Positions 1-47,187 of a DNA stretch of 47,187 nt are shown piece after piece (position 1 is the stretch's first letter; the number at the start of each line of letters is the position of its first letter). Under the pieces are notes generated by a model, which worked only from the letters and a program-made list of their open reading frames with translations, ran no database searches and was not told where the DNA came from. Origin of the DNA: a virus; IMG/VR virus record IMGVR_UViG_3300032236_001371, positions 1 through 47,187 of that record. One strand, written 5' to 3'. The translations under genes were made by a program, and so were the position numbers.

Positions 1-10
1 CTTCCGATCT
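1..10. other. Illumina adapter remnant at the contig edge
   Basis: The first ten bases, CTTCCGATCT, are identical to the 3' end of the standard Illumina sequencing adapter. They are probably not phage sequence. The adjoining reading frame is open from the edge and its apparent TTG start uses the last adapter base, so the first gene is cut by the assembly rather than starting here. Confidence 0.85.
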
Positions 11-504
11 TGCAATATGTCAATGGATCTGCATGGCGACAACATGTAAAAAAGGAATTGACTCCTTTGAACATTATGTGTTTTGATCCTTATGATAAAC
101 CCTTTGTCAAAGATGTTGAAGAAGGGGACGACGTTAGAGCAAAATTGAATGAGTCCATGCAAAACGGAGATTATGACAGTGTTCAAAAACATATGCGCCA
201 AATTCGCATTTTTGATTTGAATTTGGTTGATCGATCTGATTTTGTTATTGCTCATATAGTTCCTAATATAGCTAGTTGGGGCAGTGCAGAAGAATTAGTG
301 ACGGCAGTAAGAATGAAGAAGCCTACCTTTATTAGTATTGAAGGTGGGAAAAGTAAATGCCCTTTATGGATTCTTGGTATGTTTCCACATAAGTACATTT
401 ATAATAATGTAGACGAATCAATTGCAATGATAAAAAGAATAGATAGTGGTGAAAAACAAATTGATTATGAGCGTTGGCGTTTAGTAAAGCCAGAATATCG
501 ATAA
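10..504 (+). CDS. Nucleoside 2-deoxyribosyltransferase-like protein, 5'-truncated
   Basis: The protein (about 163 residues visible) contains a VDRSDFVIAHI segment, then SWGSAEELVTA, then KKPTFISIEGG, which is the layout of the nucleoside 2-deoxyribosyltransferase-like fold: an Asp-rich strand, a G/S-x-x-E-E helix carrying the catalytic-type Glu, and a strand with KP. Family members swap or hydrolyse the base of deoxynucleosides, and many phage copies have unknown substrates. The apparent TTG start is made from adapter sequence, so the true N-terminus is missing. The gene is followed by a strong inverted repeat before the glycosylation cluster. The family call is from motif memory only; the exact substrate cannot be stated. 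Confidence 0.6.
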   Translation: MQYVNGSAWRQHVKKELTPLNIMCFDPYDKPFVKDVEEGDDVRAKLNESMQNGDYDSVQKHMRQIRIFDLNLVDRSDFVIAHIVPNIASWGSAEELVTAVRMKKPTFISIEGGKSKCPLWILGMFPHKYIYNNVDESIAMIKRIDSGEKQIDYERWRLVKPEYR

Positions 505-507
505 TAT

Positions 508-548
508 AATTAGCTATAAGTGGTTGATAACACTATTTATAGCTAATT
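508..548 (+). terminator. Perfect 12-bp inverted repeat between genes
   Basis: AATTAGCTATAA (508-519) and TTATAGCTAATT (537-548) are perfectly complementary around a 17-base loop, and the loop holds a further AGTG/CACT pairing. It begins 4 bases after the upstream stop codon and ends 7 bases before ATG 556. There is no long T-tract, so it may be a weak terminator, an mRNA-stabilising hairpin, or a structure controlling the start of the glycosyltransferase operon. Confidence 0.5.
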
Positions 549-555
549 GTTTATA

Positions 556-2772
556 ATGAAGGATACATCTAAATTTGAATTATTGCCAAATTTTATTTCT
601 AATAATAATAGAAAAAAATCGGTCCTATATATAGGGGAAAAAGGTACCAGTGGATATGCATCTGCGGCAAAAGGGCATGTTTATTCATTAATAAAAAATA
701 AAATTACCGTTCAATATTTAGAATTTGAAACAAATAATAGTTGTAAAGATCTACCCCCAGAATCATTTTTAATTCCTTCAAAAAAAATAATATTATCAAA
801 TCCAACTGATATTATTATACATTCGATTCCCACAGGATGGGATCAATTATTAAGTGGTTCAAAAGCCAATTATAGTAATAATAATACTACTATAATTGGC
901 CGTACTGTTTGGGAATTCAATAAACTTCCGTCTGAGTGGGTAAATGCTATTAATAATAGTAAAATTAATATTGTTAGCGTTCCAACAGAATTAAATAAAC
1001 AAATATTTATTGATAATGGAGTAACAAAACCAATTGTTGTAGATTCACATATTTTTATAGATTGTGAATATCAATTATGTTCATTAAATAATTTATTTGC
1101 AAAATCAATATTATTTTCAAAAAAAGAATTAAATGGAAAACATTTAGAGCCATTATATAAATTTTATTGTATTTCACAGTTTATTAACCGTAAAGGAATT
1201 GAAGATGCAATTGAAGCATTTTGCAAAGCATTTACTTCAAATGATAAAGTTTTATTTTTATTAAAAGGATTTAGAAAAAATTATTCTATTGAAGAACAAA
1301 TAGAAGTTACTAAATTTCTACAAACTATATCAGATAGATATGATCACGCCCCTATTTTATATATTAAAGAACCTTTAACGTTTGATGAAATTCAAAGTTT
1401 ACATCATCACGGCGATTGTTATTTGAGTTTAACAAAAGCTGAAGGATTTGGATTAGGAATTTTTGACGCATTTAATTATAAAAAGGATATTATTGTCACT
1501 GGATATGGTGGACACACTGAATTTTTGCCGGTGGGATTTGAAGGGTATGTTAATTATAAATTAATTCCAGTACATGATATATCAACTGATGTTCATGTTG
1601 ATAAAGATTGTGTATGGGCACATCCAGATATTGAACATGCGTCTACTTTGTTAAAACAAAATTATAAGTTAAATTACAAAGATGATTTGTATTATTTAAA
1701 TAAATACAAAAAAGTTAGCGATGGAAATGTTAGTAATTTAACTATTAATTATGTTGGCGATTATGGAGAAATGATGATTTCTCCGATCAACAATAATAAT
1801 ACGGGTAAAATTAATTTAATCAATCAAACTTCTTTTTATTCACATCGATCTGGGTGGAATTATGTAATTAATAATTTATTGGATCTACATAATCCAGAAG
1901 GTGTAATTTTTGATGGATTTTTAGAAAATGCATTTTGTTGGAGAAAATCTTATTGTTTAACTGAACAAATTATACCTTATAAACAACCATGGGTTGGATT
2001 TTTACATAATCCTCCAAATATGCCCATGTGGTTTTCTGATAATAATGCAAATCCTCAATTAATGATTAACGATAAGCCTTTTAAAGACAGTTTAAAATAC
2101 TGTAGAGGTTTGTTTGTATTGTCTAATTATTATAAGAGATTTTTACAATATTATTTGCCAAATTTACCAATAGATGTGTTATATCATCCAACTGAAATAC
2201 CACAAAATCAATTTAACTTTAATAAATTTTATAACAATAAAGAAAAGAAAATTGTTAATATTGGATGGTGGCTTCGTAAATTAAATTCTATATTTTTATT
2301 ACACGCACCTAATTACACAAAAATACGATTATTACCAAATAACAAATGTAAAGAAACTGTTTTACGTTTAACAAAATTTGAAAAGTCTTTATTTAATATT
2401 AAATTAAATGATAATCAAGAAAATTCGGTAACTTATGTAGATCATTTGGAGAATACTCAATATGACGAGCTTCTGTCTCAAAATATTGTATTTATCGATT
2501 TATATGATACTAGTGCCAATAACGCGGTTATTGAATGTATTGCTAGAGGTACCCCTTTATTAATAAATAGACATCCTGCTACTATTGAGTATCTAGGAGA
2601 GGATTATCCATTCTATTTTGATTCGTATGATGAAGCAACAATCAAATTAAAAAACATGGATCTCATTAAACAAACACACGAATATTTGATGACGTATGAA
2701 TTACGAAAACAAATAAAAATAGAATATTTTAAAGAACAACTTATTAATTCAAATATTTATAAAGCCCTATAA
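556..2772 (+). CDS. Tandem GT-B glycosyltransferase (two fused glycosyltransferase modules)
   Basis: At 738 residues this is about twice the size of a single GT-B enzyme. The N-terminal half starts with VLYIGEKGTSGYASAAKGH, continues with a TVWEFNKLPSEW segment, and has a nucleotide-sugar site SLTKAEGFGLGIFDAF followed by GYGGHTEFL, typical of GT4-like enzymes (E-x7-E type). The C-terminal half is a second GT-like module with FLHNPP, SNYYKRFL and SANNAVIECIARGTPLLIN. ATG 556 is preferred over an in-frame TTG at 547, which lies inside the upstream inverted repeat. The N-terminal half is paralogous to the protein at 6855-7916. It opens the glycan operon; a bifunctional transferase adding two successive sugars is plausible. 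The acceptor is unknown. Confidence 0.75.
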   Translation: MKDTSKFELLPNFISNNNRKKSVLYIGEKGTSGYASAAKGHVYSLIKNKITVQYLEFETNNSCKDLPPESFLIPSKKIILSNPTDIIIHSIPTGWDQLLSGSKANYSNNNTTIIGRTVWEFNKLPSEWVNAINNSKINIVSVPTELNKQIFIDNGVTKPIVVDSHIFIDCEYQLCSLNNLFAKSILFSKKELNGKHLEPLYKFYCISQFINRKGIEDAIEAFCKAFTSNDKVLFLLKGFRKNYSIEEQIEVTKFLQTISDRYDHAPILYIKEPLTFDEIQSLHHHGDCYLSLTKAEGFGLGIFDAFNYKKDIIVTGYGGHTEFLPVGFEGYVNYKLIPVHDISTDVHVDKDCVWAHPDIEHASTLLKQNYKLNYKDDLYYLNKYKKVSDGNVSNLTINYVGDYGEMMISPINNNNTGKINLINQTSFYSHRSGWNYVINNLLDLHNPEGVIFDGFLENAFCWRKSYCLTEQIIPYKQPWVGFLHNPPNMPMWFSDNNANPQLMINDKPFKDSLKYCRGLFVLSNYYKRFLQYYLPNLPIDVLYHPTEIPQNQFNFNKFYNNKEKKIVNIGWWLRKLNSIFLLHAPNYTKIRLLPNNKCKETVLRLTKFEKSLFNIKLNDNQENSVTYVDHLENTQYDELLSQNIVFIDLYDTSANNAVIECIARGTPLLINRHPATIEYLGEDYPFYFDSYDEATIKLKNMDLIKQTHEYLMTYELRKQIKIEYFKEQLINSNIYKAL

Positions 2773-2776
2773 AAAT

Positions 2777-3391
2777 ATGCAAATTGACTTAATGAATCTA
2801 ACTCTAAAAAATCTTTACCCATATTATCCAAATATTTTAGAATTTGGAGTGGCAACCGGCGAATCATTAAAGTATATTACAGAAAATATATCTACTGATA
2901 AATTTAAAATATACGGATTTGATAGCTTTGAAGGATTGCCTGAAGATTGGATTGGTACTGAATGTAAAAAAGGTTGTTTTTCTACAAATGGTATAATTCC
3001 TAATATCAATGGATGTAAATTTTATAAAGGATGGTTTGAGGATACAATTGATCAATATATAAAAAGCGAATCTACTAAACCAATATCATTACTTCATATT
3101 GATTGTGATTTATATAGTTCTACAAAAACAATTTTAAATAAATTATTACCATATATTGGTACAAATACAATAATATTATTTGATGAATGGTACTATAACT
3201 GTGATTATAGATGTAATGACGGAGAGCAAAAGGCATTTTTTGAATGGATAGTACAAAATAATATTTCATTTGAATTTATGTTTAATGAATTGAATAGTTA
3301 TTATTATAACTCAGATCGAATCAATAACAAATTTGCAATGAATCAAAGAGCTATCCAAATAGTTTATAATAAAAATTTTCAATTAATATGA
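2777..3391 (+). CDS. TylF/MycF-like SAM-dependent sugar O-methyltransferase
   Basis: The 204-residue protein has the class I SAM-methyltransferase motif LEFGVATGESLKYI, then IYGFDSFEGLPEDW, GWFEDTI, LLHIDCDLYSSTKTIL and ILFDEWYY. This is the signature order of the macrocin-O-methyltransferase (TylF/MycF) family, in which the acidic HIDCDLYSS and FDEW residues bind the metal that activates a sugar hydroxyl. It starts 4 bases after the preceding glycosyltransferase and overlaps the next gene by 4 bases (ATGA). The likely role is capping or decorating a sugar of the glycan made by the neighbouring transferases. Confidence 0.82.
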   Translation: MQIDLMNLTLKNLYPYYPNILEFGVATGESLKYITENISTDKFKIYGFDSFEGLPEDWIGTECKKGCFSTNGIIPNINGCKFYKGWFEDTIDQYIKSESTKPISLLHIDCDLYSSTKTILNKLLPYIGTNTIILFDEWYYNCDYRCNDGEQKAFFEWIVQNNISFEFMFNELNSYYYNSDRINNKFAMNQRAIQIVYNKNFQLI

Positions 3392-4107
3392 ATATAGCTG
3401 TATGTATAAGTTCTAGATTGAGAGGTGTATGGAAAATAACATTGCCAAAAATTAAATTATATTTTGATCAATTAAATATAAATGTTGATTATTTTTTACA
3501 TACAAGCAATATTAATGTGGATCGATACACATTATGGGGAGAATCGTATACAAATTTTATATCAAATAATGATATAAATGAAATTAAAAAAATTTTAAAT
3601 CCAAAAAAAATTTATGTAGAAGAAAATTATAAAGATATTAATTTATTATTAAATACAATTCCTACAACTATTAATATTAATACATTTAAACAAGATAATT
3701 ATTATAATATTTATCCAATTTTTTCTATGGAACAATGTAATAATTTAAAAAATGAATATTCGGCATCGCAAAATATTAAATATAATGTTGTTTATAAAAT
3801 TCGGCCAGATATATTTTTTATTGATAATACACCAATAAATATAATATTAGAACATTATAAAAATTTAAATCAATTATTATATGTGGCTGAACAAAAAGAT
3901 AACCGTATTGCAGATTTAATGTTTTATTCTAATAATAATATAATGAATCAATTATTAATTAATGCGTCTTATAGAATGATAAATTCAAATTTAGAATCCC
4001 GAGCAGAAGTTGGATTGTATAATTTATCTCAAATTTCAAATATTTCTATTGAAGATAAATATAAATTTATAAATGTGGATGTAATGCGTAATTGGAAAGA
4101 AAAATAA
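3388..4107 (+). CDS. Glycan-related protein, putative glycosyltransferase
   Basis: The 239-residue protein begins with AVCISSRLRGVWKITLP and has a YKIRPDIFFIDN segment followed by VAEQKDNRIADLMFYS. This order (opening SGxxR-like strand, R-P-D, later D-x-x-x-F-S) is found in a loosely defined group of polysaccharide-biosynthesis proteins thought to be GT-A transferases. No fully convincing DxD motif is visible, so activity is inferred from the family pattern and position between the O-methyltransferase and the GT61-like gene. Its codon use is extremely A/T-rich, like the whole cluster. Confidence 0.5.
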   Translation: MNIAVCISSRLRGVWKITLPKIKLYFDQLNINVDYFLHTSNINVDRYTLWGESYTNFISNNDINEIKKILNPKKIYVEENYKDINLLLNTIPTTININTFKQDNYYNIYPIFSMEQCNNLKNEYSASQNIKYNVVYKIRPDIFFIDNTPINIILEHYKNLNQLLYVAEQKDNRIADLMFYSNNNIMNQLLINASYRMINSNLESRAEVGLYNLSQISNISIEDKYKFINVDVMRNWKEK

Positions 4108-4111
4108 TTAT

Positions 4112-5113
4112 ATGTCAACTTTAACTAACAATTTTTGTTATAATTTTAATAATGTTATTATTGAACATGTAAATTGGCCCACTCTTATTAAATTAAATTA
4201 TAAAAATAAAGATATAAGTCAATTATTGAGTAGAAATTATAAAATTAATAATAAAACAATAAATATTGAAAATTCTATTAATATGTTTAATGATGAATTA
4301 TTATATTCAAATGCAAATATAACAGAACCATGTATGTTATTTTATGAAGAATTTTCTACTAATTATTTTCATTATTTAACAGATTGTTTTCCAAAATTAC
4401 AATATTATTTATTTTTAATAAAAACAATTCCAAATTTAAAATTATTAATTACAGAAGAATATATTAATAATTTATTTATTAAAGATTCATTAAAAATGAC
4501 TTTAAATTCATTAAATAATGTAATTATATTAAAAAAAGATATTAAATATCATTGTAATCAAATAATTATACCAAATGAATTTTATTACTGGCCAGAAAAT
4601 AACATACCTGATATTGTTATAAATTCAATAGAATCACTCGCTACATCAATTAATCAGCAATGTATATACAAAGGAGTATATGTTTCAAGACAAGATACTC
4701 AAAAAAAAGGATGGTGGCATAATAGAAATGTACAAAATGAATTGATTTTAATTGATAAAATAAAAACTGAATTAAAATATGATATTGTTGAATTAATGGA
4801 TTTATCATTAGAAGATAAAATTAAAATTTTTAAATCTTATAAAAATATAATACAGCAAAATGGAGCATCTACCGTAAATTTATTTTTTTGTAATCCAAAA
4901 ACAAATTTTCATATTATTTCACATCCATTTATTTCAAAATGGGCAAATCCATTATTAAAAAATATATCTGATAGAAAAAATGTAAATTTTTATGAATATA
5001 ATTATGGAATGTTGATTGGCGATCAATGCAGCGGAGATATAAATAATCAATCGTGGAGTATAAATAATATTGATGATTTAATTACTAATTTAATAAAAAA
5101 TGAACAAAATTAA
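4112..5113 (+). CDS. GT61 (DUF563) family glycosyltransferase
   Basis: At 333 residues it shows the DUF563/GT61 pattern: NYFHYLTDCFPKLQYYL in the N-terminal third, GVYVSRQDTQKKGWWHNRNV (the S-R...R-x-x-N-E signature) in the middle, then IVELMDLSLEDKIKIF and IIQQNGASTVNLFFCNP. GT61 enzymes transfer xylose, arabinose, GlcNAc or other sugars from nucleotide donors; the donor cannot be read from sequence. It overlaps the following gene by 14 bases, as expected for translational coupling in a single operon. Confidence 0.8.
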   Translation: MSTLTNNFCYNFNNVIIEHVNWPTLIKLNYKNKDISQLLSRNYKINNKTINIENSINMFNDELLYSNANITEPCMLFYEEFSTNYFHYLTDCFPKLQYYLFLIKTIPNLKLLITEEYINNLFIKDSLKMTLNSLNNVIILKKDIKYHCNQIIIPNEFYYWPENNIPDIVINSIESLATSINQQCIYKGVYVSRQDTQKKGWWHNRNVQNELILIDKIKTELKYDIVELMDLSLEDKIKIFKSYKNIIQQNGASTVNLFFCNPKTNFHIISHPFISKWANPLLKNISDRKNVNFYEYNYGMLIGDQCSGDINNQSWSINNIDDLITNLIKNEQN

Positions 5114-5981
5114 TTTATATTATTGGAATAATGGAGTAGGAGTCGTTAATGATACTTTATTAATATCGTCTTTATTTGATAATGTAAATCAATATGAGCT
5201 GTCTAATAAATTAAATGAATATGATATCGCAGATATTGGTATTTATATTCAAAATATTGATGATACAACATTACAATATAATAAAAAAAATATATTTATA
5301 GCAAATGAAGAATGGATAACATCATATGAATTAGGATTGTTAAGTAACTTTGAATGTATTATTGTTAAATCAAAACACGCAAAACAATTATTAGATCCTT
5401 ATCATAAAAATGTAATTTATGCTGGGTTTTTTAGTTTAAGTAGATTTGAAAATCCAATACACACAGGTAATATTTTACATTTTAAAGGCAAATCAATTCA
5501 AAAAAATCATGAATTAGCATTTAAATATAAATATAAATATAATATTAATATTATTGATTCTGAAACAAATTATTTAACCGAAGCAGATGTTATCAAAAAT
5601 TTAAATAGTCATGACATTCATATTTGTTGTAGTTTATATGAAGCATGGGGACATTATTTATGGGAAGCAATGAGTTGTGGTAAACTTGTTATATGCAGTG
5701 AAATTCCTGTATTTAAAGAACATCTTGATCCAAATTTAGTAAAATTTATTCCAATAATAAAAACTATAAATTATGATCCTGAATATAGATTTTTAAACAA
5801 TAATAATTATCAATTTCGGACCGGATATTTTGTTGATGAAATTGTATTCGAAGAATTATTAGATGAATCTCCAAAGTTATTGGAATATCAAAAAGAAAAA
5901 TCAAATGATATTATAAATTTTACTAAAAATGTAATAAATACGCATAAAATTAAATTTATTAAAATTATAAAAAATATATAA
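5100..5981 (+). CDS. GT-B glycosyltransferase (GT4-like C-terminal domain)
   Basis: The 293-residue protein ends in a typical GT-B sugar-nucleotide site, SLYEAWGHYLWEAMSCGK, followed by EIPVFKEHL; the two Glu residues around the glycine-rich stretch are the usual donor-binding pair. An IFIANEEW segment near residue 65 resembles the acceptor-side strand of GT4-like enzymes. It is short for a full GT4 enzyme (usually 350-400 residues), so the N-terminal Rossmann domain is minimal. ATG 5100 overlaps the GT61-like gene. Donor and acceptor are unknown. Confidence 0.72.
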   Translation: MNKINLYYWNNGVGVVNDTLLISSLFDNVNQYELSNKLNEYDIADIGIYIQNIDDTTLQYNKKNIFIANEEWITSYELGLLSNFECIIVKSKHAKQLLDPYHKNVIYAGFFSLSRFENPIHTGNILHFKGKSIQKNHELAFKYKYKYNINIIDSETNYLTEADVIKNLNSHDIHICCSLYEAWGHYLWEAMSCGKLVICSEIPVFKEHLDPNLVKFIPIIKTINYDPEYRFLNNNNYQFRTGYFVDEIVFEELLDESPKLLEYQKEKSNDIINFTKNVINTHKIKFIKIIKNI

Positions 5982-5982
5982 T

Positions 5983-6858
5983 ATGAATATTGAAAGTAAA
6001 AACAGTGTAATATGTTATTTATCTAAATCAAATGATAAAACTATTTTAAATTTGTATAATTCGTTAGAAAAATTATATTTAAATTATAAATATATATATA
6101 ATAGTGATGTAATTATATTTATTGAACATGATTTCCCTATGAGTGTTATTAATACATTAAAAAATAAATATGTCAATATAAATTTTCAATTTATTAATTT
6201 AGCAGCGTCACAATATTTTAATATTAATAATTTAAAATTTGAAGATGGACATCCAGAATACACAATCGGTTATAGACATATGTGTCAATTGTTCTTCAGT
6301 GAAATTTTTCAATATTTACAAAAATATGACTGGTATATGAGACTTGACACAGATTCTTTTATAGAAAGTCCGATTGATTATAATTTATTTCATTATTTAG
6401 AAATAAATAATAAATTATATGGTTATACAGCAGAATTGGCTGAATGGCCGCCGGTTGTTATTGGAATGGGAGAATTTTTTATTAATTTAGCTCAAAATCA
6501 AAATCTTAAAACAAAATTTTTTAACAAATTAATAGAAAATGAGAGATATAATCTTAGACAAATTTATAATAATTTTGAAATCATTAAATTGTCGTATATA
6601 AGAAGTGAACCGGTTCAATTATTAATTAAAAAAATAAATGAAAGTGGAAATATATATATAAAACGATGGGGCGACTCTCCATTGAGAACATTTATATTAT
6701 CTTTAACGGTAGATAATACTCAAATACATAAATTTAATAATTTTGATTATACGCATGACGCATATAGTCGAATAAATGGTATTGAAATTTGTAAATATAG
6801 TGGATATCAACAATATTTATTTAAAAAATGGAAAACAGAAGGATGGTTAGATCAATGA
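5983..6858 (+). CDS. GT15-like (KRE2/MNT1-type) mannosyltransferase
   Basis: The 291-residue protein contains YTIGYRHMCQLFFSEIF, KYDWYMRLDTDSF, NNKLYGYTAEL and RWGDSPLRTFILSL in that order. This matches the core of GT15 alpha-1,2-mannosyltransferases, where a YxxMCR-type helix, a Y-W-R-L-D/E-x-D strand, K-x-Y-G-(F/Y) and RWGD-x-P form the GDP-mannose and Mn site. GT15 is best known from fungi. The usual signal anchor is absent, so the enzyme would be cytoplasmic. A GDP-mannose donor would fit the GDP-mannose dehydratase gene at 21111. The gene starts 2 bases after the previous stop and overlaps the next by ATGA. Confidence 0.72.
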   Translation: MNIESKNSVICYLSKSNDKTILNLYNSLEKLYLNYKYIYNSDVIIFIEHDFPMSVINTLKNKYVNINFQFINLAASQYFNINNLKFEDGHPEYTIGYRHMCQLFFSEIFQYLQKYDWYMRLDTDSFIESPIDYNLFHYLEINNKLYGYTAELAEWPPVVIGMGEFFINLAQNQNLKTKFFNKLIENERYNLRQIYNNFEIIKLSYIRSEPVQLLIKKINESGNIYIKRWGDSPLRTFILSLTVDNTQIHKFNNFDYTHDAYSRINGIEICKYSGYQQYLFKKWKTEGWLDQ

Positions 6859-7916
6859 AAAATATACTTTATATCGCAGTTTACGGAACATGTGGATATG
6901 CAATATCTGCAAAATATTTTATGTTTAATTATTTAATGAATGGTTATAATGTTACATTTATTCCACAATATGTAGATAATACAAAAATTATTAATCCTGA
7001 TATTATTGAAAAGTCGATTGAAGAATGTAAAGAAAAATTTTATGATCATTATGATTTATGCGTGATTAATTTTCTTCCAGATCAAGTTGATAATTTAATA
7101 ATTGGTTATAAAAAATATTTTAATAATCCGGATATAAAAATAGTTCTTCAAACTACATGGGAAACTACTAAATTACCGCCTGAATGGATGCCTTTTCTTA
7201 ACAGCAAAAATTTACATGAGATATGGACCTCATCTGAATTCACAAAAAAAATATTTCAAGATAATGGCGTAACTATTCCAATCAAAGTAAATAAATATTT
7301 AAGTTATAATTTTTTTAATAAACGAGAAAAAGTAGATTTAAATATTCCTAATTATTTACAATATGGTAATAAAAATATTAAAAATACATATAATTTTTAT
7401 AATATTGCCACTTGGAATGATCGAAAAAACAATGTTAATACAATTAAAACATATTGTGATACATTTACAGGAGATGATAATGTGTCACTGATAATGAAAA
7501 CAAATTATTATTATTATACAGAAGAAAGTGTTAATATTATTAAAAAAGAAATTGAAAATATAAGATCAAAATATCCAAATCCTCCAGATATAGTTATTTT
7601 TTTTGGAAATTATTCAACAAAAGAAATTAATGAAATACATAATTTAGGAGATTGTTATTATTTATTGCATAGAGGTGAAGGGCTTGGATATGCCGCATAC
7701 GAAGCTTATTTAAATCACAAACCCGTAATAGTTACAAAATATGGTGGACATATAGATTATTTTACTGAAAATTATCCATATTTGGTTGATTACACAATGT
7801 GTGATGTGTTTGGTATGGAATTTGCATTGTTTTATCAACATAAACATCAATGGGCAGAACCAAACTATGAACATGCAAAACAATTATTATTAACTGTTTA
7901 TAATAAATATAGATGA
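6855..7916 (+). CDS. GT-B glycosyltransferase, paralogue of the first module at 556
   Basis: Starting from ATG 6855, which overlaps the previous stop as ATGA, the protein is 353 residues; an earlier in-frame ATG at 6828 would overlap the upstream gene by 31 bases and is less likely. It begins ILYIAVYGTCGYAISAKYF, has QTTWETTKLPPEWMPFL, and ends with HRGEGLGYAAYEAYLNHKP followed by TKYGGHIDYF. These align position for position with the N-terminal module of the 556 protein, so one arose by duplication of the other. The E-G-x-G-Y...E motif is the GT4-type nucleotide-sugar site. Confidence 0.75.
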   Translation: MKNILYIAVYGTCGYAISAKYFMFNYLMNGYNVTFIPQYVDNTKIINPDIIEKSIEECKEKFYDHYDLCVINFLPDQVDNLIIGYKKYFNNPDIKIVLQTTWETTKLPPEWMPFLNSKNLHEIWTSSEFTKKIFQDNGVTIPIKVNKYLSYNFFNKREKVDLNIPNYLQYGNKNIKNTYNFYNIATWNDRKNNVNTIKTYCDTFTGDDNVSLIMKTNYYYYTEESVNIIKKEIENIRSKYPNPPDIVIFFGNYSTKEINEIHNLGDCYYLLHRGEGLGYAAYEAYLNHKPVIVTKYGGHIDYFTENYPYLVDYTMCDVFGMEFALFYQHKHQWAEPNYEHAKQLLLTVYNKYR

Positions 7917-8701
7917 TATATTATACCACATTATTAAATGATGAAATTGATTTCTTAAAAATGCAATTAGAAATTAATTATCAATACGTTGATAAATTTG
8001 TGATTGTTGAGTCTACATTAACTTTTTCAAATAGACCAAAACCTCTATATTACCTTGAAAATAAAAAACTATTTGAACAATATCAAAATAAAATAATTTA
8101 TTTAATTGTTAATTTTGACGAATTAGATACGTGGATAGAATATCCATCATCTGTATTTAATGTAGAAGACTGGCGGCGAGATTATAAGCAAAGATATTAT
8201 GTATTTGAACAAATTAAATTTAATGATGATGATATTATAATTTGTGTTGATATTGACGAAATTGTTTTTTTAGATAGATGCATAAATCGAATTGATAAAA
8301 ATGATGTTAATTATTTTGAACTTGATATGCGTAAATATTATTTAAATTTACAATGTACTATAAATAATCCTTGGATCAGAGCACTGGCATTTAATCCAAA
8401 TTTATATAAAGAAGAAATTAAAAAATTATGGCATTTAAGATTTTTAAAAAATAAACAAGGTTCGTATAAAATAATTTCTAATGCAGGTTATCATTTTTCA
8501 TGGTGTTATAATGTTGAAAATAAATTATTATCATTTGCGCACCAAGAAGATAATACCCCTGAAAGATATCAAATGGTGAGAGATAGAATAAAAAAATTAG
8601 AGGATACTAAATTAATGAATGATTTACCTAGTTTTTTATATACTAATTATTCTAAATATATATACAAAAATGGATGGATAGAAAATAATACATTAATATA
8701 A
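7913..8701 (+). CDS. GT17 family N-acetylglucosaminyltransferase-like protein
   Basis: The 262-residue protein has LNDEIDFLKMQLEINYQYVD, FVIVESTLTFSNRPKPL, an R-rich middle (WRRDYKQRYYVFEQI), and DDDIIICVDIDEIVFL, then GYHFSWC. These are the conserved blocks of GT17 (beta-1,4-N-acetylglucosaminyltransferase III-like) enzymes, including the V-E-S-x-x-T-F strand and a D-x-D-E-I metal site. Bacterial and viral members are soluble and of unknown acceptor. It starts in an ATGA overlap with the upstream gene. Confidence 0.87.
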   Translation: MIYYTTLLNDEIDFLKMQLEINYQYVDKFVIVESTLTFSNRPKPLYYLENKKLFEQYQNKIIYLIVNFDELDTWIEYPSSVFNVEDWRRDYKQRYYVFEQIKFNDDDIIICVDIDEIVFLDRCINRIDKNDVNYFELDMRKYYLNLQCTINNPWIRALAFNPNLYKEEIKKLWHLRFLKNKQGSYKIISNAGYHFSWCYNVENKLLSFAHQEDNTPERYQMVRDRIKKLEDTKLMNDLPSFLYTNYSKYIYKNGWIENNTLI

Positions 8702-8705
8702 AAAT

Positions 8706-9398
8706 ATGATAAAATTATTGCATAGAATTTGGATAGGTAATCCTCCAATGAAAAGAGATTATTCAGAATATATTAAAACGTTTGAATCTGTATTTGATGA
8801 TTTTACCACGATTCATTGGAACGATATCAATACAAGAGAGTTTGTTAAAACATATTATCCCAAATGGGAGTCTTATATTTTTAATGAAGATAACAATCCT
8901 GCATTTAGAGCTAATATTGCCAGATTTTTAATTTTAAAGCATTTTGGAGGGTTATATTCAGACTGGGATATAAAAATTTTAGATCCTGAAATTAAAAAAT
9001 TAATGATTAATTCAGATTTTTCGGTGACGACGGAAATAATTACAGATGAATCGTTTGCCGCCAAAACTGCAAAAATACCAATTCGTCAAAATATTCCCGA
9101 AGATATTCGTAGAATTGCAGATTATTTTATTTATTGTGAGCCAAATCATGTAATATGGGATGATATTTTTAAATGTGTTGAAGAAAGATTAAATCGAACA
9201 AGTGTTATTGTTGAAGATTATGATGTACTTTATACAGTTGGACCTGATGTAATAACTACAATTGTAAATTTATATGAAAATAAATATAAATTAAATGTAT
9301 TAAGTTTAACTGATAGTAAAAAAATAATACATGAGTGTCATGGAAGTTCAACTTGGAAACAAATGTTAAAACAAAATTCGGTTGGATGGTATGAATAA
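8706..9398 (+). CDS. GT32-like glycosyltransferase (DXD sugar-binding family)
   Basis: The 230-residue protein opens with KLLHRIWIGNPPMKRDY and carries ANIARFLILKHFGGLYSDWD. HRIW near the N-terminus, R-x-x-I/L-x-x-x-GG-x-Y-x-D-x-D in the middle and a late H-x-x-x-S/G-S-W (here HGSSTW) are the hallmarks of the Och1/GT32-type 'Gly_transf_sug' family. DWD is the metal- and nucleotide-sugar-binding DxD. The gene is eighth in the operon. Confidence 0.85.
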   Translation: MIKLLHRIWIGNPPMKRDYSEYIKTFESVFDDFTTIHWNDINTREFVKTYYPKWESYIFNEDNNPAFRANIARFLILKHFGGLYSDWDIKILDPEIKKLMINSDFSVTTEIITDESFAAKTAKIPIRQNIPEDIRRIADYFIYCEPNHVIWDDIFKCVEERLNRTSVIVEDYDVLYTVGPDVITTIVNLYENKYKLNVLSLTDSKKIIHECHGSSTWKQMLKQNSVGWYE

Positions 9399-10071
9399 AA
9401 ATATTATTAATAGTAAACTTGAAAAAGTATTTTGTATTACATGTTGTAACAGTTTAGATAGACAACAAAGATGTATTGAACAGTTTAATCATATAAATTT
9501 AGAATATGAATTCGTTCCATCTATTAATAAAGAGTATTTGAATGTCGATAAATTATCAATAACAAAACCCGAATTCAGTTTATTGACATCACATCTTTCA
9601 TGTTTTTACAAAGCTAAATTACATAAATTAACAAATTTTGCAATAATAGAAGATGACATAGAGTTCGATAGTGATAAAATTACAACAGAATTTGAACCTT
9701 TTTATGATCAATTGCCAATTAATTGGGAAATTTTATATCTTGGACATGCTAAATGGCTTGATGGCATTTTTGATACCAAAAAAATTATTATAAATTCACA
9801 TGTATCATTATGCAAATATGGATGTGGGACAAATTTCATGGCGTTTAAAAATACAATATATGATACATGTATAGAAAAATTAAGTAAATTAATCTACCCA
9901 GTTGATTTGTGTTATCAAGAAATTATGACAGATTCAGACATATGTTATACTTGCACAGTTGGTAGTTTTGCAGATGCGCTTTCAGCACCTGACAAACAGT
10001 ACGAGAATCGTATTTTAAATTTTAATAGATCTAATTATATTAATTCTTTAATAGGTCCATTTAGATCATAA
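9391..10071 (+). CDS. GT25-like LPS-type glycosyltransferase
   Basis: With ATG 9391 (overlapping the previous stop by 8 bases) the protein is 226 residues; an in-frame ATG at 9382 is also possible. VFCITCCNSLDRQQRCIEQF at the start, LTSHLSCFYKA, FAIIEDDIEF and YLGHAKW follow the order of GT25 enzymes of the LOS/LPS glycosyltransferase family, with EDD as the metal-binding motif. It is the last rightward glycan gene; directly after its stop the opposite strand carries a truncated fucosyltransferase. Confidence 0.75.
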   Translation: MNKNIINSKLEKVFCITCCNSLDRQQRCIEQFNHINLEYEFVPSINKEYLNVDKLSITKPEFSLLTSHLSCFYKAKLHKLTNFAIIEDDIEFDSDKITTEFEPFYDQLPINWEILYLGHAKWLDGIFDTKKIIINSHVSLCKYGCGTNFMAFKNTIYDTCIEKLSKLIYPVDLCYQEIMTDSDICYTCTVGSFADALSAPDKQYENRILNFNRSNYINSLIGPFRS

Positions 10072-10218
10072 TTTATAGACGGAGTAAATAACAATATCAG
10101 GTTCTACATCGTCAATTATATAATTAATGTTATATTTTGTTAATATATCTGTAAAAATATTACTTTTATAATCCCATAATTCATTCCAAAAGTCTTTAAA
10201 ACATATTTTGATCTGCAT
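10066..10218 (-). pseudogene. N-terminal remnant of a GT10 (alpha-1,3-fucosyltransferase-like) gene
   Basis: A leftward frame of 50 codons reads MQIKICFKDFWNELWDYKSN, then a middle that includes FTDILTKYNI, and ends PDIVIYSVYKL before a stop. This closely follows the first ~50 residues of GT10 fucosyltransferases (K-I-x-F-x-D-F-W, N-x-F...L, then P-D-x-x-x-Y-S-V-F/Y). Full enzymes have about 300 residues, and nothing downstream continues the family. It therefore looks like the stub of a gene lost by recombination at the edge of the glycan cluster. It could alternatively be a small expressed domain. It lies tail-to-tail with the GT25-like gene, overlapping its last 6 bases. Confidence 0.6.
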
Positions 10219-10246
10219 ATTAATAAATATCTATATATTTATGTAT

Positions 10247-10726
10247 ATGCCAAAATTACAAGAAAATGAAATGGGTGATAGAATGATGACTGGAATGTCT
10301 TATTCACAAGGTGGTGGATTAGGTATGAGTGGTGTTGATACCATTAGTAGTCCAGATATCAGTCAAAATCCTGACAAATTTAAATATCCTCAAACTGCTG
10401 CTAGTCCAAGTGATATTACAGTGCCGACTCCAGATGATATGGATCATAAGATTCAAAGCCGTCAAGATTATGAAAAAGATGTTGATTCTATCAAATACAA
10501 AGTTACTCCCGATGAAATCATCACTGGCATGAAATATGAATTAAAAAGAATGGTCTTTAAACGTAAAGATACTGCAAAACAAATAGTTGTTCAAAATTTA
10601 AAAAAGAATCCTAAATTTTATAGTAGTTTGGCAAGCATGATTGTTAATGAACAAGGTGTTCGGGTTCAAGCTGTCGATGACATTATGAAAGAAATGCAAA
10701 AAAAGAAACATATTCGTGAACTATGA
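10247..10726 (+). CDS. DUF5661-like virion-associated protein
   Basis: ATG 10247 gives a 159-residue protein; ATG 10241, two codons earlier, and further upstream codons are possible but have no better initiation context. The first ~60 residues are Gly/Met/Ser-rich and low complexity. The C-terminal part, DEIITGMKYELKRM...TAKQIVVQNLKKNPKFYSSL, follows the GM..E.E...T..IA..HL..NP.YY..L pattern that I associate with DUF5661, a short helical domain common in phage structural regions. The same pattern occurs in the next protein. The two genes overlap by ATGA. The function is unknown; position suggests late expression. Confidence 0.55.
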   Translation: MPKLQENEMGDRMMTGMSYSQGGGLGMSGVDTISSPDISQNPDKFKYPQTAASPSDITVPTPDDMDHKIQSRQDYEKDVDSIKYKVTPDEIITGMKYELKRMVFKRKDTAKQIVVQNLKKNPKFYSSLASMIVNEQGVRVQAVDDIMKEMQKKKHIREL

Positions 10727-12093
10727 AAATTGAACCTACCCATCCAGCAAAAATGAACGACCCTTTATTAAAAAATAAAGCTATGTTGAGCAAAAACGGC
10801 AATCGCAAACGCTGGACTATTAATTATGATTATCGCCAACACGGTAGTTTTGATCAATTAAATAAACATCAAATTGATGAATTTACTGGTGAACCAGAAA
10901 CATGGTCTGATACAAAACATAATAATTGGGATATTGGATATAATGAATTTTATGAAGATTTACAACCTGCTAATAAATTAACTGGCGGCGTTGGTGATGC
11001 TACTGCACCACATGATGTTGATCCCGTAGAATTATCATTAGGACAAACTATAGAAATGGAGCATACTACAGATCCTGATATTGCTACTGAAATCGCATTA
11101 GATCATTTAAAAGAAAATCCGAAATATTATACTCAATTAAAAAATGCAGGTCTTGCAAAAGAATTAGAATTGGTTAGTACATCTTCTGGATTTGGTGATC
11201 CAAATCATCCTATTAATGATAAAAAACGACTTGGTTCTGATATTACATGCACTCCCGGAAATAATATTGTTGGTAAAATAGGAAATACTCCTGATGGTCA
11301 CGTTGAAGGGTATAATGATTCACCTTCTATTATTGATAAACCTGTTGATATAGATATTGAAGAACCAGTTGATGAAGATCGATGCTATTACAAAGCAGTA
11401 CAGGTATATGGTCCAAAAACATCTGCATACCGTTCTGGTGCTATGGTTAAATGCAGACAGGGAAAAATTTGGAAGAAGACTCAGGAAGAAATTGAACAAA
11501 TAAAAAAGGAATTAGAAGAAGATTTTTCAGAAGAAAAGAAACAACAAGGGTTGCACGGATGGTTTGCTCGTCGTGGCGGCAAGGGAGGTCAAGGTTGGGT
11601 AGATTGCAATACATGTCGCACCAATCCAAAAACAGGAAGAAAAACTTGTAACTCATGTGGTCGCCAAGCTGGTGAAAAACGTAGTAAATATCCAGCATGC
11701 CGTCCTACACCCAGTCAATGCAATCGAACTGGAACAAGTCGCAAAAAAGGACCAACTAGAGTTTCTTGGAAACCAAAAAATGAATCTATGAAAATTAATG
11801 AATCGTCTCAAACAAGTGGTATTATTACAGGTCAAAATCCTCAAGGAAAAACAAGTACCAGAAGTAGCGGTACTTCACAATCTACAGCTCCTCAAATAAC
11901 AACTGGATATGGTACATCCAAAGCACCTATTCATGGAACCGGAGAAGAAAGTGAACGTAAGGGAGCATATGATTTTTTTCAATATAAAAAAGATAATGCT
12001 AAATTTGGAAATGGTAATATCATTAAAAAATCTGGACGTGTAGATTTGTATGAATTAGCAAAACAAGCTTTAAAAGATATTCAAAATGATTAA
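10723..12093 (+). CDS. Multidomain virion-associated protein with DUF5661-like and Cys-rich domains
   Basis: The 456-residue protein has a DUF5661-like segment near residues 105-145 (LGQTIEMEHTTD...HLKENPKYYTQL). A central domain contains CYYKAVQVYGPKTSAYRSG, and a Cys-rich block near 285-340 has GWVDCNTCR, CNSCGR, YPACRPTPSQCN; the block resembles small domains of unknown function seen in marine and freshwater T4-like phage proteins. The last ~100 residues are Ser/Thr/Gly-rich and disordered before a short C-terminal helix. The Cys pairs could bind zinc. It is the middle gene of a three-gene rightward block facing the fibre genes. No enzymatic motif is visible. Confidence 0.6.
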   Translation: MKIEPTHPAKMNDPLLKNKAMLSKNGNRKRWTINYDYRQHGSFDQLNKHQIDEFTGEPETWSDTKHNNWDIGYNEFYEDLQPANKLTGGVGDATAPHDVDPVELSLGQTIEMEHTTDPDIATEIALDHLKENPKYYTQLKNAGLAKELELVSTSSGFGDPNHPINDKKRLGSDITCTPGNNIVGKIGNTPDGHVEGYNDSPSIIDKPVDIDIEEPVDEDRCYYKAVQVYGPKTSAYRSGAMVKCRQGKIWKKTQEEIEQIKKELEEDFSEEKKQQGLHGWFARRGGKGGQGWVDCNTCRTNPKTGRKTCNSCGRQAGEKRSKYPACRPTPSQCNRTGTSRKKGPTRVSWKPKNESMKINESSQTSGIITGQNPQGKTSTRSSGTSQSTAPQITTGYGTSKAPIHGTGEESERKGAYDFFQYKKDNAKFGNGNIIKKSGRVDLYELAKQALKDIQND

Positions 12094-12102
12094 TTTTAGA
12101 AT

Positions 12103-12447
12103 ATGAGTGAGTATGATTCATGGACTAGTGTAAGTCCGCAGCATTTGTTGTTAAAGCAAATGCAACAACAAAGTTTTCATATTGCTGCTCCAAACGAATT
12201 TGATCCTTATCAAACATTGTTGAAACGTAAAAAACAACAAGATAGTGGTCAAATGCCCCCAATTAAAAATATCAATCCAGATGATTTATATGAATTGCAA
12301 GAATTTTGTAAAATACATGGCATCATGGGATTTAATATGGGTACAATGAATCCTAAAGCGGCATTAGCAATGCTCAAAAAAAAGATGGGAATAAAGGTTG
12401 AAACTCCAATATCCCCATCTATTCAAAACAAATTGTTATTAGGTTAA
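12103..12447 (+). CDS. Hypothetical protein next to structural genes
   Basis: The 114-residue protein is Gln/Lys/Met-rich, with a helical N-terminus (LLLKQMQQQSF) and a C-terminal helix-turn region DLYELQEFCKIHGIMGFNMG followed by LAMLKKKMG. No family is recognised. The gene ends in a 4-base overlap of stop codons with the convergent fibre-like gene. Its position after two DUF5661-like proteins suggests the same late transcript. Confidence 0.55.
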   Translation: MSEYDSWTSVSPQHLLLKQMQQQSFHIAAPNEFDPYQTLLKRKKQQDSGQMPPIKNINPDDLYELQEFCKIHGIMGFNMGTMNPKAALAMLKKKMGIKVETPISPSIQNKLLLG

Positions 12448-13313
12448 GTCCAACGTGCCTTTGGAATTCTAGTCCATACATTATTAGTATAGATATATAC
12501 ATAATTATTGTCAAATCTCATTTCTCCCGGCAATCCACTATCAGTACTATTTGTAGGAGCACTGCCACTGTTTGTTAATGAGAAATAAACTATACTTGCA
12601 GTATTTGCAGTTATTACATTTAATGAACTGGTTTGTACCACTGTCAAATTACTTGCAGTTACTACACTACCACTGAAGTAACTACTACTGATTGAATTTG
12701 TAGATCCGCTTAATAATGCATCACTAACAAATTGACCTATATATTGATATGCAGTAGCATATATTCTATTTGACGGAACGACTGACCCGGAAAATTCCAA
12801 TACACCAGTTTTATAATCAAATGCATAATTACTAGATGTCCAATTGGTAAATGTAACTCCATCAGGAGATGTAAATAATGCAATGTTATATCCCGGTGGA
12901 TTACCATTATTTCCAAAATCTGCTGTTTGATTGGCAATAGTTGTTACACCGTATTTTGGACTAATAAAGTTAGTTTGTTGACTAGCAACAATTAATTGAC
13001 TTCCGGTTCCGGCGGCACTGCCACTTGGACTCATAAAAAACCATACACTATTTGCAAGTTGAGTGTCATTTGCAACAGTCATGGGAAATTTATACCAATA
13101 TTTAATTACACCACTAGTTTGAGTTGTTCCCGGTGTTGCGCTTGAACTATATGGTAAACTTGAACTTGGAATTAAATTAGTTTGAGACCAAATTTCGTTA
13201 GCTCCCATCTGAATTGTAGATGTAAAAGCTTCTTGGGAATCAGACAAATCCGTCGTTGTGTAACGGCGTCCTACCAATAATCTCGCTGCTTTTGTTAGAA
13301 GATCAAATGCCAT
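12444..13313 (-). CDS. Tail-fibre or baseplate-like structural protein
   Basis: The 289-residue protein begins with a helical MAFDLLTKAARLLVGRRYTT, then becomes Ser/Thr/Asn/Tyr-rich beta-type sequence (FTSPDGVTFTNWTSSNYAFD, SGSTNSISSSYFSGSVVTAS) and ends with LPGEMRFDNNYVYIYTNNVW, the kind of C-terminal segment found in phage fibre and decorating proteins. It has no enzymatic motif. It follows the larger fibre-like gene by 3 bases and shares its transcription unit. A receptor-binding or neck/baseplate role is inferred from composition only. Confidence 0.6.
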   Translation of the reverse strand: MAFDLLTKAARLLVGRRYTTTDLSDSQEAFTSTIQMGANEIWSQTNLIPSSSLPYSSSATPGTTQTSGVIKYWYKFPMTVANDTQLANSVWFFMSPSGSAAGTGSQLIVASQQTNFISPKYGVTTIANQTADFGNNGNPPGYNIALFTSPDGVTFTNWTSSNYAFDYKTGVLEFSGSVVPSNRIYATAYQYIGQFVSDALLSGSTNSISSSYFSGSVVTASNLTVVQTSSLNVITANTASIVYFSLTNSGSAPTNSTDSGLPGEMRFDNNYVYIYTNNVWTRIPKARWT

Positions 13314-13316
13314 ATA

Positions 13317-15992
13317 TTATGAAAGTTTTTCTATTTTAATACTTGTAATTGGAGTTGGATTTCCATTATAACGAATTATTAAATATATTTCGTCTTGTGC
13401 TGGATTTGTATTATCTAAGATAGCTCCGTCAGCGGCTCTCGTTGGAAATATTAATGGACTTCCATTACTTGCTCCTGTTCCATTATTACCATATAAATCT
13501 ATTAATGAACCAAATGGATTTACTCCACTTGTGCTAAAATCAGAAGATGCTACACTTGATGATATTACGTTATTTACTATATTATTGACATCATACAAAC
13601 GACATCTGCTATAAACATTACTATCGGCACTTTCAAATATAATTGCCATTGCAATACTATTTGCCGCTGTTGAATCCCAATTTACTAGTGAAGTATTCCC
13701 AGTTAATGTGATTTGCAATTTATTTACAACTAGATTTGATTTGAAATGTCGTACATAATATTTATAAGTGGTTCCGTATCCACTGGGATACCAATATCCA
13801 TATGTTCCACCCGGATTTGCCAAGAAGCCGGGTTTTACTTGTAATTCATGAGTTCCTAAAGATGACGCACTATTGAATGCAGAACCACTCATATTTAACA
13901 TATTATCTGCTAAAATAATGCGGTTGGCTTCATCTAATAATTGTTCTGTAATTGCACCCGGATTTAATGATTGGGAACCGAAAGTTAATGAAGAAGTTAC
14001 ATAACCTTCTGGTCTTCCAAAATATAACAAACTACCACTTGCAGATGGTATTCCAAATGAACCTGCGGTATGAACATTATATGTTTGAGAACCTACAACA
14101 GTTCCACTTCCTGCTCTATTATTGGTTGTTGTATTTATTGTGAATGTTGATAATGAAGAACCCGAACTAGCTGCGTTTGTACCGCTTCCAGTGGCAGTTA
14201 AAGTCAAATCAAATACAATTACATCACTTTCAAACGGATATGCACCTACTGCTCTGGTTGTAACATAATCAGAAGATTTTACCACACCAGCAGTTTGAAT
14301 AGTTGGATTGGTTGTTAATGATGAACTATTTGTGGTAGATAATCCAAGTGTTGCATTTGTATAGGTTACACTTGACACCGTTCCATTAAGATACAATGGA
14401 TTAAATGCGCCACTTGAAGTTACTACATAACGATAACTTGAACCACTAGATAAATATGGTGCCCCACTTAAACTTCTAGTAACTGCACTAACATAACTAC
14501 CTGAACTATTCGGAGAAGTAATAGTTTGAGTAAATGAAGCATCTGCTAATGGAGTGTAATAATATGTTACAGTTGACGGTGTATATGTTGTATATGTTGA
14601 ACTACCAGAACTAATACCCACACTTGCACTAAAAATATAAATACCACTACTACTTAAATTTGATAATGCTACACTATTTGTTAAATTAGAACCTGTAAAA
14701 CTACTAAAATATCCATCTTGATAAACTGGAGGAATAACCGCACTATTTGCAGACGGCACCGTATTTAATGCAATTGGTGTTGCAATAGAAGGTGTTAAAT
14801 TAGTTACAGATTGACTGACAATAGTAGATGCTAATGTATTTGTATAATTTATTGTGCCAGCACTACTTGATGCAAATGTTAATCTAAATGATCCACTCAG
14901 ATTTACTTGTGTTAAATTACCATTATTTAATAATCCTAATCCAAATGCACTTGAACCTAAACTTGAACTTACAGTTGTACTTCCACCAGCAGTACTAGCA
15001 TAGCTTATATATGCAGCACCAGTATTAAAAGTAAATCCACTGAAAATAGTTGATCCGATAGTTGCCCATCCGAGTGGTTGTAAATATAAAATATTATTAT
15101 TTGTACTACCGGATGGTACGCGTCCATTAATTGTTACTGTAGAACCAAAATTTGTATTTGTGCCGGTAACGCCACTAAAAGTTTTTGTATTTGGAGTTGG
15201 TATAGGATAACTGGCACTAAATGCTCCTGCAAAAAATCTTAATATATCACTTACATTTGTATCGCTATTCCAAGTTGAAAAATAAGAACCGGTTAACGGC
15301 GTTGTTCCCCATGGATAACTACTGTTTGGAATACCTACATTAATATTTGATGAAGATAATCTTCCATTTAATTGAAAACTACTTGAACCATTTTGAGAAG
15401 TAATACTACTTTGTGTAACTAATGTTAACACTTGGGTACCAGATACACTTGCACTAATAATATTATCATTTGCAGTTACGCTTGTTTGTGAATTTGGACT
15501 GACTATTGCAGTACTATTTAAATTCGTAACATATGATGCAGTTAATGCATAACTAGAACTAAGAGCATTACTTGCACTAAGAGCATAACTAGCACTTGTT
15601 ACGGTACCAACAATTTTACTTGCTGTTATATATGATGCAGTCAAACTATTATTTGCCCAACTACTAGTTACTTGAATTGTGCTGCCGCTAATAAATGATG
15701 GAGGTGCATAACTTGCACTTAATACATAACTTGCACTAATAGCAACACTGGAACTTTGTGCCCAACTACTTGTTATATCATATGTTGATCCTGTTACAAG
15801 ATTAATTCCTCCAATCACATATGACGCCGTTGTTGCATAGCTTGCACTATTTACTGTTCTACTTCCGGTGACTACACCATTTGAATCTGTAGATAATATT
15901 AGATTTGAACCAGATACGAATGCTTCTATGTAAGAAGTGTTATCTGATTTTCTTTGATCAAATCTTATAGAAAATGGTCCAATTGTTGACAT
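13317..15992 (-). CDS. Large repeat-containing tail-fibre-like protein
   Basis: At 891 residues this is the longest uninterrupted structural gene here. After an opening of about 45 residues come many copies of an S-A-S-Y-A/V motif (see the repeat entry), then ~700 residues of Ser/Thr/Gly/Asn-rich beta sequence (for example VYSRCRLYDVNNI near the C-terminus) with few charged residues. Such composition is usual for trimeric fibres or large surface-exposed virion proteins. A possible late promoter lies 37 bases upstream of its ATG. No chaperone or endosialidase domain is recognised, so the exact virion location is open. Confidence 0.65.
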   Translation of the reverse strand: MSTIGPFSIRFDQRKSDNTSYIEAFVSGSNLILSTDSNGVVTGSRTVNSASYATTASYVIGGINLVTGSTYDITSSWAQSSSVAISASYVLSASYAPPSFISGSTIQVTSSWANNSLTASYITASKIVGTVTSASYALSASNALSSSYALTASYVTNLNSTAIVSPNSQTSVTANDNIISASVSGTQVLTLVTQSSITSQNGSSSFQLNGRLSSSNINVGIPNSSYPWGTTPLTGSYFSTWNSDTNVSDILRFFAGAFSASYPIPTPNTKTFSGVTGTNTNFGSTVTINGRVPSGSTNNNILYLQPLGWATIGSTIFSGFTFNTGAAYISYASTAGGSTTVSSSLGSSAFGLGLLNNGNLTQVNLSGSFRLTFASSSAGTINYTNTLASTIVSQSVTNLTPSIATPIALNTVPSANSAVIPPVYQDGYFSSFTGSNLTNSVALSNLSSSGIYIFSASVGISSGSSTYTTYTPSTVTYYYTPLADASFTQTITSPNSSGSYVSAVTRSLSGAPYLSSGSSYRYVVTSSGAFNPLYLNGTVSSVTYTNATLGLSTTNSSSLTTNPTIQTAGVVKSSDYVTTRAVGAYPFESDVIVFDLTLTATGSGTNAASSGSSLSTFTINTTTNNRAGSGTVVGSQTYNVHTAGSFGIPSASGSLLYFGRPEGYVTSSLTFGSQSLNPGAITEQLLDEANRIILADNMLNMSGSAFNSASSLGTHELQVKPGFLANPGGTYGYWYPSGYGTTYKYYVRHFKSNLVVNKLQITLTGNTSLVNWDSTAANSIAMAIIFESADSNVYSRCRLYDVNNIVNNVISSSVASSDFSTSGVNPFGSLIDLYGNNGTGASNGSPLIFPTRAADGAILDNTNPAQDEIYLIIRYNGNPTPITSIKIEKLS
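15528..15848 (-). repeat. Tandem SASYA-type repeats inside the fibre-like protein
   Basis: Residues 49-155 of the fibre-like protein repeat a short unit: SASYATTASYV, SSWAQSSSVAISASYVLSAS, SSWANNSLTASYITAS and SASYALSASNALSSSYALTA. The unit is about 5-8 residues (S-A/S-x-Y/W-A-x) and is visible in the DNA as recurring 'cttgcact' and 'atagctag'-like strings. Such units probably form a regular beta or triple-beta shaft and are prone to copy-number change by slippage. Confidence 0.75.
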
Positions 15993-16029
15993 ATGTAATA
16001 AATATAATAATTCTTGTGTAATCTCTTAA

Positions 16030-16037
16030 TATTTATA
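16030..16037 (-). promoter_or_regulatory. Possible T4-type late promoter
   Basis: On the minus strand the sequence reads TATAAATA, the T4 late promoter consensus, 37 bases upstream of the ATG of the fibre-like gene. It is a good position for a late structural operon, but in DNA this A/T-rich the octamer can occur by chance and only this one clear copy was found in an intergenic region. Confidence 0.35.
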
Positions 16038-16092
16038 AAGTATATTCGTTTCATTTTAACCTTTAAAATTATCACATATTTAATATAATAAA

Positions 16093-16148
16093 TTGCAAAT
16101 TATTTATTATATGTTAAAATATTCAATATGTGTGAAAATTCACCATAT
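16093..16148 (+). promoter_or_regulatory. Sigma70-like promoter and hairpin upstream of the helicase operon
   Basis: TTGCAA (16093-16098), a 16-base spacer and TAAAAT (16115-16120) resemble a sigma70 promoter. Immediately downstream, 16126-16148 can fold as ATATG-T-GTGAA / TTCAC-CATAT with a two-base loop and one bulge, lying in the 5' leader just before ATG 16163. The hairpin could be an operator or a translational control element. Confidence 0.4.
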
Positions 16149-16162
16149 GTATTCATTTAGTT

Positions 16163-16462
16163 ATGAAATTATATATCAAAGACACTACAATAAGTAAAGA
16201 ACCTAAGTTTTTTAATACTATAAACGAAGTTGTTAACCATTTAGAAGGTGCGGTTCAACGTAAATTTAGACAAACTCGTAAACAATATATGCAAAATTTA
16301 GTTGATTTGGGTCATGGATATGATGATCCCGAAGGCAAAAATTTCACAGAAGCATTGAGTCGAGTATTTGAAATCGGATTGCAGAAGCCACATGGTTTAG
16401 TTCGTTGCAATATTCATGAAGCATCACTTCATTCTAAATATAGAACGGAAAGTGGTGACTAA
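16163..16462 (+). CDS. Hypothetical protein upstream of the helicase
   Basis: The 99-residue protein is basic and mainly helical (AVQRKFRQTRKQYMQNLVDL), with no recognised domain, membrane segment or Cys pair. It ends 7 bases before the helicase ATG and is probably co-transcribed with it from the candidate promoter at 16093. A small DNA- or helicase-associated protein is possible but this is only inferred from position. Confidence 0.6.
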   Translation: MKLYIKDTTISKEPKFFNTINEVVNHLEGAVQRKFRQTRKQYMQNLVDLGHGYDDPEGKNFTEALSRVFEIGLQKPHGLVRCNIHEASLHSKYRTESGD

Positions 16463-16469
16463 AATATTT

Positions 16470-19106
16470 ATGTCCAATTTAGATTTAAGTTGGGGCAACC
16501 CATATAAAGTACACGACGGATGGCAGCGTGAATGGTTAATTCCACCAGACATGCGTGGCAGCTTTTTTGATTATTGGAAACGTAATAATTTAGATCTTAA
16601 GGGTCGTGGATATGGAGTTTTAAAAAAAGATAACGAGTGGTATGTGATTGAAACTCAATTAAAAAAGTCATTTTTCTCCAAAAAACATAAAGAAAAAGTA
16701 GTCGATTCAAAAGAAGTTGTCGTTTTACAACCCCGTAAACTTACAGATGAATCTGGATTGCGTCCTTGGCAAGTCAATGCCGCTGGACAAATATGTGCAG
16801 CTATTGACAAATGGGGATGTGGAATTGATGGCAGCGATGTCGGTTGTCATGCAAAGGGACAGTTAATATTAATGTATGATGGCACTCAAAAGAAAGTTGA
16901 AGAAATTAAAATTGATGATGTTGTTATGGGATGGCAAGGACCGCAGACTGTAACATATTTGCACACGGGAAAAGAAGAAATGATAAAAATTATTCCAACA
17001 AAAGGAGATTCTTTTGTAGTTAATAAAAATCATATCCTAACTGTTAAAATTACTAATTTACATAAAACTAAGAAATCTGTTGGCGGTTATTTAGCAAATA
17101 CAATCTATGATATAAAAGTCTCAGATTATATTAAATTACCATATTCTGTAAAAAACAATATGAAACTTATTAGAGGAAAGGTTGAATGCTGGTCATCGAC
17201 ATTTCAACCTTTCTCGCCATATTTTATGGGTCTTTTATTGGGAGATGGTGGTTTGTCTCAAAAAAGCGTAACTTTTACATCACAGGATTTAGAATGTTGG
17301 AACGAAATAATCACAGAAGGAAAGAAATTTGGGTGGATATTAGGTTCAACATCACAGCATATAACCAAAAGAATAACACACGCAAAAAATCTTTTTTCTT
17401 ATTTAAGAAAATCAAATCTATTACCTGTTAAATGCGAAAATAAATTTATTCCAACTGAATATAAAATATGTGATGTTCAACAGCGACTTGAAATTTTGGC
17501 AGGATTGTTGGACTCTGACGGACATTATATAAATGGCGGATACGAGTTTACGGTTAAGTCCTACCAATTGGCAAAAGATGTAGAGTTTGTAAGTAGATCA
17601 CTTGGATTTGCAGCATATACAAAACAAGTAAAGAAAACATGTTGTAATAATGATAAAGTAGGTAATTATTATAAAGTATCAATTTCTGGAGATTGTTCTA
17701 TCATTCCTACAAGAATACCCCGAAAACAAGCATCAATACGTAAACAAAAGAAAAATGTGTTGGTAGTTGGATTTACAGTAGAAAATTTAGGACCAGATGA
17801 TTTTTATGGATTTTCTTTAAGTGGAGATGGTAGATTTTTGTTGGGGGATTTTACAATTACACATAATACTGGAAAAACATATACCGCATGTGGAGTTGCC
17901 AGAGAATTAAAAATGAATATTTTTATCGTGTGTCCAAAGGCGGTCATGGAATCTTGGAAACGTGTTATTAATAATCATTTTAAAATGACAGATAAATTGG
18001 TAGGGATTATTAATTATGAATTACTTCGTACCGGTAGAAGTGATAGTCCATACGCTTCATATGTTACTCGCCGAGAAACTCGTCGTAAAGAGTTTGTATG
18101 GAAAATTCCAAAAAATACTTTAATTATCTGGGATGAAAGTCAAAAACTTAAGGGTGCTAAAACAAAGAATAGTGAAACTTGTATAGCTGCACTTAAGCAA
18201 GGTTATAAAATGTTATTTTGTAGTGCAACTAATGCTACAAATCCATTAGAATTACGAACAGTTGGAATGGCGTTAAAATTGTTTAACAACAATACGCAAT
18301 ATTATAGTTGGTTATATGAACACGGAGTTACAAAAGGCAGATTCGGATTAGAATTTACTGGCGGCAAAGAACATTTAGCTAAATTAAATCGAGATATCTT
18401 TGTAACAAGAGGAGTTCGTCTTAATCGTGATACAATTCCTAATTTTCCTGAGAGTCAAATTGAAGCAGCATGTTATGACATGGAAGAAGAAGCTCAAAAG
18501 AAAATTAATAAGATATATTCCGAAATGGAAAGGGAATTGAAAAAATTAGGAAAAAAGAAAAAGAAGGGCGATACATCTGAATTAACTGCAATATTAAGAG
18601 CACGTCAAGAAATTGAATTAATTAAAGTTCCATTGTTCATTGAAATGATTGAAGAAGGATTGGAAAGTGGAATGAGTGTTGTTGTATTCGTTAACTTTAC
18701 AGAAACATTACATGCTATTGCACAAAGATTAAATACGCAATGTATTGTTAATGGAGAAGCAGCATATCAAAAAGTTAGACAACAAAACATTGATAACTTT
18801 CAAAGTGATAAAGAAAGAGTTATATTAGTTAATATTGCAGCAGGTGGTGCCGGTCTTTCATTACATGACATTAATGGAACGTATCCTAGATTAGCATTAA
18901 TATCACCATCATATTCAGCAGTAAATATGCGTCAGGCAACCGGACGTGTTTGGCGTGATAGTGCAAAAAGCAAAAGTATTCAGAAAATTGTTTTCGTTGC
19001 AAAAACTGTGGAAGAACGAGTATGTGAAAGTGTCAATAAAAAGTTAGAGAATATGGATACATTGAATGACGGAGATTTACAATATGATGAAAACAATAAT
19101 AGTTGA
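16470..19106 (+). CDS. SNF2/UvsW-type superfamily 2 helicase interrupted by an intein
   Basis: ATG 16470 gives 878 residues, of which 126-466 are an intein, leaving a mature protein of 537 residues, close to T4 UvsW (~500). The extein reads GLRPWQ (Q-motif region), then SDVG joined to TGKTYTA to make the Walker A box, DESQ (Walker B, motif II), SAT (motif III), and QATGRVWRDSAKS (motif VI). Helicases of this group unwind or anneal branched DNA during phage replication and repair. An in-frame ATG at 16416 would overlap the preceding gene by 47 bases and is less likely. The downstream gene starts inside its 3' end. Confidence 0.85.
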   Translation: MSNLDLSWGNPYKVHDGWQREWLIPPDMRGSFFDYWKRNNLDLKGRGYGVLKKDNEWYVIETQLKKSFFSKKHKEKVVDSKEVVVLQPRKLTDESGLRPWQVNAAGQICAAIDKWGCGIDGSDVGCHAKGQLILMYDGTQKKVEEIKIDDVVMGWQGPQTVTYLHTGKEEMIKIIPTKGDSFVVNKNHILTVKITNLHKTKKSVGGYLANTIYDIKVSDYIKLPYSVKNNMKLIRGKVECWSSTFQPFSPYFMGLLLGDGGLSQKSVTFTSQDLECWNEIITEGKKFGWILGSTSQHITKRITHAKNLFSYLRKSNLLPVKCENKFIPTEYKICDVQQRLEILAGLLDSDGHYINGGYEFTVKSYQLAKDVEFVSRSLGFAAYTKQVKKTCCNNDKVGNYYKVSISGDCSIIPTRIPRKQASIRKQKKNVLVVGFTVENLGPDDFYGFSLSGDGRFLLGDFTITHNTGKTYTACGVARELKMNIFIVCPKAVMESWKRVINNHFKMTDKLVGIINYELLRTGRSDSPYASYVTRRETRRKEFVWKIPKNTLIIWDESQKLKGAKTKNSETCIAALKQGYKMLFCSATNATNPLELRTVGMALKLFNNNTQYYSWLYEHGVTKGRFGLEFTGGKEHLAKLNRDIFVTRGVRLNRDTIPNFPESQIEAACYDMEEEAQKKINKIYSEMERELKKLGKKKKKGDTSELTAILRARQEIELIKVPLFIEMIEEGLESGMSVVVFVNFTETLHAIAQRLNTQCIVNGEAAYQKVRQQNIDNFQSDKERVILVNIAAGGAGLSLHDINGTYPRLALISPSYSAVNMRQATGRVWRDSAKSKSIQKIVFVAKTVEERVCESVNKKLENMDTLNDGDLQYDENNNS
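16845..17867 (+). mobile_element. LAGLIDADG intein inserted in the Walker A motif
   Basis: This 341-residue in-frame insert starts with Cys (codon 16845-16847, after ...SDVG), has a splicing block with VVNKNHILTV near residue 60, two LAGLIDADG helices (FMGLLLGDGG and ILAGLLDSDG), and ends with FYGFSLSGDGRFLLGDF...THN before Thr (+1). Cys1, C-terminal His-Asn and Thr+1 are the residues for class 1 protein splicing, and both endonuclease helices keep the acidic residue, so splicing and homing are probably active. Insertion between SDVG and TGKT destroys the ATP-binding site until the intein is removed. Confidence 0.92.
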
Positions 19107-19392
19107 AAGTGCTGATTGGAAACAAACTATTAAAGTAGATGACAAAATATTTGAAGATATTTATGTTGAAGCGTGTACTCAAGCGATTGAACAGCTTCAG
19201 AAAATGAATAAATTAAGATTATGGTCAACTATAAATTGCTGGAATAAAAAATATCCTGACAAACTTGTTACATATAATTCGTATAAAATATTAATAAATG
19301 CAGGATTGTATAAGTTTGCAGAATATATACGTAAATATTATTTAAATAAACAAAATATAGATTGGGCGACTGAACCATTAAAAAATAAATGA
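19084..19392 (+). CDS. Hypothetical protein
   Basis: From ATG 19084 (or 19087, the next codon) the protein has 102 residues: MMKTIIVESADWKQTIKVDD, a helical acidic middle, then Lys/Tyr-rich EYIRKYYLNKQ. It overlaps the helicase 3' end by 23 bases and the next gene by 4 bases, so it belongs to the same operon. No domain is recognised. Confidence 0.55.
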   Translation: MMKTIIVESADWKQTIKVDDKIFEDIYVEACTQAIEQLQKMNKLRLWSTINCWNKKYPDKLVTYNSYKILINAGLYKFAEYIRKYYLNKQNIDWATEPLKNK

Positions 19393-20171
19393 ATATGACC
19401 CCAGCAGATTTAGAATCACTAATGCTTAGAGTTCAAGAACTTGAAGCTAAATTACACGAAGTTGATAAACTTAAACGTGATGTTAAAGATATTAAAGATA
19501 TTAATAATTTAGGTGCAGATATTGCTGAAGAAGTTCAAAAAGAACTTGTAGCTGAAGTGGAGGCATTAAAACAAAATGATATTCAAGTTCCTTATTTAGA
19601 AAGAAAATCAGATGATATTCTTTTTAAAAAACGTGGATTGGTTGGATTGGCGGCTAAACCATTATTAGAATCTGAAATTCTTGAAGTTCAAAAAGTAACT
19701 ACCAGTGCAAGACAAGCTGCAAAACGTCTTGGTGTAAGTTATCCTACTTATAAAAAATATTGCAAACTGTATAACATTTTCAAAAAGTTGGATCTAAAAG
19801 CAAAACGACCTTATGTTCAACCTGTTAATCCATTCAAAGGAAAATATCCATTGCCAAAGTTATTGGCGGGAGAATATCCAGATTTTCCGATTCATCGACT
19901 TAAAGATAAATTAATACGTTCTGGAACAAAAAAAGCAGAGTGTGAACAATGCGGATTTAGTGAACGACGTATTACAGATGGTAAAATTCCTCTTTTATTA
20001 AATTTTGAAGATAATGATAAACGCAATCATAAACTAGAAAATTTAAAAATTTTATGTTTTAATTGTACATTTGTTAGTGGACGTGGCTATATTAAACGTG
20101 GAACGATTCATTTTAATATGGATCCAGATATTATTCAAGGAGCAAAATATCCAATTAAAACAAGATTTTAA
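19389..20171 (+). CDS. HNH-fold DNA-binding protein with coiled coil and helix-turn-helix; catalytic His probably lost
   Basis: The 260-residue protein has an N-terminal coiled coil (LMLRVQELEAKLHEVDKLKR), a helix-turn-helix-like segment SARQAAKRLGVSYPTYKKY, and a C-terminal zinc/HNH-like domain with CEQCGF, NFEDNDKRNHKLENLKILC and FNCTF. In active HNH nucleases the first strand contains His-Asp and the last Cys pair is normally C-x-x-C-H; here these positions read N-F-E-D and C-T-F. The metal-binding knuckle remains but the general-base His seems absent, so a structural or regulatory DNA-binding role is more likely than cleavage. It starts at an ATGA overlap. Confidence 0.65.
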   Translation: MNMTPADLESLMLRVQELEAKLHEVDKLKRDVKDIKDINNLGADIAEEVQKELVAEVEALKQNDIQVPYLERKSDDILFKKRGLVGLAAKPLLESEILEVQKVTTSARQAAKRLGVSYPTYKKYCKLYNIFKKLDLKAKRPYVQPVNPFKGKYPLPKLLAGEYPDFPIHRLKDKLIRSGTKKAECEQCGFSERRITDGKIPLLLNFEDNDKRNHKLENLKILCFNCTFVSGRGYIKRGTIHFNMDPDIIQGAKYPIKTRF

Positions 20172-20193
20172 TTTGGGTTGATATTTATTATAT

Positions 20194-20691
20194 ATGAACA
20201 ACACATTTCATCATCTTATTGCAAAACACGGAGTATTAACTGCATTTAGTATTGCAAAAAAAGTTTCTCCAGAAGATATTAAAAAATTTCGTGCAAAGAT
20301 AAAAAAGAAATGTAAAGATCCAAAAGAATTTAATCAATTATTAAAAGAAGAAATTACTCGTTCAACACAAGAATCAATTGCAAAAAATAGTATTCCGGGA
20401 TTAATTGTACCCTCAGATATAGGAAGACAACCACAATCTAAATTTTGTAATGGAGATGAAAAGAAAATCATGAAACTCAACAATATGAGTAATGTAATTG
20501 CTACAAAATTTGTTGATGCTGATTTGAGTAAAGATGAAATTTGCTATATTATGTTGTCAATTTTAACCGCTTTAGGACTAACAGATGCGGATTTTAAAGA
20601 ATTTCATCAAAAATATGGTCCGCCGGATGATAGAGATGACCGTGATGAATCTGATGATGATGATGACGACGGAGAAGAATATAACGGTTAA
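20194..20691 (+). CDS. Hypothetical protein with acidic C-terminal tail
   Basis: The 165-residue protein has a helical, Lys-rich first half (IKKFRAKIKKKCKDPKEF), a middle helix-loop region DLSKDEICYIMLSILTALG and a strongly acidic tail DRDESDDDDDDGEEY. Acidic tails of this kind often act as DNA mimics or protein-binding arms, but no family is recognised. It is the last gene of the rightward run; its terminator lies inside the convergent gene. Confidence 0.6.
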   Translation: MNNTFHHLIAKHGVLTAFSIAKKVSPEDIKKFRAKIKKKCKDPKEFNQLLKEEITRSTQESIAKNSIPGLIVPSDIGRQPQSKFCNGDEKKIMKLNNMSNVIATKFVDADLSKDEICYIMLSILTALGLTDADFKEFHQKYGPPDDRDDRDESDDDDDDGEEYNG

Positions 20692-21068
20692 TAAAAATAC
20701 AATCTTAAATTATTAAAATCTTGAACAATGGCAATACCTTTATATTGCCATTTTTCTTTTTTGGCAGTATCCATTAGTTTTTTATAAGTTTCTTCTTTAT
20801 GATCAATCACAAATATCATTCCGGCAACATTATATGTATTTATTTCATGTGAATCGTTATATGAAACCATCAATGAATCTATAAAATGTTTAAATTTTTC
20901 ATTACTATTATAAAATATAATAACTTTTTCACATGCTTTAGCTACCATTTCAGATGATACATTTTGTTTTATAGTAACGCATGGAGAATACATTCCCGGA
21001 AAATCTTTTATAATCTTCGTAAAAGTTTCTTTATTTGATAATAAACCAATTAAAATATCTTGCTTCAT
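20688..21068 (-). CDS. Hypothetical protein
   Basis: The 126-residue protein begins MKQDILIGLLSNKETF and contains AKACEKVIIFYNSNEKFKHF and AGMIFVIDHKEETY, an alternating alpha/beta pattern, but no family signature is recognised. Its stop codon overlaps that of the convergent gene. The opposite-strand terminator of that neighbour is encoded inside its 3' third (codes around GIAIVQ). It diverges from gmd with a 42-base gap, so the two starts may share a control region. Confidence 0.6.
   Translation of the reverse strand: MKQDILIGLLSNKETFTKIIKDFPGMYSPCVTIKQNVSSEMVAKACEKVIIFYNSNEKFKHFIDSLMVSYNDSHEINTYNVAGMIFVIDHKEETYKKLMDTAKKEKWQYKGIAIVQDFNNLRLYFY
20727..20762 (+). terminator. Intrinsic terminator lying inside the convergent gene
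   Basis: AATGGCAATA (20727-20736) pairs with TATTGCCATT (20743-20752), followed by TTTTTCTTTTTT. It is a standard rho-independent terminator for rightward transcription, 36 bases past the stop of the 20194 gene, but it is contained within the coding sequence of the leftward gene 20688-21068. Confidence 0.8.
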
Positions 21069-21110
21069 AACACATATACATATATACTATAAGACAATAA
21101 AGTTTTTTAT

Positions 21111-22250
21111 ATGATACAAGCTTTAATTATAAAAGATATGAATATTTTAAATATTACAGACGCAAAAACATTAATTCTTCCCGGCAAAAAGGTAGTTTTT
21201 ATAACTGGTGTTACCGGACAAGATGGTAGTCATATGGTTGATTATCTATTAAAAAATACAGATTATATGATTTTTGGAGGAGTACGACGATTAAGTGTAC
21301 CAAATCATGAAAATTTAAAAAATATAAATTGGAATACTAATAGATTTGCATTGGTGAATTTTGATCTTACGGATGCTCATGCTATCAACAGTATAGTTAA
21401 AGAATTGCAACCAGATTTCTTTATCAATCTTGCCGCTCAAACATTTGTAGGATCATCTTGGGATTTTCCTGCCCAAACATGGGAATGTAATACAACTGGC
21501 GTTATTCACATTTTAGAAGCTATTCGTCAACACAAACCTACATGTAGATTTTATAATGCAGGTTCTTCTGAAGAATATGGTAATGTTACATATACTCCAC
21601 AAGATGAAAAGCATCCAGCTAAACCACGAAGTCCATATGGAGCAAGTAAAGCTGCGGCACGTCAATTGGTTAAAGTATATCGTGAAAGCTATAATTTATA
21701 CGCAATTCAAGGATTGTTGTTTAATCATGAGGGAACTCGACGTGGCGAAGAATTTGTAACTCGTAAAATTACAAAAGGAGTAGCTAGAATATCTAATTGT
21801 ATTAATAAAAAACAAGCCTTTGCACCTATTGAATTAGGTAATATTTATGCTCAACGTGATTGGAGTGACGCGGAAGATTTTGTTGATGGTATATGGAAAA
21901 TGTTAAATCAAACATCTCCGATGGAATATGTACTTTCAAGCAACGAAACTCATACTATTAAAGAATTTGTTGAATTAGCATTTGAGGCCGCTAATATTCA
22001 AGGTATATGGCATGGCAATGGAATAAGTGAAGAATTCTCAGTGGCAAATTATTTGATGGAAGAATATGATGTTCAATCATCTGTATTGGTTAAAATTAGT
22101 CCAAAGTTTTATAGACCTGCCGAAGTTGATTTATTATTAGGAGATAGTTCATTGGCACGTAAAGAATTGAATTGGTCTCCAAAAACTTCATTTACACAAC
22201 TTGTTGAAAAAATGGTATACAATGATTTGAAATTAGAAGGATTGGTATGA
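21111..22250 (+). CDS. gmd: GDP-mannose 4,6-dehydratase
   Basis: The 379-residue protein is a short-chain dehydrogenase/reductase with GVTGQDGSH (NADP-binding glycine motif), NLAAQTFVGSSWDFP, NAGSSEEYG, SPYGASKAA (catalytic Tyr and Lys) and LLFNHEGTRRGEEFVTRKI, the last being diagnostic of GDP-mannose dehydratases. The enzyme converts GDP-mannose to GDP-4-keto-6-deoxymannose, the precursor of GDP-fucose, GDP-rhamnose and GDP-perosamine. ATG 21138 is an alternative start nine codons in. The gene could feed the glycosyltransferases at 556-10071 and fits the fucosyltransferase remnant at 10066. No second-step epimerase/reductase is seen in the window. Confidence 0.92.
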   Translation: MIQALIIKDMNILNITDAKTLILPGKKVVFITGVTGQDGSHMVDYLLKNTDYMIFGGVRRLSVPNHENLKNINWNTNRFALVNFDLTDAHAINSIVKELQPDFFINLAAQTFVGSSWDFPAQTWECNTTGVIHILEAIRQHKPTCRFYNAGSSEEYGNVTYTPQDEKHPAKPRSPYGASKAAARQLVKVYRESYNLYAIQGLLFNHEGTRRGEEFVTRKITKGVARISNCINKKQAFAPIELGNIYAQRDWSDAEDFVDGIWKMLNQTSPMEYVLSSNETHTIKEFVELAFEAANIQGIWHGNGISEEFSVANYLMEEYDVQSSVLVKISPKFYRPAEVDLLLGDSSLARKELNWSPKTSFTQLVEKMVYNDLKLEGLV

Positions 22251-22435
22251 ATTTAATGTGGATAAATCAACTTAATTTATTACATGAACAAGAACGTAAA
22301 GAACTTTCTATTTATCATGAAAATAGAACACGTCCGTTGTTAAAGATGATTGAAGAATCAAATCAAGTAAAACAACAAGCAATAAAAAATGCTAATGTTG
22401 CATTGTTAAACGTACTTAATAATAAATATGACTGA
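22247..22435 (+). CDS. Small helical hypothetical protein
   Basis: The 62-residue protein is predicted to be mostly one long helix with many Gln, Glu and Lys (LLHEQERKELSIYHENRTRP). It overlaps gmd by ATGA and the iscU-like gene by 8 bases, which makes it a genuine operon member despite its size. No family is recognised. Confidence 0.55.
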   Translation: MNLMWINQLNLLHEQERKELSIYHENRTRPLLKMIEESNQVKQQAIKNANVALLNVLNNKYD

Positions 22436-22829
22436 AACTTATACATTATATAACGATACTGTGATGGATCATTTTATGAATCCACGTAATATGGGCGACA
22501 TAAAAAATGCGGATGCTGTTGGTGAAGTTGGTGCGGCAGCATGTGGTGATATTATGAAAATTACCCTAAAAGTAGATGAAACTACTAATACAGTGACCGA
22601 TGCTAAATTTAAAACATTTGGATGTGGTAGTGCGATAGCAGCATCTAGTATGGCAACTGAATTAATTAAAGGAAGAACACTTGAAGATTTAGAAAAGAAT
22701 TTTAATAATGATCAAATTGTAGAAGCATTGGGTGGATTGCCGCCAGTAAAAATTCATTGTTCAGTTTTAGCCAATCAAGCACTTAATGCAGCATTGGAAG
22801 ATTATAAAAAGAAAAAGGGTATTAAATGA
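22428..22829 (+). CDS. iscU: IscU-like iron-sulfur cluster scaffold protein
   Basis: At 133 residues it is full length for IscU (E. coli 128). The ligands are all present: Cys39 and Asp41 in GAAACGDIMK, Cys66 in FGCGSAIAASS, and His110/Cys111 in LPPVKIHCSVLA; LPPVK is the site bound by the HscA chaperone. IscU builds [2Fe-2S] clusters with the desulfurase IscS and passes them to apoproteins. No iscS or hsc genes are in the window, so host partners would be needed. It overlaps both neighbours and is directly followed by three Cys-rich genes, which could be cluster acceptors; that link is inference. Confidence 0.92.
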   Translation: MTETYTLYNDTVMDHFMNPRNMGDIKNADAVGEVGAAACGDIMKITLKVDETTNTVTDAKFKTFGCGSAIAASSMATELIKGRTLEDLEKNFNNDQIVEALGGLPPVKIHCSVLANQALNAALEDYKKKKGIK

Positions 22830-23056
22830 ATACGATATGCCCATGTGGATGTGGTCAACGCATGAAAAAACCAATGGTGCGTAGATCGAGTCAAAAGTAT
22901 AAATCATATACTTTACCAATAGTTCGTCAAGTATTTCCAACATTAATTGCATCCGAATTCGTCAGTGTTCAACCTATGAGTGGACCAACAGGATTAATTT
23001 TTCCAGTGGATTATAAAACAACAACTTCATCTAACAATAATAATAATACTATATGA
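22826..23056 (+). CDS. CPCGCGQ protein 1, with a capsid Gol-like segment
   Basis: The 76-residue protein has two parts. Residues 1-16 hold the module CPCGCGQRMKKP, three alternating Cys that could bind zinc or an iron-sulfur cluster. Residues 29-63 read LPIVRQVFPTLIASEF followed by VSVQPMSGPTGLIFPVDY, which matches the N-terminal region of T4-type major capsid proteins (T4 gp23: VRRAIPNLIAFDICGVQPM, then PTG). In T4 this is the Gol region, recognised by the E. coli Lit protease. A TTTSSNNNNN tail ends the protein. It starts by ATGA overlap with iscU. Nothing else of a capsid protein follows, and the next two genes carry other capsid-like pieces. Confidence 0.7.
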   Translation: MNTICPCGCGQRMKKPMVRRSSQKYKSYTLPIVRQVFPTLIASEFVSVQPMSGPTGLIFPVDYKTTTSSNNNNNTI

Positions 23057-23321
23057 ATATTTGTCCATGTGGATGTGGTCAGCGTATGCAAAAACCACGA
23101 AGTAAAAGAAAATCTATCAATATTAAATTGAGTAGCAATCCTATTACTGCGAAAGCCCGAAAATTAAAAGCAATATGGACGGTAGAATCGGAACAAACAT
23201 TAAATGATATGCATAATATTGATTGGCAACGTACTATCAATGAAACTCTTATGAAAACAGGATATGTTGGATGAAAAAGAATATTTGTCCATGTGGATGC
23301 GGTCAATATTTACAAAAACCG
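22838..23321 (+). repeat. Three copies of a 36-bp CPCGCGQ-coding module
   Basis: Copies at 22838-22873, 23062-23097 and 23286-23321 encode the same 12-residue module; each begins TG(C/T)CCATGTGGATG(T/C)GGTCA. They are spaced exactly 224 bases apart (22838, 23062, 23286). The sequences after each copy are unrelated to one another at the DNA level. This indicates duplication of the 5' module, or of a whole gene, with replacement of the 3' part. Confidence 0.85.
23053..23274 (+). CDS. CPCGCGQ protein 2, with a second capsid-like segment
   Basis: The 73-residue protein repeats the N-terminal module (CPCGCGQRMQKP) and continues NPITAKARKLKAIWTVESEQ, then TLNDMHNID. This resembles the mid-region of T4-type capsid proteins, in gp23 EAKSRQLKAAYSIELAQDL followed by RAVHGMD; other T4-like capsids have RKLK..WT.E..QDLN..H.ID, which is closer still. 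The last 16 residues (WQRTINETLMKTGYVG) are not recognised. Both ends overlap neighbours by ATGA, which argues that it is translated. The Cys module is nearly identical in DNA to that of protein 1. Confidence 0.65.
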   Translation: MNICPCGCGQRMQKPRSKRKSINIKLSSNPITAKARKLKAIWTVESEQTLNDMHNIDWQRTINETLMKTGYVG

Positions 23322-23480
23322 AGAAAAATTAAAGCAGAAAAACAATTAATTAACATGATGATTCAGTCTATTCAAGAAGAAATTGACGATGAAATTTTTA
23401 AATTATTAAAAGAAAATTACTTGACTTCTAGCATTAATTTAGATAACATTAAAAAAATGCAGAAAATATATAAATTATGA
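23271..23480 (+). CDS. CPCGCGQ protein 3, with a third capsid-like helix
   Basis: The 69-residue protein has the module CPCGCGQYLQKP, then AEKQLINMMIQSIQEEIDDE and IFKLL. The pattern E..L..ML...I..EID.EI..LL is that of the capsid helix that directly follows segment 2 in gp23 (AELSGILATEIMLEINREVV). So proteins 2 and 3 together cover one continuous stretch of a capsid protein. Alone, this helix match is weaker than the other two, but order and neighbourhood support it. It is linked by ATGA overlaps to protein 2 and to the vWA gene. Confidence 0.55.
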   Translation: MKKNICPCGCGQYLQKPRKIKAEKQLINMMIQSIQEEIDDEIFKLLKENYLTSSINLDNIKKMQKIYKL

Positions 23481-24196
23481 AAAAAGATTATACAAAAATA
23501 GTATTCGTAGTAGATCGTAGTGGAAGTATGGGTAATATTGCCAAAGACATTATTGGTGGATATAACAAATTTATTGCTGATCAAAAAGTATTAAATCATG
23601 GCACTTGTGATGTTAGTTTTTATCAATTTGATAACGTATATGAAGCGGTATATGAAAACACACCTCTTCTCTTTGTCAAAGATTTGGATGAAAAAACATA
23701 TATTCCCCGTGGAGGAACTGCGTTATTGGATGCCGTTGGTCGAACAATTGATCAAGTTGGAAATCAATTAGCGGCATTAAAAGAAGAACAACGACCTGAA
23801 AAGGTGTTGGTTGTCATCATTACAGACGGTGAAGAAAATAGTAGTCACTTTTACAATAGTGAAAAAATTAAACAAATGGTAACGCATCAATGTGACAAGT
23901 ATAAATGGGCATTTACTTATATTGGAGCAAATCAAGATGCTTGGGCGGTAGGTAATAGTATGGGTATTAATGCAACTAGTAATTTAACTTGGGCAAGTAA
24001 TAGTAAAGGTACCGCTAATGCATTTAGTTCATTGAATAATGCAACTGCATGTTATCGTAGTGTAAGTAATGCACAATATTCATACTCAGTTGCAGATGTT
24101 AATTTACAAGTTGATGCAGGTGCTAAAATTGATGTAAATAAAATTAACACGATATTTAATAATTCATCAAATACTAAACCAGTTGCAACTCCTTAA
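23477..24196 (+). CDS. von Willebrand factor A domain protein
   Basis: The 239-residue protein is essentially one vWA domain with a complete MIDAS metal site: D-R-S-G-S (residues 13-17), RGGTALLDA (Thr) and IITDGEEN (Asp). vWA domains bind partner proteins through a shared divalent ion and occur in assembly and chaperone-type complexes. The C-terminal ~60 residues are Asn/Ala/Ser-rich and probably extended. It overlaps CPCGCGQ protein 3 by ATGA and ends the operon with a terminator. A role in binding the capsid-like peptides or virion proteins is only an inference from adjacency. Confidence 0.85.
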   Translation: MKKDYTKIVFVVDRSGSMGNIAKDIIGGYNKFIADQKVLNHGTCDVSFYQFDNVYEAVYENTPLLFVKDLDEKTYIPRGGTALLDAVGRTIDQVGNQLAALKEEQRPEKVLVVIITDGEENSSHFYNSEKIKQMVTHQCDKYKWAFTYIGANQDAWAVGNSMGINATSNLTWASNSKGTANAFSSLNNATACYRSVSNAQYSYSVADVNLQVDAGAKIDVNKINTIFNNSSNTKPVATP

Positions 24197-24357
24197 AAAA
24201 TTAGATGTAAATTAATTTTTTCGAAGAGGGAATTGAAAAATTTTTCAATTCCTTTTTTTGTTACTCTTCTTTTGCCGGTGGTATTTTTGTAAATTTGAAC
24301 GATCTCTGTGGTTACTTCGACCTCTTCATCTTGAATTTTGATAGTGGAAAATGACAT
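24193..24357 (-). CDS. Small hypothetical protein convergent with the vWA gene
   Basis: A leftward frame of 54 codons starts at ATG 24357 with MSFSTIKIQDEEVEVTTEIV and contains KNTTGKRRVTKKGIEKFFNS. It fills an otherwise empty interval, and its stop overlaps the stop of the vWA gene, repeating the arrangement at 20688 and 12444. No family is recognised. The terminator of the vWA gene lies inside its coding sequence. It sits between two terminators and has no clear promoter, so expression is uncertain. Confidence 0.45.
   Translation of the reverse strand: MSFSTIKIQDEEVEVTTEIVQIYKNTTGKRRVTKKGIEKFFNSLFEKINLHLIF
24229..24259 (+). terminator. Intrinsic terminator of the gmd-vWA operon
   Basis: GGAATTGAAAAA (24229-24240) is followed directly by its complement TTTTTCAATTCC (24241-24252) and then TTTTTTT. 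It is a strong rho-independent terminator, 33 bases after the vWA stop. Confidence 0.88.
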
Positions 24358-24362
24358 AAAAT

Positions 24363-24398
24363 AAAAACTCCTGACGATAAATATATCATCAGGAGTTT
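24363..24398 (-). terminator. Intrinsic terminator of the HNH gene
   Basis: AAACTCCTGA (24365-24374) pairs with TCAGGAGTTT (24389-24398). On the minus strand the stem is followed by TTTTTATTTT. It lies 26 bases past the stop codon of the HNH gene. Confidence 0.85.
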
Positions 24399-24423
24399 AA
24401 TGTCATGAATTTTCTTCAATTTC

Positions 24424-25068
24424 CTAATTTTTTACTAAGAAATGTTCCCAGTCTTTGTGACGAGCTTCTTTAATAAGATACATTACATCAACAGCTTTTG
24501 GTTTGAATGGTTGACGAATCAATTTCAATCCAATTTCACTATTAAGTTTGTTACCTTTTTTGCTATTAATATCTTTACGAATCGTAACAAGATTATCCCA
24601 TTCATCGCTTCCTCCACGTGAACGTGGAATAACGTGATCAACGTTTAACATATCTTTGGGCAACTGTTGACCAGTAACTTGACAAGTATTGTTATCTCGT
24701 TGAAAAATGCTATCATTGCTTGGTTTGCCATTGAATTCTTTTCGTGGCATTTTGTCATAATTGACAGCAACAATAACAGTAGGAACTCTGTATTTCCGAT
24801 TTGCTCCATTAATAGTCAAATCCCATTCACGAATTGGCAACTTAATCCATTCGCTCCACGGAACAGGACGCATATTAATTACTTTGTCAAAAATAGGAGA
24901 ACCATCTTCATTTGGTTCATAGTCAATATCAATTGCCATGGAAGTTGGCTCAGGCTTGCTTTCGCTACCTGTTAAGCTAATAATAGCATCTTTTACAGTT
25001 TTGTAGCCAATTGGTTTCCATGCACTGTTTAAGTTTAACGTGATTAATTTGTTTGCGATTTCATTCAT
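24424..25068 (-). CDS. HNH endonuclease
   Basis: The 214-residue protein has an N-terminal domain of about 110 residues (LITLNLNSAWKPIGYKTVKD) and a C-terminal HNH fold: IFQRDNNTCQVTGQ, MLNVDHVIPRSRGG, DEWDNLVTIRKDINSKKGNK. The D-H, central N and the Asn/Lys of the third helix are all present, so the nuclease should be active. The usual second Cys of the zinc knuckle is replaced. It resembles widespread bacterial and phage HNH proteins that begin with L-N-x-x-W-x-P. It is a single-gene unit with its own promoter and terminator. Host DNA breakdown, packaging help or homing are all possible. Confidence 0.85.
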   Translation of the reverse strand: MNEIANKLITLNLNSAWKPIGYKTVKDAIISLTGSESKPEPTSMAIDIDYEPNEDGSPIFDKVINMRPVPWSEWIKLPIREWDLTINGANRKYRVPTVIVAVNYDKMPRKEFNGKPSNDSIFQRDNNTCQVTGQQLPKDMLNVDHVIPRSRGGSDEWDNLVTIRKDINSKKGNKLNSEIGLKLIRQPFKPKAVDVMYLIKEARHKDWEHFLVKN

Positions 25069-25079
25069 AACGCATCTAC

Positions 25080-25106
25080 TTTATATAAAAACTCCTATGC
25101 TGTCAA
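25080..25106 (-). promoter_or_regulatory. Sigma70-like promoter of the HNH gene
   Basis: On the minus strand TTGACA (25106-25101), 15 bases, TATAAA (25085-25080). The predicted transcript would start only a few bases before ATG 25068, giving a very short leader. Confidence 0.6.
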
Positions 25107-25175
25107 GTTGTTTCGCTGATATTCTTCAAGCTGCTCATTCTATTGAGACGTGTTTATTGATTATTGTTTTATAAA

Positions 25176-25202
25176 TAATCATATCTATAAATATTATGAT
25201 TA
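25176..25202 (-). terminator. Weak hairpin after clpP
   Basis: TAATCATA (25176-25183) and TATGATTA (25195-25202) form an 8-bp stem, followed on the minus strand by TTTATAAAAC. It is 22 bases past the clpP stop and may be a weak terminator. The rest of the 155-base gap between clpP and the HNH gene holds the HNH promoter and no credible reading frame. Confidence 0.35.
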
Positions 25203-25223
25203 GATAATTTCATCAAGTAATTC

Positions 25224-25850
25224 TTATATAATAAAATCTACTAAACCCTTCTCAAGACATTGTTCCGCAGATAAATATATATCATGTTTGAGCATATTGT
25301 CAAGTTCTTCTTCGGTAAATTTAGTATGTGTTAAATATATATCTTTAATATATTTCATCAATAACTCAAGATTTTGCATTTCATCTTTAAATTGAGCAAA
25401 ATTTCCCCAGAGTCCACCGCTCACTTGATGAATTAACATAAAACTATTTTTTCTAATAAAACGTTTATGCGCGACTATACTTAATAATGTCGCTGCACTT
25501 GCCGCAATACCTTCTACATAACTATAAACCGGCACCTTACTTGACTTTATTCTATCAACTGCACTGAATGCACTAAAAACTTCTCCTCCTTCACTGCTGA
25601 TATATAATTCAACAGGCGGCACCACTTCTAAATTATAATTAACACTAACAAACAAAAGATTTTTTGATACTATATCCAATTGACGATTCAAATTAAAAAT
25701 ACTCGTTCTAGTAACATCATCATAAAAATAAATTTGATTTGTACCAACTGTACTAGATGAATCTTTTACAGTTTTATTTGATGAATCTTCGCATTCATCA
25801 TCTGACATTACATACACTGCCTTTTTGTTTGTTTTGTTCAACTTGATCAT
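25224..25850 (-). CDS. clpP: ClpP-like serine protease
   Basis: The 208-residue protein has the ClpP/crotonase fold signature: YISSEGGEVFSAFSAVD, EGIAASAATLLSIVAHKRFI with the nucleophile Ser118, MLIHQVSGGLWGN with catalytic His141, and a late KHDIYLSAEQCLEKGLVDFI with the third triad Asp. About 40 extra residues at the N-terminus are acidic and Ser-rich and replace the usual short axial loop. Phage ClpP-like enzymes can act in capsid maturation or in host protein turnover; no unfoldase gene is seen here. It overlaps the preceding small Cys gene by 53 bases. Confidence 0.87.
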   Translation of the reverse strand: MIKLNKTNKKAVYVMSDDECEDSSNKTVKDSSSTVGTNQIYFYDDVTRTSIFNLNRQLDIVSKNLLFVSVNYNLEVVPPVELYISSEGGEVFSAFSAVDRIKSSKVPVYSYVEGIAASAATLLSIVAHKRFIRKNSFMLIHQVSGGLWGNFAQFKDEMQNLELLMKYIKDIYLTHTKFTEEELDNMLKHDIYLSAEQCLEKGLVDFII

Positions 25851-26025
25851 ATACGCGGTTCCTTTCTTGAGTGTTATCTAATAAATATACCCGGTCATTA
25901 TGAAATCCATATTTAATTTTATCGAGTGATGCCATTCTAAATTCTTCATCACACATACATTGCATATAAATAATTTCATTTTTAACAAGAACTTGCGCAT
26001 CACAAAATTTACAATTGATTTTCAT
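25798..26025 (-). CDS. Small Cys-containing hypothetical protein
   Basis: The 75-residue protein starts MKINCKFCDAQVLVKNEIIY with C-x-x-C and later MQCMCDEEF with C-x-C, which could form one zinc site. The rest is helical and charged. It overlaps the clpP start by 53 bases in another frame; the start of clpP could alternatively be further downstream (Met15), which would remove most of the overlap. No family is recognised. Confidence 0.55.
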   Translation of the reverse strand: MKINCKFCDAQVLVKNEIIYMQCMCDEEFRMASLDKIKYGFHNDRVYLLDNTQERNRVYDQVEQNKQKGSVCNVR

Positions 26026-26062
26026 ATGGTAAATAATATATCATTCACTTCATTAGAATGCA

Positions 26063-26099
26063 AAACAAAAAGAGACCGTAACACAAATGTTACGGTCTC
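26063..26099 (-). terminator. Intrinsic terminator after the phosphoesterase
   Basis: GAGACCGTAAC (26072-26082) and GTTACGGTCTC (26089-26099) form an 11-bp stem with a 6-base loop. On the minus strand it is followed by TTTTTGTTTTG. It separates the operon running 29132 to 26133 from the 26025 gene. Confidence 0.88.
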
Positions 26100-26132
26100 A
26101 GTATTTACGTATATGTGTGTATATGTATATAT

Positions 26133-26867
26133 TTACATATCACCGATCCATTTGATACTTACAAAATCGTTATCATGAATGGCATAATAATTGCTATGTC
26201 CATAATTATCCAACGCCAAATTTTTGCTATATGTCTTGGATAATGGAGATCCATATTCCAACCAAAGTGGTCTTTTGCTTGGTGTATGACCAAAAATTTG
26301 GTTGATACCGTCAATACCAACAAATTCATCACGATCACACCACATGATACCACCATGCACTTCATTACCTCCACGACTTTGACCGGCACGTAGAATTGGT
26401 AATGCTGGTTTAAGATCATATGCATTTTCCATTGCTTCATTACAGATTGTATCAAGCCATATATTGAATGGCTTATTTTCTCCATATTTTGTATAAAAAT
26501 ATTTATGAACACCTGCATGACTGCAAAGATAATTACCAACCCAAGTATGAGTTTTTAACTTGCGCCAATCAGATTCACTCAATATAGAATTAATTGCATA
26601 ATCTTTGCCAGATTCATATCCACTGCACTTATAACTACGATGTGCAATGGCGTAGCTAATATCATGATTACCCATCAAATGAATTCGATTAGGTTGCGCA
26701 AGACTTGCAGCAAGCCAATTTGCAGTTTGAGTTGCAACTCGATAATCATCGCCGAAATCATCAAAATAATCACCGAGAAACACAATCTGATCAGCAGATT
26801 CGTGTTTGATAATTTTGTCAACTTTTTCGATACAATTGTGTATATCTGAAATAATTAATGTTTTCAT
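26133..26867 (-). CDS. Calcineurin-like (PPP-type) metallophosphoesterase
   Basis: The 244-residue protein shows the full metallophosphatase set: SDIHNC, FLGDYFDDFGDD, LMGNHDISY, CSHAGVH and IFGHTP. Lambda- and PrpE-type enzymes of this size hydrolyse phosphoproteins, Ap4A or RNA 2',3'-cyclic phosphates. It is the last gene of the operon that carries the RNA kinase, cREC domain and an RNA ligase, so a 3'-end healing function in RNA repair is attractive but unproven. Confidence 0.87.
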   Translation of the reverse strand: MKTLIISDIHNCIEKVDKIIKHESADQIVFLGDYFDDFGDDYRVATQTANWLAASLAQPNRIHLMGNHDISYAIAHRSYKCSGYESGKDYAINSILSESDWRKLKTHTWVGNYLCSHAGVHKYFYTKYGENKPFNIWLDTICNEAMENAYDLKPALPILRAGQSRGGNEVHGGIMWCDRDEFVGIDGINQIFGHTPSKRPLWLEYGSPLSKTYSKNLALDNYGHSNYYAIHDNDFVSIKWIGDM

Positions 26868-27079
26868 TTAATATTTTGTTTTTTCAAAATGCGTTCTGCT
26901 CTTGCATTTTCTGCTTTTTGAAGCTCTTCTTCTGTTTCTTTAAGATTTCTTTTGAATGTACCTTTTGGGTTGCCGCATACTTCATCAATTGTTTTTACAC
27001 GTCCCCAATTAATTTCATCAAAATTTGATTTATATTCTTTACTAAAACAATTTCGCGGAGAGTCGCCTTTTCCATTCAT
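26864..27079 (-). CDS. Small conserved-type phage protein (MNGKGDSPRN)
   Basis: The 71-residue protein begins MNGKGDSPRNCFSKEYKSNF and then DEINWG. An N-terminal GKGDxPR...Y..N.D.I.W pattern occurs in many short phage proteins of unknown function. The rest is a charged helix. It overlaps the phosphoesterase by 4 bases and follows the kinase by 15 bases. Confidence 0.6.
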   Translation of the reverse strand: MNGKGDSPRNCFSKEYKSNFDEINWGRVKTIDEVCGNPKGTFKRNLKETEEELQKAENARAERILKKQNIK

Positions 27080-27094
27080 ATTATTTATTATATT

Positions 27095-27562
27095 TTATTT
27101 GAAATGAATTTCATCAAACCCCTCCCTCTCGGTAGGGGGGACATATTTTGCTAACATTTTATCAATCACAAATTCGGGGACATTTCGACCACCCCCCTCC
27201 CCCCTCTTTTGATTTCTTTCAAGAAGGGTCTGTTTGTTACAATTGAATACATAACCAATTACCTTGGAATTAAATTCTTTTGCAACATCAATATAATCTT
27301 TGCGATCTTTCGGATTCATATTCGTAGCATCAACAATAACTGTATTATTGGTGCTCAAATATTGACGCACTCTACGTTTCAAAGTTGAAAATACAATAGG
27401 AGTAACGCTTTGGTCTGATTCACTACTACCAAATTCGGCTCTCATTGCGTCACTGCTCAACAATTTATATGAAGGATTTTCCTTCAACAATTGATTTGCA
27501 AATGTACTTTTTCCACTTCCGGGTGCTCCAATTACGATAATGATTTTAGTTTGATTCTCCAT
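27095..27562 (-). CDS. Polynucleotide kinase-like P-loop kinase
   Basis: The 155-residue protein has Walker A GAPGSGKST (residues 12-20), SSDAMRAEFG, VDATNMNPKDRKDYI, a lid RNQKRGEGGG and a C-terminal PPTEREGFDEI. This is the layout of the kinase domain of T4 Pnkp and related 5'-OH polynucleotide kinases; the phosphatase domain of T4 Pnkp is absent. It would re-phosphorylate 5'-OH RNA ends for ligation. It overlaps the cREC gene by 31 bases. On the coding strand it contains GGGGGG-A-GGGGGG (27192-27204), unusual for such an AT-rich genome. Confidence 0.8.
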   Translation of the reverse strand: MENQTKIIIVIGAPGSGKSTFANQLLKENPSYKLLSSDAMRAEFGSSESDQSVTPIVFSTLKRRVRQYLSTNNTVIVDATNMNPKDRKDYIDVAKEFNSKVIGYVFNCNKQTLLERNQKRGEGGGRNVPEFVIDKMLAKYVPPTEREGFDEIHFK

Positions 27563-27942
27563 GATTTATAGTTCTCCAAGTATGCAATTATATTTCGTTT
27601 ACCAACTATGCTCATGCTATGTACTACATATTTTGGTATATCCAAATCCTTTTCACGGCAATATTCTACCAACCATTTGGCACATTCATATCCAGTTTTT
27701 TCTCGCAATTGATCATAATCAATTCCACTTGTATTACCATTATTTGCATTTATTGAATGAACATAATGTTCATCTGCCAAATCGTGATCAAATGCAATAA
27801 ATTCCGGCAATCCTTTATCTTTAATAACTTTGATAAATTGATCATAACTACGTACAATAGTCCATTCGACCATTGGTAATTGAACCCATGTTACATTTTT
27901 TGGCATTCTTTCGTCGTCGAGAAATAAATTATATTTATTCAT
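27532..27942 (-). CDS. cREC (cyclic-phosphate processing receiver-like) domain protein
   Basis: The 136-residue protein opens YNLFLDDERMPKNVTW and contains RSYDQFIKVI, PEFIAFDHDLAD and a long helix ECAKWLVEYCREKDLDIPKY followed by VVHSMSIVGKRNI. LFLDDERxP, FDHDL and the late H-S-x-x-x-x-G-x-x-N-I are hallmarks of the cREC family, proposed by comparative genomics to process cyclic phosphates at RNA ends and often found beside Pnkp-type kinases and RNA ligases. The same partners are here on both sides. Biochemical function is inferred from the family. Confidence 0.8.
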   Translation of the reverse strand: MNKYNLFLDDERMPKNVTWVQLPMVEWTIVRSYDQFIKVIKDKGLPEFIAFDHDLADEHYVHSINANNGNTSGIDYDQLREKTGYECAKWLVEYCREKDLDIPKYVVHSMSIVGKRNIIAYLENYKSWRIKLKSLS

Positions 27943-28123
27943 TTTTACATTTTTCTTCTAAAAAGATAGAATATTTCATACGAAATCCTTCGTATAAAAG
28001 ATTATCAGTTCTTTCAACTTTAGTAATTCTAAAACCCTCACTTCCATAACGATTGAGGATTTCTTCCAATTCTTGCATATCTTTTACAATATGCATGCGT
28101 ATTGAGTATTTATATTTAGCCAT
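27935..28123 (-). CDS. DUF4177-like small protein
   Basis: The 62-residue protein reads MAKYKYSIRMHIVKDMQELE, then LNRYGSEGFRITKVER, a strand-helix-strand with the L-N-x-x-G-x-E-G-(F/W) turn typical of DUF4177-type proteins. The role is unknown. It overlaps both the cREC gene and the RNA ligase gene by 8 bases, so it is translated with the RNA-repair set. Confidence 0.55.
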   Translation of the reverse strand: MAKYKYSIRMHIVKDMQELEEILNRYGSEGFRITKVERTDNLLYEGFRMKYSIFLEEKCKNE

Positions 28124-29132
28124 ATTTCAATTCAAATGATTCACTTACAACTTTGCCACTTAATCGGCCAGCAAGAATATTACTATACATTTCTGTAACT
28201 GGACGTATTACAATGCCTTCTGCAAGATTATCATTTGGATATCGTAATGCATTTGACTTTTCCTGTAATTGATCTAATGTATAATTAAAGTTATTTCCAA
28301 TTTCGAGGACAGTTACCATTGGTATCTTCATTATGTTTGTAAAATTTACCAAATCGAAATGCCCTAGATATTCTCGTTTATTAATATCAAATAAATTGAA
28401 TGCGGCAAAGCATACTTCATTTACACCTAAAAGATTATCTTGGATTCCGGGTCCGTATACTTCACCTTGCAATGCAATATCTTTATCTTTGAAATAAAAT
28501 TTTAACTTATTTTCAATGTCATATTTGATAGCAACTTTCCAAAAACTGTTATTTTCATCGTATTTTAATTCTAAATTACGACTGCAAACTCCAAAGTTTC
28601 CATCTTTTAAATAAAACGTACCACTACTACCATCAACCTTGACAGTAATAACATAAGGTTTATCGTGTAATTCAGCAATAACGCCGGGATTGCTTTTAAT
28701 ATTGTCTTCATCTGTTTTTCTGATCCAACTTGGACGATGACCTTTAATTTGGCCAGCCAATTGTGCCGGTATCGGCTTTTCGTAATGTTTAGCTTTTACA
28801 AAGTCGGCAACATCAGTTCCTTCTACTGGATCATTAAGAGGAATAATATCATGCCCAAAACTCTTCAATAATGAAGTAGGAAATGCAATTCCTTGACTTA
28901 AAGAACCACGTAACTTAATTGTACGAATACGAAAATGTTTATTACGTAAAAATTCATATTGAGGACAATCTTCAAGAACACTATCTACAGTAATATACAC
29001 ACATAGATCGTTAACTTTAAATTCTCCCTTTTTTACGCATACTTGCCAACCATTGATTTTGGCAAGTTCAAGCAATTCCGCATTCGGATGCGGCTTGATT
29101 TCTAAAATTCTTTCTAATGTTGCTACTTTCAT
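28116..29132 (-). CDS. RNA ligase of the Rnl5 (DraRnl/DRB0094-like) family
   Basis: The 338-residue protein has an N-terminal OB-type domain (LEIKPHPNAELLELAKINGW) and an adenylyltransferase core with motif I VKVDGSS (predicted nucleotide-binding Lys165), motif IV AEGIVIRPV and motif V SGKVVSESFELKY. An N-terminal OB domain before the ligase core is the layout of Deinococcus DraRnl, which seals 3'-OH/5'-phosphate nicks in RNA-containing duplexes. It heads an operon with cREC, kinase and phosphoesterase and has its own promoter. Confidence 0.87.
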   Translation of the reverse strand: MKVATLERILEIKPHPNAELLELAKINGWQVCVKKGEFKVNDLCVYITVDSVLEDCPQYEFLRNKHFRIRTIKLRGSLSQGIAFPTSLLKSFGHDIIPLNDPVEGTDVADFVKAKHYEKPIPAQLAGQIKGHRPSWIRKTDEDNIKSNPGVIAELHDKPYVITVKVDGSSGTFYLKDGNFGVCSRNLELKYDENNSFWKVAIKYDIENKLKFYFKDKDIALQGEVYGPGIQDNLLGVNEVCFAAFNLFDINKREYLGHFDLVNFTNIMKIPMVTVLEIGNNFNYTLDQLQEKSNALRYPNDNLAEGIVIRPVTEMYSNILAGRLSGKVVSESFELKYG

Positions 29133-29147
29133 ATGTTATAAACGAAT

Positions 29148-29176
29148 ACTATATCATCACACATCGTGTGTGTCAA
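29148..29176 (-). promoter_or_regulatory. Promoter of the RNA-repair operon with a palindromic spacer
   Basis: On the minus strand TTGACA (29176-29171), 17 bases, TATAGT (29153-29148), 15 bases before ATG 29132. Between the two boxes, 29158-29172 is the palindrome CACACA-TCG-TGTGTG, a plausible repressor-binding site. The -35 box overlaps the stop codon of the upstream gene. Confidence 0.7.
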
Positions 29177-29598
29177 TATATAAATTGTGTAATTTCTAAA
29201 TTAGATTTCTTGTTCCATCCAAGAAAATTTAAAATATCATCCAACGTTATATTACTTGGTTTAGGACTAAATGATTCTGTGATTTCTTTCATCAAAGAAT
29301 CCCATGAATTTGCACTTACTTTTGTTTTACTAGAATTGTTGGATTCATCTGTGTATCCAATATACACCGCATTTTTTTCAAATTGTGTTTCTCTTTCTGC
29401 AACAGAAACAACTAATTTTCCTTTCAAATAACCAATTTGAAAATATTCTCCAGTGCTCAATTCTCCCTTCCATTCTTGACCGCCATGAGATTTAAATACT
29501 TTATAAAAAACAAAATCTACACTTTTTCCATAAAGGTTTTCAATAGTTTCCTGCGAAATTCCATTTGGATAAAAAAATTCAATTTTTTTGTCAGTCAT
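29173..29598 (-). CDS. Hypothetical protein
   Basis: From ATG 29598 the protein has 141 residues: MTDKKIEFFYPNGISQETIE, GKSVDFVFYKVFKSHGGQEW, then VAERETQFEKNAVYIGYTDE. The upstream in-frame ATG 29628 lies inside the promoter spacer and cannot be transcribed from it, so 29598 is chosen. The pattern suggests a mixed alpha/beta protein; no family is recognised. The candidate promoter leaves almost no 5' leader. Confidence 0.6.
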   Translation of the reverse strand: MTDKKIEFFYPNGISQETIENLYGKSVDFVFYKVFKSHGGQEWKGELSTGEYFQIGYLKGKLVVSVAERETQFEKNAVYIGYTDESNNSSKTKVSANSWDSLMKEITESFSPKPSNITLDDILNFLGWNKKSNLEITQFIY

Positions 29599-29606
29599 GT
29601 AACCAT

Positions 29607-29634
29607 AGTATATTGAACCAAACACCATGTCAAT
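29607..29634 (-). promoter_or_regulatory. Sigma70-like promoter just after a terminator
   Basis: On the minus strand TTGACA (29634-29629), 16 bases, TATACT (29612-29607). It follows the terminator of the upstream gene directly. ATG 29598 is only 8 bases beyond the -10 box, so the mRNA would be leaderless or nearly so. Confidence 0.6.
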
Positions 29635-29661
29635 AAAAAACCCCGCCGAAGCGGGGTTTTT
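29635..29661 (-). terminator. Intrinsic terminator with TTCG tetraloop
   Basis: CCCCGC (29641-29646), CGAA, GCGGGG (29651-29656), flanked by A6 and T5. On the minus strand the loop is TTCG and the tail TTTTTT, the classic phage terminator form; the tail TTTTT on the plus strand makes it potentially bidirectional. Confidence 0.93.
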
Positions 29662-29692
29662 GTTACTCTATTTTAATTTAATGCTGTTATAT

Positions 29693-30928
29693 TTAACTAT
29701 TTGAAGTATCGTATGTGATATTAAAAATATCTTTTTTCACTGCACCATAATCACCGTCGCTGTGACGAACAATATAATCATTATTCGATGTATAAGCCAA
29801 ATCCCCCCATTTGGTATGTAATACACCGTCATGATCTGCCAATTTAGCTTTCTTCAAAATCTTCTTTGGACTACACGTACCGTTGCCGTGATCGTCTTTC
29901 AAAGACTTAAACTTTTCAGGAGAAATTGGATATTTTTCTCCTTTTGGACCGGTCATAATATAATGACCTGCATTATAATTAACTTTTCCTTCAAGTGTCT
30001 CAACGACGCCAGATGATGTAGTTAATTCGTACTTTTCAATTGCTGGTTTCTTGAAAGTTTCAAATGCACCTTCATTAAACCATTCTTCATTTACAATAGT
30101 ATTTTTCATAATTTTATTTTTCCACATGGGATTGAGTTTGCCTCGTCTTGATATAGAAACATTTTTCTGTTTTTTATCTCCTATACCCTTTTGCCATTTT
30201 TTGTATATTCCACTTTTTTTTAAAAATCGTCTAATAATATACGGGCTGATTGAATATCCCAATTTTGTAATTTCGTTTGCTATCAATTTAGGACCATATT
30301 TTTGGTATAGGTTTATGATTTTGGTTTGAATTTCTTCTGGAATTTTAACAAATTCATATCCTCTCATTTTTATGCTGTTTTGTTCAGCGATTATTCGCTT
30401 AGTTTCTTCACTACGAATATCTCCACGGGTTTCCCATATTTTTTTATTTGATTCTCCAATTTTATTTTTCCAAATTATTTCTCTTCCACTTAATTTTTTC
30501 TTTATTTTGTCTCTAACATCATCCCGCTGCCATAATTGTTTTGCTATATTGCGTCGTTTTTGTTTATATTCTTCGGTTTGTCTATATGCATAGCTGGAAG
30601 AATTTCGGGTTGCTATAATTTGTTTTTTACGAGACTCTGATTGATTTGAATATGTATCCCCTCCCATTCCCCCAATTGCTATATTATATCCAATTTTTTT
30701 ATTAGTTGCATTTAAACTAGTAATCCAATATTTTTCTCGGAGATTTAAGTCTTCTAGTGATTTACATTCCTCTAAAATTTCTTTTTTGAAATTTTCTTTT
30801 CCATATTTTTTAATAGCTTTAACCAGTAATAATCCTGATCCATAATAGTTAGGATTATTACTGGCGTCTTTACCAACATAGAATTTACCATTTATTAAAT
30901 TTGTTGTTTTATATACAATCATATACAT
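29693..30928 (-). CDS. GIY-YIG homing endonuclease fused in frame to a PGDYG-type protein
   Basis: The 411-residue product starts with a GIY-YIG domain (IVYKTTNLINGKFYVGKD), a basic region, several NUMOD-like DNA-binding stretches (SGREIIWKNKIGESNKKIWE; SRRGKLNPMWKNK) and a helix-turn-helix-like segment (KYGPKLIANEITKLGYSISP). At residue 274, Met (ATG 30109) begins a second, unrelated part: FKKPAIEKYELTTSSGVVET, GHYIMTGPKGEKYPISPEKF, then TKWGDLAYTSNNDYIVRHSD and GDYGAVK, a known type of phage protein normally encoded alone. No stop separates them. ATG 30109 has an A/T-rich initiation context, so it may also be made as a separate 138-residue protein. Confidence 0.82.
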   Translation of the reverse strand: MYMIVYKTTNLINGKFYVGKDASNNPNYYGSGLLLVKAIKKYGKENFKKEILEECKSLEDLNLREKYWITSLNATNKKIGYNIAIGGMGGDTYSNQSESRKKQIIATRNSSSYAYRQTEEYKQKRRNIAKQLWQRDDVRDKIKKKLSGREIIWKNKIGESNKKIWETRGDIRSEETKRIIAEQNSIKMRGYEFVKIPEEIQTKIINLYQKYGPKLIANEITKLGYSISPYIIRRFLKKSGIYKKWQKGIGDKKQKNVSISRRGKLNPMWKNKIMKNTIVNEEWFNEGAFETFKKPAIEKYELTTSSGVVETLEGKVNYNAGHYIMTGPKGEKYPISPEKFKSLKDDHGNGTCSPKKILKKAKLADHDGVLHTKWGDLAYTSNNDYIVRHSDGDYGAVKKDIFNITYDTSNS

Positions 30929-30965
30929 AACTACGATTCATAAAGTAAAAACAACAGATTATCTG

Positions 30966-32087
30966 TCACTTTTTTGTGACTTGATATAGTAACTTTTTGA
31001 GTTGTTCTTTCGTCAATGACTTGCCATCCAAAATTGTAAAAATATATGAACTTCTATTGGATTCTTTACCATAAGAGGAAAACACGGCAACCGCTTGCTC
31101 TTTACGAGTAGGTAATGATTTAATTTTATTAACAAAACGATTCATACCATCTACTACATTTAATACTTCTTTGAATCCATCGCAAATGGTAGATATATAT
31201 CCACGAACCATTTTATAACATTCATAGTCAAATTTTTCAATTAATTTCGTTTCAAACTCTTGATATGAAGGCATATCAAACTCGAAAAACATTTCAATTG
31301 TATTTTCAAAAGTTGCGTTGCCTTTAAAGGCATGACATTTTAAATATTCAAAGGCTTTCACTTTATGAAGCGTTTGACCATCTTGGCTGTAAATAACCAC
31401 CCCCTCCTTACCTTTCCACTGTTCAACATTTTCTAATAGATCATTGACATCAGAAAAAGTATAGGTTGCCGGACGCTTTACATGAATTGCTTCTGCAAAT
31501 TCATCCAATAATTCTTGCGAACCAAGTCTATAATTATCGTGATTAACAATACCGACCAAATACCAATCGGCAACGTCACCATAGTTAATTACAATTTTGT
31601 TTATAGGGCTAACCCATTCAAACAAAACTGAAACCGGCCAAGTATCCAAATCGTGATCTGGATCAACTTTCTGTTGTTCTTTTATTAGACTATCAATAAA
31701 TGGTAGTTTGAACTGAAATTCAGTCAATTCATGTCCATTGTCCATCGTAAATGCGTCAACCGTTCCACGGGTACGTAAAATAAGTTGACCCTTATACTTG
31801 CTGACAATAAGCAATGAACCATCCAATTTTTCAACAACAGTGCAATTCTTTAGTGACTGTGGCACAGGAAAATGTTCAGGATTTTCACCAAAATTAGTGA
31901 ATTTAGGAAATCCTGCGCTGATAAGTTCGCCTTCATAGTTCCATACGGAAGAACGAAGATGCTTATTAGTCTGATCCCATTTTGTCCCAATATGTTGCGG
32001 CTGAACCAATGTAACAACTTCACCGGCCACAAAATGATCATGTGCCATGAATTGGGTTAAATCCAACTTTGTAATGTCAATTTTCAT
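30966..32087 (-). CDS. rnlA: T4 Rnl1-like RNA ligase
   Basis: The 373-residue protein matches T4 RNA ligase 1 (374 residues) in size and motifs: SAGFPKFTNFGE, motif I VEKLDGSL (adenylated Lys87), motif IIIa LFEWVSPINKIVINYG, motif IV KEGVVIYS and motif V HKVKAFEYL. Rnl1 joins 5'-phosphate and 3'-OH ends of single-stranded RNA and repairs tRNA cut by host anticodon nucleases. It starts in an ATGA overlap with the preceding small gene. It is the second RNA ligase within 4 kb. Confidence 0.9.
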   Translation of the reverse strand: MKIDITKLDLTQFMAHDHFVAGEVVTLVQPQHIGTKWDQTNKHLRSSVWNYEGELISAGFPKFTNFGENPEHFPVPQSLKNCTVVEKLDGSLLIVSKYKGQLILRTRGTVDAFTMDNGHELTEFQFKLPFIDSLIKEQQKVDPDHDLDTWPVSVLFEWVSPINKIVINYGDVADWYLVGIVNHDNYRLGSQELLDEFAEAIHVKRPATYTFSDVNDLLENVEQWKGKEGVVIYSQDGQTLHKVKAFEYLKCHAFKGNATFENTIEMFFEFDMPSYQEFETKLIEKFDYECYKMVRGYISTICDGFKEVLNVVDGMNRFVNKIKSLPTRKEQAVAVFSSYGKESNRSSYIFTILDGKSLTKEQLKKLLYQVTKK

Positions 32088-32371
32088 TTAATATGTTCTC
32101 TGGTTTTTAGAATACGTTTAATTTTGTCTTTATATGACGTTAAATGTGCAGTTGGTTCTTTTACATTTTTTAGATATTCTTCTTCATCTAGAATCCATAC
32201 ATTACACATAGAACAACACGTACCATATGATTTTTTTTGTCGTTTAACATCGTGTTCAACTGCCCGAATAGAATTTAACACACCAAGCAATCGCTTGGTA
32301 TTTAGTTTTTCTAATTGCGATTCCGTTAAAAATTTGAGAAATGGCTTACTTTTCAATGATGGTTGTTTCAT
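32084..32371 (-). CDS. Small hypothetical protein with Cys cluster
   Basis: The 95-residue basic protein is helical (FLTESQLEKLNTKRLLGVLN) with a central CCSMC motif that might bind a metal. It overlaps the Rnl1-like ligase by ATGA and has a promoter directly upstream, so it leads that operon. No family is recognised. Confidence 0.6.
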   Translation of the reverse strand: MKQPSLKSKPFLKFLTESQLEKLNTKRLLGVLNSIRAVEHDVKRQKKSYGTCCSMCNVWILDEEEYLKNVKEPTAHLTSYKDKIKRILKTREHIK

Positions 32372-32380
32372 GATGTATAT

Positions 32381-32408
32381 ACATTATCATACTTTTATAG
32401 AAAGTCAA
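32381..32408 (-). promoter_or_regulatory. Promoter of the Rnl1 operon
   Basis: On the minus strand TTGACT (32408-32403), 16 bases, TAATGT (32386-32381), with ATG 32371 only 9 bases beyond. The same -35, spacing and TAATGT box recur at 37184-37211. The -35 box overlaps the 3' end of the upstream gene. Confidence 0.55.
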
Positions 32409-32668
32409 GTAGGAAGAAAAGTAACTATTGTATGTTTATTGGAGTCATAAATTACAGGCATTTGTTGCCCTTCATATGAAACCAACCATTTTGTTCTACT
32501 TGGTGTTTCTCTACCGACAAATACTGCTTTATTTGCTTGTATTTGTTTTACTAAACCGTGATATGTTTGTTGATTAAGTGTGAGTCCATATCGTTCATAT
32601 ATACGATTTTTGGCATGAATACGTTGATTAATAGCGTGTGGATTTTTCTTTTTATGCTTGTGCCGCAT
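32405..32668 (-). CDS. Conserved-type phage hypothetical protein
   Basis: The 87-residue protein starts with a basic region MRHKHKKKNPHAINQRIHAK and continues RIYERYGLTLNQQTYHGLVK, VFVGRETPSRTKWLVSYEGQ and PVIYDSNKHTIVTFLP. The compact alpha/beta layout with R-x-x-E-R-Y and a C-terminal Y-D...I-V-T-F-L-P recurs in short phage proteins of unknown function. It lies 9 bases after the preceding gene. Confidence 0.6.
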   Translation of the reverse strand: MRHKHKKKNPHAINQRIHAKNRIYERYGLTLNQQTYHGLVKQIQANKAVFVGRETPSRTKWLVSYEGQQMPVIYDSNKHTIVTFLPT

Positions 32669-32677
32669 ATATAATAT

Positions 32678-33019
32678 TTAAATATTATAATATTCATCTT
32701 GATCATTTTCACCACATTCTTTACACATATCGAACAATAAAAATAAACTTAATTTTTCATCAACTTCAGCTTCACTGCCAAAGTAAGTAATTAACTTTTT
32801 CATTGGATTATTTTCTTCTTCCCAGCCCTTCCATTTTCCATCACCGGGAGTGCCGCCCATATTTAGATAATCACACCAAGGAATTTCTACCCCATTAATA
32901 ATTTTAAATTGATAATAGGGACAGACTTTTGTTTTGCCTCTGTAATTATTATTTTTACTTGGTTCTTCAATCCAAGTATAACAATACGAGCCTTTGGGTA
33001 TTACTGATGTATCTTTCAT
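32678..33019 (-). CDS. Hypothetical Cys-containing protein
   Basis: With ATG 33019, which overlaps the stop of the small upstream gene as ATGA, the protein has 113 residues. It contains CYTW, KTKVCPYYQF, PWCDYLNMGGTPGDGKWKGW and a C-terminal FLLFDMCKECGEND. The spaced Cys residues suggest a metal site. The region is acidic at the C-terminus. An upstream TTG (33037) is possible but unnecessary. No family is recognised. Confidence 0.6.
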   Translation of the reverse strand: MKDTSVIPKGSYCYTWIEEPSKNNNYRGKTKVCPYYQFKIINGVEIPWCDYLNMGGTPGDGKWKGWEEENNPMKKLITYFGSEAEVDEKLSLFLLFDMCKECGENDQDEYYNI

Positions 33020-33189
33020 TCGGATTTCCAGTTCCAATTACGAATACACACATGTTGATTATTTAGTTCAAATGTCGATGTAAAAATTCCCTTTGTTATC
33101 ATTTTACATTCAAATATTTGATTCTTTTCCAATTTAACGGGATGATTTTCTCCAACGGCTTCAGTGTCCCTCAAAATTAATATTTTCAT
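33016..33189 (-). CDS. Small hypothetical protein
   Basis: A frame of 57 codons from ATG 33189 reads MKILILRDTEAVGENHPVKL, then FECKMITKGIFTST and HVCIRNWNWKSE. It overlaps the upstream gene by 29 bases and the next by ATGA, filling the gap between two well-supported genes. It appears to be a small beta-rich protein. No family is recognised. Confidence 0.6.
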   Translation of the reverse strand: MKILILRDTEAVGENHPVKLEKNQIFECKMITKGIFTSTFELNNQHVCIRNWNWKSE

Positions 33190-33676
33190 AATTAATTACA
33201 TATCCTCCTTTTTTATCAGGATTTGTATCCACTGTCACTTTATATGACTCTTTATTGATAGTAGTTATAAATCCACTACCTTCACTCCAATTTTGTTTAT
33301 ATGTGACTTTTTTACCAATTACATCATCTGAAATTTCGAGAAAATTTTCTTTTACCCATTGACGCTCTAAATTTTCAAGCATTGCATATTTCAAACTATG
33401 AACTCTATCCAAAATTTCGACTAAATGAGTATCTGGCTCAAGTCCAATTGTATTTTCTAAATGACGTGCAAGAGCATATCCATCTTGACTAAACTCTTTT
33501 AAACATCCAATAATATCATTTTCAAACTCACTTCTATCTACAGAATCATCGTTTTGCCAACGAACATATGCGTCAACAAGTCGTTTAAATGATGGATTAT
33601 TACGATCAATCTTATCTGGATTGAACACTGGACGTTTCACTTTATCTCCTAAGCGCATGTAAGTTTGCTCATGCAT
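33161..33676 (-). CDS. Hypothetical protein
   Basis: The 171-residue protein has a helical first part (NPSFKRLVDAYVRWQNDDSV, FENDIIGCLKEFSQDGYALA) and a C-terminal beta part with KKVTYKQNWSEGSGFITTIN, resembling a small SH3-like barrel. No family is recognised. It follows the DUF5522-like gene by 14 bases in the same operon. Confidence 0.6.
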   Translation of the reverse strand: MHEQTYMRLGDKVKRPVFNPDKIDRNNPSFKRLVDAYVRWQNDDSVDRSEFENDIIGCLKEFSQDGYALARHLENTIGLEPDTHLVEILDRVHSLKYAMLENLERQWVKENFLEISDDVIGKKVTYKQNWSEGSGFITTINKESYKVTVDTNPDKKGGYVINYENINFEGH

Positions 33677-33690
33677 AATTTTTGTTAAAT

Positions 33691-34041
33691 TTATGATTTA
33701 CTATATTCTACATCAAAGATAAAACTCTTGAATGTTTCTAAATCTTGCTTGTCATCTTCTGCAATTTTATTTTCATCCACATTTTTTAGATACTCTGCAA
33801 TAGTATTTGCCCAATAACCCGGTATAATTAGATTTTTTCCATCATACTTCAAATCATCGTGTTGAATAACTGTTTTACGAGAAGGTTCTCCCTTCATATA
33901 TAATTCTTTTGCCATATTATGTTCTTTTGTGTATGGGCAATTGCGACATCTAAAATGACAACAATACCCTCTTTTTAATAAAAATTTACTGGTAAATACC
34001 CATTTACCGTTTTCAATTGTGTAGTCTATACCCAATTCCAT
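33691..34041 (-). CDS. DUF5522-like Cys-rich protein
   Basis: The N-terminal 40 residues contain DYTIENGKWVFTSKFLLKRG followed by CCHFRCRNCPY. The W/M-V-F-T-x-x-x-L-x-x-R-G-x-C-C...C-R-x-C-P-Y pattern is that of DUF5522 proteins, small bacterial metal-binding proteins of unknown role. About 75 further residues, mostly helical and acidic, are not part of that family. Total length 116 residues. Confidence 0.68.
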   Translation of the reverse strand: MELGIDYTIENGKWVFTSKFLLKRGYCCHFRCRNCPYTKEHNMAKELYMKGEPSRKTVIQHDDLKYDGKNLIIPGYWANTIAEYLKNVDENKIAEDDKQDLETFKSFIFDVEYSKS

Positions 34042-34055
34042 TCTAAGTCAATTTT

Positions 34056-34742
34056 TTAATTGTATTTGACAAGAGTTTGTGTTTTTTCTACATATCTGTA
34101 GAATTGGCAATTGAGATGTTTGATGATTTTATTCATTCGTGCTATATCATTTTTGTTTAAATTACCGTGTTTATCATAATGATGTTTTTGTTCATCATAT
34201 TCAATTACAATATTTTTTATTTTATCATAAGCATCCAATGCATATCCACATATTTCAACTTCGCCGCCATTAAGTGCATGTTGTAAATTCCAATTGTTTT
34301 CTTTATTAAGATTATCAAAATATACACATCCTCTTGGATTAAACCATCTTCCATTTAGGGTATTTGTTTTGTATTTTTCTATCCACTTTAATCTATTAAT
34401 TCTTAATTTTTCTTTGGTGGAATCACTTAACGGCTTACCTAATCTAAAATTTGATAATTTCTGTTTTGTTTCCTCAGTTACCACTCTCTTTTTATTGTTT
34501 CTAGTAGCCGCACATGATTTGCATGTATAATTGCGTCTAATTGCGTCGTTTTTTTGTGCAATAGACTTATATTTTTTTTCTTTGCCACATGAAAAACAAT
34601 AGCTAATATAGGCTTCTGGTGGATAATATTTCTTTTTAGAACATGGTTTGCATTGTCTTTTGTATTTTACAAAACGATAATGACCAGAACTAGATTTAAA
34701 ATTGACTGTTTTTTTACAAGTGGGACATGTTGATTGATACAT
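34056..34742 (-). CDS. Zinc-finger PD-(D/E)XK homing-type endonuclease
   Basis: The 228-residue protein has up to four C-x-x-C pairs (Cys6/9, 31/34, 49/52, 74/77), a NUMOD3-like DNA-binding motif (TEETKQKLSNFRLGKPLSDS) and a C-terminal nuclease-like core: GYALDAYD (Asp173) and IVIEYDEQKHH (Glu181, Lys186). This resembles the Vsr/EDxHD-type cores of phage homing endonucleases. It stands alone between small metabolic genes, as expected of a free-standing homing gene. The exact family assignment needs structure comparison. Confidence 0.72.
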   Translation of the reverse strand: MYQSTCPTCKKTVNFKSSSGHYRFVKYKRQCKPCSKKKYYPPEAYISYCFSCGKEKKYKSIAQKNDAIRRNYTCKSCAATRNNKKRVVTEETKQKLSNFRLGKPLSDSTKEKLRINRLKWIEKYKTNTLNGRWFNPRGCVYFDNLNKENNWNLQHALNGGEVEICGYALDAYDKIKNIVIEYDEQKHHYDKHGNLNKNDIARMNKIIKHLNCQFYRYVEKTQTLVKYN

Positions 34743-34784
34743 ATCCCATAAATAGAGTCACAACTTATAAAACATGGAAATATT

Positions 34785-35243
34785 TTATGGATTATATCTA
34801 CATATTGTAAGTAAAACAGGACTATTTTGCCATATATCCCGTATCATTGATTCAATAACAATCCAGCTTCCGTTTGCCAATCCACATCCAATATTATACG
34901 GTAAACTTGCCGTGGTCAATTTTTTATTTCGCACATCATCATGAATAGATTCCATTGCTTTATAAAAAGCTTCATAATTCGTTTGACGAATTTGAGTACC
35001 AAAATTAAATTGACCGTATAAATTATATATAATTTTACCATCACTTCCAACAGCACTAGTAAATGTGCCTAGTTTTGCCGGATCTCCTATTTTGGTTGCA
35101 TTATCAACGGCAACTGCTTCTGGATACAATTCCTTAATTGTACGAGCTATTCCACTTGCCATTCTGCAATGGCAATTTGCCTGATGAATGATTGCCTGTG
35201 AAGTTTTTAGTTTAAAAATATCAATGTCTTTGATTGTAATCAT
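34785..35243 (-). CDS. Macro domain ADP-ribose-binding protein
   Basis: From ATG 35243 (ATGA overlap with the upstream gene) the protein has 152 residues and is a single macro domain: AIIHQANCHCRMASGIARTI at the ADP-ribose site and PYNIGCGLANGSWIVIESMI at the phosphate loop. These follow the phage/Poa1-like macro type (N-C-x-x-x-M-G/A-S-G-I-A...G-x-G-C-G-L-A). Such proteins bind or hydrolyse ADP-ribose derivatives, including ADP-ribose-1''-phosphate from tRNA splicing and ADP-ribosylated DNA or protein. The upstream GTG at 35258 is a poorer start. It may act with the NADAR and Nudix proteins. Confidence 0.88.
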   Translation of the reverse strand: MITIKDIDIFKLKTSQAIIHQANCHCRMASGIARTIKELYPEAVAVDNATKIGDPAKLGTFTSAVGSDGKIIYNLYGQFNFGTQIRQTNYEAFYKAMESIHDDVRNKKLTTASLPYNIGCGLANGSWIVIESMIRDIWQNSPVLLTICRYNP

Positions 35244-35809
35244 GGATGCATGATACACATATCTTCAGTCATTGCAACTTTTTTCAATATCTTTTCAACA
35301 ACAATTGATACGTTCTCTGGATGACTTTTAATATAATCAAACGATATTGAATTTTTATTCATTAAATTAATGATACGATTATCAATAGCTTTAGATTCCT
35401 CTAAATTTTGAAGCCTACCCCCCGTCTCAAATTTAGATTCATCCCTTAATAAAAAGAAATTGTAAGTATTTAATTTTTTGTATTCAGTTATAACTAATGA
35501 TTGTAGATTAGGATCATTATTACTATCATAAATACAACTAAGTAAAAATGGACTATCTGTAACAATAAATTGTACTTGTCCCAATAATCTATTTGTTATG
35601 TGATGCTGTTTACCAAATACATATACCTGATTATTCAATACATTAATAGATTTTTCCCATACCTTAGTTTTAGCATATTCAAATGCTAATTCAGCAGTAT
35701 GTCCTTTCCATTTAAGTTTGGAAAACACATCGGCGGCAAAAATGCTTTTGCCAGATCCGGGACCACCAAAAAAAGAAACAACTAAAGTATTATTGGTTGA
35801 CTTGTTCAT
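35240..35809 (-). CDS. P-loop ATPase/kinase (NadR/Ttd14-like AAA_28 type)
   Basis: The 189-residue protein has Walker A FFGGPGSGKSIFAADVF, then LAFEYAKTKVWEK and a Walker B-like FIVTDSPFLLSCIY. The G-G-P-G-S-G-K-S/T...E-Y-A-K...D-S-P arrangement is that of a phage group annotated as AAA family ATPases, related to the NadR ribosylnicotinamide-kinase domain and nucleoside kinases. Given the NAD genes further along, a nicotinamide-riboside kinase activity is possible but not shown. It overlaps its upstream neighbour by 20 bases. Confidence 0.72.
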   Translation of the reverse strand: MNKSTNNTLVVSFFGGPGSGKSIFAADVFSKLKWKGHTAELAFEYAKTKVWEKSINVLNNQVYVFGKQHHITNRLLGQVQFIVTDSPFLLSCIYDSNNDPNLQSLVITEYKKLNTYNFFLLRDESKFETGGRLQNLEESKAIDNRIINLMNKNSISFDYIKSHPENVSIVVEKILKKVAMTEDMCIMHP

Positions 35810-36245
35810 CTATCATTCTCTTTTGTTTGTTAGTTAATTTACTATTTGTAGGAGCTTCCAAGCATGATTTACATAAAACTTGAACATAACCTTTTGTTGC
35901 AGTTACATTTTGATTAGTACCACATTTTTCACACGCATGGTAGCTAAGATATTCTATGGTTTGTACCATTCCACCAATTATATTATTGCCGCCTTCATAA
36001 TAGAATCGTAATCCGCCAAACTTTTGTTTAATTTGAACAGCTATAACTTGACGAATTTCTCTATCTGTATTTGAATCAATATGATGTTGAATCAATCGAC
36101 ATAAACAATCAATTAATTCATACCAACCATCACCACATTCAATTCCATACATATGAATTGGATGTTCTGGTGGATAAATAGCAGGTGCAGCCGGAAATAT
36201 TTTTGGATATTTGTCTATTAATTTTTTCTGTAATTCTATATTCAT
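35790..36245 (-). CDS. Conserved-type phage protein with zinc ribbon
   Basis: The 151-residue protein contains KYPKIFPAAP, GIECGDGWYELIDCLCRLIQ, VQIKQKFGGLRFYYEGG and a Cys pair block CEKCG...CKSC. The E-C-G-D-G-W-Y and Q-I-K-x-K-F-G-x-L-R-F-Y blocks define a frequent phage protein family without known function. The Cys pairs probably bind zinc. Confidence 0.7.
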   Translation of the reverse strand: MNIELQKKLIDKYPKIFPAAPAIYPPEHPIHMYGIECGDGWYELIDCLCRLIQHHIDSNTDREIRQVIAVQIKQKFGGLRFYYEGGNNIIGGMVQTIEYLSYHACEKCGTNQNVTATKGYVQVLCKSCLEAPTNSKLTNKQKRMIDEQVNQ

Positions 36246-36251
36246 AAATAA

Positions 36252-36515
36252 TTAAAAAGGACGATAATTATACATTCGTTCTGCAACGTCTGCAATTTTA
36301 TCGTCTAATGATATTGTAGTATTATATGATTTGGCCAACTTTTTAATTGCGGCACGTAATTTAACAGGAAAATCTTTCTTATTAACTTCGAAGAAATCAC
36401 TAAATCTACTTTCATCAGTAGTTAATGCATCCGTATGTTTAATTGTCTTTAACAACAAATTAATTTCATATTGATGTTTATCTGTTTTACTACAGTCCGC
36501 AATATCTATTTTCAT
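36252..36515 (-). CDS. Hypothetical protein
   Basis: The 87-residue protein reads MKIDIADCSKTDKHQYEINL, FEVNKKDFPVKLRAAIKKLA and ISLDDKIADVAERMYNYRPF, mostly helical, with no recognised family. It is spaced 5-6 bases from both neighbours in the same operon. Confidence 0.58.
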   Translation of the reverse strand: MKIDIADCSKTDKHQYEINLLLKTIKHTDALTTDESRFSDFFEVNKKDFPVKLRAAIKKLAKSYNTTISLDDKIADVAERMYNYRPF

Positions 36516-36520
36516 ATTTA

Positions 36521-37159
36521 TTATTTTTTATGATGATCGATTGCTCTTATTGTTTTGGTCTTCATAATAGATACAATCTCATTAAAATTATAAATACTAT
36601 TATGTCCTTCCCAACCACAATCAAGAGTTAATCCATCAACACTGTCTTTGCGAGTACGATTTAAACTATAATGACTATGACCACAAAGCATATATGCTCC
36701 ATCTTTCATATTTTCCCATACTTCTATAGGAAAATGATTAAGAACAACATATTTACCCTGTATGATACATTCAAGATGATAACCAACAAATACAATATTC
36801 TTGTATCTGTATGGATAAACATCTATATCAGGTCCATACTGTTTTTCTATTTCTCTGTAATAAATCTTTTTAATTGGATTTGGATGATTGCCCCAGATTA
36901 AATAAATGTTTTTACAATTAATTTTATTAATCAATTCTTCAAACTTTTCTTCTGGAGTTGTTAAACAAAAATCACCAAGACTAAATAATATATCATCTGG
37001 TTGAACCAGTGCATTTATATTATTTAATATAGTTTCATTGTGTTCTTCAATATTATTGAATCCACGCTTTTTATAAAGAAAATCTTTATTATGATTCAAA
37101 TGTAAATCTGAAGTAATCCAATGATTAATATTTGGATTGTTAAATTTTAATAACTTCAT
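36521..37159 (-). CDS. Calcineurin-like metallophosphoesterase
   Basis: The 212-residue protein carries ITSDLHLNHNKD, LFSLGDFCLTTPEEKF, LIWGNHPNP, LNHFPIEVW and MLCGHSHYS, the five metal-binding motifs of the metallophosphoesterase fold. The layout (S-D-L-H-L-x-H, G-D-F, G-N-H, N-H-x-P, G-H-x-H) is that of a widespread phage and bacterial group of YfcE-like or Ap4A-type phosphoesterases. The substrate is unknown. It is the first gene behind the promoter at 37184. Confidence 0.87.
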   Translation of the reverse strand: MKLLKFNNPNINHWITSDLHLNHNKDFLYKKRGFNNIEEHNETILNNINALVQPDDILFSLGDFCLTTPEEKFEELINKINCKNIYLIWGNHPNPIKKIYYREIEKQYGPDIDVYPYRYKNIVFVGYHLECIIQGKYVVLNHFPIEVWENMKDGAYMLCGHSHYSLNRTRKDSVDGLTLDCGWEGHNSIYNFNEIVSIMKTKTIRAIDHHKK

Positions 37160-37183
37160 GTTGTTTTGTTGTTAATTATATGT

Positions 37184-37211
37184 ACATTATACGATCTTTG
37201 TTTTTTGTCAA
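37184..37211 (-). promoter_or_regulatory. Sigma70-like promoter
   Basis: On the minus strand TTGACA (37211-37206), 16 bases, TAATGT (37189-37184); TATAAT is also present two bases earlier with 14-base spacing. The match to the promoter at 32381 is close. It precedes the metallophosphoesterase gene by about 25 bases. Confidence 0.6.
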
Positions 37212-37245
37212 GTTTATATAACATACAGACTTATTTTATTTTTAC

Positions 37246-37719
37246 CTATGGATGTAATGGTAAATGTCCAATGCTCTTATTCAAGTCCTCTTTATTACCA
37301 AATACATATGCACATGTTAACTCTTTACGATGTAACACTACATTGCCATCTGATTTATGAATAGGGTTCACTGTGTGATGTTTTTCATTAATAAGAGCGG
37401 CTACCTCTGCATTAACAATGTATGGGTATGTAGGATCATATACAGCACCAGACATTCCATTAGAAGAAATGAGAACATCTAAAATTTGCTGTTTATTAGC
37501 ACTCAATACAATAACAGTACCGAATCCTTGAGGTGTTTCAGACTGCCACTTTTCCACTTCACTTTGTAATGGACCTTTTAATTTATCCTTATTTGTAAAT
37601 GTTTTAGTAGCAGCATGAATAAACGCATTGCTTGCGTGTGACGCTTGTGCCATTGCCTTGCCGCTATTCATGGATGGCAAGTCGTTTCTCATTAGTATAT
37701 ATAAAATATATTCATTCAT
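37246..37719 (-). CDS. PTH2-type peptidyl-tRNA hydrolase
   Basis: The 157-residue protein starts YILYILMRNDLPSMNSGKAM and AQASHASNAF, the R-x-D-L-x-M-x-x-G-K-x-x-A-Q-x-x-H-A signature of PTH2 enzymes, and contains FGTVIVLSANKQQILDVLIS. PTH2 is the archaeal/eukaryotic-type enzyme that frees peptidyl-tRNAs; bacteria normally use the unrelated Pth. An insertion of about 40 residues lies after the signature. In a phage it could release stalled peptidyl-tRNA during host translation shut-off. It follows the HAD-like gene by 5 bases. Confidence 0.78.
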   Translation of the reverse strand: MNEYILYILMRNDLPSMNSGKAMAQASHASNAFIHAATKTFTNKDKLKGPLQSEVEKWQSETPQGFGTVIVLSANKQQILDVLISSNGMSGAVYDPTYPYIVNAEVAALINEKHHTVNPIHKSDGNVVLHRKELTCAYVFGNKEDLNKSIGHLPLHP

Positions 37720-37724
37720 AGGTA

Positions 37725-38156
37725 TTAATTAGTTTTCCAAATTTTTTGGTGTATTAGTTCATTTCGGATATCCCCCCACCCTGTATTTCCATCAAATCCA
37801 GCTTTGTCATCAATAAGAAGATTGAAATACAACTTTTTATCAAAGTCGCACAATTCATTGGAAGAAACTTCGTGGTTTTTATTGATATAATTAAAGCGAA
37901 GTTCAAATCGCTTAATAATATCAAATAATGCATCATCGTGACTACTTGACCATAGTATGGTCTGATGTTCTGGATGATCGTGAAGAAAGTCTAATACTTC
38001 TTTGGCATATGGATATATAGTAGCTCCTTCGTTAAAACGATTATAAGTTCCAGTAATAATTGTATCATGCAAATCAATTGCCCAATACAATCTATCCCAA
38101 TTCTTTTCAGCCTTTTGCTTCAGTGCATTACGAATCATCAATTGTGCAATATTCAT
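37725..38156 (-). CDS. HAD-like phosphatase
   Basis: The 143-residue protein has AIDLHDTII (motif I, D-x-x-D-T-like), TILWSSSHDD (motif II Ser) and LLIDDKAGFDGNTGWGDIRN (motif IV DD), the minimal HAD fold without a large cap domain. Substrates could be nucleotides or nucleic-acid 3' or 5' phosphates, as with the phosphatase half of Pnkp. It sits 3 bases behind the histidine phosphatase. Confidence 0.75.
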   Translation of the reverse strand: MNIAQLMIRNALKQKAEKNWDRLYWAIDLHDTIITGTYNRFNEGATIYPYAKEVLDFLHDHPEHQTILWSSSHDDALFDIIKRFELRFNYINKNHEVSSNELCDFDKKLYFNLLIDDKAGFDGNTGWGDIRNELIHQKIWKTN

Positions 38157-38159
38157 ATT

Positions 38160-38858
38160 TTAATATATTTCCAATTTACATTGATAAGGGTGAATTACAG
38201 CATCTTTGCGAATTTTACTAAAATCAAAATTATAATTGTCTTCATCGTTTCTATTCATTGTAAAAATCTCACAATTATGTGGATTTGCCCAAGTTTCAAA
38301 CTCAGCAACGGTTTTATGAAACCATCGCATCATAAATACTCTCATTGCCATTCCATGAGTTACAAGCAATATATTATTAGGATAATTTTGTTTTTCAAAA
38401 TCTCGGTGTAATGTATTTAAAAAATCACTTGTGCGGTCATATACATCGGCACAACTTTCGCCGCCATCAAATCGATAAAAAAATGTACCGTGTTGGTCAC
38501 GTTCTGCTTCCAATGCTTCACTATAATTTTCATTATAATCAATAGGAATTCGTCCATGCCATTCTTGTTCACGAATACGAGGTTCTTCACGTGTAAATGC
38601 AATTCTATTTATTCCATCATCATTAAGTGTCTTTGATATATTATTCAAAGTTTGAATTGTACGAAAAAATGGACTATAATAAACTCCTATTGAATCATTT
38701 CCAATAAGATTTTTCAAGACCCCCCCTGCCCCCCTCGCTTGTTCAATTCCAGTAGATGTTAAATTTAATGCATAATCAGGCTTTTTAAGATAAATATTTT
38801 TATCTACATTACCTTCACTCTCTCCATGACGGATTATGAATATTTTCTGGGGTTTCAT
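38160..38858 (-). CDS. Histidine phosphatase (phosphoglycerate mutase-like)
   Basis: From ATG 38858 the protein has 232 residues. FIIRHGESEGN is the R-H-G phosphate pocket with the nucleophilic His, and LLVTHGMAMRVFMMRW holds the second catalytic His; FFRTIQTL also matches the family. An in-frame TTG at 38876 lies inside the upstream hairpin and is rejected as the start. Substrates in this superfamily range from sugar phosphates to nucleotides. The coding strand contains GGGGGG-CA-GGGGGGG at 38720-38734 encoding Gly codons rarely used elsewhere. Confidence 0.87.
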   Translation of the reverse strand: MKPQKIFIIRHGESEGNVDKNIYLKKPDYALNLTSTGIEQARGAGGVLKNLIGNDSIGVYYSPFFRTIQTLNNISKTLNDDGINRIAFTREEPRIREQEWHGRIPIDYNENYSEALEAERDQHGTFFYRFDGGESCADVYDRTSDFLNTLHRDFEKQNYPNNILLVTHGMAMRVFMMRWFHKTVAEFETWANPHNCEIFTMNRNDEDNYNFDFSKIRKDAVIHPYQCKLEIY

Positions 38859-38893
38859 AAAAAAATAGACTGTCAATTATGATGACAGTCTAT
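38859..38893 (-). terminator. Intrinsic terminator between Nudix and histidine-phosphatase genes
   Basis: ATAGACTGTCA (38865-38875) pairs with TGACAGTCTAT (38883-38893). On the minus strand the stem is followed by TTTTTTAT, and on the plus strand by CTGATTTTTTTT. It ends right before ATG 38858, so read-through or the overlapping promoter must supply the downstream genes. Confidence 0.8.
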
Positions 38894-38914
38894 CTGATTT
38901 TTTTTAAAAGTCAA
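38887..38914 (-). promoter_or_regulatory. Possible promoter overlapping the terminator
   Basis: On the minus strand TTGACT (38914-38909), 16 bases, TAGACT (38892-38887). Its -10 box is inside the left arm of the hairpin, so a transcript would start in the loop and escape termination. The spacing fits the other promoters of the region. Confidence 0.45.
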
Positions 38915-38925
38915 GTATTGAAATA

Positions 38926-39351
38926 CTATAGAAATCGTTCAAACGTTTCCCTAGTGCTCAACATAAGCGGCAACTTCAATGCATCTTTTTTATTAAAGAG
39001 AGTCCACTCTCCATGCTTATGAGGTTCCAAATTTTGGAGCGTACCATTACTATTAAGATAATACTTAAACCAAACAGTATAATTGCTCTTAGCACCTTGA
39101 TGCTTTGCAATTGAAATAAATTTGATACCACTAAAAGACAATTTTAGTCCGGTTTCTTCTTTAACTTCGCGTTGCAATGCAGTTACCCAATCTTCATTGG
39201 ATTCAACCATGCCGCCGGGAACACAATACTTGCCGGTTTCATAATTTCCATTGCGCTTGGCAAGATAAATTTGATTGGTAAATTTATCAATCAAAATTAC
39301 ACATACACCAACACTCTCATTGTCAGGAATAGTTTCTACGTATTCAATCAT
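38926..39351 (-). CDS. Nudix hydrolase
   Basis: The 141-residue protein has a complete Nudix box: GGMVESNEDWVTALQREVKE then ETGLKL (G-x5-E-x7-R-E-V-x-E-E-x-G). Nudix enzymes split nucleoside diphosphates linked to another group, including ADP-ribose, NADH and damaged dNTPs. It overlaps prs by ATGA, so it is probably made together with PRPP synthase; an ADP-ribose pyrophosphatase activity (giving AMP and ribose-5-phosphate, the substrate of Prs) would fit the NAD-recycling context, as inference. Confidence 0.9.
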   Translation of the reverse strand: MIEYVETIPDNESVGVCVILIDKFTNQIYLAKRNGNYETGKYCVPGGMVESNEDWVTALQREVKEETGLKLSFSGIKFISIAKHQGAKSNYTVWFKYYLNSNGTLQNLEPHKHGEWTLFNKKDALKLPLMLSTRETFERFL

Positions 39352-40313
39352 ACAAATAGTTCGCTTACGCTTTCGTTATTGTGGATATTATTAATTGCTT
39401 TGGCAAAGATCATACTAACATCAAGTTCAGTAATATTACTTGCCAATTTAGTATTTTTAGCAATATTTGCCGTATTGCTACATACAAATTCGTCAATAAT
39501 TTTATTTACAAGAGCATTTTCAAGGCGGTTAACTCCAGTATCAGTAATACAGCCGTGTGTAATAACTGTAACAACATTAGTTGCTCCATTCTTTTTGCAT
39601 GCTTCGGCAGCTTGAATAAGGGTGCCGCAACTCTCTGTCAAATCATCAATAATAATTACATGCTTGCCTTTGACATCACCAACAATACTCTGCAATTCGA
39701 CCTTGTCATCGCCAATACGCTTTTTACTGATGAATCCAAAATCACTCTTTAGAATACTAGCATATTTTTCAATTCGCTTAACAGCACCAACATCCGGTGC
39801 CATCAAAACAACACTGTCGCGCAGTGCAAGACTGTGATATTTGCTGCGAATATAATTGACAAGTACAGGTTCAAAAGTCAAATGATCAAATGGCAGATTG
39901 GTAAATCCGCCAACTTGAGGACTATGCAAATCCATAGTTACAACACGATCAATACCGGAAGTTTCAATAATGTCAAGTACCAACTTGGCACTGATTGGTA
40001 CACGCGACTTGTCTTTGCGATCTTGACGAGCATATCCAAAATAAGGAATTACTGCCGTAATACGCTCCGCACTGGCACGACGAGCGGCATCTGCCATTAC
40101 AAGCAATTCCATGAGATTTTCATTTGCAGGATTGGTAATTCCCTGAATAAGAAAAATATCACTGCCGCGAATATTTTCTTTAAATTGGCAATAGGTTTCA
40201 CCGCTGGGAAACCGATGATGATAAATATCACCCAACTTAGTAAATAGATTTCCAGCAATCTTTTCAGCAAGAGGAACATTGCTAGTACCACTAAACAATT
40301 TAAGATTTTTCAT
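39348..40313 (-). CDS. prs: Ribose-phosphate pyrophosphokinase (PRPP synthase)
   Basis: From ATG 40313 the protein has 321 residues, normal for class I PRPP synthases. It keeps LFSGTSNVPLAEKIA, the ATP site region IPYFGYARQDRKDKSRVPIS, DLHSPQVGGFTNLPFDHLTF, the flexible-loop KKR and the PRPP loop IIIDDLTESCGTL. It makes PRPP from ribose-5-phosphate and ATP; PRPP is the co-substrate of the NAMPT encoded at 43538. The upstream TTG 40349 is rejected because ATG 40313 overlaps the preceding stop as ATGA. The related ADPR-pyrophosphate synthase of one phage NAD pathway is a possible alternative, but the canonical motifs favour PRPP synthase. Confidence 0.88.
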   Translation of the reverse strand: MKNLKLFSGTSNVPLAEKIAGNLFTKLGDIYHHRFPSGETYCQFKENIRGSDIFLIQGITNPANENLMELLVMADAARRASAERITAVIPYFGYARQDRKDKSRVPISAKLVLDIIETSGIDRVVTMDLHSPQVGGFTNLPFDHLTFEPVLVNYIRSKYHSLALRDSVVLMAPDVGAVKRIEKYASILKSDFGFISKKRIGDDKVELQSIVGDVKGKHVIIIDDLTESCGTLIQAAEACKKNGATNVVTVITHGCITDTGVNRLENALVNKIIDEFVCSNTANIAKNTKLASNITELDVSMIFAKAINNIHNNESVSELFV

Positions 40314-40501
40314 AGTATTATCTTTGATTTTGGTTGAGGTTTGTTCCAAACAAGTGCCACAACATCACCATTGTACTCTTCGGTGACTTGATAGCCAGCT
40401 TTTTCTACGTTGTATCGAATTTTTTTTATAAGTTCATAGTCAATTGGCTCGCCTACAATGTTGGCAATGACAATTGAATTGGTATTCTCATTAAAATTCA
40501 T
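40310..40501 (-). CDS. Small hypothetical protein
   Basis: From ATG 40501 (ATGA overlap with the membrane protein gene) it has 63 residues: MNFNENTNSIVIANIVGEPI, DYELIKKIRYNVEKAGYQVT and a strand GDVVALVWNKP. It looks like a small alpha/beta domain. It overlaps prs by ATGA, so it is translated together with it. No family is recognised. Confidence 0.6.
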   Translation of the reverse strand: MNFNENTNSIVIANIVGEPIDYELIKKIRYNVEKAGYQVTEEYNGDVVALVWNKPQPKSKIIL

Positions 40502-40689
40502 AAAAAATATGCCCATCGCCACATTGTAATAAATAAAACAATACAAAGGTAGGGAATAAAATGATTCGTCGCCAATAAACAAGTCAAAATAATTACAGGT
40601 GCAATAAACACATAAAATCGTGTGGGTTCAACTAAATTATCAAACCATTGATTTGGCGACACTACCAATAATTTATATAAATTTTTCAT
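40498..40689 (-). CDS. Small membrane protein
   Basis: The 63-residue protein has a 20-residue soluble start and two hydrophobic segments, about residues 25-42 (FYVFIAPVIILTCLLA) and 44-62 (FIPYLCIVLFITMWRWAYF). It is likely a two-helix inner-membrane protein. Phage proteins of this type may alter the envelope or exclude other phages, but nothing specific can be inferred. It overlaps the next gene by ATGA. Confidence 0.6.
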   Translation of the reverse strand: MKNLYKLLVVSPNQWFDNLVEPTRFYVFIAPVIILTCLLATNHFIPYLCIVLFITMWRWAYFL

Positions 40690-40700
40690 GTTATTTTTAT

Positions 40701-41207
40701 TTAACGTTTAATCATGCTACGAACATCCATAATAGATTTTCCAAGCAAGTTTCTGCCGGTCCAATTCTTTTCATCCAAAATACGTGGATCATCGGCAGCA
40801 AGACCAACACCCCAAACATTGTCAATTTTACTTGCTTCTACCAAAATTTTGTTTTCAGTCGCAAGCAACTTTTCCTTCAATTCAGGATTTTGAGTATACT
40901 TCAAATAATTGACATATACCATATATCCATATCGGACACATTCCCACAAATCATACTGATAATTTGCTACAACACGACCAAGATCCTTGGCAACTTTTGG
41001 ATCAGTGGCAAGTTCAAGCTTTTTTAGTGTTTCATTGTCACCAAAAAATTTAGCTTTATACCACATATACAACTGTTCAGTGGTAGCAAATTCAAGTTTG
41101 GTAGTAGGATCGACAATCTTGCAAATTTTCCAGTTACTCAACCAATTTGTATAAAAATAGACATGAGTATCAGTTACAACATTTTTACCTGCGAAGGGAT
41201 TTTCCAT
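40701..41207 (-). CDS. NADAR domain protein
   Basis: The 168-residue protein is a single NADAR (YbiA/RibX-like) domain: FYTNWLSNW near the start, TTEQLYMWYKAKFFGD with the active-site Glu44 region, DPKVAKDLGR, W88, VEASKIDNVWGVGLAADDPR and GRNLLGKSIMDVR. Members cleave N-glycosidic bonds of ADP-ribosylated guanine in nucleic acids or of riboflavin intermediates. Together with the macro and Nudix proteins it suggests removal of ADP-ribose marks placed by host toxins, with salvage of the product. It is 11 bases upstream of the membrane protein gene. Confidence 0.88.
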   Translation of the reverse strand: MENPFAGKNVVTDTHVYFYTNWLSNWKICKIVDPTTKLEFATTEQLYMWYKAKFFGDNETLKKLELATDPKVAKDLGRVVANYQYDLWECVRYGYMVYVNYLKYTQNPELKEKLLATENKILVEASKIDNVWGVGLAADDPRILDEKNWTGRNLLGKSIMDVRSMIKR

Positions 41208-41230
41208 AGTGTTATTTTTTAAAGATATAA

Positions 41231-41482
41231 TTATTTTAGAGTTTTTAGTGGAGGGTATAATCTATTAATTTTAATTAATCGTTCCGTATATTCACGATCC
41301 CATTTAATACGTTTTTCATCTTTAACTATAATAGGATTATTATTGCCACAGTCATGTACTACCACTGCGTCGGTATTCATATAGCATGGAGTAACATCTG
41401 TAAAGACAAATGTTTTACCATTTATTTCTGTACTTAACGTACCACGTAAATTATCAATTAATTGACTGTAAATTAATTTCAT
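41231..41482 (-). CDS. Hypothetical protein
   Basis: From ATG 41482 (ATGA overlap with the upstream gene) the protein has 83 residues: MKLIYSQLIDNLRGTLSTEI, KTFVFTDVTPCYMNTDAVVV and WDREYTERLIKINRLYPPLK. It looks like a small beta-rich domain; no family is recognised. The overlap with the frame-shifted upstream gene supports translation of that gene's end. Confidence 0.6.
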   Translation of the reverse strand: MKLIYSQLIDNLRGTLSTEINGKTFVFTDVTPCYMNTDAVVVHDCGNNNPIIVKDEKRIKWDREYTERLIKINRLYPPLKTLK

Positions 41483-41741
41483 GTTGACCAACTAATAATT
41501 AAATAATCCCACCCATCTTGATCACGTAGATCATATCCATTCTTTCGTTCAACTTTGTAACCGTCATGACGAAGTTGTGATACGACTGTAGAGATAATAT
41601 GAGATTCCGGTGAACTTATCTGTGTTTGTGATACGCCTTGACTGCCTGTTTTTTAATAGCTTCATATACATGTTGCAAATAAATATTTGCAGACGATTTG
41701 TATGCATTTACAGTTAGTTTACGAGCTTCGTTTGCTTTCAT
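41479..41741 (-). pseudogene. Small phage gene broken by a frameshift at an A6 tract
   Basis: ATG 41741 opens MKANEARKLTVNAYKSSANI with LQHVYEAIKK, then a stop at 41616 after 41 codons. A -1 frame carries on from the same place with SSPESHIISTVVSQLRHDGY and DGWDYLIISWST, ending at 41479 in an ATGA overlap with the next gene. One extra A in the A6 run (41649-41654 on the plus strand as T6) would join both into a single ~87-residue protein of the common phage type M-x-A-x-E-A-R-x-L-T...G-Y-x-V...I-x-W. A sequencing error, a real mutation or ribosomal slippage at the run are all possible. A good promoter lies upstream. Confidence 0.65.
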
Positions 41742-41760
41742 AAGTTCCCTTATTATAACC

Positions 41761-41788
41761 ACTATACAGTCTTATAGAAGATTGTCAA
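41761..41788 (-). promoter_or_regulatory. Sigma70-like promoter
   Basis: On the minus strand TTGACA (41788-41783), 16 bases, TATAGT (41766-41761), 19 bases before ATG 41741. It is the closest match to consensus in the window. The -35 box overlaps the stop of the upstream gene. It would drive the operon through NADAR, prs and Nudix. Confidence 0.72.
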
Positions 41789-41961
41789 TCATATTTCATT
41801 ACTTCGTATTTTCTACCAATAATATTTTTTTTATTTAATTCATCTGCCAATTCAAATGCTGGATCTGGAGCATAAAAATATTCAATAACTTGAAAATCAT
41901 TGATATTATCATCATGAATACAAACAACCGCGTAAGGTTTAAATCCATATGATTTTTTCAT
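41785..41961 (-). CDS. Small hypothetical protein
   Basis: A frame of 58 codons from ATG 41961 reads MKKSYGFKPYAVVCIHDDNI, then YFYAPDPAFELADELNKKNI and GRKYEVMKYD. It is an alpha/beta mini-domain with a plausible A/T-rich start context, ends over the -35 box of the next promoter and follows the 42280 gene by 7 bases. No family is recognised. Confidence 0.55.
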   Translation of the reverse strand: MKKSYGFKPYAVVCIHDDNINDFQVIEYFYAPDPAFELADELNKKNIIGRKYEVMKYD

Positions 41962-41968
41962 AATTAAT

Positions 41969-42280
41969 CTATTTCAGACCTAATATTTGTTTTTCTTCTT
42001 CTGACAATTTAGACAATGCATTTTTTATTTTTAGATTATTTTCAATATTAAAGAAATCTTCCAGATTTTCTAAAATAGTAAACTCTTTTTCTTTTATATC
42101 ATATTCACCGCCTTTATATGGAGGACATCCTTGTACGCCATATTTTCCATAAAATATGGGCGAGGTTACTATTTTTAGTGCCAGTTCTTTACTTGTGGTA
42201 TAATACACATCGGTCATTGGACCACGACCTTCTGTTTGGTCTTCATTTTTTTGAACTGCATATAATTTAGTAGTTTTCAT
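41969..42280 (-). CDS. Hypothetical protein
   Basis: From ATG 42280 the protein has 103 residues: MKTTKLYAVQKNEDQTEGRG, PMTDVYYTTSKELALKIV and a helical acidic C-terminus LSKLSEEEKQILGLK. An earlier TTG at 42298 overlaps the upstream gene and is unlikely. The strand-turn-helix start with T-D-V-Y-Y-T occurs in small phage proteins of unknown function. Confidence 0.6.
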   Translation of the reverse strand: MKTTKLYAVQKNEDQTEGRGPMTDVYYTTSKELALKIVTSPIFYGKYGVQGCPPYKGGEYDIKEKEFTILENLEDFFNIENNLKIKNALSKLSEEEKQILGLK

Positions 42281-42294
42281 AAAAAAAGCGGTTT

Positions 42295-42450
42295 TCAATG
42301 AACTTTACCATTGGGATTGCATCTACTACATGGGTTATAATATCCGTCATAGCTGACATAATATTTATTACCATCGCAAATGTTGCATTTCTTTTTGTCT
42401 GATCGTGGAATACACCTTTTTTGACGTTTATTAATGTTTGTTTTACCCAT
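42295..42450 (-). CDS. Small zinc-finger-like protein
   Basis: From ATG 42450 the protein has 51 residues, very basic at the start (MGKTNINKRQKRCIPRSDKK) followed by KCNICDGNKYYVSYDGYYNP and CSRCNPNG. Two C-x-x-C pairs separated by about 17 residues make a zinc ribbon or DnaJ-like finger. A longer frame from TTG 42534 would begin inside the -35 box of the promoter, so ATG 42450 is preferred. Confidence 0.55.
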   Translation of the reverse strand: MGKTNINKRQKRCIPRSDKKKCNICDGNKYYVSYDGYYNPCSRCNPNGKVH

Positions 42451-42506
42451 AAAAAGAAGCGGTTTTATAGGATTACCGCAAACCCGTTTGTTTAACTTAC
42501 AATACC

Positions 42507-42534
42507 ACCTTACTACAGTTTTAGAGAAAGTCAA
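42507..42534 (-). promoter_or_regulatory. Possible sigma70-like promoter
   Basis: On the minus strand TTGACT (42534-42529), 16 bases, TAAGGT (42512-42507). Its -35 box and spacing match the other leftward promoters; the -10 box is weaker. It would give a leader of about 50 bases before ATG 42450. Confidence 0.5.
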
Positions 42535-42546
42535 GAGTTAACTTTT

Positions 42547-42574
42547 TTGTGACTATTCTTTTTTATTATATGAT
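42547..42574 (+). promoter_or_regulatory. Rightward promoter of the homing endonuclease gene
   Basis: TTGTGA (42547-42552), 16 bases, TATGAT (42569-42574), 29 bases before ATG 42604. It is back-to-back with the leftward promoter at 42507. Confidence 0.5.
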
Positions 42575-42603
42575 TTTCAGAATATTCAAGCATATTTATA
42601 ATC

Positions 42604-43548
42604 ATGAAGAATGAAAATATAATTAAATTGTGTCCAGTATGTAACAAAACTCAATTAAAACTGGTTAAAAATTGTAAAAATGTATACACCAAAACTTGTG
42701 GTGAACTATCGTGTATAATGAAGTTACGAGAAAATACAAATATGAAACTTTACGGACACATATGCGGTATTCATGGAATGGAGCAAAAAAAGAAAATTAA
42801 ACAAAATCTTAAAAAGAAATATGGCGTTGAAAATGTATCGCAAATTGATTGGGTAAAGGAAAAAAAGAAAAATACGTGTAGAAAAAACTTCGGAGTTGAT
42901 CATCCTATGCAATCGTCCGTAGTGATGGACAAAAGTAGAAAAACTTTAATGCGTTTATATGGTGTGGATAACATTTCAAAAGTTCCTGAAATCATAGAAA
43001 AGATTCAAAAAAGTTTGTTTGAAATTGATAAAGATTTAGGCATTAGCAAATTTGAGATGGCTAGGTTAAAAGTTATTGAGAAAAACAAAGAAAAATATGG
43101 AGTTGCACATTATGTTGAAACTGATGATTTCAAAATCAAATCAAAAGCAACAAATATGAAAAAATATGGAGTTGACAACTATAGTAAAACAAAAGAATTT
43201 CAAGAATTTTTGGTTAATAGTGGTCTAAAAAAAGACCCGTCCAAATTAAATGAATTGGAACTTTATTATAAGTCTGTCAAAAACTATACGGCAAGATCAT
43301 TTAGAAAATATAAACACGTGTTATGTAAAGTATTTCCACGATCAAATAATTATCATCTGGATCATATCTATTCAATTTGCGAAGGATACAAAAATAAGAT
43401 AGATCCCAAAATAATAGGAGCAGTGGTCAATTTACAGATCTTGCCACAAACTGTTAACAAACAAAAAAACGCTCAATCGTGGATTACAATTGAGCGTCTA
43501 TATGATTTATATAACAATTTATCAGATGAAGATAAATTTATTGTTTAG
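42604..43548 (+). CDS. HNH homing-type endonuclease with KYGV repeats
   Basis: The 314-residue protein has an N-terminal zinc finger (CPVCNK, then C...C), five repeats of about 35 residues each with a (K/N/L)-(Y/F)-G-V-(E/D/A)-(N/H) core (KKYGVENVSQ, KNFGVDHPMQ, RLYGVDNISK, EKYGVAHYVE, KKYGVDNYSK), and a C-terminal HNH-like core YHLDHIYSI...VVNLQILPQTVNKQKN. Repeat proteins of this layout are free-standing phage homing endonucleases; the repeats probably contact DNA. It is the only rightward gene within the leftward region, fitting insertion as a mobile gene. Its 3' end overlaps the end of nadV by 11 bases. Confidence 0.82.
   Translation: MKNENIIKLCPVCNKTQLKLVKNCKNVYTKTCGELSCIMKLRENTNMKLYGHICGIHGMEQKKKIKQNLKKKYGVENVSQIDWVKEKKKNTCRKNFGVDHPMQSSVVMDKSRKTLMRLYGVDNISKVPEIIEKIQKSLFEIDKDLGISKFEMARLKVIEKNKEKYGVAHYVETDDFKIKSKATNMKKYGVDNYSKTKEFQEFLVNSGLKKDPSKLNELELYYKSVKNYTARSFRKYKHVLCKVFPRSNNYHLDHIYSICEGYKNKIDPKIIGAVVNLQILPQTVNKQKNAQSWITIERLYDLYNNLSDEDKFIV
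43463..43497 (-). terminator. nadV terminator lying inside the convergent endonuclease gene
   Basis: ACGCTCAAT (43469-43477) pairs with ATTGAGCGT (43489-43497). On the minus strand the stem is followed by TTTTTTT. It terminates leftward transcription 41 bases beyond the nadV stop, while its bases encode the C-terminal part of the endonuclease. Confidence 0.82.
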
Positions 43549-44905
43549 CATTTTTCCTAATTTCTTCAAATGAATATGTATTAACAATGGCTCCGTTTTC
43601 AAATACGGTAGTCAAATCACCAGTGTCGTCAAACCTGCCCTTTTTGCTGGCCTTTGTAATATCCTTTGGAGATTTATAAATGTCATGCCAAATGCCGTTT
43701 CGCTTCTGAGCACTGCACTTGAATGCAAATCGCATGGTATCACGATTTAGCTTTCTAACTAGATAGCTTCCGCATCCAAACACACACGTCTCGGCAGAAA
43801 ATCCATTCTTCTTTAGAGTTTCAAGAATATTCTTGATATCTACCTCAGTCAGTGAATCGCCATAAATAATTCCAACATGAGAATCAAGAACTTTGTATCC
43901 TTTTGAGTTTACAGTTCCGCCAAAACCATTCCATAGCTGTTGGGCGATCCACAAAACTTGATCTTGTGGTGTATCTCCCTCAAAACGAGGACTGTCAGGA
44001 CGAACAACAAACTTTCCATTACGACCCATAATTTCTTGCTTCATATCGGTGCAATATACACGCACCGCATTCTCAATATCGTAACTATCAGATACAATAG
44101 AAAGAATTCCATTGGGAAACTTTCGGATAAGATTGCGAGTAACATCAAATTCTAGCTCTTTGCCCAAACTTGTCTGAATGCTATGTTCTGATGCGGGTAC
44201 ACTATATGCAAGTCCGTCAATATTTGCATTGTAGTAATTTACTGCGTATGGAATAGCCATCAATGAATCAGTTCCCTTGCTATTCACAAGATGAGCCATA
44301 CATCCAATACCTGCCTCTTCCATACTGGACAAACCACGTTGAGAAAAGTCATGCAGATAATAGTCTACAAGCCAATGGTTATTCTCATCAACAGTTTGAT
44401 TGAAATAATCACGAATGATATTCATAATCAAATTGCTACGGGTACAAACAGTGATGGGATGCCACACCTGCTGCAATACCGTTTCAAGGGCATTGGTAAT
44501 CCATTTAGTAGGCTTTCCTCCGGTGTTTTGTACAGTAATAAGAGGAGTTCCAATAGGATAATTTTTTCCCTCCTTTACTGCTTGAATCTTGACTGGAAGC
44601 TTGCCTCCATGTTTTTCAACAATGTAGTCCCACTTGGCACGACTCCAAATGTCTCCATTATACTTGAAATGTTCACGAAGAACCGGTTCGGCTTCATCAA
44701 TAAGCTCTTTGGTAATAACTACTCCTTCAAGCCATTCCTTTAGGATATATTGCAGTCCGAAAAACGTAGTATAATCATACGTTGCTCCTTTACGGGCTTC
44801 CATGTAAGAATACACGATCTCAGTATCATCTTCGTACATCGGTTCATGCATCTGCTTGTAACTATCCAATGTCCAAATAATATTGTGTTTATTATACTTA
44901 TTCAT
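43538..44905 (-). CDS. nadV: Nicotinamide phosphoribosyltransferase (NAMPT/NadV)
   Basis: The 455-residue protein aligns along its length with NAMPT: TLDSYKQMHEPMY, YSYMEARKG, FFGLQYIL, LPVKIQAVKEG, HDFSQRGLSSMEEAGIGCMA, VNSKGTDS (Asp that selects nicotinamide), VPASEHS (catalytic His), VSDSYDIENA, VVRPDSP and a C-terminal SKKGRF. It couples nicotinamide and PRPP to give NMN. Phage copies are known from KVP40-like and other large phages. With prs and the NMN adenylyltransferase at 46155 it completes a two-step route from nicotinamide to NAD. Confidence 0.95.
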   Translation of the reverse strand: MNKYNKHNIIWTLDSYKQMHEPMYEDDTEIVYSYMEARKGATYDYTTFFGLQYILKEWLEGVVITKELIDEAEPVLREHFKYNGDIWSRAKWDYIVEKHGGKLPVKIQAVKEGKNYPIGTPLITVQNTGGKPTKWITNALETVLQQVWHPITVCTRSNLIMNIIRDYFNQTVDENNHWLVDYYLHDFSQRGLSSMEEAGIGCMAHLVNSKGTDSLMAIPYAVNYYNANIDGLAYSVPASEHSIQTSLGKELEFDVTRNLIRKFPNGILSIVSDSYDIENAVRVYCTDMKQEIMGRNGKFVVRPDSPRFEGDTPQDQVLWIAQQLWNGFGGTVNSKGYKVLDSHVGIIYGDSLTEVDIKNILETLKKNGFSAETCVFGCGSYLVRKLNRDTMRFAFKCSAQKRNGIWHDIYKSPKDITKASKKGRFDDTGDLTTVFENGAIVNTYSFEEIRKNAKQ

Positions 44906-44959
44906 AATTTTTCTTTCTTTCTGTAATGATTTTATCTGTACCTTAATCTTTACTTTTCT

Positions 44960-44988
44960 AGTTTACCTCAACTTTTACACAAAGTCAA
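44960..44988 (-). promoter_or_regulatory. Promoter of nadV
   Basis: On the minus strand TTGACT (44988-44983), 17 bases, TAAACT (44965-44960). The predicted leader is about 48 bases, longer than for other promoters here, and ends with the purine-rich GAAAGAAAGAAAAATT before ATG 44905. Confidence 0.6.
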
Positions 44989-46100
44989 GCATTCGCTTGA
45001 ATTTTTCTAATGGCAGTTGAACTAATGTTATTGTTATAATTCAATGCCAAATCATTTTTAATAAACAATGTGCTATCTTGATTTTTAATTTCGGCATTGC
45101 GACCAAAAACCAAGAATTTCACATTATTGTCTTCAAAAAATTTAATATCTCCATTTTTGTGTGCGGCGGCATCATATACACGTTCCCATGTATCAGCACC
45201 CACAACAATGATAATTTCTTTTGGATTAAAATGCTTTTTAAACAAAGTAACTTTGTCAACAAAGCGAGGAGCCTTGGTGAGAATTACAGCATTTCGCCAT
45301 CCAATATTGTTGAATTGCTTGTAACGATTTTCCAAATCTACATAATCCATGCTAGGTTTGTAGCTATTGGTAACGCTCAATTCATAAAATACAGGCAATT
45401 GTGTAATTTTATGTGCAAGGTGATAAATTTCACGATGACCTTCATGTAGGGGAAAAAATGAGCCGGGGTAAATAACAATTGTATCATTTTTATTAATGTA
45501 ATCGATTGCATTGCAATACAAGTCACAATCAATCATACGAGAATATTCTCCAAATGTGTTTACTTCGGCATCATTATCCAAATAAATCATTTGATGAATA
45601 ACTTCCCATTCACGGTCGATATTTTTGCAAAAACGATTGGCAAGTGTATAAAGAGTCAAATCATTAACAAGATTTTCTTCTTTTTCACGATTCAATTTAC
45701 TCTTTTTTAGAACAACACTGACACCAAACGTTTCATTGAACGTGTGAACTGCAATGTTAATATGATGTTCACGTCCTTCCCTCTCATTTTCTTTGACAAG
45801 ACTACACGCAATACCAATGCCAACTGTATTATACACAGGAGACACATTGATTTTCAATGCATGTTCGTAACTTGCAACAGCAAGACGACGTGCAGCATTA
45901 GCATCTGCATATTTATCTAATTTCCCGCTGACAAAATTATTGGTTGCTTCAATAGCATATGGAACATATCCACCGACAATGCATTGGCTTCCGCCGGGAA
46001 TTTTAAGAAATTCACCAATAAAACTTGTTCCACCACCAGTGGCAGCAATGAAAAATTTCTTGCCGCATTTTTGTAATTCTTTAATATATTTTTCTATCAT
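44985..46100 (-). CDS. CinA/PncC-like domain fused to a nucleotidyltransferase (NadD-like)
   Basis: Residues 1-165 resemble the CinA C-terminal/PncC amidase fold: FIAATGGGTSFIGEFLKIPG, GGYVPYAIEATNNF, then VGIGIACSL and HINIAVHTF. PncC deamidates NMN to nicotinic-acid mononucleotide, but the normally conserved E-S-C/S-T-G-G start is altered to A-A-T-G-G-G, so activity may differ. Residues 205-371 form a HIGH-type nucleotidyltransferase: YPGSFFPLHEGH, VGADTWERVYD and NISSTAIRK, as in NadD. The fusion could convert NMN to NaMN and NaMN to NaAD. Similar two-domain architecture occurs in plant and some bacterial proteins. It overlaps the nadV promoter. Confidence 0.78.
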   Translation of the reverse strand: MIEKYIKELQKCGKKFFIAATGGGTSFIGEFLKIPGGSQCIVGGYVPYAIEATNNFVSGKLDKYADANAARRLAVASYEHALKINVSPVYNTVGIGIACSLVKENEREGREHHINIAVHTFNETFGVSVVLKKSKLNREKEENLVNDLTLYTLANRFCKNIDREWEVIHQMIYLDNDAEVNTFGEYSRMIDCDLYCNAIDYINKNDTIVIYPGSFFPLHEGHREIYHLAHKITQLPVFYELSVTNSYKPSMDYVDLENRYKQFNNIGWRNAVILTKAPRFVDKVTLFKKHFNPKEIIIVVGADTWERVYDAAAHKNGDIKFFEDNNVKFLVFGRNAEIKNQDSTLFIKNDLALNYNNNISSTAIRKIQANA

Positions 46101-46130
46101 AATAATTTAACCTTATCTGTATCTCGGTTA

Positions 46131-46158
46131 TTTTTATAATGCAACTATAGTCTGTCAA
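46131..46158 (-). promoter_or_regulatory. Possible promoter of the PncC-NadD fusion gene
   Basis: On the minus strand TTGACA (46158-46153), 16 bases, TAAAAA (46136-46131); TATAAA is also present with 14-base spacing. The -35 box is perfect, the -10 weak. The -35 box overlaps the end of the upstream gene, as at 41761 and 29148. Confidence 0.5.
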
Positions 46159-47087
46159 GGCATAGTAACATATTTTGCGTAAAGATCGGTGTTTACAAAC
46201 TTATCGAAAAGCATGTCAACCAAAACATGGTGAAATTCACCAATATCATTTTTATTCAACTCTTTGATTGGAATCCATTTAACTTCGGCAATATCATCAT
46301 TGCCTTGAGGACGACCAAAAATATACTTTCCAACAAAGAAAGCAGTTTTAATGCAATCAACTTCGCCCATATAACGACTATCATTAATTTTGAGTGAACC
46401 CAAATAAGTAATTCCATCAATTTCAACGCCGGTTTCTTCGGCAGCTTCACGACGAGCATCCATTTCGAGTGAAGTGCTATTAGGATCGCTGAATCCACCA
46501 ATAAAACGCCATTTTGTTTCTGTTGGCTTGCGACCCATCAACAAACGACCATTATCATCAACAATTGCAACATCAACAGTTTGATATGCAGTGGGAAAAC
46601 GATTTGCTTGTGCGGCAACAATACCAGCACGATATTGTTCATTTGGTTGATAATTGGAAGTTGCTTGACGACGAAGCTCATCGGCACCAACAAAGCTACT
46701 AGCTTCAAATACAAATGTAGAAAATTTACCATTATACTTGCTGATAAATGTATCTTTGCTGCCATAAATGGCAACAGTTTCATTGGCTCCAATATTGTCC
46801 TTGATTAGCTTGTCAAGGTTTGTGCTCCAAAGAGCATTATCCTTGGGAATATCATTGATATAGAGAATATCAATTTTGGGGAACTTTTCCTGAATCATTG
46901 CTTTACGGGCACGAAAATCCAATGGATTAGCAATGGTTCCACGCATCAAGCTATTTCCAATAACAATGATTGTGTGCTTGTGACGCTTGACGACTTCATC
47001 AATCATTCGGATTTGCTCCGCATGAAGTACGTGCGTTTGATAACGGCCAATAATAACGGCTACATCTGCGATTTGTTTAACATTCAT
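46155..47087 (-). CDS. nadM: Bifunctional NMN adenylyltransferase / Nudix hydrolase (NadM-Nudix)
   Basis: The 310-residue protein has an N-terminal nucleotidyltransferase (AVIIGRYQTHVLHAEQIRMI with the T/H-x-x-H site, VIGNSL, and SSFVGADELRRQ in the place of ISSTxxR) and a C-terminal Nudix domain with GGFSDPN...DARREAAEETGVEI, in which R-E-x-x-E-E-x-G is intact and the first Glu of the box is replaced. The same fusion is known from Synechocystis and phage KVP40. It would make NAD from NMN and ATP and hydrolyse ADP-ribose. The interval 47088-47187 upstream has no gene and no clear promoter. Confidence 0.9.
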   Translation of the reverse strand: MNVKQIADVAVIIGRYQTHVLHAEQIRMIDEVVKRHKHTIIVIGNSLMRGTIANPLDFRARKAMIQEKFPKIDILYINDIPKDNALWSTNLDKLIKDNIGANETVAIYGSKDTFISKYNGKFSTFVFEASSFVGADELRRQATSNYQPNEQYRAGIVAAQANRFPTAYQTVDVAIVDDNGRLLMGRKPTETKWRFIGGFSDPNSTSLEMDARREAAEETGVEIDGITYLGSLKINDSRYMGEVDCIKTAFFVGKYIFGRPQGNDDIAEVKWIPIKELNKNDIGEFHHVLVDMLFDKFVNTDLYAKYVTMP

Positions 47088-47187
47088 AGATTATCTTGTA
47101 TCTTTCTACTTTGTTGATTGTATTTGAAATTTATCTAAATCAATTTCAATTACGCCTATAACTATAGACGAAAAAATGAAAAAGTCA

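Follow-up and report, generated by a model that had tools for sequence, protein, structure and literature searches.

A ten-gene glycosyltransferase block as a possible allele of an exchangeable cassette for glycan assembly in uncultured T4-like phages

Introduction

Bacterial O-antigen and capsule loci combine conserved flanks with variable transferase cargo, have an aberrantly low GC content, and undergo serotype-like allele replacement. The phage locus described here lies in a window of 47,187 nucleotides, the whole stretch of DNA analysed (IMG/VR record IMGVR_UViG_3300032236_001371). It shares these features with the bacterial loci, but no lipid-carrier initiating transferase was found in it, and neither a flippase nor a polymerase is apparent.

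Variable glycosyltransferase islands of T4-like phages are already known. The host recognition cluster of pelagimyophages and cyanomyophages is a large, variable island rich in glycosyltransferases, and includes radical-SAM cassettes, as do relatives (siblings) of the present phage (PMC7029224). This cluster contains tail fibres, is placed between VrlC and gp14, and shows gradual divergence. The present cassette comes after the clamp loader; a glycosyltransferase with a conserved N-terminus anchors it, and near-identical phages differ by its wholesale replacement. The capsular/LPS clusters of cyanophages, covered in a jumbo phage review (PMC7824862), are likewise polymorphic. They combine glycosyltransferases of several families with methyltransferases and sugar nucleotide enzymes, and the available part of their description mentions neither a conserved priming glycosyltransferase nor a fixed slot at the clamp loader.

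Chlorovirus PBCV-1 encodes mostly soluble cytoplasmic glycosyltransferases (A064R, A061L, B736L), including a multidomain transferase, and sugar O-methyltransferases (PMC9614988). The N-terminal domain of G1, the first enzyme of the present block, has its best PDB fold match in a chlorovirus enzyme. PBCV-1, however, is a eukaryotic virus, its acceptor is the major capsid protein, and its enzymes are not described as one exchangeable cassette. The mycobacteriophages Che8 and Rita also encode glycosyltransferases and are reported to use two or a few of them on a virion protein (PMC11256854); the present locus has a ten-gene set, and Che8 and Rita are not T4-like. The closest cultured relative is the Microcystis phage Mel-JY01 (PP395634), with a polymerase 45.7% identical. 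It carries glycosyltransferase genes at 83.4-89.7 kb, a few kb past the clamp loader with several genes between, while its G1-like match is only 23% identical and located elsewhere. The fixed slot, the conserved putative primer, and the clean exchange described below are new.

Gene content of the block

Positions 547-10071 are filled by ten consecutive, intact, almost overlapping open reading frames on the + strand, according to the ORF listing of the window. The block and its neighbours comprise the following features.

10..504, + strand: left neighbour, a small nucleoside 2-deoxyribosyltransferase-like gene (PF05014, E 4.5e-4, below cut-off)
547..2772, + strand: G1, 741 aa, ATG at 556 (Glycos_transf_1, 33.9 bits)
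2777..3391, + strand: G2, TylF-type SAM-dependent sugar O-methyltransferase (TylF/Methyltransf_24; motif HIDCDLYSS)
3388..4107, + strand: G3, 239 aa, possible GT-A-like enzyme (Rossmann-like N-terminal half, RPD motif)
4112..5113, + strand: G4, glycosyltransferase family 61 (Pfam 55.1 bits, E 1.2e-14)
5100..5981, + strand: G5, GT4 glycosyltransferase (Pfam 36.2 bits; E-x7-E motif)
5983..6858, + strand: G6, GT15, homologue of Kre2/Mnt1-like alpha-1,2-mannosyltransferases (PF01793, 76.8 bits, E 2.7e-21)
6828..7916, + strand: G7, GT4 glycosyltransferase, probable start 6855 (Pfam 31.1 bits)
7913..8701, + strand: G8, glycosyltransferase family 17 (Pfam 71.7 bits, E 7.5e-20; DxD motif VDIDE)
8706..9398, + strand: G9, Gly_transf_sug/GT32-type (PF04488, 34.6 bits, E 3.1e-8; DxD motif SDWDI)
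9382..10071, + strand: G10, glycosyltransferase family 25, final cassette gene (36.8 bits, E 4.8e-9; EDD motif)
10208..10726, + strand: flankR1, conserved right border gene (67-68% to siblings G001/G002)
10723..12093, + strand: flankR2, conserved right flank gene with a DUF5661 segment (65-72% to siblings)
21111..22250, + strand: GDP-mannose 4,6-dehydratase homologue (TIGR01472, 336 bits, cut-off 415)

The junctions within the block range from 4-base gaps to 31-base overlaps, and the two widest overlaps shorten if in-frame ATGs at 6855 and 9391 are taken as starts. In 2-kb bins the block is markedly AT-richer than its surroundings (GC 0.20-0.28 versus 0.29-0.36 in other bins), and GC3 is 0.13 in its genes versus 0.21 in other genes. 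When the leading 12 kb was compared with phage records by megablast, nothing matched.

Eight block genes are assigned by Pfam as glycosyltransferases (three GT4, and one each of GT61, GT15, GT17, GT32-type, and GT25), and one of the ten is the TylF-type methyltransferase; the assignments of G1, G2, and G4-G10 all exceed the gathering cut-offs. Such a run of assigned, intact transferases bearing active motifs is no chance arrangement. The ten-gene operon proposed in a preliminary description is thereby borne out, with Pfam families for nine genes, as are its seven transferase families, namely six glycosyltransferase families and one methyltransferase family. Its count of nine glycosyltransferases holds for eight; the ninth, G3, has no Pfam or PHROG match. 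Two weak homologues of G3 (26-28%) occur in other phage glycan clusters, including the G003 cassette. The predicted structure of G3 is Rossmann-like at low confidence, and a fold claim based on it was dropped because the mean pLDDT of 54.7 is too low.

G6 belongs to GT15, as PF01793 scores 76.8 bits against a cut-off of 25 and the catalytic segment is conserved. It matches yeast Kre2 (1s4n) with an E-value of 4.3e-20, and the DxD-equivalent, NNFEI, and RWGD segments are kept. GDP-mannose is the expected donor. No near relative was found among viral contigs and phages, and a two-sequence GT15 profile matched only G003 and one 33% relative, which indicates that GT15 is rare in these phages. G5 is 56% identical to a G003 gene and 42% to an inverted G001 gene. 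G7 is paralogous to the N-terminal domain of G1 and 59% identical to an L080 cassette gene.

A fixed slot with exchanged content

In the siblings, the genes for DNA polymerase, clamp, and clamp loader come first, followed by a small gene, the first glycosyltransferase, the rest of the cassette, and the conserved right flank. The small gene at 10..504 shows 45% identity to its positional counterpart in G001, G002, and L080. A variable glycosyltransferase-rich region thus lies inside a conserved T4-like backbone with identified replication genes; the sibling slot lies after the clamp loader and not between VrlC and gp14 with tail fibres.

Within this slot, the C-terminus of G1 and the downstream cassette are replaced wholesale across the clade, whereas the N-terminal domain of G1 is kept, and about 12 cassette alleles were seen. 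One sibling pair is G017 (L090) and G019 (L092). They share 94.7% identity over 13.9 kb, extending about 1 kb into G1, followed by 8.5 kb without alignable DNA, after which 90% identity resumes. Between the two, identity is 99-100% for the polymerase, clamp, and loader and 92% for flankR1, while the G1 C-termini are essentially unrelated (a single 72-residue match) and one of nine cassette genes matches. G001 and G002 have 95% identical polymerases, 98% identical clamps, and none of seven cassette genes in common. L083 is the same as G002 for five cassette genes, after which the two part. Among siblings, identity falls along G1 as far as residue ~360 and returns ~45 nt ahead of the flankR1 homologue. 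Sibling cassettes contain other sets of glycosyltransferases and methyltransferases, plus sulfotransferase, LicD, or radical-SAM genes.

The great variation of gene sets among siblings and the aberrant GC would also suit sugar genes that were acquired horizontally and piled up passively, with no joint product. This is very unlikely, as the ten genes are intact, nine have family matches, and all are nearly overlapping on one strand; in addition, the G1 N-terminal domain keeps its position throughout the clade, and the phages also encode donor pathways. The proposal that the block represents a single allele of an exchangeable cassette for glycan assembly, found in a clade of uncultured T4-like phages, is rated at about even chances when taken jointly with the mechanism and the virion acceptor proposed below.

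The conserved first enzyme

Beyond the preliminary description, G1 consists of two glycosyltransferase-like halves: an N-terminal GT4 domain (residues ~1-400), conserved throughout the clade, and an allele-specific, glycosyltransferase-like C-terminal module (residues ~400-741). The GT4 domain occurs in 12/12 aligned relatives with 40-47% identity to the window, and 53 columns are invariant across the 12 aligned domains. Its predicted structure is GT-B, with the chlorovirus glycosyltransferase 3oy2 as the closest PDB match. The domain is proposed to be the priming transferase.

A bacterial donor for G1 was considered in L128, a contig of an Actinomycetota MAG and the sole match of G1 in the genome collection. 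L128 turned out to be another phage cassette allele, since its G1 is 79% identical to that of L084 and it also carries a free-standing homologue of the C-terminal module of the window G1.

Glycan chemistry and donor supply

The intact catalytic motifs, the TylF-type methyltransferase, the GDP-mannose 4,6-dehydratase homologue, and the donor-sugar pathways of a sibling make it well supported, at the level of sequence, that the transferase set assembles a methylated oligosaccharide, as the preliminary description had envisaged. The dehydratase homologue is the probable donor supply, providing GDP-6-deoxyhexose. Strong homologues occur in seven further records, and a second island of G001 encodes RmlD, a GDP-mannose dehydratase, an aminotransferase, a nucleotidyltransferase, and others.

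The window cassette has a peak 19-residue hydropathy of 1.13 and hence no transmembrane-like segment, in keeping with soluble enzymes; one L091/L093 protein has a hydrophobic segment (KD 2.01).

In the proposed mechanism, the GT4 domain of G1 would attach the first sugar to an acceptor shared by the whole clade, and this role would explain why the domain is kept. G4-G10 would add further sugars in the cytoplasm from NDP-sugars of phage and host, with GDP-mannose going to G6 and the dehydratase homologue supplying GDP-6-deoxyhexose, and G2 would methylate the chain. Judging from the homology borders, homologous recombination between the G1 N-terminal domain and flankR1 may swap the middle, so that near-identical phages would carry different glycans.

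Candidate acceptors

The likeliest acceptor is one or more abundant virion surface proteins, a reading given roughly a one-half chance of being right. Virion glycosylation has precedents in Che8 and Rita, as reported (PMC11256854), in the jumbo phage XacN1 (PMC5852040), and in chloroviruses (PMC9614988). The position of the cassette beside replication genes speaks against it. The canonical T4 late promoter TATAAATA (+ strand) is absent ahead of G1 in the window, where it does not occur in + orientation, and is found about 45 nt upstream of a fibre gene; with a genome so AT-rich, this result cannot settle timing. The Ser/Thr-rich fibres at 12444-15992, suggested earlier as the target, show no tie to the cassette: fibre genes adjoin it in some siblings only, and the linkage is unsupported because the G001 cassette has no adjacent fibre gene.

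The same neighbourhood of replication genes would suit DNA bases as the target, with glycosylation protecting phage DNA from restriction, as practised by T4-like phages. G8 weakly matches the T4 beta-glucosyltransferase family PF09198 (E 0.019, 15.1 bits, cut-off 27), but no cassette gene matches the T4 alpha- or beta-glucosyltransferase families above the cut-off. Among 15 records, one of them 171 kb long, none yielded a recognisable dCMP-hydroxymethylase-like gene; as the records are metagenomic fragments, absences in them weigh little. PF00303 is missing from 12/15, and a thymidylate-synthase-family protein occurs in the other three (G014, G015, G016); the G014 copy, the only one read, is a true thymidylate synthase by its PFN Asn and PACH Cys. 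Moreover, nine to ten elongating and methylating enzymes go far beyond known DNA glycans. DNA modification via known T4 chemistry is therefore disfavoured, and DNA glycosylation as a whole, raised in the preliminary description, appears highly improbable.

Alternatively, the exchangeable cassette might remodel host LPS or capsule during infection and block adsorption of competing phages (superinfection exclusion); cassette exchange would then mirror competition among phages. Published accounts of comparable islands, those of pelagimyophages (PMC7029224) and the capsular clusters of cyanophages (PMC7824862), prefer modification of the host O-antigen. GT25 and GT8 are typical LPS families, sibling cassettes contain homologues of Caps_synth, WcbI, and LicD, and soluble GT25, GT32, and Caps_synth-type enzymes would fit LPS-core or capsule work with host lipid carriers and flippases. 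The host of the closest cultured relative is the cyanobacterium Microcystis; the cyanobacterial-host markers psbA/psbD were found in 0/15 records, which is uninformative for fragments. Against host remodelling, the window cassette has no apparent membrane-embedded transferase, flippase, or polymerase, and the initiating phosphoglycosyltransferase PF02397 was found in 0/15 records (search control positive in 9/14 genomes), though host enzymes could fill these gaps. The window also shows no integrase or other sign of lysogeny, which limits the time for remodelling. Overall, host remodelling is the chief rival of the virion reading, though less likely than not.

Implications

For large glycosyltransferase islands in environmental myophages, the usual reading is "LPS modification", made without a test. 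The main point here is exchangeability, which was beyond the reach of the earlier reading of a single sequence. The conserved first enzyme offers one gene through which the acceptor could be identified, and near-identical phage pairs whose cassettes are unrelated provide natural isogenic comparisons of glycan function. The entirely different sugar-building gene sets of close relatives behind a shared starter enzyme suggest that these phages swap sugar coats like bacterial serotypes. With a virion protein as acceptor, the phages would themselves encode a glycan coat with serotype-like variation. It is a tentative reading, held at somewhat less than even confidence, that this T4-like lineage diversifies its virion glycan coats in this way, with the N-terminal domain of the conserved primer as recombination anchor for an exchangeable cassette and with unrelated oligosaccharides on almost identical phages. 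If the acceptor is a virion protein, this would be self-encoded, serotype-like coat variation that bears on adsorption, host range, decay, and recognition.

Gene content of the window

The window, 47,187 bases long, is a single linear contig of a virus. Between 547 (ATG at 556) and 10071, ten genes, G1 to G10, follow one another in the same orientation. Above the curated Pfam cut-offs, eight of the ten encode glycosyltransferases (three GT4 and one each of GT61, GT15, GT17, GT32-type and GT25) and one a TylF-type methyltransferase. The following motifs were read from the sequence:

547-2772, + strand: G1, E-x7-D in its conserved half
2777-3391, + strand: G2, HIDCDLYSS
3388-4107, + strand: G3, no family placement by Pfam
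5100-5981, + strand: G5, E-x7-E (EAWGHYLWE)
5983-6858, + strand: G6, DxD
6828-7916, + strand: G7, E-x7-E (EGLGYAAYE)
7913-8701, + strand: G8, DxD
8706-9398, + strand: G9, DxD
9382-10071, + strand: G10, EDD

None of the cassette proteins contains a transmembrane-like segment (19-residue hydropathy maximum of 1.13). The block has a GC content of 20-28%, and its GC3 is 0.13 versus 0.21 in the remaining genes. Further features of the window are:

10-504: nucleoside 2-deoxyribosyltransferase-like gene, adjoining the cassette in several siblings, with different small genes in its place in others
16037, - strand: canonical T4-type late promoter TATAAATA, some 45 nt before the position at which the fibre gene starts (15992)
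16416-19106: SNF2-type helicase gene with a Hint and LAGLIDADG intein (about residues 144-483); the sibling G001 is without the intein
21111-22250: GDP-mannose 4,6-dehydratase homologue (score of 336 bits, short of the strict threshold of 415)
22428-22829: phage-encoded NifU/IscU-like Fe-S scaffold protein
39348-47087: NAD salvage set, comprising PRPP synthetase, NAMPT, a cytidylyltransferase-like protein (possible NMNAT) and a NUDIX protein

A fixed slot with exchangeable alleles

No DNA-level match to the window was found in phage records. Relatives were gathered by protein searches in viral contigs, beginning with records sharing the flanks and extending to the clade sharing G1. As far as each contig extends, G001 (96 kb), G002, G003 and L080-L093 have a common order of DNA polymerase, sliding clamp, clamp loader, usually a small gene, G1, the cassette, flankR1 and flankR2. 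The window starts inside this order, and its clamp loader is therefore off the contig. The clade has T4-like replication genes; psbA and psbD were not found in 15 records, all metagenomic fragments. Among cultured phages, the nearest relative found is Microcystis phage Mel-JY01, whose polymerase is 45.7% identical and which likewise carries glycosyltransferase genes a few kb after the clamp loader.

G001 and G002 have polymerases and clamps that are 95% and 98% identical, respectively, yet with the cut-offs applied, the G002 cassette contains no homologue of any of the seven cassette genes of G001. The siblings G017 and G019 share 94.7% identity across 13.9 kb, ending about 1 kb into G1; 8.5 kb without alignable DNA follow before identity returns at 90%. 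Between such siblings, G1 proteins that are initially 97-100% identical match no better than background once about residue 360 is reached, where the N-terminal GT4 domain ends; on the right side, the border is placed some 45 nt ahead of flankR1. L083 equals G002 at 100% over five cassette genes and then diverges, and thus looks like a recent recombinant, while L091 and L093 have one allele in common. About a dozen alleles were counted, although allele and shared-gene counts depend on the mechanical ORF caller and BLAST cut-offs. Every relative is a metagenomic fragment, and a single border might be an artefact of chimaeric assembly; this is countered by the recurrence of the pattern in independent contigs with both borders present. 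Other regions also differ among these phages, notably a second region upstream, so the cassette is not the sole plastic region. Downstream of the slot, G018 and G020 show many overlapping matches of 65-70% identity (about 64700-75300 in G018, reversed), which point to a repeat array or to a long gene of repetitive sequence.

That T4-like phages carry variable glycosyltransferase islands is already known. Those of pelagimyophages diverge gradually (PMC7029224), whereas alleles are replaced wholesale in the clade described here. For the clamp-loader slot, the proposed priming enzyme with conserved N-terminus and variable C-terminus, and the replacement of whole alleles between phages that are nearly identical, no description was found in a partial coverage of the literature, which is no proof of priority.

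Modular architecture of G1

The N-terminal domain of G1 has 53 invariant columns in an alignment of 12 sequences, and its AlphaFold model adopts a GT-B fold (mean pLDDT 76.5). The best PDB match of the model, the Chlorella virus glycosyltransferase 3oy2 (TM about 0.58, 14% identity), speaks to the predicted fold only and not to the substrate. The C-terminal part is one glycosyltransferase-like module in the window, G003, L084 and L090 (55-77% pairwise), a second GT4 copy in G001, and another, unrelated module in G002 and L080. In L128, the module of the window is a separate gene. These varied C-terminal parts and the free-standing module make domain shuffling at the G1 boundary a well-supported reading of the sequences. 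L128 (WLOB01000088.1) is itself a phage glycan cassette filed under an Actinomycetota MAG, reflecting either a contaminated bin or a hint at the host.

Cargo and donor-sugar supply

Families across 45 sibling cassette proteins include GT25, GT32-type, Caps_synth, GT4, GT2, GT34, Anp1, NodZ, GT6 and GT10, as well as several methyltransferases, a sulfotransferase, WcbI, LicD, a cytidylyltransferase and a GH130-like protein. The cargo of G001, G002 and G003 adds radical SAM, FkbM and other methyltransferases, GT8, GT6, GT25, GT61 and a nucleotidyltransferase-kinase fusion.

A second large glycan island, differing in content between both phages, is located at 32000-55000 of the G001 contig and 33000-50600 of G003. 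The family scan, run on the G001 copy, showed it to be rich in nucleotide-sugar enzymes, namely RmlD, GDP-mannose dehydratase, aminotransferase, UDP-glucose dehydrogenase and NTP transferase (32-53 kb). For the GDP-mannose 4,6-dehydratase homologue of the window, seven further records contain strong homologues. Its G001 counterpart (L072, contig 80855-84196) reaches 1113 aa because of two intein-like inserts, located in the conserved motifs NAGC..NSSEEYG and NHEC..HNSPRRG. Such inserts are unusual for a sugar-nucleotide enzyme, a hint that the enzyme matters to the phage.

Proposed mechanism and candidate acceptors

A lipid-carrier initiating enzyme (PF02397) was absent from 15 records and no membrane protein is apparent in the window cassette, so the simplest reading is that sugars would be transferred directly and stepwise onto a cytoplasmic acceptor. 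DNA is an unlikely acceptor, since no hydroxymethylase was recognised in the 15 records, in a screen confined to this one base-modification route. Host lipid-linked glycans are a possible acceptor, and a host-glycan role has already been proposed for similar islands (PMC7029224; PMC7824862). The best candidates would be newly made virion proteins, by analogy with virion glycosylation in phages Che8 and Rita (reported in PMC11256854), phage XacN1 (PMC5852040) and chloroviruses (PMC9614988). The conserved first enzyme and variable extenders suggest that a constant acceptor or first sugar would carry a variable outer chain.
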